The notes beneath the pieces are model-generated. The model saw only the letters and a program-made list of their open reading frames with translations. It was not told where the DNA came from and made no database searches. Source: Diphasiastrum complanatum (lineage: Eukaryota; Streptophyta; Lycopodiopsida; Lycopodiales; Lycopodiaceae). From it: a stretch of 64,000 nucleotides of DNA. This document shows positions 1 through 64,000 of this stretch, piece by piece (position 1 is the stretch's first letter; each line of letters starts with the position of its first letter). The stretch is from contig MU831891.1 of the NCBI GenBank assembly GCA_029204225.1, forward strand, positions 1-64,000. The letters are read 5' to 3'. The translations under genes and the position numbers were made by a program.

Positions 1-660
1 CTTGACTAGTTTTGGTCATATGACTTGTAAATAGTTAGATGGTCATGATGTGGCTTGTCACACGTGCCAAATAGCATAGGATTCCATTCATAAGGATGTT
101 CTCAAGTAGACCTAAGTGTTAGAACCTTTGGAATGAGTCCAAATTATGCTTAGATACAAGGGAGAAAAAATAGGAGCTATTTTTGGTAATTTTTGCATTG
201 TTGAGGGATCTCCAAGATTCCAACTCTAACTTGGTAGGGATGAAAGATCCACCAAAATTAGCATTAGGGATAGGTTTAGGGCTACTCATACCTGCCCAAA
301 AACGTGATGGATCATGTATATATAGGTGATGATATCTCACCAAAATCAATCAAGCAATTTCATGTTTTTTCTCTCATAATGGTGCAATTGCTCTCTATGT
401 TCATAATTGTTTGAGTACTTGTGATTACTAATGATTATAGGATTGAATGTAGGTCTGGTGTAAAGTACTCAGACTGTGGGAGGCCATACTTTCACACGTG
501 TGAAGCCTTCTTCAAGGATTTGGGCCATTTAGTGAGGTTCAAGCATAGATTTTTTATGGATTTTGATGGTTCAACTTGTGCTAATCTTATGAAATCATAA
601 TCTATTGTTTCCCTCATCATTTCAAGTGTTTTAGGATCCTTATTTGCTGTAATTTTTACA
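1..660 (+). repeat. Copia-A 5' LTR (first ~22 bp outside window)
   Basis: Direct copy of 5476-6132. It ends in ACA immediately before the tRNA primer site. A TATATATA stretch near 317-323 could be the U3 TATA box. The short reverse-strand open frames inside both LTRs are duplicates of each other and are not genes. Confidence 0.93.
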
Positions 661-672
661 TGGTATCAGAGC
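661..672 (+). other. Copia-A primer binding site (tRNA-iMet type)
   Basis: TGGTATCAGAGC directly abuts the LTR end. This is the usual initiator-methionine tRNA complement of plant copia elements. Confidence 0.93.
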
Positions 673-1471
673 CTAAGGGCTGAAATGAGCTAAATCCTTG
701 GTTTTCATTCAATTTGATCACAATTTTTGATCTAAATCTTGTGTAGATTGGATCTTAGCATCTAGTATTGATTCTAGAACTCAAAGTGAGTCAAATACAT
801 TGGATATTGGTGTTGTGTGACTTCATTTACAGGTGTTTAGGTGTCTAAAACCAGAGGCAAAGTTGAATTCAATTCACATTACCAAGATAGCAAGTTTTGC
901 TTGCTCCAAGCATTGATTTCTAAGCGAGTTTTGGAGGTGATTTCATAGAGGAGGCTTTCTAGCATTCAAGGAGAGGGAATATCAGAGTTTTGGGGACTCT
1001 TCAAGGCTGTTCTAAGGTGTAGTAGGCACCTCCTAAAGTGATTTAGGTTCAGTCCAACCATTGCTTGACTTATGCACCAAATTAGATCAATTTTTCATCA
1101 ATTTTGATCATTTTTTGCTTGTGATTGGATAGTAGATTTTGTTGCATCCTCATTAAGTTCCATTTAGCTCTTTTACAAGTGATTTTGGAAGTATATTAGG
1201 TTGCTGAAATTCACTCTTGATCAGATCATTTGGAAGCTTTAATGTTCTTTATAGAAAGAGGGGCAATTCTACTAGTATTGTCTACTTCAATCAAGCAAGT
1301 GCATTGTTTCTAGTATTCTATGATTTGATTTTGTTAGAGATCATTCTTAGATCTTTATAGGAAGTCTATTACTTATCTTTTCAGGTCCCTAAGAAGTGGG
1401 ATAAGATAGACCTTCAATCAAATCAATAGAAGTAACCTTCATTTGTGTCAAGTCCTTGATTAGGAGACTAG
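673..1471 (+). other. Copia-A leader (untranslated) region
   Basis: About 800 bp between the PBS and the gag-pol start with no long open frame. It is presumed to be the transcribed leader carrying packaging signals. No further structure was recognised. Confidence 0.6.
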
Positions 1472-4400
1472 ATGGCATCTATAAATGCATATCTTTTGGA
1501 TACTAATGAAAGGCTCAACAAAACTAACTATTCCATATGGAAAGTTAGAATGGAATCTATCATGATCATGCAATATCTGATGAAAATTGTAAATGGTAAG
1601 GAGGGTGAACCTATTCATCCTCAAGAAAAAGCCAAATACATCAAGAAGTGCAATGTTGCACTACATTGCATAAAAATGAATGTTGCAAATGAACTCTTAA
1701 GAGAGGTAGGAGATTGCACTTCAGCTCAAGATGCTTGGGAGACTTTGCAAAAGGTCTATGAATCCAAGAACCAAACTAGAATGTTAGCTTTGAAGAATCA
1801 AATCTATAGAAGCTATCAAAAGAAAGGAGAGAGTGCACATAATTTTGTCCTAAGAGTAAAGGAATTGAACAAAGAGCTAGCCTTTATAGGTGATCCTATC
1901 AAGGATGAAGAGCTTGTTCAACTCATATTGAATGGACTAAGCTTTGAATTTGACAATTTGGTTCAGGGATATGCAATTATGGGTAAGCTACCCATACTTG
2001 AAGAACTCCAAGGCACACTCATGGTCGAGGAATCAAGAAGGAGCCAAATGCAAGAGAGGATGGATAGGCTTTCCATCCAAGGTGGAGATGACCAAGCTCT
2101 CTTCACCAAAGGCAAAGGCAAGTCCAAAGGCAAAGTATCAACATTCAAGAAGTCTACAAAGCTTGAGGATCAAGAAGGACCCTCAAAGGCATCTCCATCA
2201 ACCACCAAAGTCAAGAAGGACAAATCAAAGGTGAAGTGCTACTATTGTAGCAAGATGGGGCATTATGCCTCGGAATGCTTCAAGAGGAAGCAAGATCAAG
2301 GCCAAGCCAACATGAGCAAAGAGGAGGAGGAGGAGGAGAGTTCACATGAGGACTCTCTCATGATGTCCATATTTTCTTCAACAAGCTTCAAAGGAGAAGA
2401 TCCTTGGTGGATTGACTCGGGTGCTAGTTCACACATGACTAGTAAAAGGGAGTTTTTCTCTTCTCTCTTATCTTATGATGGACCTATAAAGTCTATCTAT
2501 ACAGCAAATGATGAAGCTTGTAAGATTGAAGGAGTTGGTAGAATTCCCCTTTGCTTAGGATCTTCCAAAAAGATCAACATAGAAGGTGTTTTGTACATTC
2601 CTACAATAACAAAGAATCTACTAAGTGTTGGCCAAATGGTAGACAATGGTTTCAATGTTGACTTTGCTTCAAATGAATGTTTCATCAAGAATAAGGGTAA
2701 GATAGTGGCTAAGGGCACTAGACTTGGCAAACTTTATAAGCTGGATGCATTTGTGGATACTAATGTTGTCATGTTGGCCGAGAAGAGCAAGATATCTACC
2801 TTTACTTTATGGCACAAAAGACTTGGACATGTCAACTCGGGTTCCATGGAGGCTATGATCAAGGAGGAGTATGCTTTAGGCCTACCAAGGTCTATTGGGA
2901 AGGAAGACAAGGTTTGTGAAGCTTGTGCCTTATCCAAGGCACATAAGAAGGTGTTTCCTAACTCCATCACAAATTCATCTCATCCTCTTGAACTCATACA
3001 CTCGGATGTGCACATTGCTAGCACCAAATCTAATGGAGGTTCATCCATGTTTTTAACCTTCATTGATGACTACTCAAGATATTGTTGGGTGTTCTTACTT
3101 TCCTTCAAGTCTCAAGTATTTGATACTTTTATAAAGTTCAAGTTGTTTGTGGAAAAGCATCATAATCATAGCATCAAGATTCTTAGAAGTGACAATGGTG
3201 GAGAATTCATCTCCAATGAGTTCAAGGCCTTTTGTGAGGAGGAAGGGATCAAGAAAGAGACTTCTTGTCCTTACACTCCTCAACAAAATGGAGTTGCTGA
3301 AAGAAGGAATAGAACATTATGTGAATGTTTTAAGGCTTTAAGATTAAATTCTTGTTTGCCCAAATCCTTTTGGGGTGAGTCTCTTGTATGTGCAAACTAC
3401 TTGATGAATAGGGTGTCTTGCAAAGCAATTGAAGGCAAAACTCCTTATGAGATGTTGTATGGAAAGAAACCCAATCTTAATCACTTGAAAGTTTTTGGGT
3501 GTATATGTTATGTGCATGTGCCATTGGAAACAAGAACCAAGGAGGATCCATCTTCCACAAGAGGGATCATGCTTGGATATGCAAGCTCAAGCAAGGGCTA
3601 CAAAGTCTATCTCCCATCCTTGAACAAATTTGTTGTTTCAAGGGATGTCATCTTTGATGAACATCATATGCATATGCTTGAAGAAGGCTCAAGTGCTCCA
3701 ACAATCAAGAAGAAGATGGCCGAGGAGCAAGATCGTGGTTTTGAGGAGGAGCTCATGGAGGAGCAAGCACCAAACCCACCTATCACACCAAGGAGATCTT
3801 CAAGGGCAAAAGTGGAGCCATCAAGGCTCACATATCAAGGCAAAGAACAGCAAGTTGAGGGTATCTCATCCACTTCTTATGCTTTATCTAGTTTTGAAGA
3901 ACCGTCTAATGTTGAAGATGCATTGAACTCCAAAGAATGGTATAAAGCTATGTTGGATGAGTATGATGCCTTGATTGAGAATGAAACTTGGTTGCTTGTT
4001 GAGAGACCTCAAAGGAATGTAATAGGATGCAAGTGGGTCTTCAAGCTTAAGTTTAATGCAAATGGGAGTGTTAACAAACATAAAGCAAGATTAGTTGCAA
4101 AAGGTTATGCTCAAGAGAGAGGGATAGACTATGAGAAAACTTTTGCACCCGTGGCCAAGATGGTCACAATAAGGCTAATCATTGCACTTGCATCACATTT
4201 TGGATGGATTCTATGTCAAATGGATGTCTCTAATGCTTTTTTGAATGGTTTTTTGGAAGAGGATATCTATATGGAGCAACCACAAGGGTTCATCAAGCAT
4301 GGAATGGAGAACAAAGTATGCCATCTCCAAAGAAGCATCTATGGCTTGAAGCAAGCCTCGAGATCTTGGAATTCAAGACTACATTGCTATCTTATTTCAC

Positions 4401-5344
4401 TTTCTTTTGTTCAAAGTAAATATGATCCTACTCTTTACATTAAGTTTGATGATGTTGGTATTGTACTTTTACTCATTTATGTAGATGACATCATCATTAG
4501 TGGAAATAGTGTTGATGGTATTGAAAAAATCAAGATAGATCTATCCTTAGAGTTCAAGATGGTAGATCTAGGGTGTCTTCACTTCATCTTAGGCATAGAA
4601 GTACTTAGAGGGTCTGATTTTATCTTTATAAGTCAAGTAAACTATGCTCAAAGTCATTTGAAGAAGTTTAAGATGGAAGTATGCAAAAGTGTTGACACAC
4701 CAATGGAGCAAGATGTAAAAGTGCCAAATGAAGATGATGAAAGATCCTTCATGGACATCACTTTGTTTAGGCAACTTATAGGTTCCTTAATGTGGATCAC
4801 TATAACTAGACCAGATCTTAGCTTTAGTGTATGTACGTTGAGCCAATCCATGCAAAAGCCATTGAATATCCATTGGAAAAAGGCTAAGAGGATTCTAAGA
4901 TACATCTCGGGTACATTGGATTTTGGGATTCTATATAGAGGAGATGTGATTAACCTTCATGCATTTAGTGATTCAGATTTTGCAGGGGACAAGAGGGATA
5001 GGAAATCAACAAGTGCCTATTCAACTTTCATAGGAGAAGGTGTGGTTTCATGGCTTTCAAAAAAGCAAGAAACTATATCTCTATCTTCAACCGAGGCCGA
5101 GTACAAAGCTTTGACAACCACTACAAAGGAGGTACTTTGGATCAAGAGATTATTGGTGGAGCTAAAGATCATGGATTCAGATGAGGCACCAATCATCTAC
5201 AATGACAATATATCAGCCCAACACCTTGCATCTAACCCAATCTTCCATGCAAGATCTAAGAACATTGAGATATGCCATCACTTTGAGAAATGGTGCAAGC
5301 CAAGGAGATTGCTTTGGAGCATGTTCCAAGCAATGAATGTGTAG
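1472..5344 (+). CDS. Copia-A Gag-Pol polyprotein
   Basis: A 1290-codon polyprotein in copia order. Gag (UBN2-like) occupies roughly residues 10-200, with an intact CCHC zinc knuckle near 256-269 (C-x2-C-x4-H-x4-C). The aspartic protease motif DSGA lies near 314-318. The GAG-pre-integrase HHCC zinc region is at about 447-490. The integrase D,D35E residues sit near 510 (HSD), 573 (RSDNGGEF) and 609 (NGVAER). Reverse transcriptase has YVDD near 1004. RNase H has its D-E-D residues near 1167, 1208 and 1244. All hallmark residues are present. The frame ends early: the last ~45 residues of the usual RNase H tail (VADLLTKPL motif) are found in another frame at about 5292-5439, so a small indel near 5290 truncates the product. 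The start is the first ATG of the frame after the leader. Apart from the tail it could be active. Confidence 0.93.
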   Translation: MASINAYLLDTNERLNKTNYSIWKVRMESIMIMQYLMKIVNGKEGEPIHPQEKAKYIKKCNVALHCIKMNVANELLREVGDCTSAQDAWETLQKVYESKNQTRMLALKNQIYRSYQKKGESAHNFVLRVKELNKELAFIGDPIKDEELVQLILNGLSFEFDNLVQGYAIMGKLPILEELQGTLMVEESRRSQMQERMDRLSIQGGDDQALFTKGKGKSKGKVSTFKKSTKLEDQEGPSKASPSTTKVKKDKSKVKCYYCSKMGHYASECFKRKQDQGQANMSKEEEEEESSHEDSLMMSIFSSTSFKGEDPWWIDSGASSHMTSKREFFSSLLSYDGPIKSIYTANDEACKIEGVGRIPLCLGSSKKINIEGVLYIPTITKNLLSVGQMVDNGFNVDFASNECFIKNKGKIVAKGTRLGKLYKLDAFVDTNVVMLAEKSKISTFTLWHKRLGHVNSGSMEAMIKEEYALGLPRSIGKEDKVCEACALSKAHKKVFPNSITNSSHPLELIHSDVHIASTKSNGGSSMFLTFIDDYSRYCWVFLLSFKSQVFDTFIKFKLFVEKHHNHSIKILRSDNGGEFISNEFKAFCEEEGIKKETSCPYTPQQNGVAERRNRTLCECFKALRLNSCLPKSFWGESLVCANYLMNRVSCKAIEGKTPYEMLYGKKPNLNHLKVFGCICYVHVPLETRTKEDPSSTRGIMLGYASSSKGYKVYLPSLNKFVVSRDVIFDEHHMHMLEEGSSAPTIKKKMAEEQDRGFEEELMEEQAPNPPITPRRSSRAKVEPSRLTYQGKEQQVEGISSTSYALSSFEEPSNVEDALNSKEWYKAMLDEYDALIENETWLLVERPQRNVIGCKWVFKLKFNANGSVNKHKARLVAKGYAQERGIDYEKTFAPVAKMVTIRLIIALASHFGWILCQMDVSNAFLNGFLEEDIYMEQPQGFIKHGMENKVCHLQRSIYGLKQASRSWNSRLHCYLISLSFVQSKYDPTLYIKFDDVGIVLLLIYVDDIIISGNSVDGIEKIKIDLSLEFKMVDLGCLHFILGIEVLRGSDFIFISQVNYAQSHLKKFKMEVCKSVDTPMEQDVKVPNEDDERSFMDITLFRQLIGSLMWITITRPDLSFSVCTLSQSMQKPLNIHWKKAKRILRYISGTLDFGILYRGDVINLHAFSDSDFAGDKRDRKSTSAYSTFIGEGVVSWLSKKQETISLSSTEAEYKALTTTTKEVLWIKRLLVELKIMDSDEAPIIYNDNISAQHLASNPIFHARSKNIEICHHFEKWCKPRRLLWSMFQAMNV

Positions 5345-5439
5345 CTGATCTACTTACTAAACCACTTCAAAAGACACCTTTTATGAAGTTCAGATCATCA
5401 CTTGGAGTGATTAGTAAAGCAATGATTGAACCAAGCTAG
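5290..5439 (+). pseudogene. Copia-A displaced Pol C-terminal tail
   Basis: Past the gag-pol stop, a shifted frame encodes the conserved copia tail (ADLLTKPL followed by MKF) and ends at TAG 5437-5439. This shows a net frameshift of a few bases near 5290. The RNase H active site lies upstream, so its effect on function is uncertain. A sequencing or assembly error is possible in such a young copy. Confidence 0.75.
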
Positions 5440-5440
5440 A

Positions 5441-5453
5441 TAGTGAGGAGGAA
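5441..5453 (+). other. Copia-A polypurine tract
   Basis: A purine-rich run ending GTGAGGAGGAA lies immediately before the TG that opens the 3' LTR. It is the plus-strand priming site. Confidence 0.88.
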
Positions 5454-6132
5454 TGTTAAAAATTCACAATTCTAGCTTGACTAGTTTTGGTCATATGACT
5501 TGTAAATAGTTAGATGGTCATGATGTGGCTTGTCACACGTGCCAAATAGCATAGGATTCCATTCATAAGGATGTTCTCAAGTAGACCTAAGTGTTAGAAC
5601 CTTTGGAATGAGTCCAAATTATGCTTAGATACAAGGGAGAAAAAATAGGAGCTATTTTTGGTAATTTTTGCATTGTTGAGGGATCTCCAAGATTCCAACC
5701 CTAACTTGGTAGGGATGAAAGATCCACCAAAATTAGCATTAGGGATAGGTTTAGGGCTACTCATACCTGCCCAAAACCGTGATGGATCATGTATATATAG
5801 GTGATGATATCTCACCAAAATCAATCAAGCAATTTCATGTTTTTTCTCTCATAATGGTGCAATTGCTCTCTATGTTCATAATTGTTTGAGTACTTGTGAT
5901 TACTAATGATTATAGGATTGAATGTAGGTCTGGTGTACACTCAGACTGTGGGAGGCCGTACTTTCACACGTGTGAAGCCTTCTTCAAGGATTTGGGCCAT
6001 TTAGTGAGGTTCAAGCATAGATTTTTGATGGATTTTGATGGTTCAACTTGTGCTAATCTTATGAAATCATAATCTATTGTTTTCCTCATCATTTCAAGTG
6101 TTTTAGGATCCTTATTTACTGTAATTTTTACA
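5454..6132 (+). repeat. Copia-A 3' LTR (679 bp, complete)
   Basis: Begins TGTTAAAAATTC and ends TTTTTACA. It matches 1-660 almost exactly. After 6132 the sequence passes directly into reverse-strand Copia-B coding sequence. Confidence 0.94.
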
Positions 6133-7067
6133 TTGGCCGAGTGAGTTAACTGCAAAAGCGATGTCAGGTCTTGTGCAGACCATTGCATACATGAGAGAGA
6201 TCCAAGTATCGATCGATAAGGATACTCTCTCATCTGCTCCTCTTCCTGCTTGGTCTGAGGACATTGGTCCTTCGACAATCGCAGGCCTGGATCCATCGGT
6301 GAGTGAGCTAACTTGCACATAATCAGATTGTATCTTATGAGGACATTGTGAAGATACATTTGTTGAGTAATAAATATCAGTCGTCTCACTTTGTCTCCGT
6401 GGATTTGAATGCCCAGACAGAAGTGAGCGTCACCTAGATCAGTCATGTCGAACTCATAAGACAACATCTGCTTAGCATCCTTCACCAGATTGGTTCAATT
6501 GCTGAAAAGCAATGTATTATCTACATACAAGGTGATAATTATAAAGGATTGATGCACTGACTTGAAGTAGACGTTGTTGTCGGCCCTGCTTGGTTTAAAG
6601 CCTTGTCGGATGAGGAATGTGTTGATCCTCTAGAACCATGCTCTAGCTGATTGTTTCAAGCCATAAAGTGTCGTGTGGAGTTTGTAGACATGATGCTTCA
6701 TACCTTTATGGATGTATCCTTCAGATTGTAGCATGTAGATGTCCTCTTCAATGACTCCATTCAGATAAGTTGTCTATACATCGAGCTAATGTACTTCCAG
6801 GTCGGCTGCTACAACATACGACAGGAGGGCTCAGATTGATGACTGTTTGACTATTGGACTGAAGGTCTCATTGTAGTCAATGTTAGGGATTTGAGCAAAT
6901 CCTCGTGCTACTAGTCTTGCCTTCCTTCAATCAATTGCTCCATTGGCATTGTATTTGATTTTAAAGACCCATTTGCAATCGATGAGATTGCAGCCAGCAG
7001 GAGCTTCGACTAGTGACCATATCTGGTTCTTGATCAGAGAGAAATACTCTCTGTCCATTGCTTCTCT
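6133..7067 (-). pseudogene. Copia-B reverse transcriptase remnant
   Basis: The minus strand encodes copia RT in broken frames. [12 protein letters not shown] at about 6895 opens the domain, followed by the DV-x-T-x-LNG region with stops where HQLDV and SIR are conserved, then a YGLKQ motif. The active-site YVDD reads YVDN (AAT at 6516-6518). The DLGDAHFCLGIQ segment and a TRPDIAFAVNSLGQ segment lie in different frames near 6133-6320. Catalytically dead. The element is cut just after the TRPDIAFAV motif by the Copia-A insertion. Confidence 0.85.
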
Positions 7068-7600
7068 TCAGAGATCAAAGTCTAATTGACTAAGTGCCTC
7101 ATCGACTGATGTCACTTCCTGCATTGAAAGACAGACAAACTCAGGAGTATACCTTGTGGGCTGTGTGCACACTCGACTTGATCTTCTTGGAGGAAGTATC
7201 GACTGATGATCCAATCGTCGAATTTTTTGTTGCTGAGTATCAATAGATTCTTCCTCTGACTCGCTGTTGGGTAGTTGGTCGATTATCTGCACGCTTGAGC
7301 CAGAAGCTCGAATTGTCGTGTCAGAGGCAGGTATTGAAAGTTCAATAGGAACTTTGTCCTTGCCTTTGAGGTCGACAAACTGATCCTCGATAAAGACTGT
7401 ATCCCTGCTGAACAAAGTCTGCTGGATATCAGGGTCATACAACTTATAGGTGTCATCATATGAAGTATATCCGATAAATATTGTCTTGAGACCTTGGAAG
7501 TCAAATTTATTCCTTGTCTCTTTCAGGATCTGTGCGAAGGCGATGCATCCGAATACTTGTAGGTTCTTCAATGAAGACTTTGAGTCTGTCCACACCTTGT
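7068..7600 (-). pseudogene. Copia-B integrase C-terminal region and IN-RT linker
   Basis: Open for 175 codons. It contains the copia integrase tail: a VFGCIAFAQ motif, then FIGYTSYDDTYKLYDP and the LFSRDTVFIED strand. An acidic Ser/Glu-rich linker follows, then PPRRSSR and the VDEAL motif that usually precedes RT. It joins the RT remnant downstream through frame breaks. Confidence 0.85.
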
Positions 7601-8324
7601 GGGGTGTTTAGTCTGAGAGGGCCTTGGTTGAACATCTATTCTGGATGTAAGTTGCAGTGGAGACAGCTTCAGCCCAAAAGCTCTTCGATAAAGATGAGTG
7701 TGCCAGCATACATTTAGCTGACTCGACCAAGGTACGATTCTTCCTCTCGGCTAAGCCATTTGAATGAGGTGAGTAAGGAGTGATAAACTACTATTAAATG
7801 TCTTGGCTCTAGCAGTACTCTTTGAATTCAGTAGAGATGTACTCTCCACCATTATCGAACCTCAGGGCCTAATTCATTTTATCAGTCTCTTTCTCTGCAC
7901 GCTCTTTGAAGATTCTGAAGCAATTGAAAGCTTCAGATTTCTTCTTCATAAAATAAACCATAGTCCTTATGAAAAATTCATCAATAAAAGTTATAAAATA
8001 CTTTGCATCCTGTCGTGAAGGATTTTGCATTGGGCCACAAATATCTGTATGTACAACATCTAGCAATCCTCTAGTAGTATGTTGGTGGCTTGATCTAAAT
8101 GGTTTCCTTGTCTGCCTACCAACTAAACAGTCTTGACAGATAGGTAACTCGACTTTCTTATCAGGATAGTCGAGATCAAGAACAATGAATTGCTTAGACA
8201 TTTGATGTACAGAAGCATAATTCAAATGACCAAGTCTGTAATGCCAAAGTAAACCTTTATTTATCTGAACAGAAGTACTAAGTGCCTGACTAGAGACAGA
8301 AAAACAATGACTTAATCTGTACAA
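7601..8324 (-). pseudogene. Copia-B GAG-pre-integrase and integrase core
   Basis: 7869-8324 encodes the zinc-binding H-H-C-C segment (LLWHYRLGHLNYAS then CQDCLVGR) and the first catalytic Asp region (VVHTDICGPM). 7601-7868 holds the rest of the core in broken frames; on the minus strand a NRTLVESAKCM-type stretch is recognisable near 7740. Not functional. Confidence 0.82.
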
Positions 8325-8390
8325 GTATCCATGTCTCTTTCGGAGTGCTAGGATATTGTCTATCCTATCGACTACTTTACATTGATCAGA

Positions 8391-8651
8391 TTAAAATTCT
8401 ACTTTATGTCCTAGATATGTAATTCTACTAACGGAGCGTAGATTTGTAGACAAATTTGGTACATGAAGGACATTTGAAAGCAGTTTACATTTATCATTGG
8501 CAAAGCTCAATCTTACTGTACCTTCACCTTTGATAGCTTGTGTGCTATTGTCACCAAGGTGAACATATCGTTTGGTACTATAAGGTGTATAGGACTCGAA
8601 ACAGCCGATATGGCTGGTCATATGTTGTGTGGCACCGAAATCTAGAAACAA
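8391..8651 (-). pseudogene. Copia-B aspartic protease remnant
   Basis: The protease motif reads DFGATQHMT where copia proteases have DSGAT; the Ser-to-Phe change fits a single C-to-T. The rest of the fold is recognisable (VHLGDNS, LSNVLHVPNLSTNL). It overlaps the end of the gag frame by a one-base shift near 8642, so gag and pol were originally one frame. Confidence 0.83.
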
Positions 8652-10075
8652 GAGCTATTGTTGGATGCTTCTTGATGGTTTGTCATGAAGGCAATATGGT
8701 TTGCTTCTTGAATGGGCTGTGGAATTTCTGCAGCTACATTTTTCACTTGATTCGACTGTTTTTTGCTGCTATTCTTTGCTTGCAATATCCGATAGTCTTG
8801 GATCGCATGGTTGGTATGCTTGCAGTATCTGCAGAACAACTTCTTCTTTGTCGACTGAGTCGACTGTTCGTGACGATGTGTCGGTCTATAATCTTTTTTT
8901 GATGGCTTTGTGCCTTTCTTCTTCTGCTTAGTCAAGCCTTTGTTGGTGGATAGGGCGTGAGAGTCAACAGTCGAGGAACTGGAGGCTTCGTTTCTTCGAG
9001 AGTCTTCCTGCAACAACATTGTGATGACTCTTGAAAGAGTCAGTTCAAGGTGTGTCATGATCATCACCCATCTATCGTATGAGCTCGGCAAGCTCTTAGC
9101 CAACTCGATTGAAGCTGCTCCTTTGAACCTATCAAAGCGGCCTTGGAATCCCTGAAGGGCCACTTTGTGTGTTTTCACTTTCTTGAACAAATATGCAATC
9201 TCCGTCAGTGTGATCGAATGATCGAGTATTTGTGTTTGCAGATAGGCATCACGCTCAAGGGTGGTCGCATCCAATTCACCTTGAAGCCGTGTGCGATCTT
9301 CTTCGTCCATCTGTAATTGCCCCTTCAGCAGCTGCACCTGTTGCTTGGCATCTTGCACTATCTTATCTACCTGATCTTGTGCAGTTGTCAGGGCGTTTTG
9401 CAGGGAGATGATGTAGGTTTCCAAGCGATCAGCTTGTTGCTGGGCCAATGTCTTTTCGCTTTCAGCCTTTTCTTCATGTTGCTTGGCTATCTTCACCTCT
9501 CGATCCAGCTGGACAATTTTCTGGCTGATCAAAGTGTTTTCAGATCCTAGATCAGAGATCCTCTGCTCTGTTTTCTTCTTCTTATCTAGCATAGACTGGA
9601 TCACTTGCCCAAGGCTAGAAACTAACCCTAGACCATCACTAGAATCGACGGTCGTGGAGGTGGCGGCAGCAGGAGACCCTGATGGTACTGTCCTTGGTAG
9701 GCGTGGAATAGGTGCTAAGGTCTCTTCTTCATCAAAAGTATCCTCTTCTTCAAACTCTTCAGGCACTGTGGCGTCGAACTGCTTTGGTGACTTTATAGCT
9801 ATGTCGAACCGAAGTGTGGCTAGGCTACCCTGTGTGGGTGGTTGCTGACTGGCATCTCTGACACCAATAGTAGATTCATGGATATGCCCGAATCCTCTTT
9901 TCAGGGGATTGGGGTTGAAAGGGCACTGGGCTCTGGGGCATTTCAAAGATTTCGGTGGCCCCACGGGGGTCGGAATCATCGAACATATCCATGAAGAACT
10001 ATGTGTTGGGTGAGGTCGCTTCGGTGTGCGGGGGTGAGGCGGCCTGGGCAGCTGCGATGGGAATAGTAGGCCCAA
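8642..10075 (-). CDS. Copia-B gag with long coiled-coil N-terminal extension
   Basis: Open frame of 477 codons. The start of the open stretch is not a credible initiator; it continues the frame from 10144-11019 after a frameshift. Residues ~1-95 are Pro/Ser-rich, ~95-155 acidic and low-complexity. About 160-300 form a heptad-rich coiled coil (many E/Q/K/L; segments such as LDREVKIAKQHEEKAESE). About 310-370 match the end of a copia gag (LPSSYDRW, LLQEDSRR). A zinc knuckle follows near 415-430, its last Cys replaced by Tyr (codon at 8792-8794). Typical copia gags lack such a coiled coil. The missing gag N-terminal half suggests replacement or fusion. The element is dead overall. Confidence 0.75.
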   Translation of the reverse strand: MGLLFPSQLPRPPHPRTPKRPHPTHSSSWICSMIPTPVGPPKSLKCPRAQCPFNPNPLKRGFGHIHESTIGVRDASQQPPTQGSLATLRFDIAIKSPKQFDATVPEEFEEEDTFDEEETLAPIPRLPRTVPSGSPAAATSTTVDSSDGLGLVSSLGQVIQSMLDKKKKTEQRISDLGSENTLISQKIVQLDREVKIAKQHEEKAESEKTLAQQQADRLETYIISLQNALTTAQDQVDKIVQDAKQQVQLLKGQLQMDEEDRTRLQGELDATTLERDAYLQTQILDHSITLTEIAYLFKKVKTHKVALQGFQGRFDRFKGAASIELAKSLPSSYDRWVMIMTHLELTLSRVITMLLQEDSRRNEASSSSTVDSHALSTNKGLTKQKKKGTKPSKKDYRPTHRHEQSTQSTKKKLFCRYCKHTNHAIQDYRILQAKNSSKKQSNQVKNVAAEIPQPIQEANHIAFMTNHQEASNNSSCF

Positions 10076-10143
10076 TGGTCATAGACTGTCCTTGTATGGG
10101 AGCAGAGGCAAGGGAAACATCAGAGGCGAGGGGAGTGGGAAAT

Positions 10144-11019
10144 TCAGTGCGAACAACAGCAGGGGGGTGGAAGCGCAGCTGGTGAGGTATGCCTAGTGCG
10201 ACGTCGTGACGCGGAAGGCGAGTCAGGAATTATGATCTCGCTGCGTGGACGACAACGAGAACTTGAGGCTTGATGAGATGACTCGGCTGGTGCTTCTTCG
10301 TAAACCGAAAGCACAGAATCCAGGTGGAAGCCATGGATTCTGTTTTCTAAGTGAGAAGCGGCTAAGAGGGACAATAGAGAGCCAGCAGCAAACTGCTACT
10401 TTGTATTGGCCTTAATAGCTCGCTTGAGCTCACCTGAAATAGTCTTGAACCAGTTATATGGTTCAAGAGGGGCTTTGGCCAACTTTTTGTGGGACTCCAC
10501 TATCCTGTGAAGGATTTGAGATGTGATGCGATCTTTCTTGAGGTTGTCAACCATCAGGAAATGATTCAACAGCTGGGCAACAGCGTGGATGGAAGGCTCA
10601 GTGATAGCTTTCAAGAGGTAGCCATCATTAGTCCAGTGCAGATCATTGGTGAGGTCAATGTATGGCTTGATGGCCTGTTTGGCGTGCTTATGATTGGGTG
10701 AGGCTTGCATACCGGATGAGATTCCTATAGTTGCGAGTGCGGCCTCAGTGACACGCACCTTGTGTGTGGCTCCTTGGAAGGTGATATAAAATTTGGATTT
10801 CTCTTCCTCCCACGTACTGAAGGCAAGAGAGATGAAATCCATATTGATGCGTCCCAAAAAGGCTCTTTCATGAATACCCATTGCAGTAAGGAGAGGCTCC
10901 GCAAGGGTCATTCACTGAGTGACCATGCTTGTGCTAAGAAGAATCATGATGTCCGTTGCAGATGAGACATCACGATGGATAGTATAACGCGGAGACTGGG
11001 AAGTATCGGTAGAAGACAT
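10144..11019 (-). pseudogene. Unrecognised domain at the N-terminus of Copia-B polyprotein
   Basis: One frame runs from ATG at 11019 (MSSTDTSQSP) to a stop near 10144. It is broken only by TGA at about 10912-10914 and TAG at about 10393-10395, both explicable as single transitions. The ~200-residue globular part has an alternating helical pattern with GRINMDFISLAF and VRVTEAALATIGI motifs. A Ser/Arg/Pro-rich tail (SPSASRRRTRHTSPAA) leads into the coiled coil after a frameshift between 10144 and 10075. I do not recognise the family. It faintly recalls plant 'putative transposon protein' domains that turn up fused to retroelement proteins, but this is a guess. Confidence 0.6.
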
Positions 11020-11640
11020 GATGATCATAAAGGAATTATAACACGTAAAAGTGTATCAGAAGGCAATGTAGGAAATTTGGAAGGCTTTGGTTGCAAGAAA
11101 AATTTGCAAGAGCTTCGCTAGCACAAGCGAGAAATGAACCGAATTCAGCCAACTTATAGGTGAATTTGGTGGGTCCATTACACTAACTAGTAGTTGGGCT
11201 GATCAGTTCTGAACAAAAATTTGCAGGCATGTACAGTAATGTAAAAATAGGCTATAAAAATCTTGGCGAAGGTTTCTAGGGATCTGAATCTATCAGGCGA
11301 ACGTTTTCCAGGGCTGGCGAAGGATGAACCTTCGCCTAGGAGGGTCCTTTGCCCAGGTATTGTCATAAATGTATTTTTTCACAATCTGAACCTATGGACA
11401 ACCTAATTTTGACATTTTAAGATCATCTAGCAGGTCGGTGAAGGTTCATAATGAGGTTATGATACTCGATGAAGGTTCTCAAAATGGCATATCACTGAAC
11501 ATTTGCCTAACTCTATCAGAAACCTTCACCCACCTCAATTTAGATAAATCAAGGGTGGATGTACAGTCTGAGAGCTCAACGAAGGTTTTTAATACTGTAT
11601 TGGCCAAATCTGCCCAAACCAGTGGTTTTCTAAGTCATTT
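11020..11640. other. Non-coding flank of Copia-B with repeated GAAGGTT motif
   Basis: Lies 5' of Copia-B on its own strand. Within 11265-11600 the heptamer GAAGGTT or its complement recurs about six times, often as GCGAAGGTT or its reverse. One self-complementary pair occurs at about 11315-11336 (GGCGAAGGATGAACCTTCGCC-like). This may be part of the unrecognised 5' LTR or leader. Confidence 0.45.
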
Positions 11641-12762
11641 CTCATAAAAAAAATATTGTGCTTCCTTTTCCTTATGCTGATGACTTCCTGACTTTTGCTC
11701 ATCAGTCTTTCCTTATTTATTTAGTTTTTTTTTAACTGTCTTTTTCCACATAAAAAAGTCAGCAAATTAAATACCGAAAACAAAAAATTGAAAACAAATA
11801 AAATGAAAAAATATAAGTTTTTCTTGCATGATTTTTAATTTAAATGAATCGCGGTTGGATTGTGATTTTCTATGTAGACATTGGCACTTATGGCTTATCC
11901 ACTCTTAACACTTGTGGGTCATTATTGCTAAACTAAAGGAAGCTTAAAATTTAAACTTATTTGTCTAAAGGAAAAGGAACTTAAATGATGCCAATTGCTA
12001 GTAAGATTAGTGTTTGTAAACATGCACTTGGAATTCTACAATCTTGAAAGGTCTCAAGGTTTCAAAATTGCCTTCATAATAGTTGTCAAGAATTGAGTTT
12101 TTTGGCTTGAAAATAATGATTTGATGTTAAAGTTTGAACCAATAGTCTATTTAGTGAGATTCATTCAATAAGTGGAGTACATAATTCACTCCATTTGATG
12201 TAACCAACTTCTAATGTGCAGGCAACAATTTTTTCTTCTGATGGAGTATACACATTTCATTTTGTTACCTTTGGCCATACATCAATCTTTGAGAGAAAAG
12301 CTCACAACTTTTCAAGAATGTGTCTTGGCGGCCACTATTGCATCAAATGCAATCCAAGGTATTTCTACTATAACCACTTAGTCACTAGAACACAAAATAT
12401 TATTTACAAATAGAGTAGGAATTCAACTTCAAACACATTGGTGTAGGTCCATTTAAATTTTCTTTTCATAGTCCTTTTCATCTATCCCTTGCAGGACTTG
12501 TTTACCAATAATCTTTTGCATGTACTTTGAACATGCTTTGAATTGTTCCCCATGCTTGAGATAGTGAGGATTCCACACTGAAATGAGGAATTACATTGTG
12601 GTTGACATATGGATTAGGCACAATGCTTGTCTTGGTTTCTTACCAAATTTACATTTTTTGGTCTATCCTCTTCGTCCGTGGGTCTTTATTCTTGACCAAT
12701 AGTTGAGTCCCATAGAACAAGCATTACAACTACAATTTTCACTTTAATGTTCCAAACATGGC
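11641..12762. other. AT-rich intergenic DNA
   Basis: No credible coding, RNA or repeat feature seen. Short open frames are not supported by motifs. Confidence 0.5.
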
Positions 12763-13525
12763 AAATTTTACCATCAAGATTGCTATTCTTCGGTGACATA
12801 AAAGCATCACTTAAGACTCCCATTTAATTTAAATAAAAAATATTGTTGTAACTGCAAGACTTCAATTGTGCCTAATACTTTTTGTCCTCCGCTGTCTCCA
12901 CTCCCTCCTCTTATCTCCTTCCCCTATTGCTCTTCACACATCAAAGTGCAAGAAAGAGATGACGTGAATGGACCTTGAGTCATTGAGAAAAATATGATGG
13001 ATCAGTGATAAAAATTACTTTGATTCTCATTTATTTGAATGTGCATGTTTGATTTGGATTGGACTTATAACTCATTTCTCAACACATTGGTATTTGTTGA
13101 AACATTAATCACAGAGACTATGTTGTTGTACCTTCTTAGAGGCAACCATACTAGAAACATAGACTTTTGGATTGCATATAGCATCACCTATCAGCTGCAA
13201 CGCATTACAGTGGCATTCATATTGATTTACTATATAACCTAGCTAGGATCGGATCATTTTGCACATCTTAGTCTCTAATCCATCAATTTGTGGGGATGTG
13301 TATCTAAATTTTTATGCTGCATTTGAAATATAACGAGTTCACGATAGTTACTCAAGAAATAATTGTTGTAGTTGGTGAGGTGCACCATGCACAAACCAGA
13401 TAGCAGTTACCTCTCAAATTCGTTAATTAATAGTCATTAGAACTCTCACAAGCCCAAGTGGCAATAATTTCTCACAAATGTTAATTAATATTCACCATAT
13501 TTACTAGAGTGTTGCCCCCTAGCAT
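12763..13525 (+). repeat. Left copy of a ~770-bp direct duplication
   Basis: Matches 14484-15255 over its full length (roughly 85-90% by eye). The copies share the start ACCATCAAGATTGCTATTCT and the end CCCCTAGCAT. They are separated by ~960 bp. They could be LTRs of a small non-autonomous element (TG near the start, CA at the end), but no PBS or PPT is visible. Confidence 0.8.
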
Positions 13526-14483
13526 CAAGATTGCTTTGCAGGATGTGGCATGTGAGCTAGGCTACCACTTGTGTAGAACCCTATGCTCTCAATCATTAGC
13601 GATTTGACAGTTGAGGTTTCATCTCGCTTAGAACTACCTGTTTGTTAGAAGTCACTATTTGTCCTATTTGTCCTTTAATGGAGATTCCTCTGTTGATGCT
13701 ATGACTGCGAATTTGAGGTACCAGAAGGTACACCCTAGACGGCTGTCAGGTGTCATCAGAGTTTATTTTCTCCTTGGGTGGAATCTTCTCTAGAGATAGT
13801 ACGACGAGTACAGAGCTTTCTCCAGGATTGGATTGCGTGACTTCATGGGTTTAATGCCATATTTCATGAAGTTGGGGCAATGTATATGAAATTAAGGACC
13901 CAAGGAGCATTTTTTAACTTTTGGTCCATGTACTAAAGTTTGGAGGGGCCCAACTCGTAATGGGGGGTCCATGGGGCAAGTGACCTCCTTCTCCAAGTAG
14001 CACTTGGCTGTCCAATGCCAAGGCTTTTCATTTGCTTTTGTAACTCCTATGTAACACATGGCTCTTGGTTGTTGGATTTTGGATATTCCACATTGGGAAC
14101 CATTGGCCTTTGGATTTCTCTATCTCTACCAGCATAAGTAGGCACCCTCTTTTGGCTGAAGAGGAGGAAAAGCTCGAAGAGGCTGAAGGGGAGGAAAAGC
14201 CTGAAGAGGCTGGAGAGACCAAAGAGAGTGGCAATGCTTGTGTGCATACATTCTTTGTATAGAGATTTGTCTCCATTGGTATCCTACTTTGTTTCCACTT
14301 GTATGCATAATTTGTGATTGTTCATAAAACATTAATCACTTAATTCATTGTGAATGTTTCCGCTTCTAGTTCACATTGAATCCCGACACTGCCCACAACC
14401 CAATATCTTGTACATGTTAGCTTTTGGTCTAACACCATTGGCTTGATAGCCACCCTCCACCCTTAGTGTATAACCAATGAGTG
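13526..14483. other. Spacer between the duplicated copies, LTR-like
   Basis: No coding motif. 14140-14220 contains 2-3 imperfect copies of a ~30-bp unit (GAAGAGGCTGA/GAGGAAAAG). The stretch 13870-14380 has the look of an LTR or leader (a downstream TCACATTGAATCCCGACACT), but no partner copy exists in the window. Confidence 0.4.
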
Positions 14484-15255
14484 AAAATTTCACCATCAAG
14501 ATTGCTATTCTCCGATGACATAAAAGCATCAATTTAGACTCCCATTTGATTTGAATACAAATTTTTTTAGCAACTTCACTTGTGCCTAATACTTTTTGTC
14601 CTCCTTTGTTGCCACTCCCTCCTCTTATCTCCCTCCTTCCCGTATTGCTCTTCACACGTCAAATTGCAAGAAAAGATGACGTGAATGGGCCTTGAGGCAT
14701 TGAGAAAAACATGATGGATCAACTATAGAAGTTACTTTGATTCTCATTTATTTGAATGTGCATGTTTGATTTGGATTGGACTTACGACTCATTTCTTAAC
14801 ACATCGGTATCTTGTTGAAACATTAATCACAGAGACTTTGTTGTTGTACCTTCTTAGAGGCAACGCTACTAGACTTTTGGAGTACATATAGCATCACCTA
14901 TCGGTTGCAATGCACTACAGTGGCATTCATATTGATTTGGTGAAGGTAATTTCAATACAAATTACAACCTAGCTAGGATTGGATCATATTGCGCATCTTA
15001 ATCACTAATCCATCAATTTGTGGAGATGTGTATGTAAATTTTTATGCTCCATTCGAAAGATAATGAGTTTATGATAGCTACTCAAGAAATAATTGTTGTA
15101 GTTGGTGAGGTGCACCATGCACAAACCAAATAGCAATGACCTCTCAAATTCGTTAACTAGTATGCATTAGAACTCTCACAAGCCCAAGTGGCAATAATTT
15201 CTCACAAATGCTAATTAATATTCACCATACTTACTAGAGTGTTCGCCCCTAGCAT
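14484..15255 (+). repeat. Right copy of the ~770-bp direct duplication
   Basis: Second copy of 12763-13525. Small indels separate the copies, for example an extra ~20 bp at about 14938-14957. The sequence is non-coding. Confidence 0.8.
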
Positions 15256-15854
15256 AATTGATTTTAATAATTGTAGTGTCGCTCACCCAAACAAGTCATC
15301 CCTAGATACTCAAAATCTTCCTAGATACCTTGGTCCAAGTAGCTATCCCTTGTTGGCTGATCTTAAAGAAGTTTTGGATTTTCTTAATGGACACCTAGCC
15401 TTTCTATACCCATGTACCTTTGATGGCTTGAGTTTTATGAAATAGTTGGCCTTGTTGTATCTGCGTGTTGCCACTTGTGGGCCTTTGTGCCATCAGGCTA
15501 CTAGTCGGTCGTCCTCACGTCTTGTTAGCAAATCATGATTGGCTCTTGTGCTTTGATTGCACCTTCTTGCCCGTTGGGTGCTGCTGCAACTAGATCACTG
15601 ATCACCCCCCCTCCCTATCAACTCACTTCATTAGTACTAAGATATAAGTGACCCCTTTTGTCATCAAAATGAATTAAATTGAATCTCAAATGTCAAAATG
15701 GCAATTATAGGATATAACCTGCAGTGAGTTATGAATTAAATCACAAACCGTAATATCAATGAAGCTTAAATCGACAAGCACAAAGCAATCTAAAATCTCC
15801 CATGAAGAATACCAAATGGCAACAATATAATCAATAGCTAAAGCCTTACAAGTA
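15256..15854. other. Intergenic DNA before Copia-C
   Basis: No supported gene. The last five bases (AAGTA, 15850-15854) are the left target-site duplicate of Copia-C. Confidence 0.55.
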
Positions 15855-16335
15855 TGTTGGAATGTGAATGGAATTCATTACATTACCATAGGTTACTTTG
15901 ACCCAAAAGGTCGAGAGTTGTGTAACCATGGTCATTTATTGTATTAGGCCTACTAAACTTAGAGTTAGCTAAGTTAGGATGAAATTAACTTGGTAGGGAC
16001 TCATGGGTCCACTAGGCCTAATCGTGACATTAAGTACCCAAACTTGACATATTGGAGGTACCTTATTCTTTCTATGTAACTTATATAAAGTTGGATAGTC
16101 AATAGTCAAGTAGTTGGATAGCCAATAGTCATGTAGTTAAATAGTCATCTTGGACTATATATATATGTGTGCATCCCATTTGTATGAGACACTTTTGTAA
16201 GCAATACTGACTATTCTCCTTGGCTGTCCACGAGTTTCTACAAGAGGATTTCTAGCCATCTCTCTCTTTCTTTTAAGAATGCTTTCTGGGATTGAATAGT
16301 TAAAATTTTGGATCCTTAGGCTTCTATTTTCTACA
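15855..16335 (+). repeat. Copia-C 5' LTR (481 bp)
   Basis: Starts TGTTGGAATG and ends TTTTCTACA, followed directly by the PBS. It matches 28150-28628. A TATATATATATG stretch near 16156-16168 is a likely U3 TATA region. Confidence 0.94.
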
Positions 16336-16347
16336 TGGTATCAGAGC
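16336..16347 (+). other. Copia-C primer binding site
   Basis: TGGTATCAGAGC immediately follows the LTR terminus; initiator-Met tRNA type. Confidence 0.93.
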
Positions 16348-16894
16348 CTTTAGGTGATCATATTGCTTGCAGGACGGCGCCAAATAGGAAGTTATCTTCT
16401 TTCCCTTTTGGTAGCAAAAAATCATCAAGCTGCTAATTTTTGCAGGAGAAGAATCTGTTCATCTTCTTATAGCTTTTTTGCAGGAAATTGCAAGGCACCT
16501 TCACCTATTTGAGAGCTAGCAATAGGGCACCCATGCTCAAACCAATTGCATGTGATTTTGACTCAATTACATGCTGAAAATTTCAGATTTACTTCTTAAA
16601 TGAAGATACATGTGTTTTGGACACATTTCTTGCTGAAATTTCCCTGTTGGTGAGCTTGGAGTAGGGCGCTACCATCAGCTCTATATGGACATAGTGTGCA
16701 CTCTTTTTAGCCACAAATTTTTGGTTTTGGTTTTGGCTTCATTCGAAGTCTACCTATTTGTGAGCATTCTGTTTTTTGTGCAGAAATCAGCCACCTATTT
16801 CATTACTTGTTGAGCATATTACATGTGAAGTATTGCAATCTATTGTGCTCAAAATTTTAGCTTTGAGGTTGCTGCCCTTTGAGTAGAATTTGTC

Positions 16895-17386
16895 TTGGAA
16901 AGTCTATTTACTATCTACTACAAGTTGATATCAGAGTCTATTGGTTCTTTATTTAATGCAGATAGGCTGGATGGCACAAACCATTCCTTCTGGTGCTACA
17001 TGATAAAGAACCTTCTAATGGCTAAAGGTTTGTGGGAAGTAGAGAGGCCATCTACTTCGGCACCTATTACACCATCTAGAACAACTACTTCTTCATCTAT
17101 GGAGGTGTCTTCCAATGAGCAAAAGAAGTGGGATCGACGAGATGCACAAGCACATTCCGTCATTGCATTATCAGTGAAGAGATCTATCCTTCCTCATATT
17201 AGATCATGCAAGACTTCCAAAAGTGCTTGGGAGACTCTTGCCAAGATGTTTCAAATAAAGAATGTGGCAAAAGTCGTATATCTTTGAAATCAACTTTATA
17301 TCTTGAAGATGCAAGAAGGTGATTTGCTTACAAACCACTTGACGAAGATCAAGGATCTTTGAGAGGAGCTTCTTAGTATTGATGAG
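16895..17386 (+). pseudogene. Copia-C gag, N-terminal part
   Basis: 16895-17287 encodes the start of a copia gag: LDGTNHSFWCYMIKNLL near residue 24, then KSAWETLAKMFQIKN. It breaks at a stop (17285-17287). The stretch LKMQEGDLLTNHLTKIKDL continues in frame-disrupted form to 17386. The remainder of gag is in the next entry. Confidence 0.85.
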
Positions 17387-18682
17387 GTGATTGAGAACTC
17401 ACAATTTGTATCTATTACTCTAAACTCTCTTCCTAATTCTTACCTTCCATTTGTGTCATCATTGAGCATTTTTCTTAGGGGACAACAAATCTCCTTCGAC
17501 GAACTTGTTGGCTTACTTCTTCAAGAAGAGCAAACAAGGATCAACTTTGGTGAACAAGAATATCAAGCTTTCTTTGCAAAAGGCAAAGACAAAGACAAGT
17601 GGAAAGGGAAGCCTTCTTTCAACACTTCCAAAGATGATCAAAAATCTAAGGAAGCTCAAGGTCAAGGCTCCAAGAAGAAGGGTAAGTGCCATTATTGCAA
17701 GAAGTTTGGGCATCACATCAAAGAATGTAGGAAGAGGCTTGCAAAGGAAAAAGAGAAAGGTAACGATACAAGTACCGCAATCATTACTTTGGAACAACAA
17801 TTTGGAAAGGAGGATAATCTTTTCAATAATGATTATGCTTTTGTCACTAGTAATCTCATCTCTCCCCAAGACGAGATTTCTGCCACTTCAAATCTTGTTG
17901 ATTTTCTAGCAGAAAACAGCTCATCTTCAGCTTTACAAGTTGCTGTTTTTTCATCTATTGATTGGGTAATTGATAGTAGTGCCACACGCCATATGACTTA
18001 TCACAAAGAAGTCTTCACAAAGCTTGTAAAAGTGCATGGTGGAAGGAAAGTTCAAGGTGTTGATAACACCTCTTATCCTATCAAAGGTATTGGAGTGATC
18101 CTCATTATCTTACCCAATGGTGAGGAGAAGTACATTCGTAATGTACTTTATGTTCCAAAAATAAAAAAGAATCTCATTTCGGTGTCTACAATTATGAACC
18201 AAGGATTGGTTGTGGAATTCAAAAAAGACAAATGTCTTATCAAAGACCTAAAGAGATCTCTTATGATCATTGCTTCGGGAACATTATGTGGTGGATTGTT
18301 CCTTATGGATACCTATGAGCGAAGAGCTTCATCATCTTTTTGTCTTGTTGCATCAAGTTCACATTCTTTGGAGTTGACTGAATTATGGCATGCTAGGTTT
18401 GGACATCTCAACTTTGCTAACTTGAAGATGTTGAAGAGATTCAATATGGTTGAAGACATTCTTAATATTGAGCATCCCGAAGGACATGTATGTGAATGGT
18501 GCATACTTGGAAAATTTCAAAAGCAAGCTTTTCCAATTGATGGAACTATTCGAGTTGATGGCAAATTTGATTTGGTTCATAGTGATGTATGTGGTCCAAT
18601 GAGGACCGAATCCATTGGAAGTTTAAGTACTTTGTTACTTTTATTGATGGCCTTTCAAGATTTACATGGATTTATCCTATGA
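17387..18682 (+). pseudogene. Copia-C gag C-terminus, protease, integrase zinc region
   Basis: 431 open codons. The gag end (LNSLPNSYLPF, LLLQEEQTR) precedes an intact CCHC zinc knuckle (CHYCKKFGHHIKEC). The protease motif reads DSSA instead of DSGA (AGT at 17978-17980), a G-to-A change expected to kill it. Next come the GAG-pre-integrase HHCC segment (ELWHARFGHLNFAN then CEWCILGKFQ) and the first integrase Asp (LVHSDVCGPM). A frame break near 18620 separates this from the integrase core. Confidence 0.87.
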
Positions 18683-19310
18683 AGGCAAAATCTGAAGTTT
18701 TTCAACGCTTTAAGGATTTTCTAGCAATGATAGAAAACCAGTTTGGGCACTCTTTGAAGATCGTACGTACCGACCGAGGAGGGGAATATATAAAGAATAC
18801 GTTCGATACTTATCTTCAAAGCAAAGGTATCCATCATCAAATGACAACTCCTTACACATCTCAACAAAATGGTGTTGCCAAAAGAAATAATCGCACTATC
18901 ATGGAGATGGCTCAATGCATGCTTAAGGCAAAGGGCCTACCTCACAAGTTTTGAGTTGAAGCGGTTATAACGGCGGCCTACATTAGTAATTGGTGTCCTA
19001 CTAAAGCCTTGAAGGTATTAACTCCTTTTTAAGTTTGGTACGGTAAGAAGCCTATTGTTTCTCACTTACGCATCCTTGGTTGCACGGCTTATGCTTTCAT
19101 TCCCGATAAGCTAAGAACCAAGCTTGATGACAAAGGAGTTAAATGCATATTTGTTGGCTATAGTACGGAAAGCAAAGGCTATAGGTTGTTCAATATGGAT
19201 ACTAATAAAATCATAGTGAGTCGTCATGTTTATTTTGATGAAAAAACCTCCTATGATGTTGCGCCCACTCATGTTATGAAAGGGGACTTCCCCCATGATG
19301 CATAGAAATA
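18589..19310 (+). pseudogene. Copia-C integrase core
   Basis: Continues in another frame: YFVTFIDGLSRFTWIYPMK, RTDRGGEYIKNTF, PYTSQQNGVAKRNNRT. The catalytic Glu of the NGxxER motif is Lys here (AAA at 18880-18882; G-to-A). Stops follow near 18952 (TGA) and 19030 (TAA). The C-terminal integrase strands are still readable (LRILGCTAYAF, KCIFVGYSTESKGY, SRHVYFDE). Confidence 0.85.
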
Positions 19311-20784
19311 TTTCCAGATTTGGTTCTGTCATCTAATCATGAAGATAAGGGACTGCCATCAACTTCTAGTGGACAGCCCACTATTTCTTCAATTTTCATA
19401 GTTCATCAAGAGGAATCTATTTATGGTGAAGAGCAACTTGTTGAAGACATTGGACAGCAAGGTCCAAGTTCGGAAAACATTGGACAACAAGGTCTAAGTT
19501 TGGAACACTTTGGACAGCAAAGTGTTGACGAAGGTAAGGCTATTGGACAACCCAAACCAATCCCTAAATGGTTGTTGCAGACTTTGCAGGACAACAAAGT
19601 GGATCATTTCTATGAAGGGAAGACTCGTCCCTCTAGTAAATTAGTAGAATTTGCTGATTTTTCTGATTTTGCTCTAACTTCTATTGAGGATGGTGCAGTA
19701 GAACCTGTTTTTTATGAGCAGGCCAAAGGAGTAAAATGTTGGGAGGATGTGATGCAAGAGGAGTATAACTCACTCATGAAGAACCACACTTGGGTTCTTG
19801 TTGATCTTCCACATGGGGCTAGAATCTTCATCTCTCAACAATGATACATTGAACATATGTTAAAGCAATCTTCTTTTTTCAAGTCGCCGCAAGTTGATGC
19901 ATATGATGGATGCACTAGTGAAAAGTTTCATGCGAAACCTTTTCAATTTGATGTTTTAGCAAAGGCTGAAAAATTCGAGCACTCTTTAAAACCTTTTTGT
20001 ACTAATCGTGGAGGGAGTCAACATGTGTCAATCAGTACTTTTGTTCAAAGTGTTAAGAGTGAGCATTTGTTTGGAGAGAATTTTTCATTACTTGAAAAAT
20101 CTTCTATGTCATCCCATGCCTCTTTGAGGGACAACTTTGATGATGCCGTCGTTGATGCATCTCTTGATAGTTTGCCAAATTTTTATGATGAAGACGTTGG
20201 ACAACAGGTTTAGTCATCTTCTTTTGGTCATTTACAGCACATTTTACAACATGAGCAGTCCACTATGCTTCAGGAACAACCTGCGGAAGATTATGGACAA
20301 CATGGTCCATGTTGGGAAGACTTTGGGCAGCAAAGTGTTGAACAACCCATAACAGTTCCTTGTCGGCTATTGGAGACTTTGCAGGACAACAAAGAAATGT
20401 CTTACTACGAAGGGAAAGCACATGCCTCTTTAAAATCAATACCTCTTGCTAATTTTTTTGATTCTACACTTACTCTTCATCATGATGTTGGTACATTGTC
20501 TATTCTATGTGAGCAAGTCATTGATGGTAAGGTTCGGGAGGATGTGATGTCAAAAGAGTTTGGTACTCTTTTTTATTGTCCTTATGTTAAGAAGTATTTT
20601 CGAATGATGTGGGAGCCTATGATGGATTACAAGTCCATGTTTTGACTTATTGCCCAAGTTTATGTTGGTTCCCTACTTCGGATGGAGCATGCAAATCCTC
20701 ACCCTTCGACTTGATGCTTCATTATTATGCATTCTTTTTCTTTTATATGTTGGACATGATTGGGGATGAGATTTCGACTACTTC
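19311..20784 (+). pseudogene. Copia-C linker region with RT deletion and internal duplication
   Basis: 19320-19844 is a Gln/Gly/Ser-rich linker with three copies of a ~30-bp unit (IGQQGPS-like) leading to the MQEEYNSLMKNHTWVLVDLP motif at the start of RT. Next comes RIFISQQ-stop-YIEHMLKQ, which belongs near the RT end, so about 0.6 kb including the active site is deleted at ~19815. Downstream, 20270-20560 is a diverged second copy of the linker (LETLQDNKEMSYYEGKAHAS against LQTLQDNKVDHFYEGKTRPS). The element cannot be autonomous. Gypsy-A enters at 20785. Confidence 0.78.
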
Positions 20785-21865
20785 TTTTACAAGTAGAGGT
20801 GAGGAAGTCCTCCAAATCCAAGGTAGAGTCTCCAAATGTCCTCCAAGCAACCTACAAGCTTCAAGATGCTCCCCAACTCCAAGCTAGGATGCCTTCACCT
20901 GCAAGTAAGGATCTGCAAGCCTCCAAGGATCTCTCCTCCACCTGTGTCCCTACTCTTTAAACACAAAGATAGATAACAAGCTGGCCTCAAGTATTCACCA
21001 CCCAACCATAGCTAGATCCAAGCTCCAAGCAAGACCTATCTAGCACCCCCTTGCTAACCATAAACAAATCACAAGCATACCACAACACTCCATAGCATAC
21101 TCAAGATCCAAACACTACTTATGTCCCATACCATAAGCAAGATCCAAACCTCAAGCATACTACCACAAGAAAGCACTCTACACAATAGTAGCAACACTAG
21201 AGCATAAGCAAAGCAAACAAGAGAGATCTCCCTCTCCCAATGGACGCCCTACTACCCTCATATAGATGGCCCATGGACCCCTCCAATGCACTATGGAGTT
21301 CCATGCTCATCCAATGAGAGAGAGAGAGAAGCCTAGGGGAGTTAAAGAATCTCCAAGAGCCTCCATAGGCTTATGGAATGTCAAGAGACTCCTTCCATAA
21401 CCTATGACTCTTTGAATGCCTTTCTTGTGGGAGTTGGGAACTCAATGGACACTTTAGAAGGGCTCCCTCCTACTAGGTCCCATTGCCCAAGATTGTGCAA
21501 GTATATTTTGGTCCTAGACCAACAAAGTGATATGGTTCAAGGTTGAGGCCCAAGGTTTAGAAAAATAGTCATCCAATGACTTTCTAACACCTATCTAGGT
21601 TCCATACCTCCATCCAAGGCATAGACACCTACCTGTCTTAACCAAGGACACTAGTACCTTAATCTAAGGCACCTACCCTTAATACTAAGGGTATCTCTTA
21701 TCCAAGGGTCACGTGACTCCGTACCTCCAACTAAGGTATAGTCACTTGTCTGTCCTTATCTAAGGGCACATACCCTTAATCTTAAGGGTACCTTGACATT
21801 TAGCCCCCAATACTAAATGGACTATTAGGGGTCTGAAGTACTGCTAGTTACATAGGCATGTAACA
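20785..21865 (-). repeat. Gypsy-A 3' LTR (1081 bp)
   Basis: On the minus strand it starts TGTTACATGCC, next to the PPT, and ends CTTGTAAAA. It matches 26999-28041, which lacks ~36 bp present here near 21140-21175. Tandem variants of a CCTTAATACTAAGGGTA-type unit occur at 21650-21800. Confidence 0.92.
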
Positions 21866-21878
21866 TTCCTTCCCCCTA
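21866..21878 (-). other. Gypsy-A polypurine tract
   Basis: The minus strand reads AGGGGGAAGGAA directly before the LTR start. Gypsy-B has GGGAGAAGGAA at the same place. Confidence 0.88.
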
Positions 21879-21881
21879 AAC

Positions 21882-22085
21882 TTAAATTTTTCCTTGTAGG
21901 AAAAAAATTGAAAAATTCTTCTGGAGATCAGCCTCCTTTTCCCAGGTATCCTCCTCTTCTGATTTGCCCCTCCACATGACTAAAAATTTCCGAAGCACTC
22001 TACTCTGTAGAGTTTTCTGCCGGCTATTAACAATAGCCTCGGGTTCAGGTGGTCCACTCACGGACTCATCACGAAGAAGTTTCAC
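21882..22085 (-). pseudogene. Gypsy-A C-terminal chromodomain
   Basis: Encodes a chromodomain core (FLVMWRGKSEEEDTWEKEADL), the signature of chromoviruses, where it follows integrase and guides insertion to modified chromatin. It lies in a different frame from the integrase upstream (22069-23223), so a frameshift separates them. Confidence 0.85.
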
Positions 22086-23223
22086 TATAGTCTTCCACAG
22101 AGACCAGGGTCTCCCCTACCCCCAACGAGGGTTTCAACTTACTAACGTGGAAAACATGATGAGTTCCAACGTTAGCTGGAAGGTCTAGTTTGTATGCGAC
22201 CTTGTTTATCACTTGGATAACCTTAAAAGGACCGCAATACCTAGGCGCCAACTTTGCACACTTAATAGTTTTCAAGCCCCTAGAGTGACTAGGGACTCTC
22301 AAAAACACCCAGTCGTTGACCATGAATACCTTGTGGTTCCGAGATAGATCAACATAGTGCCTTGCCCTGTTTTGGGCACTTCTTATGCTATCTTTAGCCA
22401 GCTGTAACATTTCTTGCATATCCGCAAGGAAATCAGCTGCGACATGCACCCATAGGTTTTTCATGCCAACACTAATTGGTGATCGAGGTTGAAAACCATA
22501 CATAAGCATGAAAGGGCTGAATCCGGTCACTGAATGTTTTGCACTGTTATATGCAAATTCCACCAGTGGAAGGTACTGTTCCCAATCAGATTGCCGATGG
22601 CCCACATATGCTCGAAGCATATCCTCCATCATCTGATTGGTCCTTTCCGTTTGACCGTCTGATTCTGGATGATCTGTAGAACTCAAACTTAAAGTTGTTT
22701 CCAACTTTTTAAATGCTGCTTGCCAAAAATTCCCAGTTGGGTCACGATCACTGATAATATTGCAAGACAGTGCGCATGGACTATCATGACACTCATGCAA
22801 GATTTGGGCCCTTACAGTGTCATTCTCCAGTACACACACTTTTCCTTTATGAAACAAAATCTTGTTTCGAATTAGGAAATCCGTTTCAGTCTTTCCCTGA
22901 TTCGAGGAATCTTGCAAATCTGAATCGACCCCCGAAAGTACTTGTTGCCAATACTTTCCAAAAAAAGGATCAGACTCATATAGTCCTTGAAGTGATTGAA
23001 ACAACTCTGGTTCTATAATAGTAAAGCACAAGTGATTAATAACCGGTAACCGACTCAAAGCATCCGCTAGAGTATTTTGACTTCCTTTACAATAACGTAT
23101 AGAAAAGTCAAAGATTTGCATCAGCTCAGCCCATCTAGCTTGCCTCCCCTTTAAATCTGTAGCATCACAGAAATATTGAAGAGTCTGATGATCCGTCAAA
23201 ACTTCAAATCTGGCTCCATACAA
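22069..23223 (-). pseudogene. Gypsy-A RNase H end and internally deleted integrase
   Basis: 384 open codons. It opens with the end of RNase H (VLTDHQTLQYFCDATDL, NTLADALSRL). It then jumps from the start of the integrase zinc region (HECHDSPCA) to the middle of the core (SDRDP, NFWQ). Compared with Gypsy-B, about 350 nt (42891-43243 there) are missing, including the rest of the zinc finger and the first catalytic Asp. The catalytic Glu region (HPESDGQTERTN) and the GPY/F module ([19 protein letters not shown]) are intact. Integrase is therefore inactive although the frame is open. Confidence 0.88.
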
Positions 23224-23232
23224 ATAATGTCA

Positions 23233-23607
23233 TCAAATTTTCAAAGAATGAACAATTGCAAACAGTTCCTTCTCATAGGTACAATACCTAGACTGAGAAG
23301 GATTGAGTTTCTTGCTTTCATAAGCCACAGGATGTCCATCCTGCATCAAAACAGCTCCAATAGCATAATCACTGGCATCGGTCCTAACCAGAAAAGTCTT
23401 ATTAGGATCGCCAATGATTAGTATTGGTGCCGAAGTGACACTTTTCTTAAGCAACTCAAAACAATTATTCATATCCTCCGTCCACACCACTAGTGGACTC
23501 TTAGCCCTCCGGCTTAGCTTCTTATAGCCTTTCAAGGCCTGGGTAAGGGGAAATGCCGATCGAGCAAATTGGGAAATATGCCGACGGAAAAATCCCACAA
23601 ACCCCAA
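23233..23607 (-). pseudogene. Gypsy-A RNase H, N-terminal part
   Basis: Encodes [14 protein letters not shown] (RT connection) and the RNase H start with its first Asp (RTDASDYAIGAVLMQDGHP), then YESKKLNPSQSRYCTYEKELFAIVHSLK. A stop near 23233 separates it from the remaining RNase H. Confidence 0.87.
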
Positions 23608-24537
23608 GAAAGACTTGATTTCCTAAACTGTGGTGAGAATAGGCCAATCAATAACCCTCTGGATACGATCAACCTCAATCTCCACCTCCAGTTCGGAAAT
23701 CTTATGCCCAAGTAGGACAATTCCTTAGCAAAAAAGTCACACTTAGACTCCTTGGTAAAGAGCTTTTCCCTTCTTAGAATGTCCAAGACAATCCTAAGAT
23801 GCTCTTTATGTTCCGCCAAAGTCTTACTGAACACTAAGATATTATCTAAGAATACCACTACGAATCTTCCCAAATATGGCTTGAACAAATCGTTCATCAT
23901 TTGTTGGAAAGTTGTCGGTGCATTGGTCAAACCAAAAAGCAACACCAAAAATTCGTAATGACCAAAGCAAGTTCGAAACCCGCTTTTTGGTATATCTTCT
24001 GCCTTAATGCATATCTGATGGTAGCCCGATCTTAGATCTATCTTGGTAAAGTACAGCACCACCAAGATAGTCTATTGGATCATCCATCCGCGGTAGTGGA
24101 TATCTATTCTTAACGGTTACCTTGTTCAATTTCTTATAGTCGACGCAAAACCTTATAGTCTCGTCCTTCTTGGCCACCAGAACCATTGGTGATTCCCAAG
24201 GAGACTTACTAGGTTGTACCCACCCCTTTTTCAGGTAATCATGTAATTGTCTATTTACCTCAGCCTCTTCCAATGCACTCATCCTATAAAGACACTGTGG
24301 GATTGGAATTGCTCCAAGTATTAGGTCAATTTTATGATCAACTGTCCTTTCTGGTGGTAAACCTACAGGAAGGTCTAAAAAAGCATCATTGAATTCCTGC
24401 GTAAGTTCATTATAGGCTTCATATTCTGTAGTGTTATCACTGGGTATATTCATGGCATTTATGTTAAGTTCTTCATCATTGCAGCAAATGATATCATTAT
24501 GAAAACATAAATAAACTTTAAAATCAAAATTCTTCAT
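23532..24537 (-). pseudogene. Gypsy-A reverse transcriptase
   Basis: Two overlapping frames (24004-24537 and 23532-24065) together cover RT. Visible are [11 protein letters not shown], the [20 protein letters not shown] entry, [20 protein letters not shown] and LRSGYHQI. The active site reads FLDN (AAT at 23841-23843), where Gypsy-B keeps FLDD. The frameshift near 24040 and the Asp-to-Asn change inactivate it. Confidence 0.9.
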
Positions 24538-24808
24538 AATAGAATTAAGTTCCTATTTAGAATAAGGGTTAACATTTTTAGTGTCAACACTTAAACTAGC
24601 CTTGATCTTAATTAAAGAATTCTCATGCATAAAAGATAAAGATTTCTCAACAAAATCAATTCTCAATGATTTGTTCTTATCAAAATGCCATTATTGCCCA
24701 AGAACAATATCTACATTAGCTAATTGAACAACATGGAATTCTAGTTTTTCAGAATAATCCTGAATGTGCAATTCTACATCGAAAACAATAAAATCCATCA
24801 AATCGGAA
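24538..24808 (-). pseudogene. Gypsy-A protease-RT spacer
   Basis: No open frame on the minus strand. By position it is the C-terminal half of the protease and the linker before RT. Too decayed to assign residues. Confidence 0.55.
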
Positions 24809-25946
24809 TTACTTCCCAATGCCATTGTCACACGGTATTTTTTTCTCATTTTTTTTGGTAGGAAGGTTTAGCCTCTGTACCAAATTTACATCAATAAAGT
24901 TACGAGTGGATCTCGTGTCAAAAAGAACATTAACAACTTGATCATTAACTTTATCTTTAATGCAAATAAGGTCATTAGGACCAAAAACTAAAGAACTAAG
25001 GAAACAAACATCCATCTCACTACTTCGAGATAGATTACCTGAAGTTGAAGCTTGTTTTTTGACGCAATCACGTGCAAGGTGACCCTCGCCATTGCACTTG
25101 AAGCATAGATTCTTCTTACGAGCTTCAGCTTTATCATTGCCACCATGATGATTTTTAAAGTTTTTCTTGGTTTTCTTAGGATTGTTGGAATTGGGATGTG
25201 TTTCATTAACAACTTCCATATCCTTCCTCTTAAATTGAAAAACTTTTTTCCACTCATTAGGCTGTTGACCCCTAGGTGGCTTAAGTGTGTCATCAAAGTA
25301 TTTTGCAGCCCTAATAGCATCTTCTAGGGTTTTTGGATGGTTCCTAAGAACATCCACTTGATAATCTTTTGGTAACCCATCAATAAACATTAACATTTGT
25401 ACCTTAGGCGGAATATCACTATAAAGTGGATTCAGGTACTCATGAGAATCTTGAATAAATTGTTCCAAACCTTTATTCATGGTTAGATGACTCAACTTTT
25501 GGAAGTGTTCATAGTCATCTAAAAGTGGTAAAAAAATAATCCCTAAAAAGCTTGCAAAAATCATCCCATGTACAAGGTTGATTGCCCTTTGCAACTAAGT
25601 CATCCCACCAAACTAGGACTCTTCCTTCAAGGAACATGGTGACAGTGGATAACTTCTCAGATTCAGGGAATTGGTTCATGGCAAAGTATTTGTTCCAAAC
25701 ATTTAGCCAAGAACTTACCACTTGTAAGTTCCTATATTTCTTCTCCCCCTTAAACACTTTTACAGGAGGTGGAATTACATGCTTCTTTTGATTGGCTAAC
25801 CTAGACTCTAAGTCTTGGTTTCTTTGATTAGTTTCAAGAAGTTGCTTATTAGTGGCTTGAATTTGTTGGTATAAAAGTTCAAGAGCTTGTGCCACATTGG
25901 ATGAGTTTGATAGATCAAATGTTGGGTTTTCATTGGTTTGATCCAT
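24809..25946 (-). pseudogene. Gypsy-A gag and protease
   Basis: 25515-25946 is the gag N-terminal half, starting MDQTNENPTF (ATG 25946), with a helical Gln-rich segment and the retrotransposon-gag WW/W core (FLEGRVLVWWDDLVAKG). After a frameshift, 24809-25594 carries the gag end, a basic region, an intact CCHC knuckle (CFKCNGEGHLARDC) and the protease start. The protease motif is DTRS in place of DTGS (AGA at 24911-24913), so the protease should be inactive. Confidence 0.9.
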
Positions 25947-26985
25947 TGGGGTTGCTTGTGTGTTTTCCTATTATGCAAATACAACAACACGTGCTCAAAT
26001 TAGAATGATAGAAATGCTTCAATTGTTACATCCAATGCAAATAAAAGGCATTTACTTCTATTCATTCAATCTTATTGTTTGTAAGCTCAATCCAAGCCTA
26101 CTATTTGCAAGCTTAATCCTTGCTTAAGAGGAAAACAACAAGAAGCTACATTTGCCTTAATCAAAAGCAAAAATGAAAACCAAATCTTTATGTAAACTTC
26201 AATTAACTAATCCAAGCTAATGTTTACATAAAGTTTCCATTCCCATTTCAATTCCATTTGTCATTTCAAAAGCAACCAAGTTTTTCACATTTCTCACTAT
26301 TCTAGATTTCCAAAGCCAAGAAACTAGTGTCTAGAAATGGATAACTAATGAAGCTTTATGAAAACTTCGATTTTCAGATCTGATTTTCAGATTTACAGGT
26401 CTGAAAATCAGAACTTCAAAATGACAAAAAATAGAATTTCAAAACTTGTTTTATGCACAAAGTTACAGTACCATTCCCTTCCTACATTGCCATCTTCATG
26501 AAACTAGGAGATAGAAAGGTGTAACTAATGAAGTTTGAATGAAAACTTCACTTTTCAGATCTGATTTTTCAGATTTACAGGTCTGAAAATAAGAACTTCA
26601 AAATGAAAATTAGAACTTCAAACACTTCATTTATGCCAAAAAAAAACACTAGTTTTGATCAAAACACAAAGCTAGAATCAATCTTTTTGCCAAAAAAAGT
26701 TTGTGTATGTAGAGGAAGACTTCCTCTACCCATTCCACAAATCTTTTTTCAGAACTTTTAAAAACCCAAAGCCCACTTTAAAACTTCTCTAACATGATAA
26801 AAAATCAACCCCTAAACAATTCTATAAGCATCACTACTCTCTTCCAAAGAGAACTAGATTCATTGGGTACTTCAACTACAAGCTTCCTACAACTAGAAAA
26901 GCCTATAATCTTCCCCAAAAAAAAATTTAGTTGGTGATCTTAATAGAACTTGAAGAAGGTTAGAAAGGTTACCATCCTTTGTCTA
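25947..26985 (-). other. Gypsy-A leader with ~180-bp imperfect repeat and hairpins
   Basis: Untranslated region between PBS and gag. About 26310-26460 and 26490-26640 are imperfect tandem copies. Each contains a TTTTCAGATCTG / CAGGTCTGAAAA arrangement, and in the first a perfect 10-bp stem (26382-26391 with 26400-26409, 8-nt loop). Such stems in a leader are candidates for packaging or dimerisation signals. Confidence 0.6.
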
Positions 26986-26997
26986 GCTCTGATACCA
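26986..26997 (-). other. Gypsy-A primer binding site
   Basis: The minus strand reads TGGTATCAGAGC, one base from the LTR end. It is the same initiator-Met type as in the copia elements. Confidence 0.92.
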
Positions 26998-26998
26998 C

Positions 26999-28041
26999 TT
27001 TTACAAGTAGAGGTGAGGAAGTCCTCCAAATCCAAAGTAGAGCCTCCAAATGTCCTCCAAGCAACTTGCAAGCTTCAAGATGCTCCCCAACTCCAAGCTA
27101 GGATGCCTTCACTTGCAAGTAAGGATCTGCAAGCCTCCAAGGATCTCTCCCCCACCTGTGTCCCTACTCTTTAAACACAAAGATAGATAACAAGCTGGCC
27201 TCAAGTATTCACCACCCAATCATAGCTAGATCCAAGCTCCAAGCAAGACCTATGTAGCACCCTCTTGCTAACCATAAACAAATCACAAGCATACCACAAC
27301 ACTCCATAGCATACTCAAGATCCAAACCCTACTTATGTCCCATACCATAAGCACTCTACACACTAGTAGCAACACTAGAGCATAAGCAAAGCAAACAAGA
27401 GAGATCTCCCTCTCCCAATGGACGCCCTACTACCCTCATATAGATGGCCCATGGACCCCTCCAATGCACTATGGAGTTCCATGCTCATCCAATGAGAGAG
27501 AGAGAAGCCTAGGGGAGTTAAAGAATCTCCAAGAGCCTCCATAGGCTTATGGAATGTCAAGAGACTCCTTCCATAACCTATGACTCTTTGAATGCCTTTG
27601 TTGTGGGAGTTGGGAACTCAATGGACACTTTAGAGGGGCGCCCTCCTACTAGGTCCCATTGCCCAAGTTGTGCAAGTATACTTTGGTCCTAGACCAATAA
27701 AGTGATATGGTTCAAGGTTGAGGCCCAAGGTTTAGAAAAATAGTCATCCAATGACTTTCTAACACTTCTCTAGGTTCCATACCTCCATCCAAGGCATAAA
27801 CACCTACCTGCCCTTAACCAAGGACACTAGTACCTTAATCTAAGACACCTACCCTTAATACTAAGGGTACCCCTTATCCAAGGGTCACGTGACTCCATAC
27901 CTCCAACTAAGGTATAGTTACTTGCATGTCCTTATCCAAGGGCACATACCCTTAATCCTAAGGGTACCTTGACATTTAGCCCCCAACACTAAATGGACTA
28001 TTAAGGGTCTGAAGTACTGCTAGTTACATAGGTATGTAACA
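26999..28041 (-). repeat. Gypsy-A 5' LTR (1043 bp)
   Basis: Same sequence as 20785-21865 with scattered substitutions and a ~36-bp deletion. The minus strand starts TGTTACATACC. Confidence 0.92.
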
Positions 28042-28046
28042 ACTTT

Positions 28047-28149
28047 GGTGCGAAGTTTATTTGGTGACATGAAGTTCAGACAAAAAGTTGTATTTTTCTC
28101 TTTCGAGAAGTTACTTCATGTTATGTTATGCATTTTCATATAAGGAGGG
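28047..28149 (+). other. Copia-C 3' internal end and polypurine tract
   Basis: Remaining Copia-C interior after the Gypsy-A insertion. It ends in AAGGAGGG (28142-28149) just before the 3' LTR, the copia PPT. Confidence 0.8.
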
Positions 28150-28628
28150 TGTTGGAATGTAAATGGAATTGATTACATTACCATAGATTACTTTGACCCA
28201 AAAGGTTGAGAGTTGTGTAACCATGGTCATTTATTATATTAGGCCCACTAAACTTAGAGTTGACTAAGTTAGGATGAAATTAACTTGGTAGGGACTCATG
28301 GGTCCACTAGGCCTAATTGTGACATTGAGTACCCCAACTTGACATATTGGAAGTACCTTAGTCTTTCTATGTAACTTATAGAAAATTGGATAGTCAATAG
28401 TCAAGTAGTTGGATAGCCAATAGTCATGAAGTTGGATAGCCATCTTGGACTATATATATATGTGCATCCCATTTGTATGAGACACTTTTGTAAGCGATAC
28501 TGACTATTCTCCTTGGTTGTCCACAAGGTTCTACAAGAGGGTTTCTAGCCATCTCTCTCTTTCTTTTGAGAATGCTTCGTGTGATTGAATAGTTAAGATT
28601 CTGGATCCTTAAGCTTCTATTTCCTACA
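28150..28628 (+). repeat. Copia-C 3' LTR (479 bp)
   Basis: Starts TGTTGGAATG, ends TTCCTACA, and is followed by the AAGTA target duplicate at 28629-28633. Confidence 0.94.
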
Positions 28629-28633
28629 AAGTA

Positions 28634-29939
28634 GTAGCAAAGGCAAGATTTCTCTCACGAAGAGCCTGAGCACACTAAGGAACATCCAAAATCCATGGAA
28701 CACTAGAACAATTTCGTCAATTTTGAGAGGCTAAAAATATCATCGCAGGCTGGCGAGGATGGGTGACTTTGCCGGAGGATGATAAGGTTTGGAGGGAGTG
28801 GGGTAAACCACTCAAGACCCTGAGGGCAAGGAAAACCAAGGACAACCACATGGTGGAGGAAATAAATGATGAAAAAGATTGTTGGAGGGCGATACCTGCC
28901 GCCCTACACAGAGATGTTGAACAAGTAGCAGTTTGTGGAGTTAGAGTTTGTTGCATCCTATATTGTACACCGTTTTTGGGGAAGAATGATGATGGATTCC
29001 TTGTGCTGTAATAGCTGTTACAAGATCTATAATCTAGAATGCTTGATGCAATTTTGCTTGTGTTGTTGTGTTGTAATTGTGGTCATATCTCTTACTTTCA
29101 TGACACAAGTGATGATTATGTAAGACAATCTGAGCATGGTTTTATATAGTTCTTTGTAGAACATAATGTCTTGTTGTCTACTGAGACCAGGTGAGAATAA
29201 AATTGATGTTAGAGTTATTCTAGAGATGGAGTAGTAAGAGGCTAAGACTATTAGGTCCCTGGTTGAGGATCTATCAAGTTAACTGTGAGATAGTAACTGA
29301 AGTGATGCTTTGAAATATGACAAGATGGAAGGTACATGGGTGGTGAAATGTATGCATGCATGAGTGAAGGTCGTGAGGACTGGTTGAACGATAGCTTGGA
29401 ATAGAGAGAGTTTTATAAATGCCCTTGTGTGAAATGGGAATCAGAAGAGGTTCAATGGGGAGAGCTATAACATCCAACACACCAAGATAGAAGAGAGAGA
29501 AACAACTTTCTGCTTTTATCCATGTATGCAAAGTCCAGTTGTGAGAGAGAAGTAGACCTATCGTGGGATTAGGTTTATTGCATGCAGAGAGGGGGCTTGG
29601 TGATTGGCTGACGAGACAATTACAACATTAGCTAGTCGGGGTTGAATACAAAGTTTTGAAATGCACTGTTTTGTGAACAACATAGTCATCGGGGTAGCTG
29701 AGTTGGTCAGGGAGTTTTGATCTTGACTACATATGCTTAGGAGTTGTTGTCAGTGAACAGAGGCAAGTATGGGGCAAAAATTCACTGCTACATGGGATCA
29801 TGTATTTATACTTGTGCATAGTTTACTTTTATATTGTGGTGTTGAGTTTGATCTTGCCTTTGTGTTTAAACACTGGAGATTGGTGTTGTAGCGTACTTGC
29901 ATCACATTTTCATACCTTTTTTTCTGAAGAGGTTTTACT
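28634..29939. other. Intergenic or intronic DNA without recognised feature
   Basis: No coding motif or repeat partner recognised. It could be intron or upstream region of the ASCC1-like gene that follows. Confidence 0.45.
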
Positions 29940-30567
29940 CATAGTTGCACAGAATCGTGTTTCTGGGAGGAGACGTTTCGGAAACCGCGTTTTTGAGAAA
30001 CGTGTTTCTCTTCCCAGAATCGCAAAAAAAAAAAAAAAAATTAATTTATTTTTTTTTTTGGAAAAATTGCTTATGGCTGAAATTTTTTTAGGGGATCAAT
30101 GGTCTCTGGTTTTCAATAAATGCTCAGGGGGTTCGGGGGGCGGTAGCCCCTCGGTGGGGAGTTTGGGGGGCAACGCCCCCCAACGACAGGGTCCGGAGGC
30201 TGCCGGTAGACCCCGGCCTCGATGGTAAGGCCTCTTCATGACTTGGCCTGCCAACTCCCTGAGCAAAAACACACTTACTTGGACCATCTGTGATCGTAAC
30301 AGACATGCTAGAGGTTAGTTTTAATTTTTTTACCCTTAACAAAACCCAACATGGATTAATGCACCTGAATTGGACCATCCTGCACCTGAAACAGTCAGTA
30401 AATTACACAATAATTATGCTCTTAATTAGAGATTTCACCTGATACCCATATTGCACAAAAAAAAAACCAAAAAACAAAAAAAAATTAAAAATAAAGGTTT
30501 CTGAAAAAAAATTCCATATTTCCAAAACGCATTTCTGAATGCGTTTCTGGAACGCAATGCAACTATG
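29940..30567. mobile_element. MITE-like element A with CATAGTTGC terminal inverted repeats
   Basis: The left end CATAGTTGCACAGAATCG is the inverse of the right end (…GCAATGCAACTATG). Subterminal GTTTCTG/CAGAAAC and near-palindromes of AAACGCGTTT lie inside each terminus. The interior has poly-A and poly-T runs (30007-30058) and a GC-rich block (30121-30230). No coding capacity. No clear target duplication was found, so the superfamily is unassigned. Confidence 0.6.
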
Positions 30568-31017
30568 GAACTTTTACTTCCAATCTCAATCATCAAATAA
30601 TATTTCTCAAGAGTAATAATTTCCTATTATTCATCAGAAGTTAAAGCGTATAATTCGTTTTATGCAGTATTATATTTGGAGAATTATAGATTACTACCCA
30701 TCACCGAACCCCATGATTGGAGGCTGGAATTGTTTGATGCTACTTCAATTTTCTTTTCACTATTTGCTTAAAGAAGTCCGTTTTATGGCGTTTTATTTAT
30801 AATCATGATTCTGATTGTTTGCTTATCCCAAGTAAGAAATTGAAGCTTGATATAGTCTACTTGATGATCTTGTTTTTTTTTGTGGTTTTTGCCCTCACAA
30901 AGTGCCAGTTAAATCTACCAAGCCTAAAGAACATCAATTTTGATTATGGCATTCAAAAAAACATCGGTTGACATGTTCCTGCATCTCACATGTTGTTAGC
31001 CCCACCAAAAAATGCAG

Positions 31018-31127
31018 ATCATCTGGAAAAGTCCATCTTCATAAGTCCAGAAACATTCCATTTGACCCTGCTCATGCTTCGACTGCATAGCGAAGAGCGT
31101 ATAAAGGCTGCTGCTGAAGTGCTGCAG
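31018..31127 (+). CDS. ASCC1/LigT-like 2H phosphoesterase, internal exon
   Basis: Encodes KSIFISPETFHLTLLMLRLH followed by EERIKAAAEVLQ. The FHLTL stretch is one of the paired H-x-T/S motifs of the 2H phosphoesterase (LigT/AKAP7-like) fold, and the arrangement matches plant homologues of activating signal cointegrator 1 complex subunit 1. The donor (CAG^GTCAGT at 31127/31128) is in phase with the next exon. The start after TGCAG (31013-31017) is my choice of acceptor and less certain. Earlier exons were not found. Confidence 0.75.
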
Positions 31128-31227
31128 GTCAGTCTTGCAATTGTATCCATGGTACTTGATGTGTGCATTAGTTAAAGACTCTGTGTCCGTGGGACATAAT
31201 TTTGTTGATCGTTCTCAACTTCTGCAG

Positions 31228-31293
31228 AGAGCTTTACCACAAGTTTATTCTGCTTTGGAGGGGCGTTCTGTTGCTATCAATATCAAAGGACTG
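31228..31293 (+). CDS. ASCC1/LigT-like 2H phosphoesterase, following exon
   Basis: A 22-codon exon, RALPQVYSALEGRSVAINIK then GL, between TTCTGCAG^ and ^GTAAAA. Both borders are codon-phase 0 and join cleanly to the previous exon. In plant ASCC1-like proteins the HLTL helix region is followed by a helix of this kind and an 'ALENRPVxIxLKGL'-type strand. The rest of the gene (second HxT motif, C-terminus) was not found downstream in the window. Introns may be long, or the copy may be partial. Confidence 0.75.
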
Positions 31294-31377
31294 GTAAAAT
31301 CTCTCGATTTTTTTCATCCTCGGAATTTTGTGATACAAGAAATTTCCAGTGCATCAACTAAAAAAAATGAATCGAAG

Positions 31378-31694
31378 CATAGTTGCACTCCCATTTCAGA
31401 AACGTGTTTCTCAGCAACTTTTTTTTATTTATTTTTTATTTTTGTGGGCAATATGGGTATCAGATTAAAGCTCTCATTATGGGCATTGCATTTCTATAGG
31501 TTGCCAAGTGTTTTGGTTACAGTTGGGGGTCCAGTTTAGGTGTGGCAATCCTTGTTTAGGCCTAGTTTAGGGCAATTTTAGGGCAAATATAAATGTATAT
31601 ATATGTATTGTTTTTCTTTTTTGGCACGATTCTGCTCCTAGAAACGCGTTTCTGAGAACGTTTTTGCCTAGAAACGCGTTTCTGAGCAACTATG
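31378..31694. mobile_element. MITE-like element B, same family as element A
   Basis: Begins CATAGTTGCACTCCC and ends GAGCAACTATG, the same terminal nonamer in inverse as element A. Two perfect AAACGCGTTTCTGAG copies lie near the right end (31640-31690). It sits in the intron after the 22-codon ASCC1-like exon. 317 bp, no coding potential. Confidence 0.6.
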
Positions 31695-32958
31695 AAATTT
31701 ATGAAAGGTAGATTTGCACTATTACTCCTTAACTTAGAATCTCTCCCAGAATAGTCCCACATGTAAAGGCTTTTTTTTTTTCCCAACTGGCCATCGTTTT
31801 CTGGATATATAGAGGGGCCATGAGACTTATGAACATGACAACCTAATTTCTCTCTAAAGAAGGGCTTTGAGTTTTCAGCCTGAATTGCTGAATCCATCCT
31901 CCTTGATTTGCTGACACTGAAACAGCAATAGAAGACAGGTGCTATGATATTGAAAAGGCAAGATAGTGTTTGAAAATGAAGTTTTACAAATTTAATCAAT
32001 GAGATGACAAATGTTGCTTTTTCTTTAACGTTTCTTACATTGGGGCTCTATTGGAAGATCATGCAATATGTTTAGTGTGTTGAAGCAGGTCTTGGTTCTG
32101 CTCAATACAGGATTTGACATGTTACTTTGGGGTCAGTTGTCTCTCTATTTTGTAAGCTTGTCATCCAAACGATAAGTCTTGTTTTTGGACAACTAAATAA
32201 TGTTATAGTGCATCAGTAAGCAGAGATCTGAAAGTAAGATATGCGTGGCTGAGGATATTATGATGTGTTGTCACCCGGTGCTTTATTTGTTTGAATGCCT
32301 TGAGTATATGATTTTGATAAGGATCCAGTTTGGCTACACAATCCACTGTGACAAACCAAAATCATTCAAGTACATATGTCACCTTTGGGTGGGATGTGAA
32401 AGTTATCGGAGCTTTTGTATACTCTGCTCGTTTGTTGGTTTCATTTTGAGTCTTTTGTGTGCTTTTTGAGACTGCCTCAACAGAAGGGCTCCTCTGTAGG
32501 GGATCACTACCAGGGAGTCTAATGGTCAGTGATTCCCTGTTTTCTTTTCAGAGAGTCATCAATTTTTTGGACTCACCGTTTTTCCCACATATTCTTGATG
32601 CTCATTGCTCTGCTTTATCATGTTGACAATCTTATGAATCATTGTTGCTTCTCTAACTCAGTCCATGAATGCCATATTTTTATAGTCTATGTGTTGACGT
32701 TTTGCTACCAGCTCCTAGTATTTTGCACTTTTATCCCATCAATTCATTTTGGTGAATGGCAAAGAGCAAACTGAATTTGATGCGGTGATCAAGGCTCAGG
32801 AAGATGAGTAGATGAAATGTTAGTGAGCTTGCATAGAGATATTGCACCTTATAAAGGCTTGCACCAGGTGAGCCCTATGCAGGTCCGATTACAATACACT
32901 TGCATTTATTAGCGCTTTAGCATTCAACATTATCATTAAATATACATGAGAGATGTTC

Positions 32959-32960
<2 letters not shown>
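31695..32960. other. Presumed intron or intergenic DNA
   Basis: No exon of the ASCC1-like gene or other coding motif could be identified here. Confidence 0.4.
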
Positions 32961-33038
<78 letters not shown>

Positions 33039-33050
33039 AAGAAAGAAAGT
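32961..33050 (+). repeat. Compound microsatellite (TG)n(GA)n(GAAA)n
   Basis: About 14 TG units, then about 21 GA units, then about four GAAA units. Open frames reading VCVCV and REREREK are artefacts of this repeat. Confidence 0.97.
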
Positions 33051-33180
33051 AATGTCTTTTCCATGCCAAAAGGCATATAAGACTGGAGAGGTAGTACAAC
33101 AGAGTAAATGGAACTCGGACGGAGCAGTGCCGTCAACAGAAAACTAGACTAAAACTAAAACGTAAATCGCTATGTAAAAG

Positions 33181-34090
<910 letters not shown>

Positions 34091-34864
34091 TGGGCCCAAG
34101 TTTCGTAAAATATAACTGAGCTGATGGTTCACTATGTGACTTTAATGCTTTGGATCCTTCATTGCCTCTTGACATCTCAGCAGCTGTCCATGCCATTATT
34201 GAATCACTTTAGTTTTGTTTGCTTGTTTGTCGGTAATAGGAGTTGCTTGCATTATTGGGCACCTTGAGTTCCGAGGATTGAATAAGCTTCAACTTTACCC
34301 TCTCACAGGTTGCCTTCCAAGATCAATTTCGTAAAGGTCAACTTAAATAAAAGCCATCATCCTGTCAGGGCATGTTCTGCTTCTGCTGCTTCTTAGTCAA
34401 AATCCTCTGCTGCCGTCTTTGACCTCCCTGAGAATATTTTTTTGCATGTTTTCCTTGTATTGAGCACCAAGAATGCTTGTTGCTTTTATTGTTTCTATCA
34501 ATATTTCTAGTTTCTTCATTATTCCTTGCACCCTATGAGCAGTGTTGGTACATGCAACTTAGTTGTGGGCATTGTACCAGCAAGAAATGTTGATAGGCGA
34601 TTTTTTTCTTATTGGGTATGTTTACATGTCCTAAGTACTTTCAGGAACTCATGAAGAGAAAATCAAATGCAAAGATTTGGGAGGAATTATTCAAATAATA
34701 GAGTAATCATGATACAAGATTTGTAAAAACTCTCATAAATATCAATATATTTCTCATTTTTTGAGAATGTACATGTGCGTCCTGTATTTTACAATGGATG
34801 CTTTTGCCCATAATTATTCCCAGGGCATTACATCAAAAATGTATATCTCTATTTAATCTATTAT

Positions 34865-35239
34865 TTACAGCTCAAAGTAATATGGATTATCTCCAGCCTG
34901 CACTAGTGTCAGTTGTGGACTTGATTGCCCTCTCGTTTCCGCAGCTGGACTGGGTCTTCCATGAGATAATAAGTTCACCAACATTTCTTGACGAAACTCA
35001 TATATCTCATTCATTGTAAATGCTCGACATTTATACTGCAAATCCAAAATAGTCGAGTCAATCGACTTATCAGAAATGAAATCCAAAATAATCGAAAGTA
35101 ACTTAGTTAGGCCATTAACTAGTCTATTTACCTCTCGTATATCTGGAGCCTCGGATTGCATGATGTACCACTCTAAGAAGTTCTGTATATTGCAGATGGA
35201 GAACCATCCACAGCTGTGTCCATCATCTTGTTGAGCTGA
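34865..35239 (-). CDS. Ulp1/C48-like protease, last exon (catalytic Cys)
   Basis: Starts after acceptor TTGAAG^TCAGCT and ends at a stop near 34865. It encodes SAQQDDGHSCGWFSICNIQN, the Q-x-n-CG motif of Ulp1/SENP-type cysteine proteases (oxyanion Gln and catalytic Cys), then FLEWYIMQSEAPDIREV and a helical C-terminus. Codon phase matches the preceding exon (DAT^SAQQ). The exon has no internal stop. It is the 3' end of the composite gene starting at 36699. Confidence 0.75.
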   Translation of the reverse strand, partial: SAQQDDGHSCGWFSICNIQNFLEWYIMQSEAPDIREVNRLVNGLTKLLSIILDFISDKSIDSTILDLQYKCRAFTMNEIYEFRQEMLVNLLSHGRPSPAAETRGQSSPQLTLVQAGDNPYYFEL

Positions 35240-35329
35240 CTTCAATCACAAAAGGTATAATAGGTTAGTTGTGCACTCTGAAAAAAACAAATCAAATTAC
35301 TTATCAAATACTTGATGAGAAATACTTAC

Positions 35330-35522
35330 TGTTGCATCAACAATCTCCAAGTGGCTATTTACAGTGGCCCCATCCAGCCTTGGCAAAAATTGCATAATTT
35401 TGTTGTACATGATGTCCATTTCGGCATGGGTGGAGCTCAAGGAATTAATCTTTAAACAGATGGGATTAATGATCCCATCTGAATCTTCCCTAAGGGAGAT
35501 TACATGCATACTCCAATGCTTA
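35330..35522 (-). CDS. Ulp1/C48-like protease, middle exon (catalytic His)
   Basis: Lies between acceptor GTTTGTAG^ and donor GCAACA^GTAAGT. It encodes KHWSMHVISL, the H-W motif holding the catalytic His, and INSLSSTH where Ulp1 proteases have a D-S-L with the catalytic Asp. Here Asn replaces Asp (AAT at 35444-35446), one G-to-A from Asp. The fold is otherwise well kept, with helix MDIMYNKIMQFL after it. The enzyme may be impaired, or may use Asn as some cysteine proteases do. Confidence 0.72.
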
Positions 35523-35610
35523 CTACAAACAAGAGATAATTAGTTAGACTGAAGGAATTACAATACCTAAAACAAAATGTTACTTGAATATATTCTATGT
35601 AATCACTTAC

Positions 35611-36036
35611 TTTTGGCAGTATGAAACATTGAAGACTTTGGTCTCCGAAGTTGTATGGACAAGATACTTCGTCGCCTGAGTTGGACTATGAAGGCTGTGT
35701 GCAAAATAGGACATCACAACCCCAATGTCTTTACTATTATCGCATTTACATCTATTTACAAAATACATCAAACCGGCCTCCACAACTGGATCTGATATAT
35801 CTGATGTCTTATCTTTCAGGGCATCACAAAATTCTTTATTTATGTGATTTACATAATTAATTGAACTTAGACAAAAAGAAAATTGACCTCCTAACTTATC
35901 TATTTCTTTGGCAACATACTCATCAAAAACTATATATCTCTCGGAATCCAAAAATGAATCTTTCGGATCAACATGAAATCTTACACAAAGAACTTTATAA
36001 AAATCACCTATTAAACTCTTATGTAGATCCGATATT
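35611..36036 (-). CDS. Ulp1/C48-like protease, N-terminal exon
   Basis: Open from about 36036 (KIISDLHKSLIGDFYKVLCV) to donor CCAAAA^GTAAGT at 35611/35610. It leaves two bases of a codon completed by the first base of the next exon, so the splice is phase-consistent. It contains the leading helices of the protease (SERYIVFDEYVAKEID, EFCDALKDK). Upstream, a single-base disruption near 36040-36048 separates this frame from the Ser/Pro linker of the histone-like segment. Confidence 0.65.
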
Positions 36037-36048
36037 ATTTTACCTTAC

Positions 36049-36699
36049 AATAGAGGTCATATCCTCATCATTGTGGGATGGAATGGAGGGAATGGAGGAG
36101 GAACTACTTGAATAGTCAGGGGTGGTGGGAGGAGAAGAACGCTGGGTAGACTGGAGTGATGGTCCAACCACAGGACGAGAGATAGGAGGGGGGGATGGTG
36201 ACTGAGTACTACCCTTTGTCTAGCAGGCCTGGTGGGCTTGGTTTGCTTTTTCCTTCTTCATTCAGGAACATGCCCTCTCTCTGTAGGTGGTGGCCTACAG
36301 GTGAAGCCACTCTTAAAAACCTGATCGTATGTACTCCTCAGCCTCATGACAAGATGCATGTCCTGAGGCATGAGCGTAACTCTCTTGGCATGCACAGTGC
36401 AAAGAATAGAGTTCTCATAGAATTTAACCTGAAAGTCCTCATAGGCAGTATGGAGGGCTTCCAAGGCTGTTATGTTCCAGTGAACATCATGTGAGAGTGA
36501 CCTTGTCACTAACCTCACAGACCTGTAGAAAGGAGCATGGAGAATCAGGAGATTCGTTGTCCTCTATAGTCTCCTGATATCCCTTAGCCATGGTCTTCTC
36601 GGACGACCTGCTCTCCTACCAGTGCCCACTGCCCTTCCTATAGGAGGACGAGGAGGCAGCGCAAAATAGTAAGACGGGTGTCTGCTTGGTACGAGCCAT
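36049..36699 (-). pseudogene. Divergent histone-H3-like domain plus Pro/Ser linker, joined to Ulp1-like exons
   Basis: ATG at 36699 gives MARTKQT, the exact canonical H3 N-terminus. After a one-base shift the frame reads a basic tail (GTGRRAGRPRRPWLRDIRRL), then TAG (36564-36566) where H3 has Gln. A histone fold follows: the alpha-1 helix TNLLILHAPFYRSVRLV; loop 1 of H3 length (SHDVHWN); the alpha-2 segment ALEALHTAYEDFQVKFYENS; then ILCTVHAKRVTLMPQDMHLV. The last stretch strongly resembles the H3 sequence around CAIHAKRVTIMPKDI. A TGA (36258-36260), a basic patch (RRKKQTKP), a C7 run frameshift (36188-36194) and a Ser/Pro linker lead into the Ulp1-like exons. Sequence is far from core H3, so it is a diverged, captured or decayed H3 rather than a host nucleosomal gene. 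Confidence 0.72.
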
Positions 36700-36941
36700 T
36701 TCAAGCTATGGTATCGCTATGACGCGCCCAACAGATAGAACAATGGGTATCGGTGACAGGAGGCGCGTGATGGCGATATAGGAGATGGTGTATCGCTACA
36801 ACGCGCGGAGAGAAAAGTGCTATGAGAATATGAGTGATTGGGCACATGGTAGCGATATGCGGATAGCGACAACAAAAACTAGGAGGAGAGGAGCGCTAGG
36901 GAACCAAGAAATCAGAAATTAAAAAATGAGTCAAAAACGTT

Positions 36942-36949
36942 CTTTTATA
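36942..36949 (-). promoter_or_regulatory. TATA box of the H3-Ulp1-like gene
   Basis: TATAAAAG on the minus strand, about 245 bp upstream of the MARTKQT ATG and just downstream of the CACGTG cluster. Confidence 0.55.
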
Positions 36950-36975
36950 CCTGTTGAATGTCGTAATCATTGTCA

Positions 36976-37243
36976 CACGTGTGATGCGACATGTACCTTT
37001 TACCGCACGTGTGGTGACACATGTCAACGTATGGATCACACACACGTCAGGGCATAACTGGTCCGTACAATCGTATGGCTAGCTTGCACGTGCGAGGATA
37101 TGTGTTATGATCTGGTCCACACACGTGTCATGGGATAACTAGTCCGTACAATCGTATGGTTGGCTTGCATGTGCAAGGAAACATGTCATGATCTAGTCCA
37201 TACACGTGTCATGTAATGATTTGGCCATCGTTTTCCACACGTG
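36976..37243 (-). promoter_or_regulatory. Cluster of six G-boxes (CACGTG) in an 81-bp tandem duplication
   Basis: CACGTG occurs at 36976, 37006, 37087, 37122, 37203 and 37238. Two 81-bp units start at about 37052 and 37133 (GTCCGTACAATCGTATGG in both). CACGTG is the core site of plant bHLH and bZIP factors. The position, immediately 5' of the TATA box, suggests a regulated promoter. Confidence 0.55.
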
Positions 37244-37259
37244 TGGCTATTTTGACCGC

Positions 37260-38460
37260 ACGCTTCCAAAACATGGGTACGGTTCAGATCCTCTGAAAGA
37301 AAAGAAAAATTTAAGGCATAGAGTGAATGAAATGAGCGGCAACTATGCCAATGTTGTACTTTCAGTTCTTCTCTAAGTTCTACTATGGCAGTCTCCCATC
37401 TAGTAAAAATACTAAAATCTAGCAAGATCAGACCAATTAGATGATTACAATTCTGTAAACTGGTTTGCATGTGTTAGAAAAAGAGTTGTATGTCATGAAT
37501 TTTCACTTTATTGTGATGAAAAAACTGGAAAATAGTCAAAAATCATCATTTTTGCTTGTTTTTTCATAAAGTTGGATAGTAGGTGGCTGTAAAACACCAT
37601 GTAGAGCTTGTAAAGAGGTGGATCAAAGTCTTTTGAATCTTTCCTTGAATTTAGAACCAAGAATTCCAGCAATTGAACTTGTAGGAAGTCAAAAAAGTTC
37701 AAAAAATGACTATTTTTGGTGATTTTTGGGGGATGGATCTCTCCAAATCCATAAGGAGATCATTCTGAAATTATTTACAACATGATTAGCATTTCTTTTT
37801 ACCTTTCTATCAAGCTATCAGACCTGTAAAATGATGGCCGCTGGCTTATGCATAATCTCCATCAAGTTTTAAGCTATTTTGACTTCTACAAATTAAAAAT
37901 CTTTGTTCTCAGCCTATACTGCATCTTAGGATCTACATGAATGCTTCATGGAAGTCTAATTGATTGTTTAAGACTGTTCGTAGCATCAATTTTGGGCTAG
38001 GATGGGTATTTGCACGTTTTTGCATGATTTTGTCTTGTGGAAATGCGCCCCTACTATAGATTTTATGACACTCTAATCTCGCACACGTGAAGCCTAGGTG
38101 GTAGGCTGATGTGACAAGCATCTTGTTCACCTAATCTTCCTCTGTACTGAGCTTTACAACACCCAATTTGGTGTCTTGTAGCCAAAGTTATGATCATCTG
38201 AAGTTTGGCAGTTTTAATTAGAATATATATAAGAATGTCGTTTTCCGAATTAAGTTTCGCATATCAAGTCTAGCAAACCGACCTGCTCCAAAATCAAAGC
38301 ACACTATATCACTACCACACGCCCAACAAACGTCTCTACAGTACCACTGCTCTCTTGGCACGTAATTTCGATATTCGAAATTCTGTAGCCTGTATATCAC
38401 CATTATGCTCCGTGGACTACATCCTTTAGTTCCCCTTGCTAATTGGCGCCTCATAATGAT
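37260..38460. other. Non-coding spacer between divergent gene remnants
   Basis: No coding motif recognised. It lies between the minus-strand H3-Ulp1-like gene and the plus-strand gene remnant, so it may hold both promoters. Confidence 0.45.
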
Positions 38461-39647
38461 ATGGCTTCCTCGTCTACCAGTTCAATCTATGATAGAGCGT
38501 TTAGTTCTTTCCTTGTTGATGTTGGGGTCAGGCTCATTTTTTGTCCTATTTCGATTTTCAGTTTGACATAGAGAGATTTGTCATTGAGCACAGGGAAGTT
38601 TTTCCCAAACTGTAAAAGGATTTTTATGACTGCTTGCAACAGGGTACCCTTTTGATGGACGGCCTAAGATTTGTGCATTTCACAGATTTGAGTCATGCTC
38701 AGCCTAGTGCCAAGCAAAGGCATGATCGTAAGTTTACCAAACTTATCTATCTGTTTAAACGTGTCATACCCTGTGAGGGACACAATCGTGTATGTCGCTT
38801 CGTTCAGGAGGGTATGGCCTTTGTGTTTTTCATATCTGCTCTTATCCCTGACGAGGCAAAATCTTCTTAGTCATCCATGATTGGTTTGCCTACCCCTACC
38901 ACTCTTGTAGCTTCGGAGGTTTCTACTACTGATGAGGTTCTAGGAGATGTAGAGGAGGCCAGACAAGCACAACAATATGATCCTGCCAAGGCTCGTTCTT
39001 TTTCTATCTCTCCCTTATCTATCGTAAGTGAGATTGACTAGAGCAGAACTCTAATGGACATCCCTATGTACCATATGGACGATATTCCATTCTAATCCAT
39101 TAGCGATATCGGAGACGGAATGGATCTTAGAGAAGATGAGATATGATCTCTTATGTCAAGAATGATTTCTGAATTTAATGATTTTATTGACTTTGATGAT
39201 GACGACCTCATAGATGGCATCGACTATGAGGACCAAGAAGAATGGGCAAGTGGCACAGATGCCCTTCAAAGGATGCTATATGAGAGCAAGACATATGAGG
39301 CTAATATGTCGAGTGAGGAGGAGTTTTTGGCTTTTCAAAAAAAGTATCCGCCAGCTCACATATATACTATTCCAACTGACCAGCAATCGACCATTATTGT
39401 TGGTCACAATTTAGAAGCTGCTGGTGTGATCCAAGCTGACAAGGAGAATTTTGTAAGTACATTGTCTCACAAAAATCATTTACTATTTAATGTGTAACTG
39501 ATGATTGATCTGCTAGTTTGACTAACACTTGATTATGTGTTGTAGGAAATCGTTGAAGTTGATGCCTTTGCTAGCAAGCATGGAGGATTGAGAGAGAGAC
39601 AAGGCAGGAGACAGAAGGATGTCTCATTGGCTCATTACTTGAGATAG
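38461..39647 (+). pseudogene. Decayed unknown gene with acidic C-terminus
   Basis: ATG at 38461 (MASSSTSSIYDRAFSSFLVD) is followed by a frameshift near 38560. The reading is then one continuous frame to a splice donor (GAATTTT^GTAAGT near 39450) and a second exon (39546-39647, EIVEVDAFASKHGG … SLAHYLR-stop). The main frame has five stops (about 38611, 38868, 39040, 39094, 39146). Segments: basic/aromatic (FTKLIYLFKRVIPCEGHNRV), Thr/Ser-rich, then strongly acidic (FNDFIDFDDDDLIDGIDYED). I do not recognise the family. Its placement between the two minus-strand genes suggests it belonged to the same mobile element. Confidence 0.5.
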
Positions 39648-40065
39648 TTTGTAAATAATGAAATTTGTATTTTTCATGAAAGGTTTTTTGTGAATGCGGG
39701 AACCTTAATCATGGCCATTAAGGCCCTACCTTTTTTGCCCAGGGGCATAAATATCCAAAAAATACATATAAAATCATTTTTTTGTCAAAAGAGATGTTGC
39801 TCTTAAAGTGTTCAATTACGTGCCAGAAAATGTTCCTATGAGATCATATGCTCTGGCAACTCTATCAGGATATATAGATCTGAGAAAAAGGACATCCACT
39901 CGATTTTTAGATCCGTATGATAGGAAAAAGTTCCTTCATGACCACACAACAAAAATTGTCCTTAGAGACAATGCAAAAAAATGATTGTACTCTTTTCCAT
40001 TTAATGTATGTTAAATTTGAGAATTTTTTATCACACGCGTTTGATCTTTATTGAATGCCATCAAT
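39648..40065. other. Spacer between the unknown gene and the transposase-like gene
   Basis: No coding feature recognised. It lies between the 3' ends of convergent gene remnants. Confidence 0.4.
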
Positions 40066-41510
40066 CTAGTTTTGGCTTATAAATTTACATACTTTTTTGA
40101 ATCTTTGATATTCAGTTGATCTTGTTGTGTATCGAACTTGAGTCTGTCTATAAAACCATTGGAATAGCTGAATGATGTAACTATTTTTTGAGGATGTTCC
40201 ACCATGTTGTGTATTTTGCTGAAATGCTGCTCTTGCCTGCCAATGTGATTTCTCCATTCTTTGTGAGGACCATATACTCAAACTGCCATACTTTTTTGCA
40301 AAAAATGATACATGATGCCTTAGTATGTGCTACAATATCAAAGATTTATGCATTGGTTAGAAACATATGCATTTAGAATCTATCAAGCAAGTTATACTAA
40401 AACTATAAAATTGTAAGACATTGTTCAAATGTATCCTACCATGTAGTGGGTGATGTGATCTGAGCCCCAAGCCACCTGAACTGCATCTACAAACTCTATT
40501 GTTGTTTTCTCCAGTAGGAGTGCATCTGAATATGAAATTGTGTCTTTTCTAAGCACTTCAACCATATTATCGAGCTTTTTCCAAACTTCAACCTTCTTTG
40601 CCCTTGTTGTTCCTTTATCTTCAAAGTCTTGTGTTGCAGAAATAACATCTTTCCAAACCGAGTCTTGGATCTTAGATGACTGTTTAGAATGATTTGATAA
40701 AAATCGACGAGCTTTGACTCCTCCTATGCTAGGTTTACTGGGTACATTTCCTGTTTTTTCCGAAAGATTTTCATCTTTTTGTATTTTAGCATGTCCTTTA
40801 TGAAGGCCCACTTTTGACAACACTTCCTCTAATCGAGCTATTGCTTGTTTTGATGCTAACTCTGGCTTAGTATTCCATGCAAACAACATATGAGAGTATA
40901 TTAATTTCTCTATGATCCTCACCTCTCCATGAAGTGTGCAAATATGAACATTCTGTAAAGGAATTGGTAATACTGGTTTCCAGTTGGGATCTTCAATATC
41001 TCTTGAAACTCTTGTGCTCCTTGAAATGTCACTTGATGATTTCATACAATATAGACATGGATGTTTCGAATTTGCTCCATGAGATACATTGAACAGACAT
41101 TTCAATGACTTCAAGTCTCCAACTAAATGCCATTCCACAAAAAATTCACCTCAGTCAGGAACATTAAGTACTTTGTCGTTCATATGATCCTTTATGGTAT
41201 CTGGATAACTTGTTCTGCTAAAAATCCAGGAAAGAACATCGTGATCCTCTTTGATAACCTGTCCAACATATGGAATCACAAGTTTTTATATATTCAAAAC
41301 ATTTACCAAAAGAAATTGCACATGAATAACACCATATGTTGTTTTCTGATTGCACACTGAAGTTGAGATCCCTTGAGTTTGTTGCATTGTTCAATGTTCC
41401 ATTCATGAGAGTAATACTTACTCTTTCCAACTTTTGTCCTTTTATAACTTTCGATTCATCTAGCTTGACCTCCAGAATAAGTTTGCTCATACTAACACTT
41501 GTAATATTAT
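40066..41510 (-). pseudogene. Transposase-like gene remnant
   Basis: Minus-strand segments in order: [15 protein letters not shown] at about 41480; VIPYVGQVIKEDHDVLSW near 41250; then VEWHLVGDLKSLKCLFNVSH and SKHPCLYCMKSS (237-codon frame 40425-41138, a 'DLK … C-x2-C' layout); Lys-rich helices; SDHITHYMVG; and after an intron or gap SIWSSQRMEKSHWQARAAF and NTQHGG (40066-40290). A DLK…CxxC core followed by HY-x-H and a 'Q-x-EKSH' C-terminus recalls transposon-derived proteins found across eukaryotes, but I cannot name the superfamily. One in-frame TGA and frameshifts are present. The 5' part is cut by Gypsy-B at about 41537. Confidence 0.5.
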
Positions 41511-41536
41511 AGAATTTTTAATTACATTAAAAGTAA

Positions 41537-42437
41537 AAAAATTGAACAAGGAAACCGTTAAGAATAGATATCCACTACAACAGATGGATGACCTAATAGA
41601 TTATCTTGGTGGTGCTGGGTACTTTACCAAGATAGATCTAAGGTCCGGATTAAACATGCATTAAGGCAGAAGATATATCAAAAATTGGGTTTTGAACTCA
41701 CTTTGGTCACTACGAATTTTTAGTGTTGCCTTTTGGTTTGACCAATGCACAGACAACTTTCCAATAGATGATGAACGATTTGTTCAGGCCATATTTGGTA
41801 AGATTCGTAGTGGTATTCTTAGATGATATCTTAGTGTTCAGTAAGACTTTGGCGGAACATAAATAGCATCTTAGGATTGTTTGGGACATCCTAAGAAGGG
41901 AAAAGCTCTAGGCCAAAGAGTCTATGTGTGACTTTTTTTGCAAAGGAATTGTCTTACTTGGGGCATAAGATTTCCAAACGAGGGGTGGAGATCGAGGCCG
42001 ATCGTATCCAGAGGGTTATTGAGTGGTCTATTCTCACCACAGTTCAGGAAATCAAGGCTTTCTTGGGGTTTGTAGGATTTTTCCATCGGCATATTTTCCA
42101 ATTTGCTCGATTGGCATTTTCCCTTACCCAGGCCTTGAAAGGCTATAAGAAGCTAAGCCGGATGGCTAAGAGTCCACTAGTGGTGTGGACGGAGGATATG
42201 AACAATTGTCTTGAGTTGCTTAAAAAAAGTGTCACTTCGGCACAAATAATAATCATTGGCGATTCTAATAAGGCTTTTGTGATTAGGACTGATGCCAGTG
42301 ATTATGCTATTGGAGCTATTTTGATGCATGATGGATATCCTATTGCTTTTGAAAGCAAGAAACTCAATCCTGCTCAGTCTAGGTATTGTACTTATGAGAA
42401 GGAACTGTTTGCAACTGTTAATTCCTTGAAAATTTGA
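41537..42437 (+). pseudogene. Gypsy-B RT and RNase H (N-terminal part)
   Basis: 41560-41930 holds RT in broken frames ([33 protein letters not shown] with both catalytic Asp codons intact at 41822-41827). 41928-42437 is open: ELSYLGHKISKRGVEIEADR, GFVGFFHRHI, then RNase H RTDASDYAIGAILMHDG. It ends at TGA next to the H-Y motif. Confidence 0.9.
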
Positions 42438-42446
42438 CGACATTAT

Positions 42447-43512
42447 TTGTATGGAGCCAGATTTGAAATTTTGACAGATCATCAAACTCTTCGATATTTC
42501 TGTGATGCTACAGATCTAAAGGGGAGGCAAGCTAGATGGGTTGAGTTGATGCAAATCTTTGACTTTTCTATATGTTATAGTAAAGGAAGTCAAAATACTC
42601 TAGCGGATGCTTTGAGTAGGTTACCGGTTATTAATCAGTTGTGCTTTACTGTTATAGATCCGAGGTTGTTTCAATCTCTTCAAGGACTATATGAGTTCGA
42701 TCTTTTTTTTGGAAAGTATTGGCAACAAGTACTTTCGGGGGTCGATTCAGATTTTGCAAGATTTTTCAAATCGGGGGAAGACTGAAACGGATTTTCTTAT
42801 TCGAAACAGGATTTTGTTTCGGTGTGTCTACCAAAAAATGACACTATAAGTGGCCAAATCTTGCATGAGTGTCATGATAGTCCATGCGCATGACATCCGA
42901 GTATACAAAAACACCTGAATTAGTTCGAAGGCAATTTTGGTGGCCTAAGATGAAAAGTCAGGTAGAGGCCTATGTACTTAAATGTACTAAGTGCCAGATA
43001 AATAAAGCAGAGAGACTAAAAGCCAGTGGCCCATTACATCCTTAGATATTCCTACCAGAAAGTGGGAAAGTATATCTATGGATTTTGTGGTCAAGCTTCC
43101 ACGTACAGGGAAGGGCCACGATTCAGTTTGGGTCACTGTTGACAGCCTTACAAAGTTTGCTCAATTTATCCCAACAAAAACTACTGTTAAAGCTTCAGAA
43201 CTAGCTCAACTATTTTTTGAGAAGCTTTTTTGACTATACGAGCTACCTTGCAATATTGTCAATGACCGTGATCCAAAATTCACTGGGAATTTTTGGCAAG
43301 CAGTATTTGAAAAGCTGGAAACAACTTTAAGTATGGGTTCTACAGATCATCCAGAATCAGACGGTCAAACATAAAGGACCAATCAGACGATGGAGGATAT
43401 GCTTCGAGCATATGTAGGCCATCGACAGTCTGCTGATTGAAAACAATATCTTCCACTGGTCAAATTTGTATATAATAGTGCAAAACATTCAGCGACCGGA
43501 TTCAGTCCCTTC
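42447..43512 (+). pseudogene. Gypsy-B RNase H end and integrase core
   Basis: 42447-42785 encodes ILTDHQTLRYFCDATDL and NTLADALSRL. Downstream the integrase is readable only across many stops: HECHDSPCA, ISMDFVVKLPRTGKGHDS (first Asp), VNDRDPKFTGNFWQ, and HPESDGQT followed by a stop in the Glu motif region. This copy documents what Gypsy-A deleted. Confidence 0.87.
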
Positions 43513-44119
43513 ATGCTTATGCATGGTTTTCAACCTCGATCACCAATTAGTGTTGACATGAAAAACCTACGGGTGCAAGTCGCAGCTGATTTCCTTGCGG
43601 ATATGCAAAAAATGTTACAACTGGCTAAAGATAGCATAAGAAGTGCCCAGGATAGGGCAACGCACTATGCCGATCTATCTCGAAGGCACAAGGTATTCAT
43701 GGTCAACGACTGGGTATTTTTGCGAGTCCCTAGTCACTCTAGGGGCTTGAAAACTGGTAAGTGTGCAAAGTTGGTGCCTAGGTATTGCGGTCCTTTTAAG
43801 GTTATCCAAGTGATAAACAAGGTCGCATACAAACTAGACCTTCCAGCTAATGTTGGAATTCATCATGTTTTTCACGTTAGTAAGTTAAAACCCTCGTTAG
43901 GGGTTGGGGAGACCCTGCTCTATGTGGAAGATCTAGTGGAACTTCTTCATGATGAGTCTGCGAGTGGACCACCTGAACCTGAGACGATTGTTAATAGCCG
44001 GCCGACAGAGGACTCTACGGAGTAGAGTGCTTCAAGAATTTTAGGTAGGTGGAAGGGCAAATCAGAAGAGGAGGATACCTAAGAAAAGGAGGCTGATCTC
44101 CAGAAGAAATTTAAGTTTA
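43513..44119 (+). pseudogene. Gypsy-B integrase C-terminus and chromodomain
   Basis: 170 open codons from [14 protein letters not shown] through the GPY/F module ([19 protein letters not shown]) and [14 protein letters not shown]. After a stop at 44025 the chromodomain remains (WKGKSEEEDT, then a stop, EKEADLQ) up to the PPT. Confidence 0.88.
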
Positions 44120-44130
44120 GGGAGAAGGAA
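44120..44130 (+). other. Gypsy-B polypurine tract
   Basis: GGGAGAAGGAA directly before the LTR TG at 44131. Confidence 0.87.
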
Positions 44131-45104
44131 TGTTACATACCTATGTAACTAGCAGTACTTCAGTGACCCCTATAAGTCCATTTAGTGTTGGGGGCTAAAT
44201 GGCAAGTTACCCTTACGATTAAGGGTATGTTCCCTTATTGGATAAGGGCAGGTAAGTGATTGTACCTTGGTCGGAGGTATGGAGTCAATGACCCATTGGA
44301 TAATGGGTACCCTTAGGATTAAGGGTAGGTACCTTAGATTAAGGTACTAGTGTCCTTGGATAAGGGCAGGTAGGTGTTTATGCCTTAGATGGAGGTATGG
44401 AACCTAGAGAGGTATTAGAAAGTCATTGGATGACTTTTTTTCTAAACCTTGGGCCTCAACCTTGAACCATATCACTTTATTGGTCTTGGACCAAAGTATA
44501 CTTGCACAACTTGGGCAATGGGTCCTATTAGGAGGGCACCCTCCTAAAGGGTCCATTGAGTTTCAAGTTTCACAAGAATAGCAATCAAAGAGTCATAAGT
44601 TATGGAAGATGTCTGATGACCTTCCATAAGCCTATGAAGACTCTTGAACTCCTCTAGGCCACTCTCTTTCTCATTGGATGTACATGGAACTCCATAGTGT
44701 ATTAGAGAGAACTAAATGCCATCTATATAAGAGGAGTAGGGCGCCCATTGGGAGGGAGAGAGATCTCTTTTGCTTGCTTCACTTATGCTCTAGTGTGGCT
44801 ACTAGTGTGTAGAGTAATTTCTTGTGTGTAGCATGCTGAGGGTTTGGATCTTACTTATGGTATGGGACATAAGTAGAGTTTGGATCTTGAGTATGCTATG
44901 GATTGTTGTGGTATGCTTGTGATTTGTTTATGGTTAGCAAGGGGGTGCTAGATAGGTCTTGCTTGGAGCTTGGATCTAGCTATGGTTGGGTGGTGAATAC
45001 TTGAGGCCAGCTTGTTATCTTCCTTTGTGTTTAAGAGTAGGGACACATGTGGAGGAGAGAGTGGAGGAGAGATCCTTGGAGGCTTGCAGATCCTTACTTG
45101 CAGG
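44131..45104 (+). repeat. Gypsy-B 3' LTR, truncated
   Basis: Starts TGTTACATACC and matches the Gypsy-A LTRs up to CCTTACTTGCAGG at 45104. About 110 bp of the LTR 3' end are missing, so the right side was cut or replaced. It carries a short tandem duplication near 45050-45075 (GTGGAGGAGAGA). Confidence 0.9.
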
Positions 45105-45968
45105 GTTCAAAAGCATGAAAGAAAAAGCTTTTTGAAAATACAAGGGAAAATTAAGCTCCTCTCCTCAGGCAGAGAGAGAATAGAGCTAATTGAAACTCAT
45201 GTAGAGAGAGAAACTCAAACAAGCAAATCTCACCAACAATTTGACTCAAAATCTCAACTTTTTATAATGATCATATGGAGAAGTACACATAGAGTTTGTG
45301 AAGATCCCTCCTTGCATGCTATTGTACCCCTAATCATAGCCTCTTTGATTCTATTGGACCCATAATCATAGCCTCTTTAATCCTATTGGACCCCCTGACC
45401 AAGGCCGACTCTTTGACTTCATCACTCATCAAATTACATGATCACAAGTGTCAAAACCCTATTCATATGCCTATCTAGCTCGAGATTGCATCACTAATGG
45501 CTTTTGGCTCAATAGTGGCTTTACATGTGGATTTGACTATGATAAACTATTTTACACATGTGGGAACATGCTCCACACATGGGAAATGTTCACAAACATA
45601 AAAGACATGAAATTGCCAAGCTAGATTTTTGCCAATTTTTCACATACGGGAGTACACCCCTTGTCCAAACAACATGCAGGAAAGTGGGGGGGGGGGGAGG
45701 GGGGGGGGGGGGGGCGGCTGAGAGGGAAGCAGGGGGGATACAAGAGGAGGGGGGGAGATGTACCCCCATCTTCCCTCCTCCCAATTTTTTTTTTCAAAAT
45801 GGGGACCCAAAAAAAATATTGCACCCTCTTTTTTCTCATTCTAAGTTAATAAATAAATGATTTTTTAAGGCCTTGAAAAAAAAGCTATATTCTCATTTAA
45901 AAATCAAATTTGAAAATTGTAATATCATCATTGATATGGGTTGAGGAAGTAGAATTAGAGGAGGGTTA
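45105..45968. other. Unassigned DNA with a poly-G tract
   Basis: No gene. 45686-45714 is G13-A-G16, strongly G-quadruplex-prone. A G-rich stretch continues to 45760. Frames reading poly-Gly or poly-Pro here are artefacts. Confidence 0.6.
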
Positions 45969-46640
45969 GTGGGTGGGTTAGAATTTGGAGACCTAAAATA
46001 CACCATTGGATGTGCCATGTCATATGGACCATTTCATCTTAATTATTACTCTCTCAATGGTACACATATCATCATTAACACTAATTATAATGTGGATTCC
46101 AAAAGCTTATTCACACTTGAATACAAAATTGAGAGAGTAGGATCAGTTTCTATGTGTCTTGGATCCACCAGGAAAGTCAAAGTTGAAGGCGTGTTGTATG
46201 TTCCTAACATTACAAAAAACTTTATAATGTTGGAAAACTTTTGAACAAAGACTTCTTTGTTAGACTTGATGCAAATGCTTGTTTTATTAAGCATAGTGAG
46301 AATGTTATAGCAAGAGGGACAATATTTAGGAGGTTTTCATGTTTTGATGCTTGTGTAAAAGCCAACCATTATGGATTGATTGATGAGGAAAAGACACCAC
46401 AAGTAAAGCCATGTCACAAGGGATTGGTTCACTCTAATTACAATTTCATGGAGTTTATGTGCAAGGAGGAGCTACTCTTGGGCTGGCTAGATCCTTTTCC
46501 AAGGGGTGGTAATGCACGGAAGCATGTGCTTTGGTTAAAGCAGCTAACTTTCATTTCTCAAGATTTATCACACAAAGACATAAAAGTCGCAATTTCTTCA
46601 CTCAAGACTGCACTTTTCAAGTGTGAGAAGCAATGGTGAT
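45969..46640 (+). pseudogene. Copia protease/pre-integrase fragment related to Copia-A
   Basis: Two frames match the segment after the Copia-A protease: IERVGSVSMCLGSTRKVKVE then GVLYVPNITKN (Copia-A: IEGVGRIPLCLGSSKKINIE). A frameshift follows at ~46240, then FFVRLDANACFIKHSENVIA and degenerate pre-integrase sequence. No LTRs found around it. Confidence 0.75.
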
Positions 46641-48374
46641 TCTACTATCTTTGAATCTTTCATAGATGGTGTTAATAGACATGATGGGACTTATCTATAT
46701 CCTTTGTTGATAAAACAACTTCATGTGATAACTACGATGCTTAGATGGAGTACAAAACTTTGGTGTTTTGTGGTTTTCCATTGGATAGCATGTCATTAGT
46801 ATATAGTTCATCTACTTGCTCTTGGATTTTATGCAAGTAAGATCGATTACTTCATCCATGAGTTCGATGATTATGTTTTTCATGTTTTGAGGGATTTTGT
46901 AAACTTGTTATGAGAATAAGTAGATCATCCTCTAGGGACACTTATATCCATAATAAAGTGTTAAGCCTAATTGGATCCAAGATTTAGCATTGAATAGAAG
47001 ATTAGAGAAATGATGCAAAATATTTATAATTTTAGCATGCATAGTCTTGGAAATCTTGATATGCCTACTTGTGATCTTGATAGCATGATGAATCTTTGTG
47101 AGCCAAGAAGGCCTCGAGTTTTCTCAAACTATTTTCAAGGAGAAGGATCTTCTTCAAGCATGGAAAGAATCAATGGCAATGGTGCTAGGATGGTGGAATG
47201 CTCTTCATGGTGTTTGGGAATGGATTTCCATCATGGAGATCTTATCATAATTGTAGTGATCTTACATAAAGTTGAGGTTTATTGGCTAGTTTTCTCACTA
47301 AATTCATGCCAAAGGATCCATTTAAGAAGCTAAGACTAGCTCTTAAAGTTATGAATAGATCTAGCATACTTTTATTAAGCTAATTTTTGTGAAGTGTGAA
47401 AAATGTAAAATATTAGCTCGATTAAGCCTTGTAAATATGTACATAGGTGGATCCCAAACGTGTGGAGGTTTTTTTCACATGTAAAGGACATGCTTAGTTT
47501 CAATAGGTCCATTTATCATCATTAGTTTAAACCTTTCATCAAGATTCTTTGTGCTATGTCAACCAATCACATTTCTAGGTGTTGTAGGAAGTATATTATC
47601 ATTTGGACCAAACTTGGTAGAGGTAAAATAGCAAGTTAGGAGATGATTAGAGACAACTCACACAAGAGAAATCTAACTCAGACTACTAACTTGGACTCAA
47701 CCATTATGTCTATGCCCTTTGGAATCTCATATTGATAAATGAAAAATTGAGGAGAGTTGGTGAGTTTGTGATTTTTGGCTTCAAGCTCTTGTATATTGTT
47801 CTTATGCATGCATTTCTTCAAGTACAATGCACTGATTACCATTTGTGGTTTGTTCTCAGTCCTCATTTCGTACAACAGGCTATGGTTCACACATGTGAAC
47901 CCTCTTTGATGTGAAGAATATGCAACATTAGCTTGATCATTTTACATTATGATGTACACATGTAGATCACATTTGTGGAGAATGTTCCCACGTGTGAGTA
48001 GTAGGCCTATTTGTATTAGCCAATTCATGCTTTAAAATAGCTTGTTTGCCTTAGCTCGGAAATTGCAGCTAAAAGGTGAATTTTGAAATCGTAGCCAGGG
48101 ATTATAGCTAAAAACAATCACTTAAAAACGTACCCCAACTACTTGTTTTAAACCCTCGAAATTGATCCATAGCTAGGTTGATGTACATTTGAAGCAGATT
48201 TGCAGCTGGGATCATATCAAAAGACAAATAGTTGGGATTATCGCTAGAAACGATCAGTAAAAACAATCACCTAAAAACGATTACCAATGTTTTGGACCCT
48301 AAAACTGCACCCCAGCTACATAACCTTGAAAATTAGCATCTATTGAAAATAGGTACTAATAAAAAACTACATAC
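46641..48374. other. Degenerate repeat-derived DNA
   Basis: No supported gene. Phrases such as MEYKTLVFCGFPLDS-like stretches may be retroelement scraps, but I cannot place them. 48050-48310 repeats a GCTAAAAACAATCACTTAAA-type motif several times. Confidence 0.35.
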
Positions 48375-48660
48375 TAAGTTTCTTTTGGCAAGGCTCATTA
48401 GTCTTCTGTCAAAGCCTCCAAACTTGCTCAACTTCTTGTAGAAAAGTTGTTCAGGTTGTACGGTTTGCCAAATGATATTGTCAGTGATTGAGACACCAAA
48501 TTCACTGGCAAGTTTTGGCAATCCGTGTTTAATAAACTTGAAACCACTTTAAGTCTTGGGTCATCAGATCATCCAGAATCAGATGGTAAAATTGAGCGTG
48601 CTAACCAGTCTATGGAAGATATGCTTCGTGCATGTGTTTCCAAAAGACAGTCAGATTAAA
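48375..48660 (+). pseudogene. Isolated gypsy integrase fragment
   Basis: Encodes ASKLAQLLVEKLFRLYGLPN, DIVSD-stop-DTKFTGKFWQSV, DHPESDGKIERANQSMEDML, closely matching the Gypsy-A/B integrase core around the second Asp and the Glu. Flanks are not gypsy, so this is a short relic from a related but distinct copy. Confidence 0.85.
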
Positions 48661-50409
48661 CATCCATATTGAGTCCTATGAGGTGTTGACACATGTCATA
48701 AAGTGTAGAAGTGCAAAATTGCAAGTGGTGCACCATTGGTCAAAAACTCATCACATTGACTTTTGAGGTTCAATCAAATTTTGAGGTACAAATCATGGGT
48801 CCAATCATTTTTAGAGGTCACCACAAGTAGGAACTTGAGCTACCAGTATATGGATGTCGACTATCATTGTACTTTCAAAATTTTTGAGAGATGCTTTTGT
48901 TTTGAGTCAAATGCTCTTATTGTACTCTCTCTCTCTCTACTTGAGGGCTCGTCTTTTATCTCTCTACAAGAGAGTAGGATGTGTTTATGACTCTAAAACC
49001 TTGTGTGAGACTTAGTTTTTTCATGAATGTGCATTAAAAATGGCTTGTCTTTGATTGATGATTACTTTTTGTGTACAAGAGCTCTTGCCTAGATCCAGAT
49101 CTTGTTTGATAGCTCATTAAAATCCGAGTTGATCAAGATAGATTTGGTAGTGTGCAACCTCTCATGCATGTAGGTCGTGGTAGATCTATTCAAGGTCCTC
49201 AAAACTCACTTTTTTGACATTTGATGATTTACACTTTGTTTAGATTGTTCTTGCTTACATATCAAGATTGTGTCATTTCTAACTTTGTAAATTAATAGAA
49301 ATGAAGATAGTAATGCAACAAATCCCTTTTGTGGATTGAATGAATCCATTTATGCTCCTAAATGTCATAAATTTCACATCAAAGTTGAAGTTAAGAACTT
49401 ATATATATTTTTATAGTGAATTGCAAACTATACATTGTACAGAATTATTAACCATAAATATGGTGCAAGCATAAATGGTAGCATCAAGAAGAAAAAAGTT
49501 TTATTCTAATAATTTACATTGACAAATTTTGTCATTCGACGTGGCATTCCTTTTAGAGTCTTCTTTGAATTCATAACCTCTCTAATGCATAGATCACCTT
49601 GATAAATCAAGACCAAACTTCTTAGTCCTCATATCAAGGTTGAACATAGGTATATTACTCATCATTTGACTTAATACAGTAAAAAAAACCATAAAAACAA
49701 ACTAACCTTGGAGCATCAAACGAATGTCTATCACCATAAGACCACAACAAACTGCATGAGTTAGTAATATGAGAAAGATAGGTGTCATGATCGGAAGCCA
49801 ATTGTTATCTAGGTCAAAAACATATTTGTTCAAAATGCTTAACATACAAGTATTGATTGATATTTAATACTCCATGCCATTACATAATCTTAAAAGAAGG
49901 TCAAGGATGTAAGAATATCCACCGTACTGACTCGTATTAACTTCCTTGATAGAATCGTTTTATTAGGAATGTTTGTATGTAAAAAACTCAAAGATTCGTG
50001 TTACATGTGTAGATAAATTACCAAGTCCACAATGCAATAGTGTATGGTAAAAGATGTCGAAGTGTTTATACACCATGCAAACCATGTTTATCAACCATAC
50101 AATTTTCTATCAAGGCATTCACCATATCAATCCAACTACACTTGTTTAAAGAATATGTTTAGTTTGATGTGTCTATTCTTCTAAATGAAAACTGGCTATT
50201 TGTAATAAAAAAAAAATCTATATATGTTCATGAGTTTGATTTAACATTGTCATGAGTTCATCACAAAACATTTTCACACCCAATTGAGGTTTTCTAAATC
50301 GGTGGAAAAATTGGGGTTGGGGCTGGGGTGGGGGGGGGGGTGGGGAGAAGGTTTGTGTTTATCTCAAAAGTACTCTATGTTATACATAAAAAATTGTTGG
50401 CCATCGCTT
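48661..50409. other. AT-rich intergenic DNA
   Basis: No coding or RNA feature recognised. A G10 run at 50331-50340 precedes the tandem array. Confidence 0.45.
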
Positions 50410-51717
50410 GCATAACTTTGTACAAGTCAAAATGCCATCATCATCGAACCACATCAACATAGTTGTTGTAATGCAATTGAGTCCATTGTGACAGATGCCA
50501 TGTTTCCACAATACTCACTCACATATCTCATTCCAAATCCAAGTATGGATTGTGAAACTGACAAATTCATAGCCCATTAGAGTGGTTACCATAATTAAGG
50601 CATCTCATTCAGGCTACTTCCAATGTATATCCCAAGAACTCCTATGCAACCCGTGTTTAGTTTTAGCACAATATGGGTGAATTATCCACTATATTATACT
50701 TTATCTATTATAATTAAAATATTAGTATTCCCGGGCCGCTCACGCTGCCTAGGCCGCGCTCACGCTGTGACGGGGAGCGTGAGCGCTGTCCGGGACCCTT
50801 TTTTTTGTAATTTTTTCATGTTTTTTTTGGGGCAACACTCACGCTGCATAACTTTGTACAAGTCAAAATGCCATCATCATCGAACCACATCAACATAGTT
50901 GTTGTAATGCAATTGAATCCATTGTGACAGATGCCATGTTTCCACAACACTCACTCACATATCTCATTCCAAATCCAAGTATGGATTGTAATACTGACAA
51001 ATTCATAGCCCATTAGAGTGGTTACCATAATTAAGGCATCTCATTCAGGCTACTTCCAATGTATATCCCAAGAACTCCTATGCAACCCATATTTAGTTTT
51101 AGCACAATATGGGTGAATTATCCACTATATTAGACTTTATCTATTATAATTAAAATATTAGCGTTCTCGGGCCGCTCACGCTGCCCAGACGGCGCTCACG
51201 CTGTGACGGGGAGCGTGAGCGCTGCCTGGGACCCTTTTTTTTAAAATTTTTTCATGTTTTTTTTGGGGCAGCACTCACGCTGCATAACTTTGTACAAGTC
51301 AAAATGCCATCATCATCGAACCACATCAACATAGTTGTTGTAATGCAATTGAATCCATTGTGACAGATGCCATGTTTCCACAATACTCACTCACATATCT
51401 CATTCCAAATCCAAGTATGGATTGTGAAACTGACAAATTCATAGCCCATTAGAGTGGTTACCATAATTAAGGCATCTCATTCAGGCTACTTCCAATGTAT
51501 ATCCCAAGAACTCCTATGCAACCCGTATTTAGTTTTAGCACAATATGGGTGAATTATCCACTATATTAGACTTTATCTATTATAATTAAAATATTAGCGT
51601 TCCCGGGCCGCTCACGCTGCCCAGGCAGCGCTCACGCTGTGACGGCGAGCGTGAGCGCTGTCCGGGACCCTTTTTTTAAAAAAAAATTTCATGTTTTTTT
51701 TGGGGCAGCGGTCGCGC
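50410..51717 (+). repeat. Tandem array of three 436-bp units with GC-rich hairpin
   Basis: GCATAACTTTGTACAAGTC starts units at 50410, 50846 and 51282, exactly 436 bp apart. Units are nearly identical. Each holds an AT-rich body and a GC-rich end with CTCACGCTG repeated and a perfect 11-bp inverted repeat GCGCTCACGCT / AGCGTGAGCGC with a 9-nt loop (50756-50786, 51192-51222, 51628-51658). A fourth unit does not follow. Non-coding. Confidence 0.95.
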
Positions 51718-54656
51718 TGCCCACGGGCAGCCTTTTTCCTGCCCAAAAAACAAACTCCCCGTTTATCAAATTTTTAACCCTCCACCTGCCCAAAACCCTG
51801 CCCTGCCCGCCCGCAGACTTGCAGGCTCACATCGCTAATAAATAAGTAAGAATTGTTTGGATATTTTTTGTTTTGTTTTGTTTTTTTTGTTTTTTTTGTT
51901 TTTTCTTTTCATTTGAGATTTGTAGTCTTTTGGTCACCTCCGTTTAGTATTCAATATTTCTTTCTATATATGAAACCCTTAATTTTTTGCCTTTATAATG
52001 AAGGCGTAAGTTTGTACAAAAAGAATTAACACCCAAAAAAAAATGTAATGGTTAAACCTTAAAAGCCCCCCATTTGACTTTCCTCTCAATAACATGCATT
52101 TTTATAAGCTTTGAAAACCTCTTCACAAGGGTCATGGATTGTACTTAAACAAATTGATGTACCCTAGGTGAGCCTTATGTACATTAAACCACTTTCACGT
52201 GCAAGAAGGCACAAGGGAGAACGAAAACTTTAAAATAGACACCAAGTGGCCATCACTTGTGCAAAAACGGGGAAAAAACACATGATATAACATGTGCACA
52301 ATCTACGTACTACTAAATACATAGGCTCAAAAGATCATAGCTAGTAGCACGTCCCATTAAGGTTGCCCATTAAGCGATAGCATGACTTGTTAGGATAGCC
52401 ATGAAGATAACATGTAGATTGTGCACCCTTACTCACAGCCAGTCCCCTGGTGTGAACCCTAAGTTTACCTAATGACAACAAACCTTTTGTTGGCATGCAG
52501 GCTAGGTAGGAGGCTACCACCAAAACTTTTCTTCAAAGAAGAGAGGTAAAAGGGTAGGTTTGTACTTCATCACGTCATGTTATACAAGTTTTCCCACACT
52601 TGGAAGCACTAAGTGTGAGTCTCGTGGATCGCATGGTGTTACCCACCTCTATGGTGTGAAGGTGTGGAAAGCATATACTAAGTTAAAAATATTTTATTTG
52701 AATTAAAACTTTCCCAAAGGGATCTTATAGCCCAATGTAAAGGCTAAGAAAAGCCAAACTACTTCCAAAAGCTTATAGAATGCCATAAATCCCGTCGTAG
52801 CAATACCAACACCCAATGAGGTGTATATTAGAGTATGAAAGATATACATATTCATTTCTGTATGATAAAAATAAAAAATACAAAATAAAGAGGGGGCCTT
52901 AATTAATGAACATTCAGCAAGGACTGGGACAGGGAAGTGGGGAAAGAATGATGCAGTATCAACTACAACATTTTGAATTTGTATCACTTCGTTATTTTGA
53001 GCAGTGCCTAAATTCAAGACTCATGGGATATTCAAAACGTGTATTCTTTTAATGAGTAATAAAAAATGGGTCCCGACCAAGGACCAAGAAAAGTTTCACC
53101 TTGATAGAAAACAGCATAAGAGTTCCGAGTTAAATCTCAAATCTCATGTTGAGTTAGACGACATATTTCTTAGGGTAGTAGATATGTTACATACGAATGC
53201 AAAACAAGTTTCTTCAAAACGCTGCTTCTAGGTTTCCAACATAATACCTCACAAGAGCCTTTAAGTTATGTGATTGAAAGAAAAGGCTTCGAAACTACAG
53301 ATAACAAAGAACATTCTTTAGAGAGATTTCTGTGGAAGAGTTTGAAGTCAATGAATCATTCAATGTAGCACAAAGTCATTTGCATGACGTTGAATCTGAA
53401 CCTATGAACACTAATCCCAAAAACAAAAAATTAGTCTCAGGCAAGCTTAAAAACAGGAACATAACTTCACTGTAAATCATGAAACAAGAGTCATTTCAAA
53501 GCGTAGAGAAACTTCCTTTCAAGTGAATCGTAAATATCTGCAGTGGTATGTAGCTTGAAGGCCTAACATAGATTTTATGTATTTATAAGACTGCATTTCT
53601 CGTCATAATTTGACTTCTGCGAGAAGAGCACAAGGTAAATATAATCAAATGGAAATGATAGCAAAACGAGATAGAGAGAGTTGACTATGTCTCAAAAGGT
53701 AGATTTTCTAAAATGGACAGAGGAAAAGCAAAAATTTCAAACCTCACATACGTCAACAGACTGCTTGAAGATGTTCCAGTGCAACAGTAAACTTCCCATG
53801 CTATGCAAAACTGGTAACCTTGAGAATATCAAAGTTCGGTGTTGGAAAAACGGCACAAGTTAACATCCTTTTTCAGCCCTTCCAAAGAGTCTTCATATAT
53901 ATAGCAAAGAATAAAACACTAAGAAACCCACGCAGGCAAGAGCTTTTAAACACTGTCCAGTAGCCCATGACAAATTCCAAGATAACACGTCACAAAATGC
54001 TAATATTTCACTGGAAAGAACAGCAAAGAGCTTCATATCAGCACTATAAACGTACATTAGTGCAATATGCACCATGGAAATTTACAGGTCATACATAAAG
54101 GAGAATGGAAAGTTGATGTTTCAAATTATTCAATATGAAATATATTTTTTGCCAAGATAGATAGTATCACTAAACTTTGACTATGATGACAGCTGTGCAT
54201 AGGGCAGAATGACAATTTAGGATCCTCCAAGATAAGTAACATCCTCAATTCTTAAAAAAATTCGTAAAATAAAAACCTTACTCAATTTCCAATTCACCCT
54301 AAATATAGGAGACCACGACAAATTTCAAACTGATGTGTTACAATAAGACTGCTACTTCACCAGCCACTACTAGGATACTTTCACAACTGGAAACTAGAAA
54401 TACATATTGAACTAGTGCTATATGACTCAAAAGCACAAATTGCTTAAAGAACAAAGAGAGAAAATCTTTCACTTAGGTTCGATGTTAAAGTCATCTAAGT
54501 ACAACCGTGCAATATGCACCCTCCAAATTTACAAGACATGTACTGAAGGTGATGTTTGGATTCATTGTAAAATATAAAGTGCATCCTTTTCAGTAGAATG
54601 ATTAGTATTATGAATTTCCCTTTATGGAAACAGCTGTAAACAGAGTAGAGAAATAA
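51718..54656. other. Non-coding DNA downstream of the PRP38-like gene
   Basis: No supported coding region. The part next to 54656 should contain the 3' UTR of the minus-strand PRP38-like gene. A CACCTGCCCAAAACCCTGCC-type C-rich patch lies at 51780-51830, right after the tandem array. Confidence 0.5.
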
Positions 54657-55607
54657 TTAGCTCCATGTTGATCCACCGAGCAGAATAACGTCTTCAGTAC
54701 TTGTATCTTTGGTACGACTAGAATACCCCACTTCCTCAGCTTTTCCACTTGTGTCACCATACAAATCTCTTAGCTTCTTAAGATTGTTAATTGAAACATT
54801 ACTAGTGTCCCTTGATGGAGCTGGACTCACGGAGCGCCGCCCAGTACTTGGGCTTTGTTTTGAGGGGCTGTGACTATGGCTACGACTTCGGCTTCGGTGG
54901 TGACCATGATATCTACTCCTTTCAGAAGCTCGATCCTTCTCAAGACTTCGATCCCCGACTCTTTCACGCTCTCTTTCTCTGTCTCTGTATCTATCCCGTC
55001 CCCTTTCAGTTGCCTTATCGCTGTCCCTGTACCTATCATGAGCACTACCTCTACTACTTTCTCTCTCACGATCCCTACCTCTTTCTCTGCTGCCTTCACG
55101 GTGATGATCCCTTCCCTTACCTCTAAGCCTTTCCCTCTCTCGCTCCCTGTCCCTTTCATATTCTCGATCCCTTTCTCTTATTCTTTCTGAATCACGGGAT
55201 CGCTCCCTTTCCCTATCTCTTTCCTTGGCTCGGTCACGATCCTTCAACCTCTCCCTTTCGCGATCTCTATCTCTTTCTTCGATTCTGTCCCTCTCATCCC
55301 TATCACTAGCCTTCAATGGTCGCCGTTCATCAACCCCATTTCTCCGCATATCACTACCAGGAGGAATACTTCGTCTAACAGGTGAAGAGTCCCGAGTTGA
55401 TGCTCTATGGGGAGCACGCTGACCAAAAGATACTGAGAGAGAAGCTTTCACCGAGGGAGGTCGCCGAGCTGCATCATCTGATGCATGACGACCACCAGTT
55501 CCTGTGACTCCAGCTGGCTGAGTAGGAAGCTTCATCCTTTCTAAGTTTGCAGTTATTTGTCTTAACACTGGCACAGGAATCCTTGGAAACAATGTATCAA
55601 AATAGTA
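54657..55607 (-). CDS. PRP38/SRL1-type pre-mRNA splicing factor, terminal exon
   Basis: Begins after acceptor TTTATGCAG^TAC (exon base 55607) and ends with TAA at 54657-54659; 316 residues. It opens with YYFDTLFPRIPVPVLRQI, the end of the PRP38 domain, then the RRPPSVKASLSVSFGQRAPH block characteristic of plant PRP38-family SRL1 proteins. A long RS/RD/RE-rich region (RERERERD-type, ~190 residues) follows, then SRSRSHSHSPSKQSP and the conserved tail KKLRDLYGD … VILLGGSTWS. PRP38 proteins join the tri-snRNP / B-complex and help spliceosome activation in the nucleus. The exon is free of lesions, so the gene is probably functional. Opposite-strand frames here are shadows. Confidence 0.92.
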   Translation of the reverse strand, partial: YYFDTLFPRIPVPVLRQITANLERMKLPTQPAGVTGTGGRHASDDAARRPPSVKASLSVSFGQRAPHRASTRDSSPVRRSIPPGSDMRRNGVDERRPLKASDRDERDRIEERDRDRERERLKDRDRAKERDRERERSRDSERIRERDREYERDRERERERLRGKGRDHHREGSRERGRDRERESSRGSAHDRYRDSDKATERGRDRYRDRERERERVGDRSLEKDRASERSRYHGHHRSRSRSHSHSPSKQSPSTGRRSVSPAPSRDTSNVSINNLKKLRDLYGDTSGKAEEVGYSSRTKDTSTEDVILLGGSTWS

Positions 55608-57086
55608 CTGCATAAAGAGTCAGAAAGCAACAAACAAGAATCAGAATGCTTTACAAATCGTAAGTTTGATACTTACTAGAAATTCAGGAAGATATAGATA
55701 AATAAAAGGAGATGGAAGAGTTCAAGACATTGTAAGTTTGCTTTATAGCTTATCAAAGCAGGACGTTTCAATCATGAAGAGATATCTCATGAACTTTCTT
55801 GCAATTCTAGAAAATTCCTACAACATAAAGTGCCAAAAAGAGTAACTAGAGAACATTGTTCTGGTCTTGTGAAAATGAAAAAGCATTTACAAAGATTTCA
55901 GGTGATCCTCAAGCTATAAAATATGAGTTAGCTCTCTAAAACACAGACATTGGATAGAAAGGTAAAGCTTGACAATCATTTGTAATGCAAAGATTTCAAC
56001 AAAAGGTATCACTCTAAGCTCTTGTTGCAGACTGTTTGAAACTATCACTGTTTTAAGCATTCAATTGATGTCTTTCAACCTATCTGCAGAAAAATAAACT
56101 GCAGAAAGACGATCATATGTTTGCAAAAATCAGCACACTGTAACTGCACCATTATCAAAAGGTACCGAAACAACGTAGTACGCTAAAGGGATATAAATTT
56201 TGAAACAATGCAGCCCACCAGGATATGAATTTTGAAGCCTCCGTAGAAAAAGAACGAACTTGTTGGACATCTACTCGTGATCGAGCTCCAAAGAAACCGA
56301 CATCAGTGTATTCAGTAGTGAATGTCCATAAATGTACATGTGTTAGGTCAAAGTTGCAACCTAGACTTTGCAACCTAGTGAAAGGTTTCAGACATCATCA
56401 TGAAGCTGGAAGATTTTGAACGAATAACTAATTGTAATGTTGAAATCAGCAAATGATTAATCCCAATAATTCTTACTTTTAGGAGAGCCTCGGACCTCAA
56501 GGCTAGACCAGCCAAATAGGAGGACATGTCTCTAAAAGAAAAGCAGAAAGCGGATGCTGAAGCGTAGCATGATTATTGATGTGGCCACATACAAGTTTGC
56601 ATGCAGAGCAAAAAAGTTAGCCTTGCACCTTTGGGAAAATCATATACATCTTGCCATATCCTGAGATCAGCATGACATATTTCCCCAAAATTTAGAATGT
56701 TAAACAACTGCAGCATGAGACAAAATCTAAAGAAAAAGAGAACTGCCCAATACAAACACCAGTGTTGATCTCTTTGATGTCCAGATTAGTGCTATCAGCA
56801 TAAAAAACCAGCATCAAAGAGATTCCTAAGAATATTGACTCAAAACAAGAAGAGTACCACACAAAATCTAGGTGATCTACTTCAAACCTTTGAGAGAAAA
56901 TAGAATGATACTAAAACAACATTTGCCTGATTTGATCTTGGACTTACTAAAACTAAATCACAAAGCACTGAATTGTGCATTGGGTTTTGTTCTTGACCTA
57001 ATCAATGCACCAAGTACAGCAATACATCAATGCACAAACAGTTTGCTAGTATATTACAGAACATAATTAAGTCGGAAATAGCCCAC
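55608..57086 (-). other. Intron of the PRP38-like gene (1479 bp)
   Basis: GT at 57086-57085 and AG at 55609-55608 on the minus strand; phase 0. No further features seen inside. Confidence 0.85.
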
Positions 57087-57158
57087 CTGATGTAGGAGGA
57101 GGTCACGAACATATAGGCCCATTGTGGTAACTTTTCCATTTGAGCCTGGCGAAAATTC
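57087..57158 (-). CDS. PRP38/SRL1-type splicing factor, penultimate exon
   Basis: Exactly 24 codons: EFSPGSNGKVTTMGLYVRDL then LLHQ, between acceptor TCCTGCAG-type ATGCAG^GAA and donor CAG^GTGGGC. It joins in phase to YYFDTLFPRI of the next exon. This is the well-conserved PRP38 core segment. The earlier exons (start Met to 'KD-D/E') were not found between 57159 and 64000, so the upstream intron is probably longer than 6.8 kb. Confidence 0.9.
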
Positions 57159-58365
57159 CTGCATATGTAAATGTATTGCGTTACTGACTTGAGGTAGAAT
57201 GTCAAAGTATAACCAGATTGCAGAATTCGGGATATTAAATCTCCAAGCTTTAGGTAGAATATGAAGTATAACTTAAGTGTAGAAATAGGAATTTTGAAAA
57301 TCATCAAAATAAATATATACAGCAACTGGCACAAAAGGAGGCATAAAGGTTGTCCAAAAACCACTTTCTGGGGCAAAAAAATTGTTGAAGAAGCCTGTTG
57401 GTCCACAGAATTCACTATTCAAATATGATTCAAAAACATGATGTCAAACAAGATGATGAGGTAGCAGCCAAAGACCTCACATATTTTCATATTTCCTGTG
57501 CATTTTAAATCTGGAGGCCCTTTTCATTTATGGCTCCTCTCTTACCTCTCCTCTCCTGTCCTTGATACCACCCTCCCTCTACACTTCTTTAAAAACAATT
57601 GCATCAGTTTGTATGGAGGAAACCACGTCGATCTGTCCTCAATTCTTCTCCCTGATCTCTCAAAATAACATCAAAAACATGTTTCAAGTTCAAAGATGAA
57701 AAGCTGGTCAATACAAGGTCTCTTGATCACACACATGTTGGCATCCTTCATTATACATGTTAACAACATCGCATGTAACTTTTTCAAAACTCCACCGTTT
57801 TTCTCTTGACCTGATATTCCACTCCAGCTTACCAGCAAAATAATACTTTGACATCCCCACATCTACTGCAAGCACTCCTAATTTCTTGCTAGCATTCTGT
57901 CTGCTGCCATCATACAGAAACTTAAAATGTCAATGGCCTTTTGTCTGCCCCTCAAAATTCAGAGTGAGTTCTGGCTCACATAAACTCCCCAGAGCACTCT
58001 ACTTTTATCAACCTTTGCCAAACCTCTGCTAGCTCAAGACACTACGACATTTCCTCTCTAAGCTATGCTGTTGTCACCGCTTCACCACAACATTTCCACT
58101 CCAAACTATGCTTATTGTCGTGGCTACATTACGACTGATGGATATATACTGTAGCAGACCCATGATGCCAAACAACTATTGCACCATCACGATTGGACAT
58201 GCTATGGAAAGTTTTATGGATCCATTCTCTAAGTCGAAGTGAGCAATGAGGCAAACGTGCGCCAGACAGTGGAAGTGGCTTGAGAGCGCATCGCTCCACT
58301 TTCGACCATATATATACGTTCACTCTTAGAACAATTATTGAGGCAAAGTTCAAGAGAAAGTGGGT
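57159..58365 (-). other. Presumed upstream intron of the PRP38-like gene
   Basis: No further PRP38 exon or other coding motif recognised. The intron starts here on the minus strand and contains the repeats listed below. Confidence 0.5.
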
Positions 58366-60488
58366 CTATTGTTGTTTTGTGGACTTCGGATGCCCTTTGA
58401 CTTCGAGCATTGTCACATGCTTAACCAAAGGTTGTGTGATCTTCATTTCTGATCAAGTATTATATTGGCTATCATGGCATTGTAAGAGAGGGCAGTGGGA
58501 TATTTCTGCTTGTCAAAGTGCATATTTGAGCCTGTTCCCAGCACTATAGGAGTGGAGAAAGGTTGCTCGCACTCTCTTACACTATTTGATCTTTGTATTG
58601 ACTAGCTTCAGATGATTATTGGTCAGCATGATGGCCGTGGCTACAGGGTCTCCCTACTATGGAGGGTTTACAACATCATCTTGATGCACTAAACTCCTTT
58701 TGCAAATAGAGAGGTTTGGAGGTCAATGTAAAGAACACTACATCTTGCTCCTTCATGCAAAGATAGATTCCAACTCTCCAAACCTCTCTGCTATTATGCA
58801 TGATCCATCAATTTCGAGGCCAAGTTTGATGTGACCCCCCATATAGGTAGAGGCCATCTTGAGATTAATTGAGCAAGTTTTGTTCTTCTACATGACACTT
58901 CAAATGGAGTTGGATGTAGTTGGGATACTGAAACTACCTTGCTACCTGTATGCAGGTGTATTACGTAACCACTAACCAACAAATTTCCTGGTGAAAGCTT
59001 CATGTTTCCTCACATCCGTTACATGTAGAGCCTCAAGGGGACATCTCAGGAAGACATGATGTGGTAGTTACGTATACAGTGTTCACTGCTCACAGTGAGT
59101 GGAGGGCTGTCCTAGGATATGTCTTGCTATAAGTTTGTCGAGGAGCATGAGTACATGGAGGGGAGTTTCACGAAGTAGATAATCGAGTAGTTATCAATTC
59201 CATCTAGAAAGAGAGAAACAAGTGGTGGGTGCACATGAATTCTCCTGATGTTGGGCATCTCGATAGGAATCATAGGATGTATGACCAACTCACGTGCCTC
59301 TCCTAGCTGTAATAGCTGCTCTCCATATGAAAAAATTGGTCCATCTCTGTCTATTGAGGTCCCTTGGACACCCTACTCTCTGTTATCCAAATCATGTATA
59401 CGTAAAAGATGAGTCTTCACATCGTAAGACTGAAAGGTACATTCTAAGCATGAATCATGACAATAAGAGGCTAAGAACGATTCAGAAATAAAATCAATCT
59501 AAAGCTGGAAATTGTAGCAATACTATAGACTAATAATAATGCAATAGAATGGTCAGCAATCACAATATATTATATATCTATGATGCTACATCTACACAAT
59601 CGAATAGAATAAAGAAGAATTATATTCATAGAGCTCTAGGAAAGAGTCATGAAGATTGTTGTGGTGGTAGCTGAAGTGGATGATGATGCTATCATATGTC
59701 ATGGCGAGCGTTTGTGGTGAAGACGTTGTGATAAATGATTATGGTGTCTTTGAGTAGATATGCAACTGTGAGCAGTGAGCACTGTATACGTAACTACCAC
59801 ATCATGTCTTCCTGGGATGTCCCCTTGAGGCTCTACATGTAACGGATGTGAGGAAACATGAAGCTTTCACCAGGAAATTTGTTGGTTAGTGGTTACGTAA
59901 TACACCTACATACAGGTAGCAAGGTAGTTTCAGTATCCCGACTACATCCAATTCCATTTGAAGTGTCATGTAGAAGAACAAAACTTGCTCAATTAATCTC
60001 AAGATGGCCTCTACCTATATGGGGGTTCACATCAAACTTGGCCTCGAAATTGATGGATCATGCATAATAGCAGAGAGGTTTGGAGAGTTGGAATCTATCT
60101 TTGCATGAAGGAGCAAGATGTAGTGTTATTTACATTGACCTCCAAACCTCTCTATTTGCAAAGGAGTTTAGTGCATCAAGATGATGTTGTAAACCCTCCA
60201 TAGTAGGGAGACCCTGTAGCCACGGCCATCATGCTGACCAATAATCATCTGAAGCTAGTCAATACAGAGATCAAATAGTGTAAGAGAGTGCGAGCAACCT
60301 TGCTCCACTCCTATAGTGCTGGGAACAGGCTCAAATATGCACTTTGACAAGCGGAAATATCCCACTGCCCTCTCATACAATGCCATGATAGCCAATATAA
60401 TACTTGATCAGAAATGAAGATCACACAACCTTTGGTTAAGCACGTGACAAGGCACGAAGTCAAAGGGCATCCGAAGTCCACAAAACAA
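58366..60488. repeat. Foldback element: ~730-bp inverted repeats around a ~665-bp loop
   Basis: 58366-59098 is nearly identical to the reverse complement of 59764-60488 (shared translations confirm it, e.g. GCVIFISDQVLYWLSW on + at ~58430 and on - at ~60430). Central spacer 59099-59763. The duplicated small open frames are a consequence of the arms, not genes. Foldback-type transposon or recent inverted duplication. Confidence 0.93.
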
Positions 60489-60506
60489 CAAGCGAGAGAG
60501 GTAGCT

Positions 60507-60746
60507 GTCACTTTTGGAAATAACAAGCGAGAGAGGTAGCCGTGTCAAAGGCATGTATGTATCAAGAGGGCTGTCCTGTTGCATATGGCTAAGAAGTGAG
60601 TGGAGGGTATGTGAGCAGTGAGCACTGTCACTTTTGGAAATAACAAGCGAGAGAGGTAGCCGTGTCAAAGGCATGTATGTATCAAGAGGGCTGTCCTGTT
60701 GCATATGGCTAAGAAGTGAGTGGAGGGTATGTGAGCAGTGAGCACT
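60507..60746 (+). repeat. Exact 120-bp tandem duplication
   Basis: 60507-60626 and 60627-60746 appear identical, starting TGTCACTTTTGGAAATAACA. A partial extra copy of AACAAGCGAGAGAGGTAGC sits at 60486-60505. Confidence 0.93.
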
Positions 60747-60865
60747 GTATACGTAACTACTCTCCACTCACTTCTTAGCCATATGCAACAGGACAGCCCT
60801 CTTGATACATACATGCCTTTTGACACAGCTACCTCTCTCGCTTGTTATTTCCAAAAGTGACAGCA
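60641..60865. repeat. Near-perfect palindrome (~105-bp arms)
   Basis: 60641-60746 is inverted at 60757-60865 with a ~10-bp centre. The outer ends read AACAAGCGAGAGAGGTAGC and its complement. Confidence 0.9.
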
Positions 60866-61165
60866 TAAGCCAAATAGTAGATAAATCTTCCCTCATGAAA
60901 CCTAGTATGATGAGGAATGTCATTACCTCCAATCTTCTTCAAGAAACCAGATTTTTCGGCACATCTTGTTCATTAATGCAACGACACACGTTGGATGGTT
61001 GGCTAATGGAGATTAGCTTCCAATCGGCTAGGCAAGGTGTTAGAATTCCTGTCTAATTCTATTTTAATGAGGACATGACAAGCATGTAGATGTATTATTC
61101 TTAAACAGTCTGTAGAAATACAAAGAAATACCAAACTGTCTGCAGAAATACAAAGGATTCTGGAA
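60866..61165. other. Unassigned DNA
   Basis: No feature recognised. Confidence 0.4.
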
Positions 61166-61500
61166 CAGTGCCAAAATACACTTGTTATGATTATGGCTAT
61201 TTACAACTACTTATGACCTTACGACTCCTTACGCTTGCTTACAAGCTGTTAAGCCCGTTTACCACCTTACGCTTGCTTACAGGCGTTTATGGCTGTTTAC
61301 GGTGCTTACTGCTTTTACTCCTGCTCATGGGCTTCTTGCTTGTGGCTTTATGACTGCTTATAAACTTTTATGCCAACTCACGGGCTTACGCTAGCTCATG
61401 GGCTTACGCTTTACAACTGCTTACAGGCTTTTACGCCGGCGCATGGGCTTCCGCCGGCTTACGGACATACACTTTATGACTGCCTACGGGGCCCTATGAA
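61166..61500 (+). repeat. Degenerate minisatellite-like tract
   Basis: Roughly 20 imperfect copies of a 10-15-bp motif around GCTTACGGGCTTTTACG (variants GCTTACAAGC, GCTCATGGGC). Confidence 0.6.
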
Positions 61501-61884
61501 TTCAAATCAGCTACGATCTACTGCTTGTACAAAGTATTGTAAGTACTTGGTGGTATGTCAACTACCATCTTTAGTATCAAGTACTTAACCTGGCAGCTAT
61601 CCTAATCTTTTTATGTACTTTTCAAACCAATAATAGTGCTCTCTGTTTATATGCAGAATCAAAGCGCTAAAAATAAGTCCAAGTTGAATTTGTTCTGGTG
61701 CTTCGTATTCTGAGCAATTATATCAATCAGCCAAACTCCTAATCAGCTGTCTGCGCAATAATCTTGGGCAATTCATTATTGTTTTATCAGTTCTCACACT
61801 GATCTGAGAAGTTCCTTTGTGTTCCTCCTCTCCACGTGTGATTGGTGTCTTATACTTTATGAAGTGCCTTATTCTTTGAATCAC

Positions 61885-61913
61885 ATGCGCTTCTCTCTCT
61901 CTCTCTCTCTCTC
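61885..61913 (+). repeat. (CT)n microsatellite
   Basis: About 12 CT units. Confidence 0.95.
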
Positions 61914-62419
61914 ATGGATGCTTCTTCACTTGAAGGAACCTCTCTATGCTATACTACGTCTGAAAAACGACCAGCTACCGAAAACTCCAAATTAAAGGTC
62001 CTTAACCAATACTACCCTTAACTTGCACCATATCAATTAAAAAAAAAATTTCCCACTTTTTTTCAGATTAGCTCTAAAAAGGTTTTAAGCTTAGCCGTAA
62101 CAAATGGACAGGATGTGTTTCTCTCTCAAGGCAAAAAGACACCTTCCATGAAACCTCACCACACACCACTAAAAATATCATGCAGTTTCAACTGCTTTTT
62201 CTTACAACACTTTTTGAAGGGAGTTCATTCTTTTTCTCCTCTTGTGATTGCGCCCTACCAAGCTTTCTCTCTTCAGATACTATCTTATGGTAAGAGGATC
62301 ATCTCATTTCATACTAATGCTTTCATCTCTTTTTGCTTTATGCACTTTGATTTTATGCTTCTTAGCAATATGTATGCTCATAGCTTTGTATAATGAGTTA
62401 GTGTTTGTTGAAACATCGT

Positions 62420-62860
62420 TTGTGTGGCTCGCTGACCAGCGATGGACCACTTTCCCTTTTTTTCATTTCACAATATGGATCTCTATGCCATATAGACAAC
62501 GATGGATCACTTTTCATCCTTTTCATCTCATAGAATGTATCTCTATGCCTTCTAGGCAGCGCTGGACTACAAACAACCTTAGTTGATACTTAAAAATATT
62601 TCTTTTTGATGACCTGGCAGCGATGCAAACCACATATCTCTGTTTGCTTGCATGATAGACAACGTTTACGCTAAAACCAATGAATGGTAGCCGTTGTCCA
62701 GCGATGGACAGCTTGCTCGCTCCAACACACATTTTTTATGGACTTCATGTCCAGCGATGGACTGTAGGAAGAATACATGCCTTTCTATAATTGCATAACA
62801 AGTTTGTTTTGAACAATGCAAACCGGTTTTACAGCTGTCTGGACAGCGACCTACTACTCA
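62420..62860 (+). repeat. Degenerate ~60-bp tandem repeat with CAGCGATGGAC motif
   Basis: CAGCGATGGAC or close variants at about 62438, 62499, 62555, 62618, 62697, 62750 and 62848. The first three are within clear ~60-bp repeats (TATGGATCTCTATGCC shared). Confidence 0.6.
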
Positions 62861-63519
62861 CTTTGTGGTTTATAGTTTCCTTACCACTAAAGCTATTTGT
62901 CTTCTCAAATGCTATACACATCTCTTAATGATTTAGTAGCATTTAAACATTAAATGATCATCTACGTTTTGTGATGATGTAGCATCAATTGTTACTACAG
63001 CCTTCTACTACACTCGTTTAGGTTCGAATTCGAGTGATACATTGCTTAGTCTCTACACAGGTACGTCGTTCGGTAAAACATACTAGAATGGCTTGACTTA
63101 AACACTTTTTGAAATGCTCTGTTGGCAAAGAACATACTAAGGAAAAGTTTGATTCTTAAGAAAGATGGATAGACGTTATGTGATTAAGTCTTTATGTACG
63201 GCTGTGTTTTAAAGAAAACAAACCGCTCGTGGGAATAGCATGGCATCCTCCCAGGAAAATACGTCTACAATCATCCAAGTATGACTTCTCTCAACAAATT
63301 TCATGTTATATATAAACCACATACATCATAGACACGGTTATGTTGCAGATTCTAAATGATGGGAAGTGGTCCTTCCAATCTATTTACATATCTAGCTGTC
63401 ATTGGTTTTTTTTACGACATTCAAACCTTACTGCTATTACAAACCGGCTTAACAAGTCTTTTTTACTGTTCTTAAAGTAATCCATACCTTTATCAAAAAT
63501 AGGGTTTCCAAAATAACGT
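62861..63519. other. Unassigned DNA
   Basis: No coding or repeat feature recognised. Confidence 0.4.
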
Positions 63520-64000
63520 TCTTAGACAGCATGGATATGCATAAGATACGAACTTTTTACACAAGGATTAGAACGGCACGGATCTGCCCTAATATCTGGT
63601 AAAAAGCTTGGAAATCCCTTATAAACAACTAACCAAACCTATCCATATCGAAGTCCTATATGCCATTGGTTGAATCTAACGTTTTGAATAGTATGGATTT
63701 GCTCAGAACCAAACATAGCGATACGAAACCAGTTGTTGCATATGCATAACAGGTTTAAGGATTAGCATGGCACGGAAGTGCCCTAATATTAACCTACGTA
63801 TTCTCAACATTCAACCATGGCAGTACGTAATGCTACCCATGTAGGTGTCACATTAGGCTTCTGGTGAGATACGACTGGAAAGCATGGATATGCTCGAAGT
63901 ATGGACAACAGTGCGTGACTCACCTTTTTTAATAAGGCTCACTAATGGAATGGATTTGCCCTAACACTAGCACACGTGTCCACACCAAGTCTTTTAGCTA
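63520..64000 (+). repeat. Diverged ~185-bp tandem repeat reaching the window edge
   Basis: Three registers: AGCATGGATATGC-type at ~63530, 63698 and 63882, each followed ~60 bp later by TGGCACGGA(A/T)(G/C)TGCCCTAATAT-type at ~63577, 63771 and 63957. Conserved blocks of 10-25 bp lie in diverged sequence. Confidence 0.5.

Follow-up and report, generated by a model that had tools for sequence, protein, structure and literature searches.

Protease domains of the Ulp1 type and genes for H3-like histones have each been described on mobile elements. Ulp1 domains are carried by VANDAL/KIU elements, and a review gives the precise function of such transposon-borne domains as unknown (PMC13317346). CACTA-ULP elements are plant DNA transposons that combine Tnp2 with ULP1 (according to passages of PMC2528002), and a fungal hAT element, from Pyrenophora tritici-repentis, contains an H3-like gene, H3L (according to the main text of PMC3538342). 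These precedents cover one half each, Ulp1 elements or an H3-like hAT gene, never joined, so that a fusion of the two has separate precedents only. A protein joining H3 with Ulp1/C48 was named in no title or abstract opening that we found in the open-access literature.

We analyzed a window of 64,000 nucleotides of the clubmoss Diphasiastrum complanatum (contig MU831891.1, positions 1 to 64,000), in which an H3-like part (36699-36258, minus strand) is followed on the same strand by a Ser/Pro-rich linker and a Ulp1/C48-like protease part (36219-34865; Table 1). Both domains, their order and their shared strand had been proposed in an earlier note made from the DNA letters alone, and were borne out by a Pfam histone match and by a PF02902 match in the joined exons. 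The histone half at this locus carries breaks and the protease half looks unbroken; at most the linker-protease half could therefore still be expressed. The locus is most likely either a decayed transposon-like fusion or a tandem gene pair.

Among the described systems, the KIU/VANC genes of the VANDAL elements (non-TIR Mutator-like) resemble the locus in having a transposon-borne Ulp1 domain beside other genes. The targets of VANC anti-silencing proteins often form tandem repeats, according to passages of PMC5735166, and an 81-bp tandem repeat lies upstream of the H3-like gene here. The VANDAL system differs in that the word histone is absent from the main text of PMC13317346, and no MULE transposase was found among the neighbouring remnants scanned here. 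CACTA-ULP elements offer the likeness of a Ulp1 domain in a plant DNA transposon (passages of PMC2528002), but at the clubmoss locus no Tnp2 was found among the neighbouring ORFs scanned and no CACTA-type ends among the 40 best repeat pairs viewed. The H3L element resembles the locus in that a diverged H3-like protein has been amplified within a DNA transposon; it differs in being fungal, in having a hAT transposase and TIRs, and in a main text that is without Ulp1 or protease (PMC3538342). The chimeric protein discussed in that text consists of the central ORF and the transposase, not of H3L.

Table 1. Features of the H3-like/Ulp1-like locus, in the direction of transcription (positions in the window).
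Feature	Position	Strand	Basis or remark
Tandem repeat with a unit of 81 bp (2.2 copies) and CACGTG motifs; lies before the H3-like start	37037..37213	.	
TATA box TATAAAA	36943..36949	-	sole pattern match on the minus strand from 37300 down to 35036
H3-like N-terminal part	36564..36699	-	MARTKQT in one frame, GRRAGRPRRPWLRDIRRL in another, TAG at 36566-36564; comparison with P0001
H3-like histone fold and extension TYDQVFKSGFTCRPPPTERGHVPE, closed by TGA 36260-36258	36258..36563	-	Pfam, structure prediction, alignment with P0001
Junction; the H3 frame gives the basic patch RRKKQTKPTRPARQR; shift to the linker frame, closed by TAG 36222-36220	36220..36257	-	
Ser/Pro-rich linker with one open frame; candidate exon, donor AAG/GTAAAA, contains ATG 36060	36044..36219	-	
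Candidate GT-AG intron of 178 nt, in phase, with a GC content of 0.29; may instead be coding, as the downstream frame is open here	35866..36043	-	
Protease exon ending in YCQ and a split codon	35611..35865	-	
Protease exon; contains the catalytic His in KHW, and LKINSL with Asn in the usual Asp place (by eye)	35330..35522	-	
Protease exon; contains the Gln and the catalytic Cys, in QQDDGHSCGW	35132..35239	-	
Final protease exon, DNPYYFEL then stop	34865..35035	-	

The H3-like half and its relative

The MARTKQT start read in the earlier note is present, its ATG lying at 36699, and its frame runs for 27 residues to a stop. GRRAGRPRRPWLRDIRRL is read in a second frame; the TAG comes next, and an open frame of 101 residues then runs to the TGA. 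The H3 tail is thus not intact in this copy: MARTKQT is there, but a frame change and the TAG precede the fold. The fold was also recovered as had been claimed, as a diverged H3. The Pfam histone family PF00125 matched ORF 36563-36258 with 63.6 bits (E 2.8e-17, cut-off 26.4), and H3.3 was the best match among the sequences of solved structures (59.3 bits). Structure prediction of the 101-residue ORF gave helices at residues 9-20, 31-60 and 66-86 (mean pLDDT 76.2, pTM 0.51), and the best 50 of 112 Foldseek matches to this model (E <=0.001) were all titled as nucleosome or histone assemblies, with a modest fit in these best 50 of 112 (query TM-scores 0.54-0.57, rmsd 5.5-5.9). From the Pfam score, the H3.3 match, the predicted three-helix fold and the Foldseek titles, the H3 part is real, far beyond chance. 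Beyond the locus itself, a search for other copies within the 64-kb window gave short matches only, with E 5 or worse.

A protein search with the H3-like frame returned one match from one candidate, the D. complanatum hypothetical protein O6H91_14G014700 (137 residues), here called P0001. The H3-like part and P0001 are identical at 55 of 92 aligned positions (60%). They have in common the MARTKQT start, the same histone region and an extension, TYDxxFKxGFT, past the usual H3 end; 8 of the 11 residues of this extension are the same in the locus and in P0001, so that coding ran past the usual H3 end in both. P0001 differs in being an unbroken histone-only model, which runs from MARTKQT to GFT and ends in the extension, without a protease in the annotated model. 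Its loop 1 is also longer, by four residues, and the H3-length loop 1 of the locus, put forward in the earlier note, is therefore not typical of the family. A comparison of P0001 with viral contigs gave 17 pattern matches, none of them confirmed. Even without a fusion, the locus and P0001 point to a diverged clubmoss H3-like family with its own C-terminal extension, which likewise is named in no title or abstract opening found in the open-access literature.

The protease half, the linker and the intron model

The protease domain was recognized across exons: single protease ORFs scanned apart gave no PF02902 match, and the joined protease exons matched this family with 22.9 bits (E 8.4e-5, cut-off 20.7), from the His to beyond the Cys. 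Shuffled controls of the same 301 residues gave PF02902 in none of four cases. At the active site, the His (KHW) and the Gln and Cys (QQDDGHSC) are present, which agrees with the HW and QxxxxxxCG motifs reported earlier, and a visual comparison with yeast Ulp1 puts an Asn (KINSL) in the usual place of the Asp, a position taken by Asn or Glu in other proteases of clan CE. The HW and the Q-x5-C active-site spacing are those of yeast Ulp1 and resemble the Ulp1/SENP SUMO proteases (MEROPS C48), from which the locus differs in its weak sequence similarity (yeast Ulp1, E 0.38) and in the Asn for the catalytic Asp. A protein search for relatives of the protease half found none among 357 candidates (E up to 10). 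With similarity to solved proteases this weak, the absence of relatives among these candidates points to a diverged protease for which no close kin were found. The protease of an intact ancestor may have been active, with SUMO as its putative target.

The three downstream exons and the frame ending at 35611 are joined in phase by GT-AG introns (Table 1). Three Ulp1-like exons had been counted before; the introns and their phase held, and the number is raised to four, or to five with the linker exon. If 36043-35866 is taken as an intron, the break at about 36040 disappears, and 36219-34865 becomes one open, lesion-free frame of 300 codons over five exons, which matched PF02902 with 22.2 bits, above the cut-off of 20.7. 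The candidate intron has the donor AAG/GTAAAA, 12 of 14 pyrimidines before its AG (versus 11, 10 and 9 in the other three acceptors) and a GC content of 0.29, compared with 0.26-0.32 in the other introns and 0.36-0.45 in the protease exons. In the downstream frame no stop interrupts its 59 codons, as is the case in 0.4% of resampled sequences (1.2% for any frame), and the full open run of 144 codons (36044-35611) was reached in none of 5000 resamples, the longest being 139; given this rarity, the stretch may instead be an exon, with the break at 36040.

The Ser/Pro linker of the earlier note is found in an open frame, 36219-36044, which has no stops and a codon score of -2.3 bits; the remaining two frames contain 2 and 5 stops and score -11.1 and -12.8 bits. 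Codon statistics are weak at telling exons from introns, as one open frame of the intron 35131-35036 reached 5.5 bits, which exceeds the score of every exon in its coding frame, and the gene model accordingly leans on composition and splice signals.

Toward the histone half, the H3 ORF and the ORF starting at 36044 are in the same frame (36563-36044 = 519), with three stops between them; by way of the Ser/Pro frame, the H3 part is separated from the linker by one stop (TGA 36260-36258) and one frame change, and the linker frame opens 38 nt after the H3 ORF stop. Four lesions were counted, all in the first 480 nt (the histone half and the junction) and none in the following 903 coding nt, a placement with a chance of 0.015 under uniform decay, which suggests that the two halves had different fates. 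The earlier estimate of two stops and about three frameshifts between the H3 part and one continuous protein is revised to four lesions, the break at 36040 being possibly an intron. The possibility that an intron spans both the TGA and the frame change between H3 part and linker was rejected: in a scan of donors from 36335 to 36263 with an intron length of at least 60 nt, the six frame-keeping GT-AG choices all had a GC content of 0.49-0.53, which sets them apart from the other introns, and four started inside the extension, which is coding in P0001.

One polypeptide or neighbouring genes

The reading that we prefer, tentatively and short of confidence, is that of an ancestral single polypeptide in which an H3-like histone was connected through the Ser/Pro linker to a Ulp1-like protease, the present locus being a decayed copy, probably within a transposon-like cluster. 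That histone and protease were once one polypeptide we infer from their adjacency, their strand and the position of the TATA box: a match at 36949 precedes the H3 start, and none lies between this start and 35036. The ORF starting at 36044 has no in-frame ATG in its first 92 codons, the first being codon 93. A conserved extension of the histone family would also be as expected of a fused protein. On the side of separate genes stand the histone-only P0001, the ATG at 36060, a weak poly(A)-signal variant (AATGAA at 36262) and the TGA with its frame change. The apparent fusion of the earlier note is supported in part. Intact paralogues with both domains were searched for as well: P0001 was found, as a histone-only protein, and none of the matches of three protein searches contained both domains (one match from one candidate, 7 from 6117 and none from 357). 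The 7 matches from 6117 candidates, obtained with a two-domain query, each had a Pfam histone label and none a C48 label; six were 137-181 residues long, and one, from Anaeramoeba, 302.

Possible, if marginally more doubtful, is that a decayed histone-only gene and a separate, open protease gene were neighbours in one mobile element and were never fused. P0001, as a 137-residue histone-only model, is what such a histone gene would look like, and the stand-alone, transposon-borne H3-like gene of a fungus is a precedent (main text of PMC3538342). At the junction, a stop and a frame change separate the halves, the lesions are confined to the histone half and the junction, and the AATGAA, located where the H3 ORF closes, could terminate a transcript of the histone alone. 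The linker frame contains a single in-frame ATG, at 36060, from which a protease-only protein (MTSIV) could start and continue into the protease exons under the intron model. However, with a start at 36060 there is no explanation for the Ser/Pro-rich frame being open from 36219 onward, no TATA-box match was found between 36699 and 35036, and the extension beyond H3 that is common to P0001 would need another reason.

Rather unlikely is a chance juxtaposition, in which insertion or rearrangement placed an H3-like pseudogene beside an unrelated Ulp1-like gene of a transposon, the true 5' exons of this gene being lost or elsewhere. Repeated retrotransposon-like pieces crowd the neighbourhood, the two halves are unequally decayed, and no relative that would show the usual upstream partner of the protease half was found among the 357 candidates; against this, both parts are on one strand with the open linker frame following the H3 ORF so closely, and that frame continues into the protease exons under the intron model.

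The histone part might, under any of these readings, be a captured CENH3, which would aim the protein at centromeres; this we regard as improbable. A W in loop 1 and RVTLM occur as in Arabidopsis CENH3, P0001 has the longer loop 1 and LIP..AF-like positions, and the CENH3 of A. lyrata was among the 7 matches of the two-domain protein search. The sites that separate Arabidopsis CENH3 from H3 are mixed, however, with 10 CENH3-like, 8 H3-like and 24 neither in the locus, and 10, 13 and 23, respectively, in P0001. In a tree of 11 rows, five of them entered by hand and none a lycophyte CENH3, the locus and P0001 formed a pair (100/99) with a stem of 0.88, which lay outside the clade of angiosperm CENH3 (91/96).

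If the preferred reading of a single ancestral polypeptide is followed, the H3-like part of the intact protein would pair with H4 and enter or mark chromatin, the linker would tether the protease there, and the protease would strip SUMO, or a different substrate of Ulp1, from silencing proteins in the element's surroundings and so keep the element expressed. An anti-silencing role of the ancestor is what this scheme implies. A chromatin-anchored deSUMOylase on a transposon is thus a reasonable hypothesis; the fuller version, that a lycophyte mobile element encoded a single protein with H3 in front and Ulp1 behind, a nucleosome-inserted protease acting against the element's own silencing and perhaps guided to the upstream tandem repeats, is on the unlikely side. 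Should intact fused copies exist, they would represent an enzyme whose tether is the histone of which it forms a part, and would open a route to test what transposon-borne Ulp1 domains do.

Probable mobile-element context and neighbourhood

A mobile element around the locus is likely. No convincing terminal inverted repeats were seen among the 40 best pairs viewed between 30001-34880 and 36701-45000; the best rows matched at 15 of 20 positions, with a 4-bp direct repeat, and at 16 of 20, with a 2-bp direct repeat, raw scores from a comparison that would miss non-TIR elements. As for a transposase, two joined neighbouring remnants matched no Pfam family at E up to 10, and single ORFs gave matches below cut-off only.

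One of these remnants, decayed and of two exons, runs from an ATG at 38461 to 39647 on the plus strand, divergent to the H3-like gene, with a GT-AG intron at 39453-39545, an acidic middle part, the end ...VSLAHYLR before the stop, and no Pfam match. The other, on the minus strand (41517-40066), has an intron donor at 40439, a next exon from 40329 and the motif CLYC; its 324-residue joined part had no Pfam match at E up to 10, and by its motifs we take it to resemble a DNA-transposon protein or transposase.

The window as a whole is rich in retrotransposon-like pieces and repeated copies, with frames recognized by eye that are presumably of the Copia and Gypsy types. At its start, direct repeats (1-661 and 5476-6133, 98.5% identical) flank an unbroken, Copia-like ORF of 1290 codons (1472-5344), and the whole is probably a young retrotransposon. 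Further along, a unit of 436 bp is present in three copies at 50409-51707 (96% matches). An open frame of 320 codons on the minus strand, 54657-55619, is rich in Arg, Glu, Asp and Ser and has a weak Pfam match to PRP38_assoc (E 3.4e-4; 21.6 bits, under the cut-off of 25); it may be a host gene for a splicing factor. At 58369-59096 and 59765-60491 lie inverted copies of about 728 bp (98% alike), adjoined at 60504-60864 by 120-bp repeats with an inverted copy.
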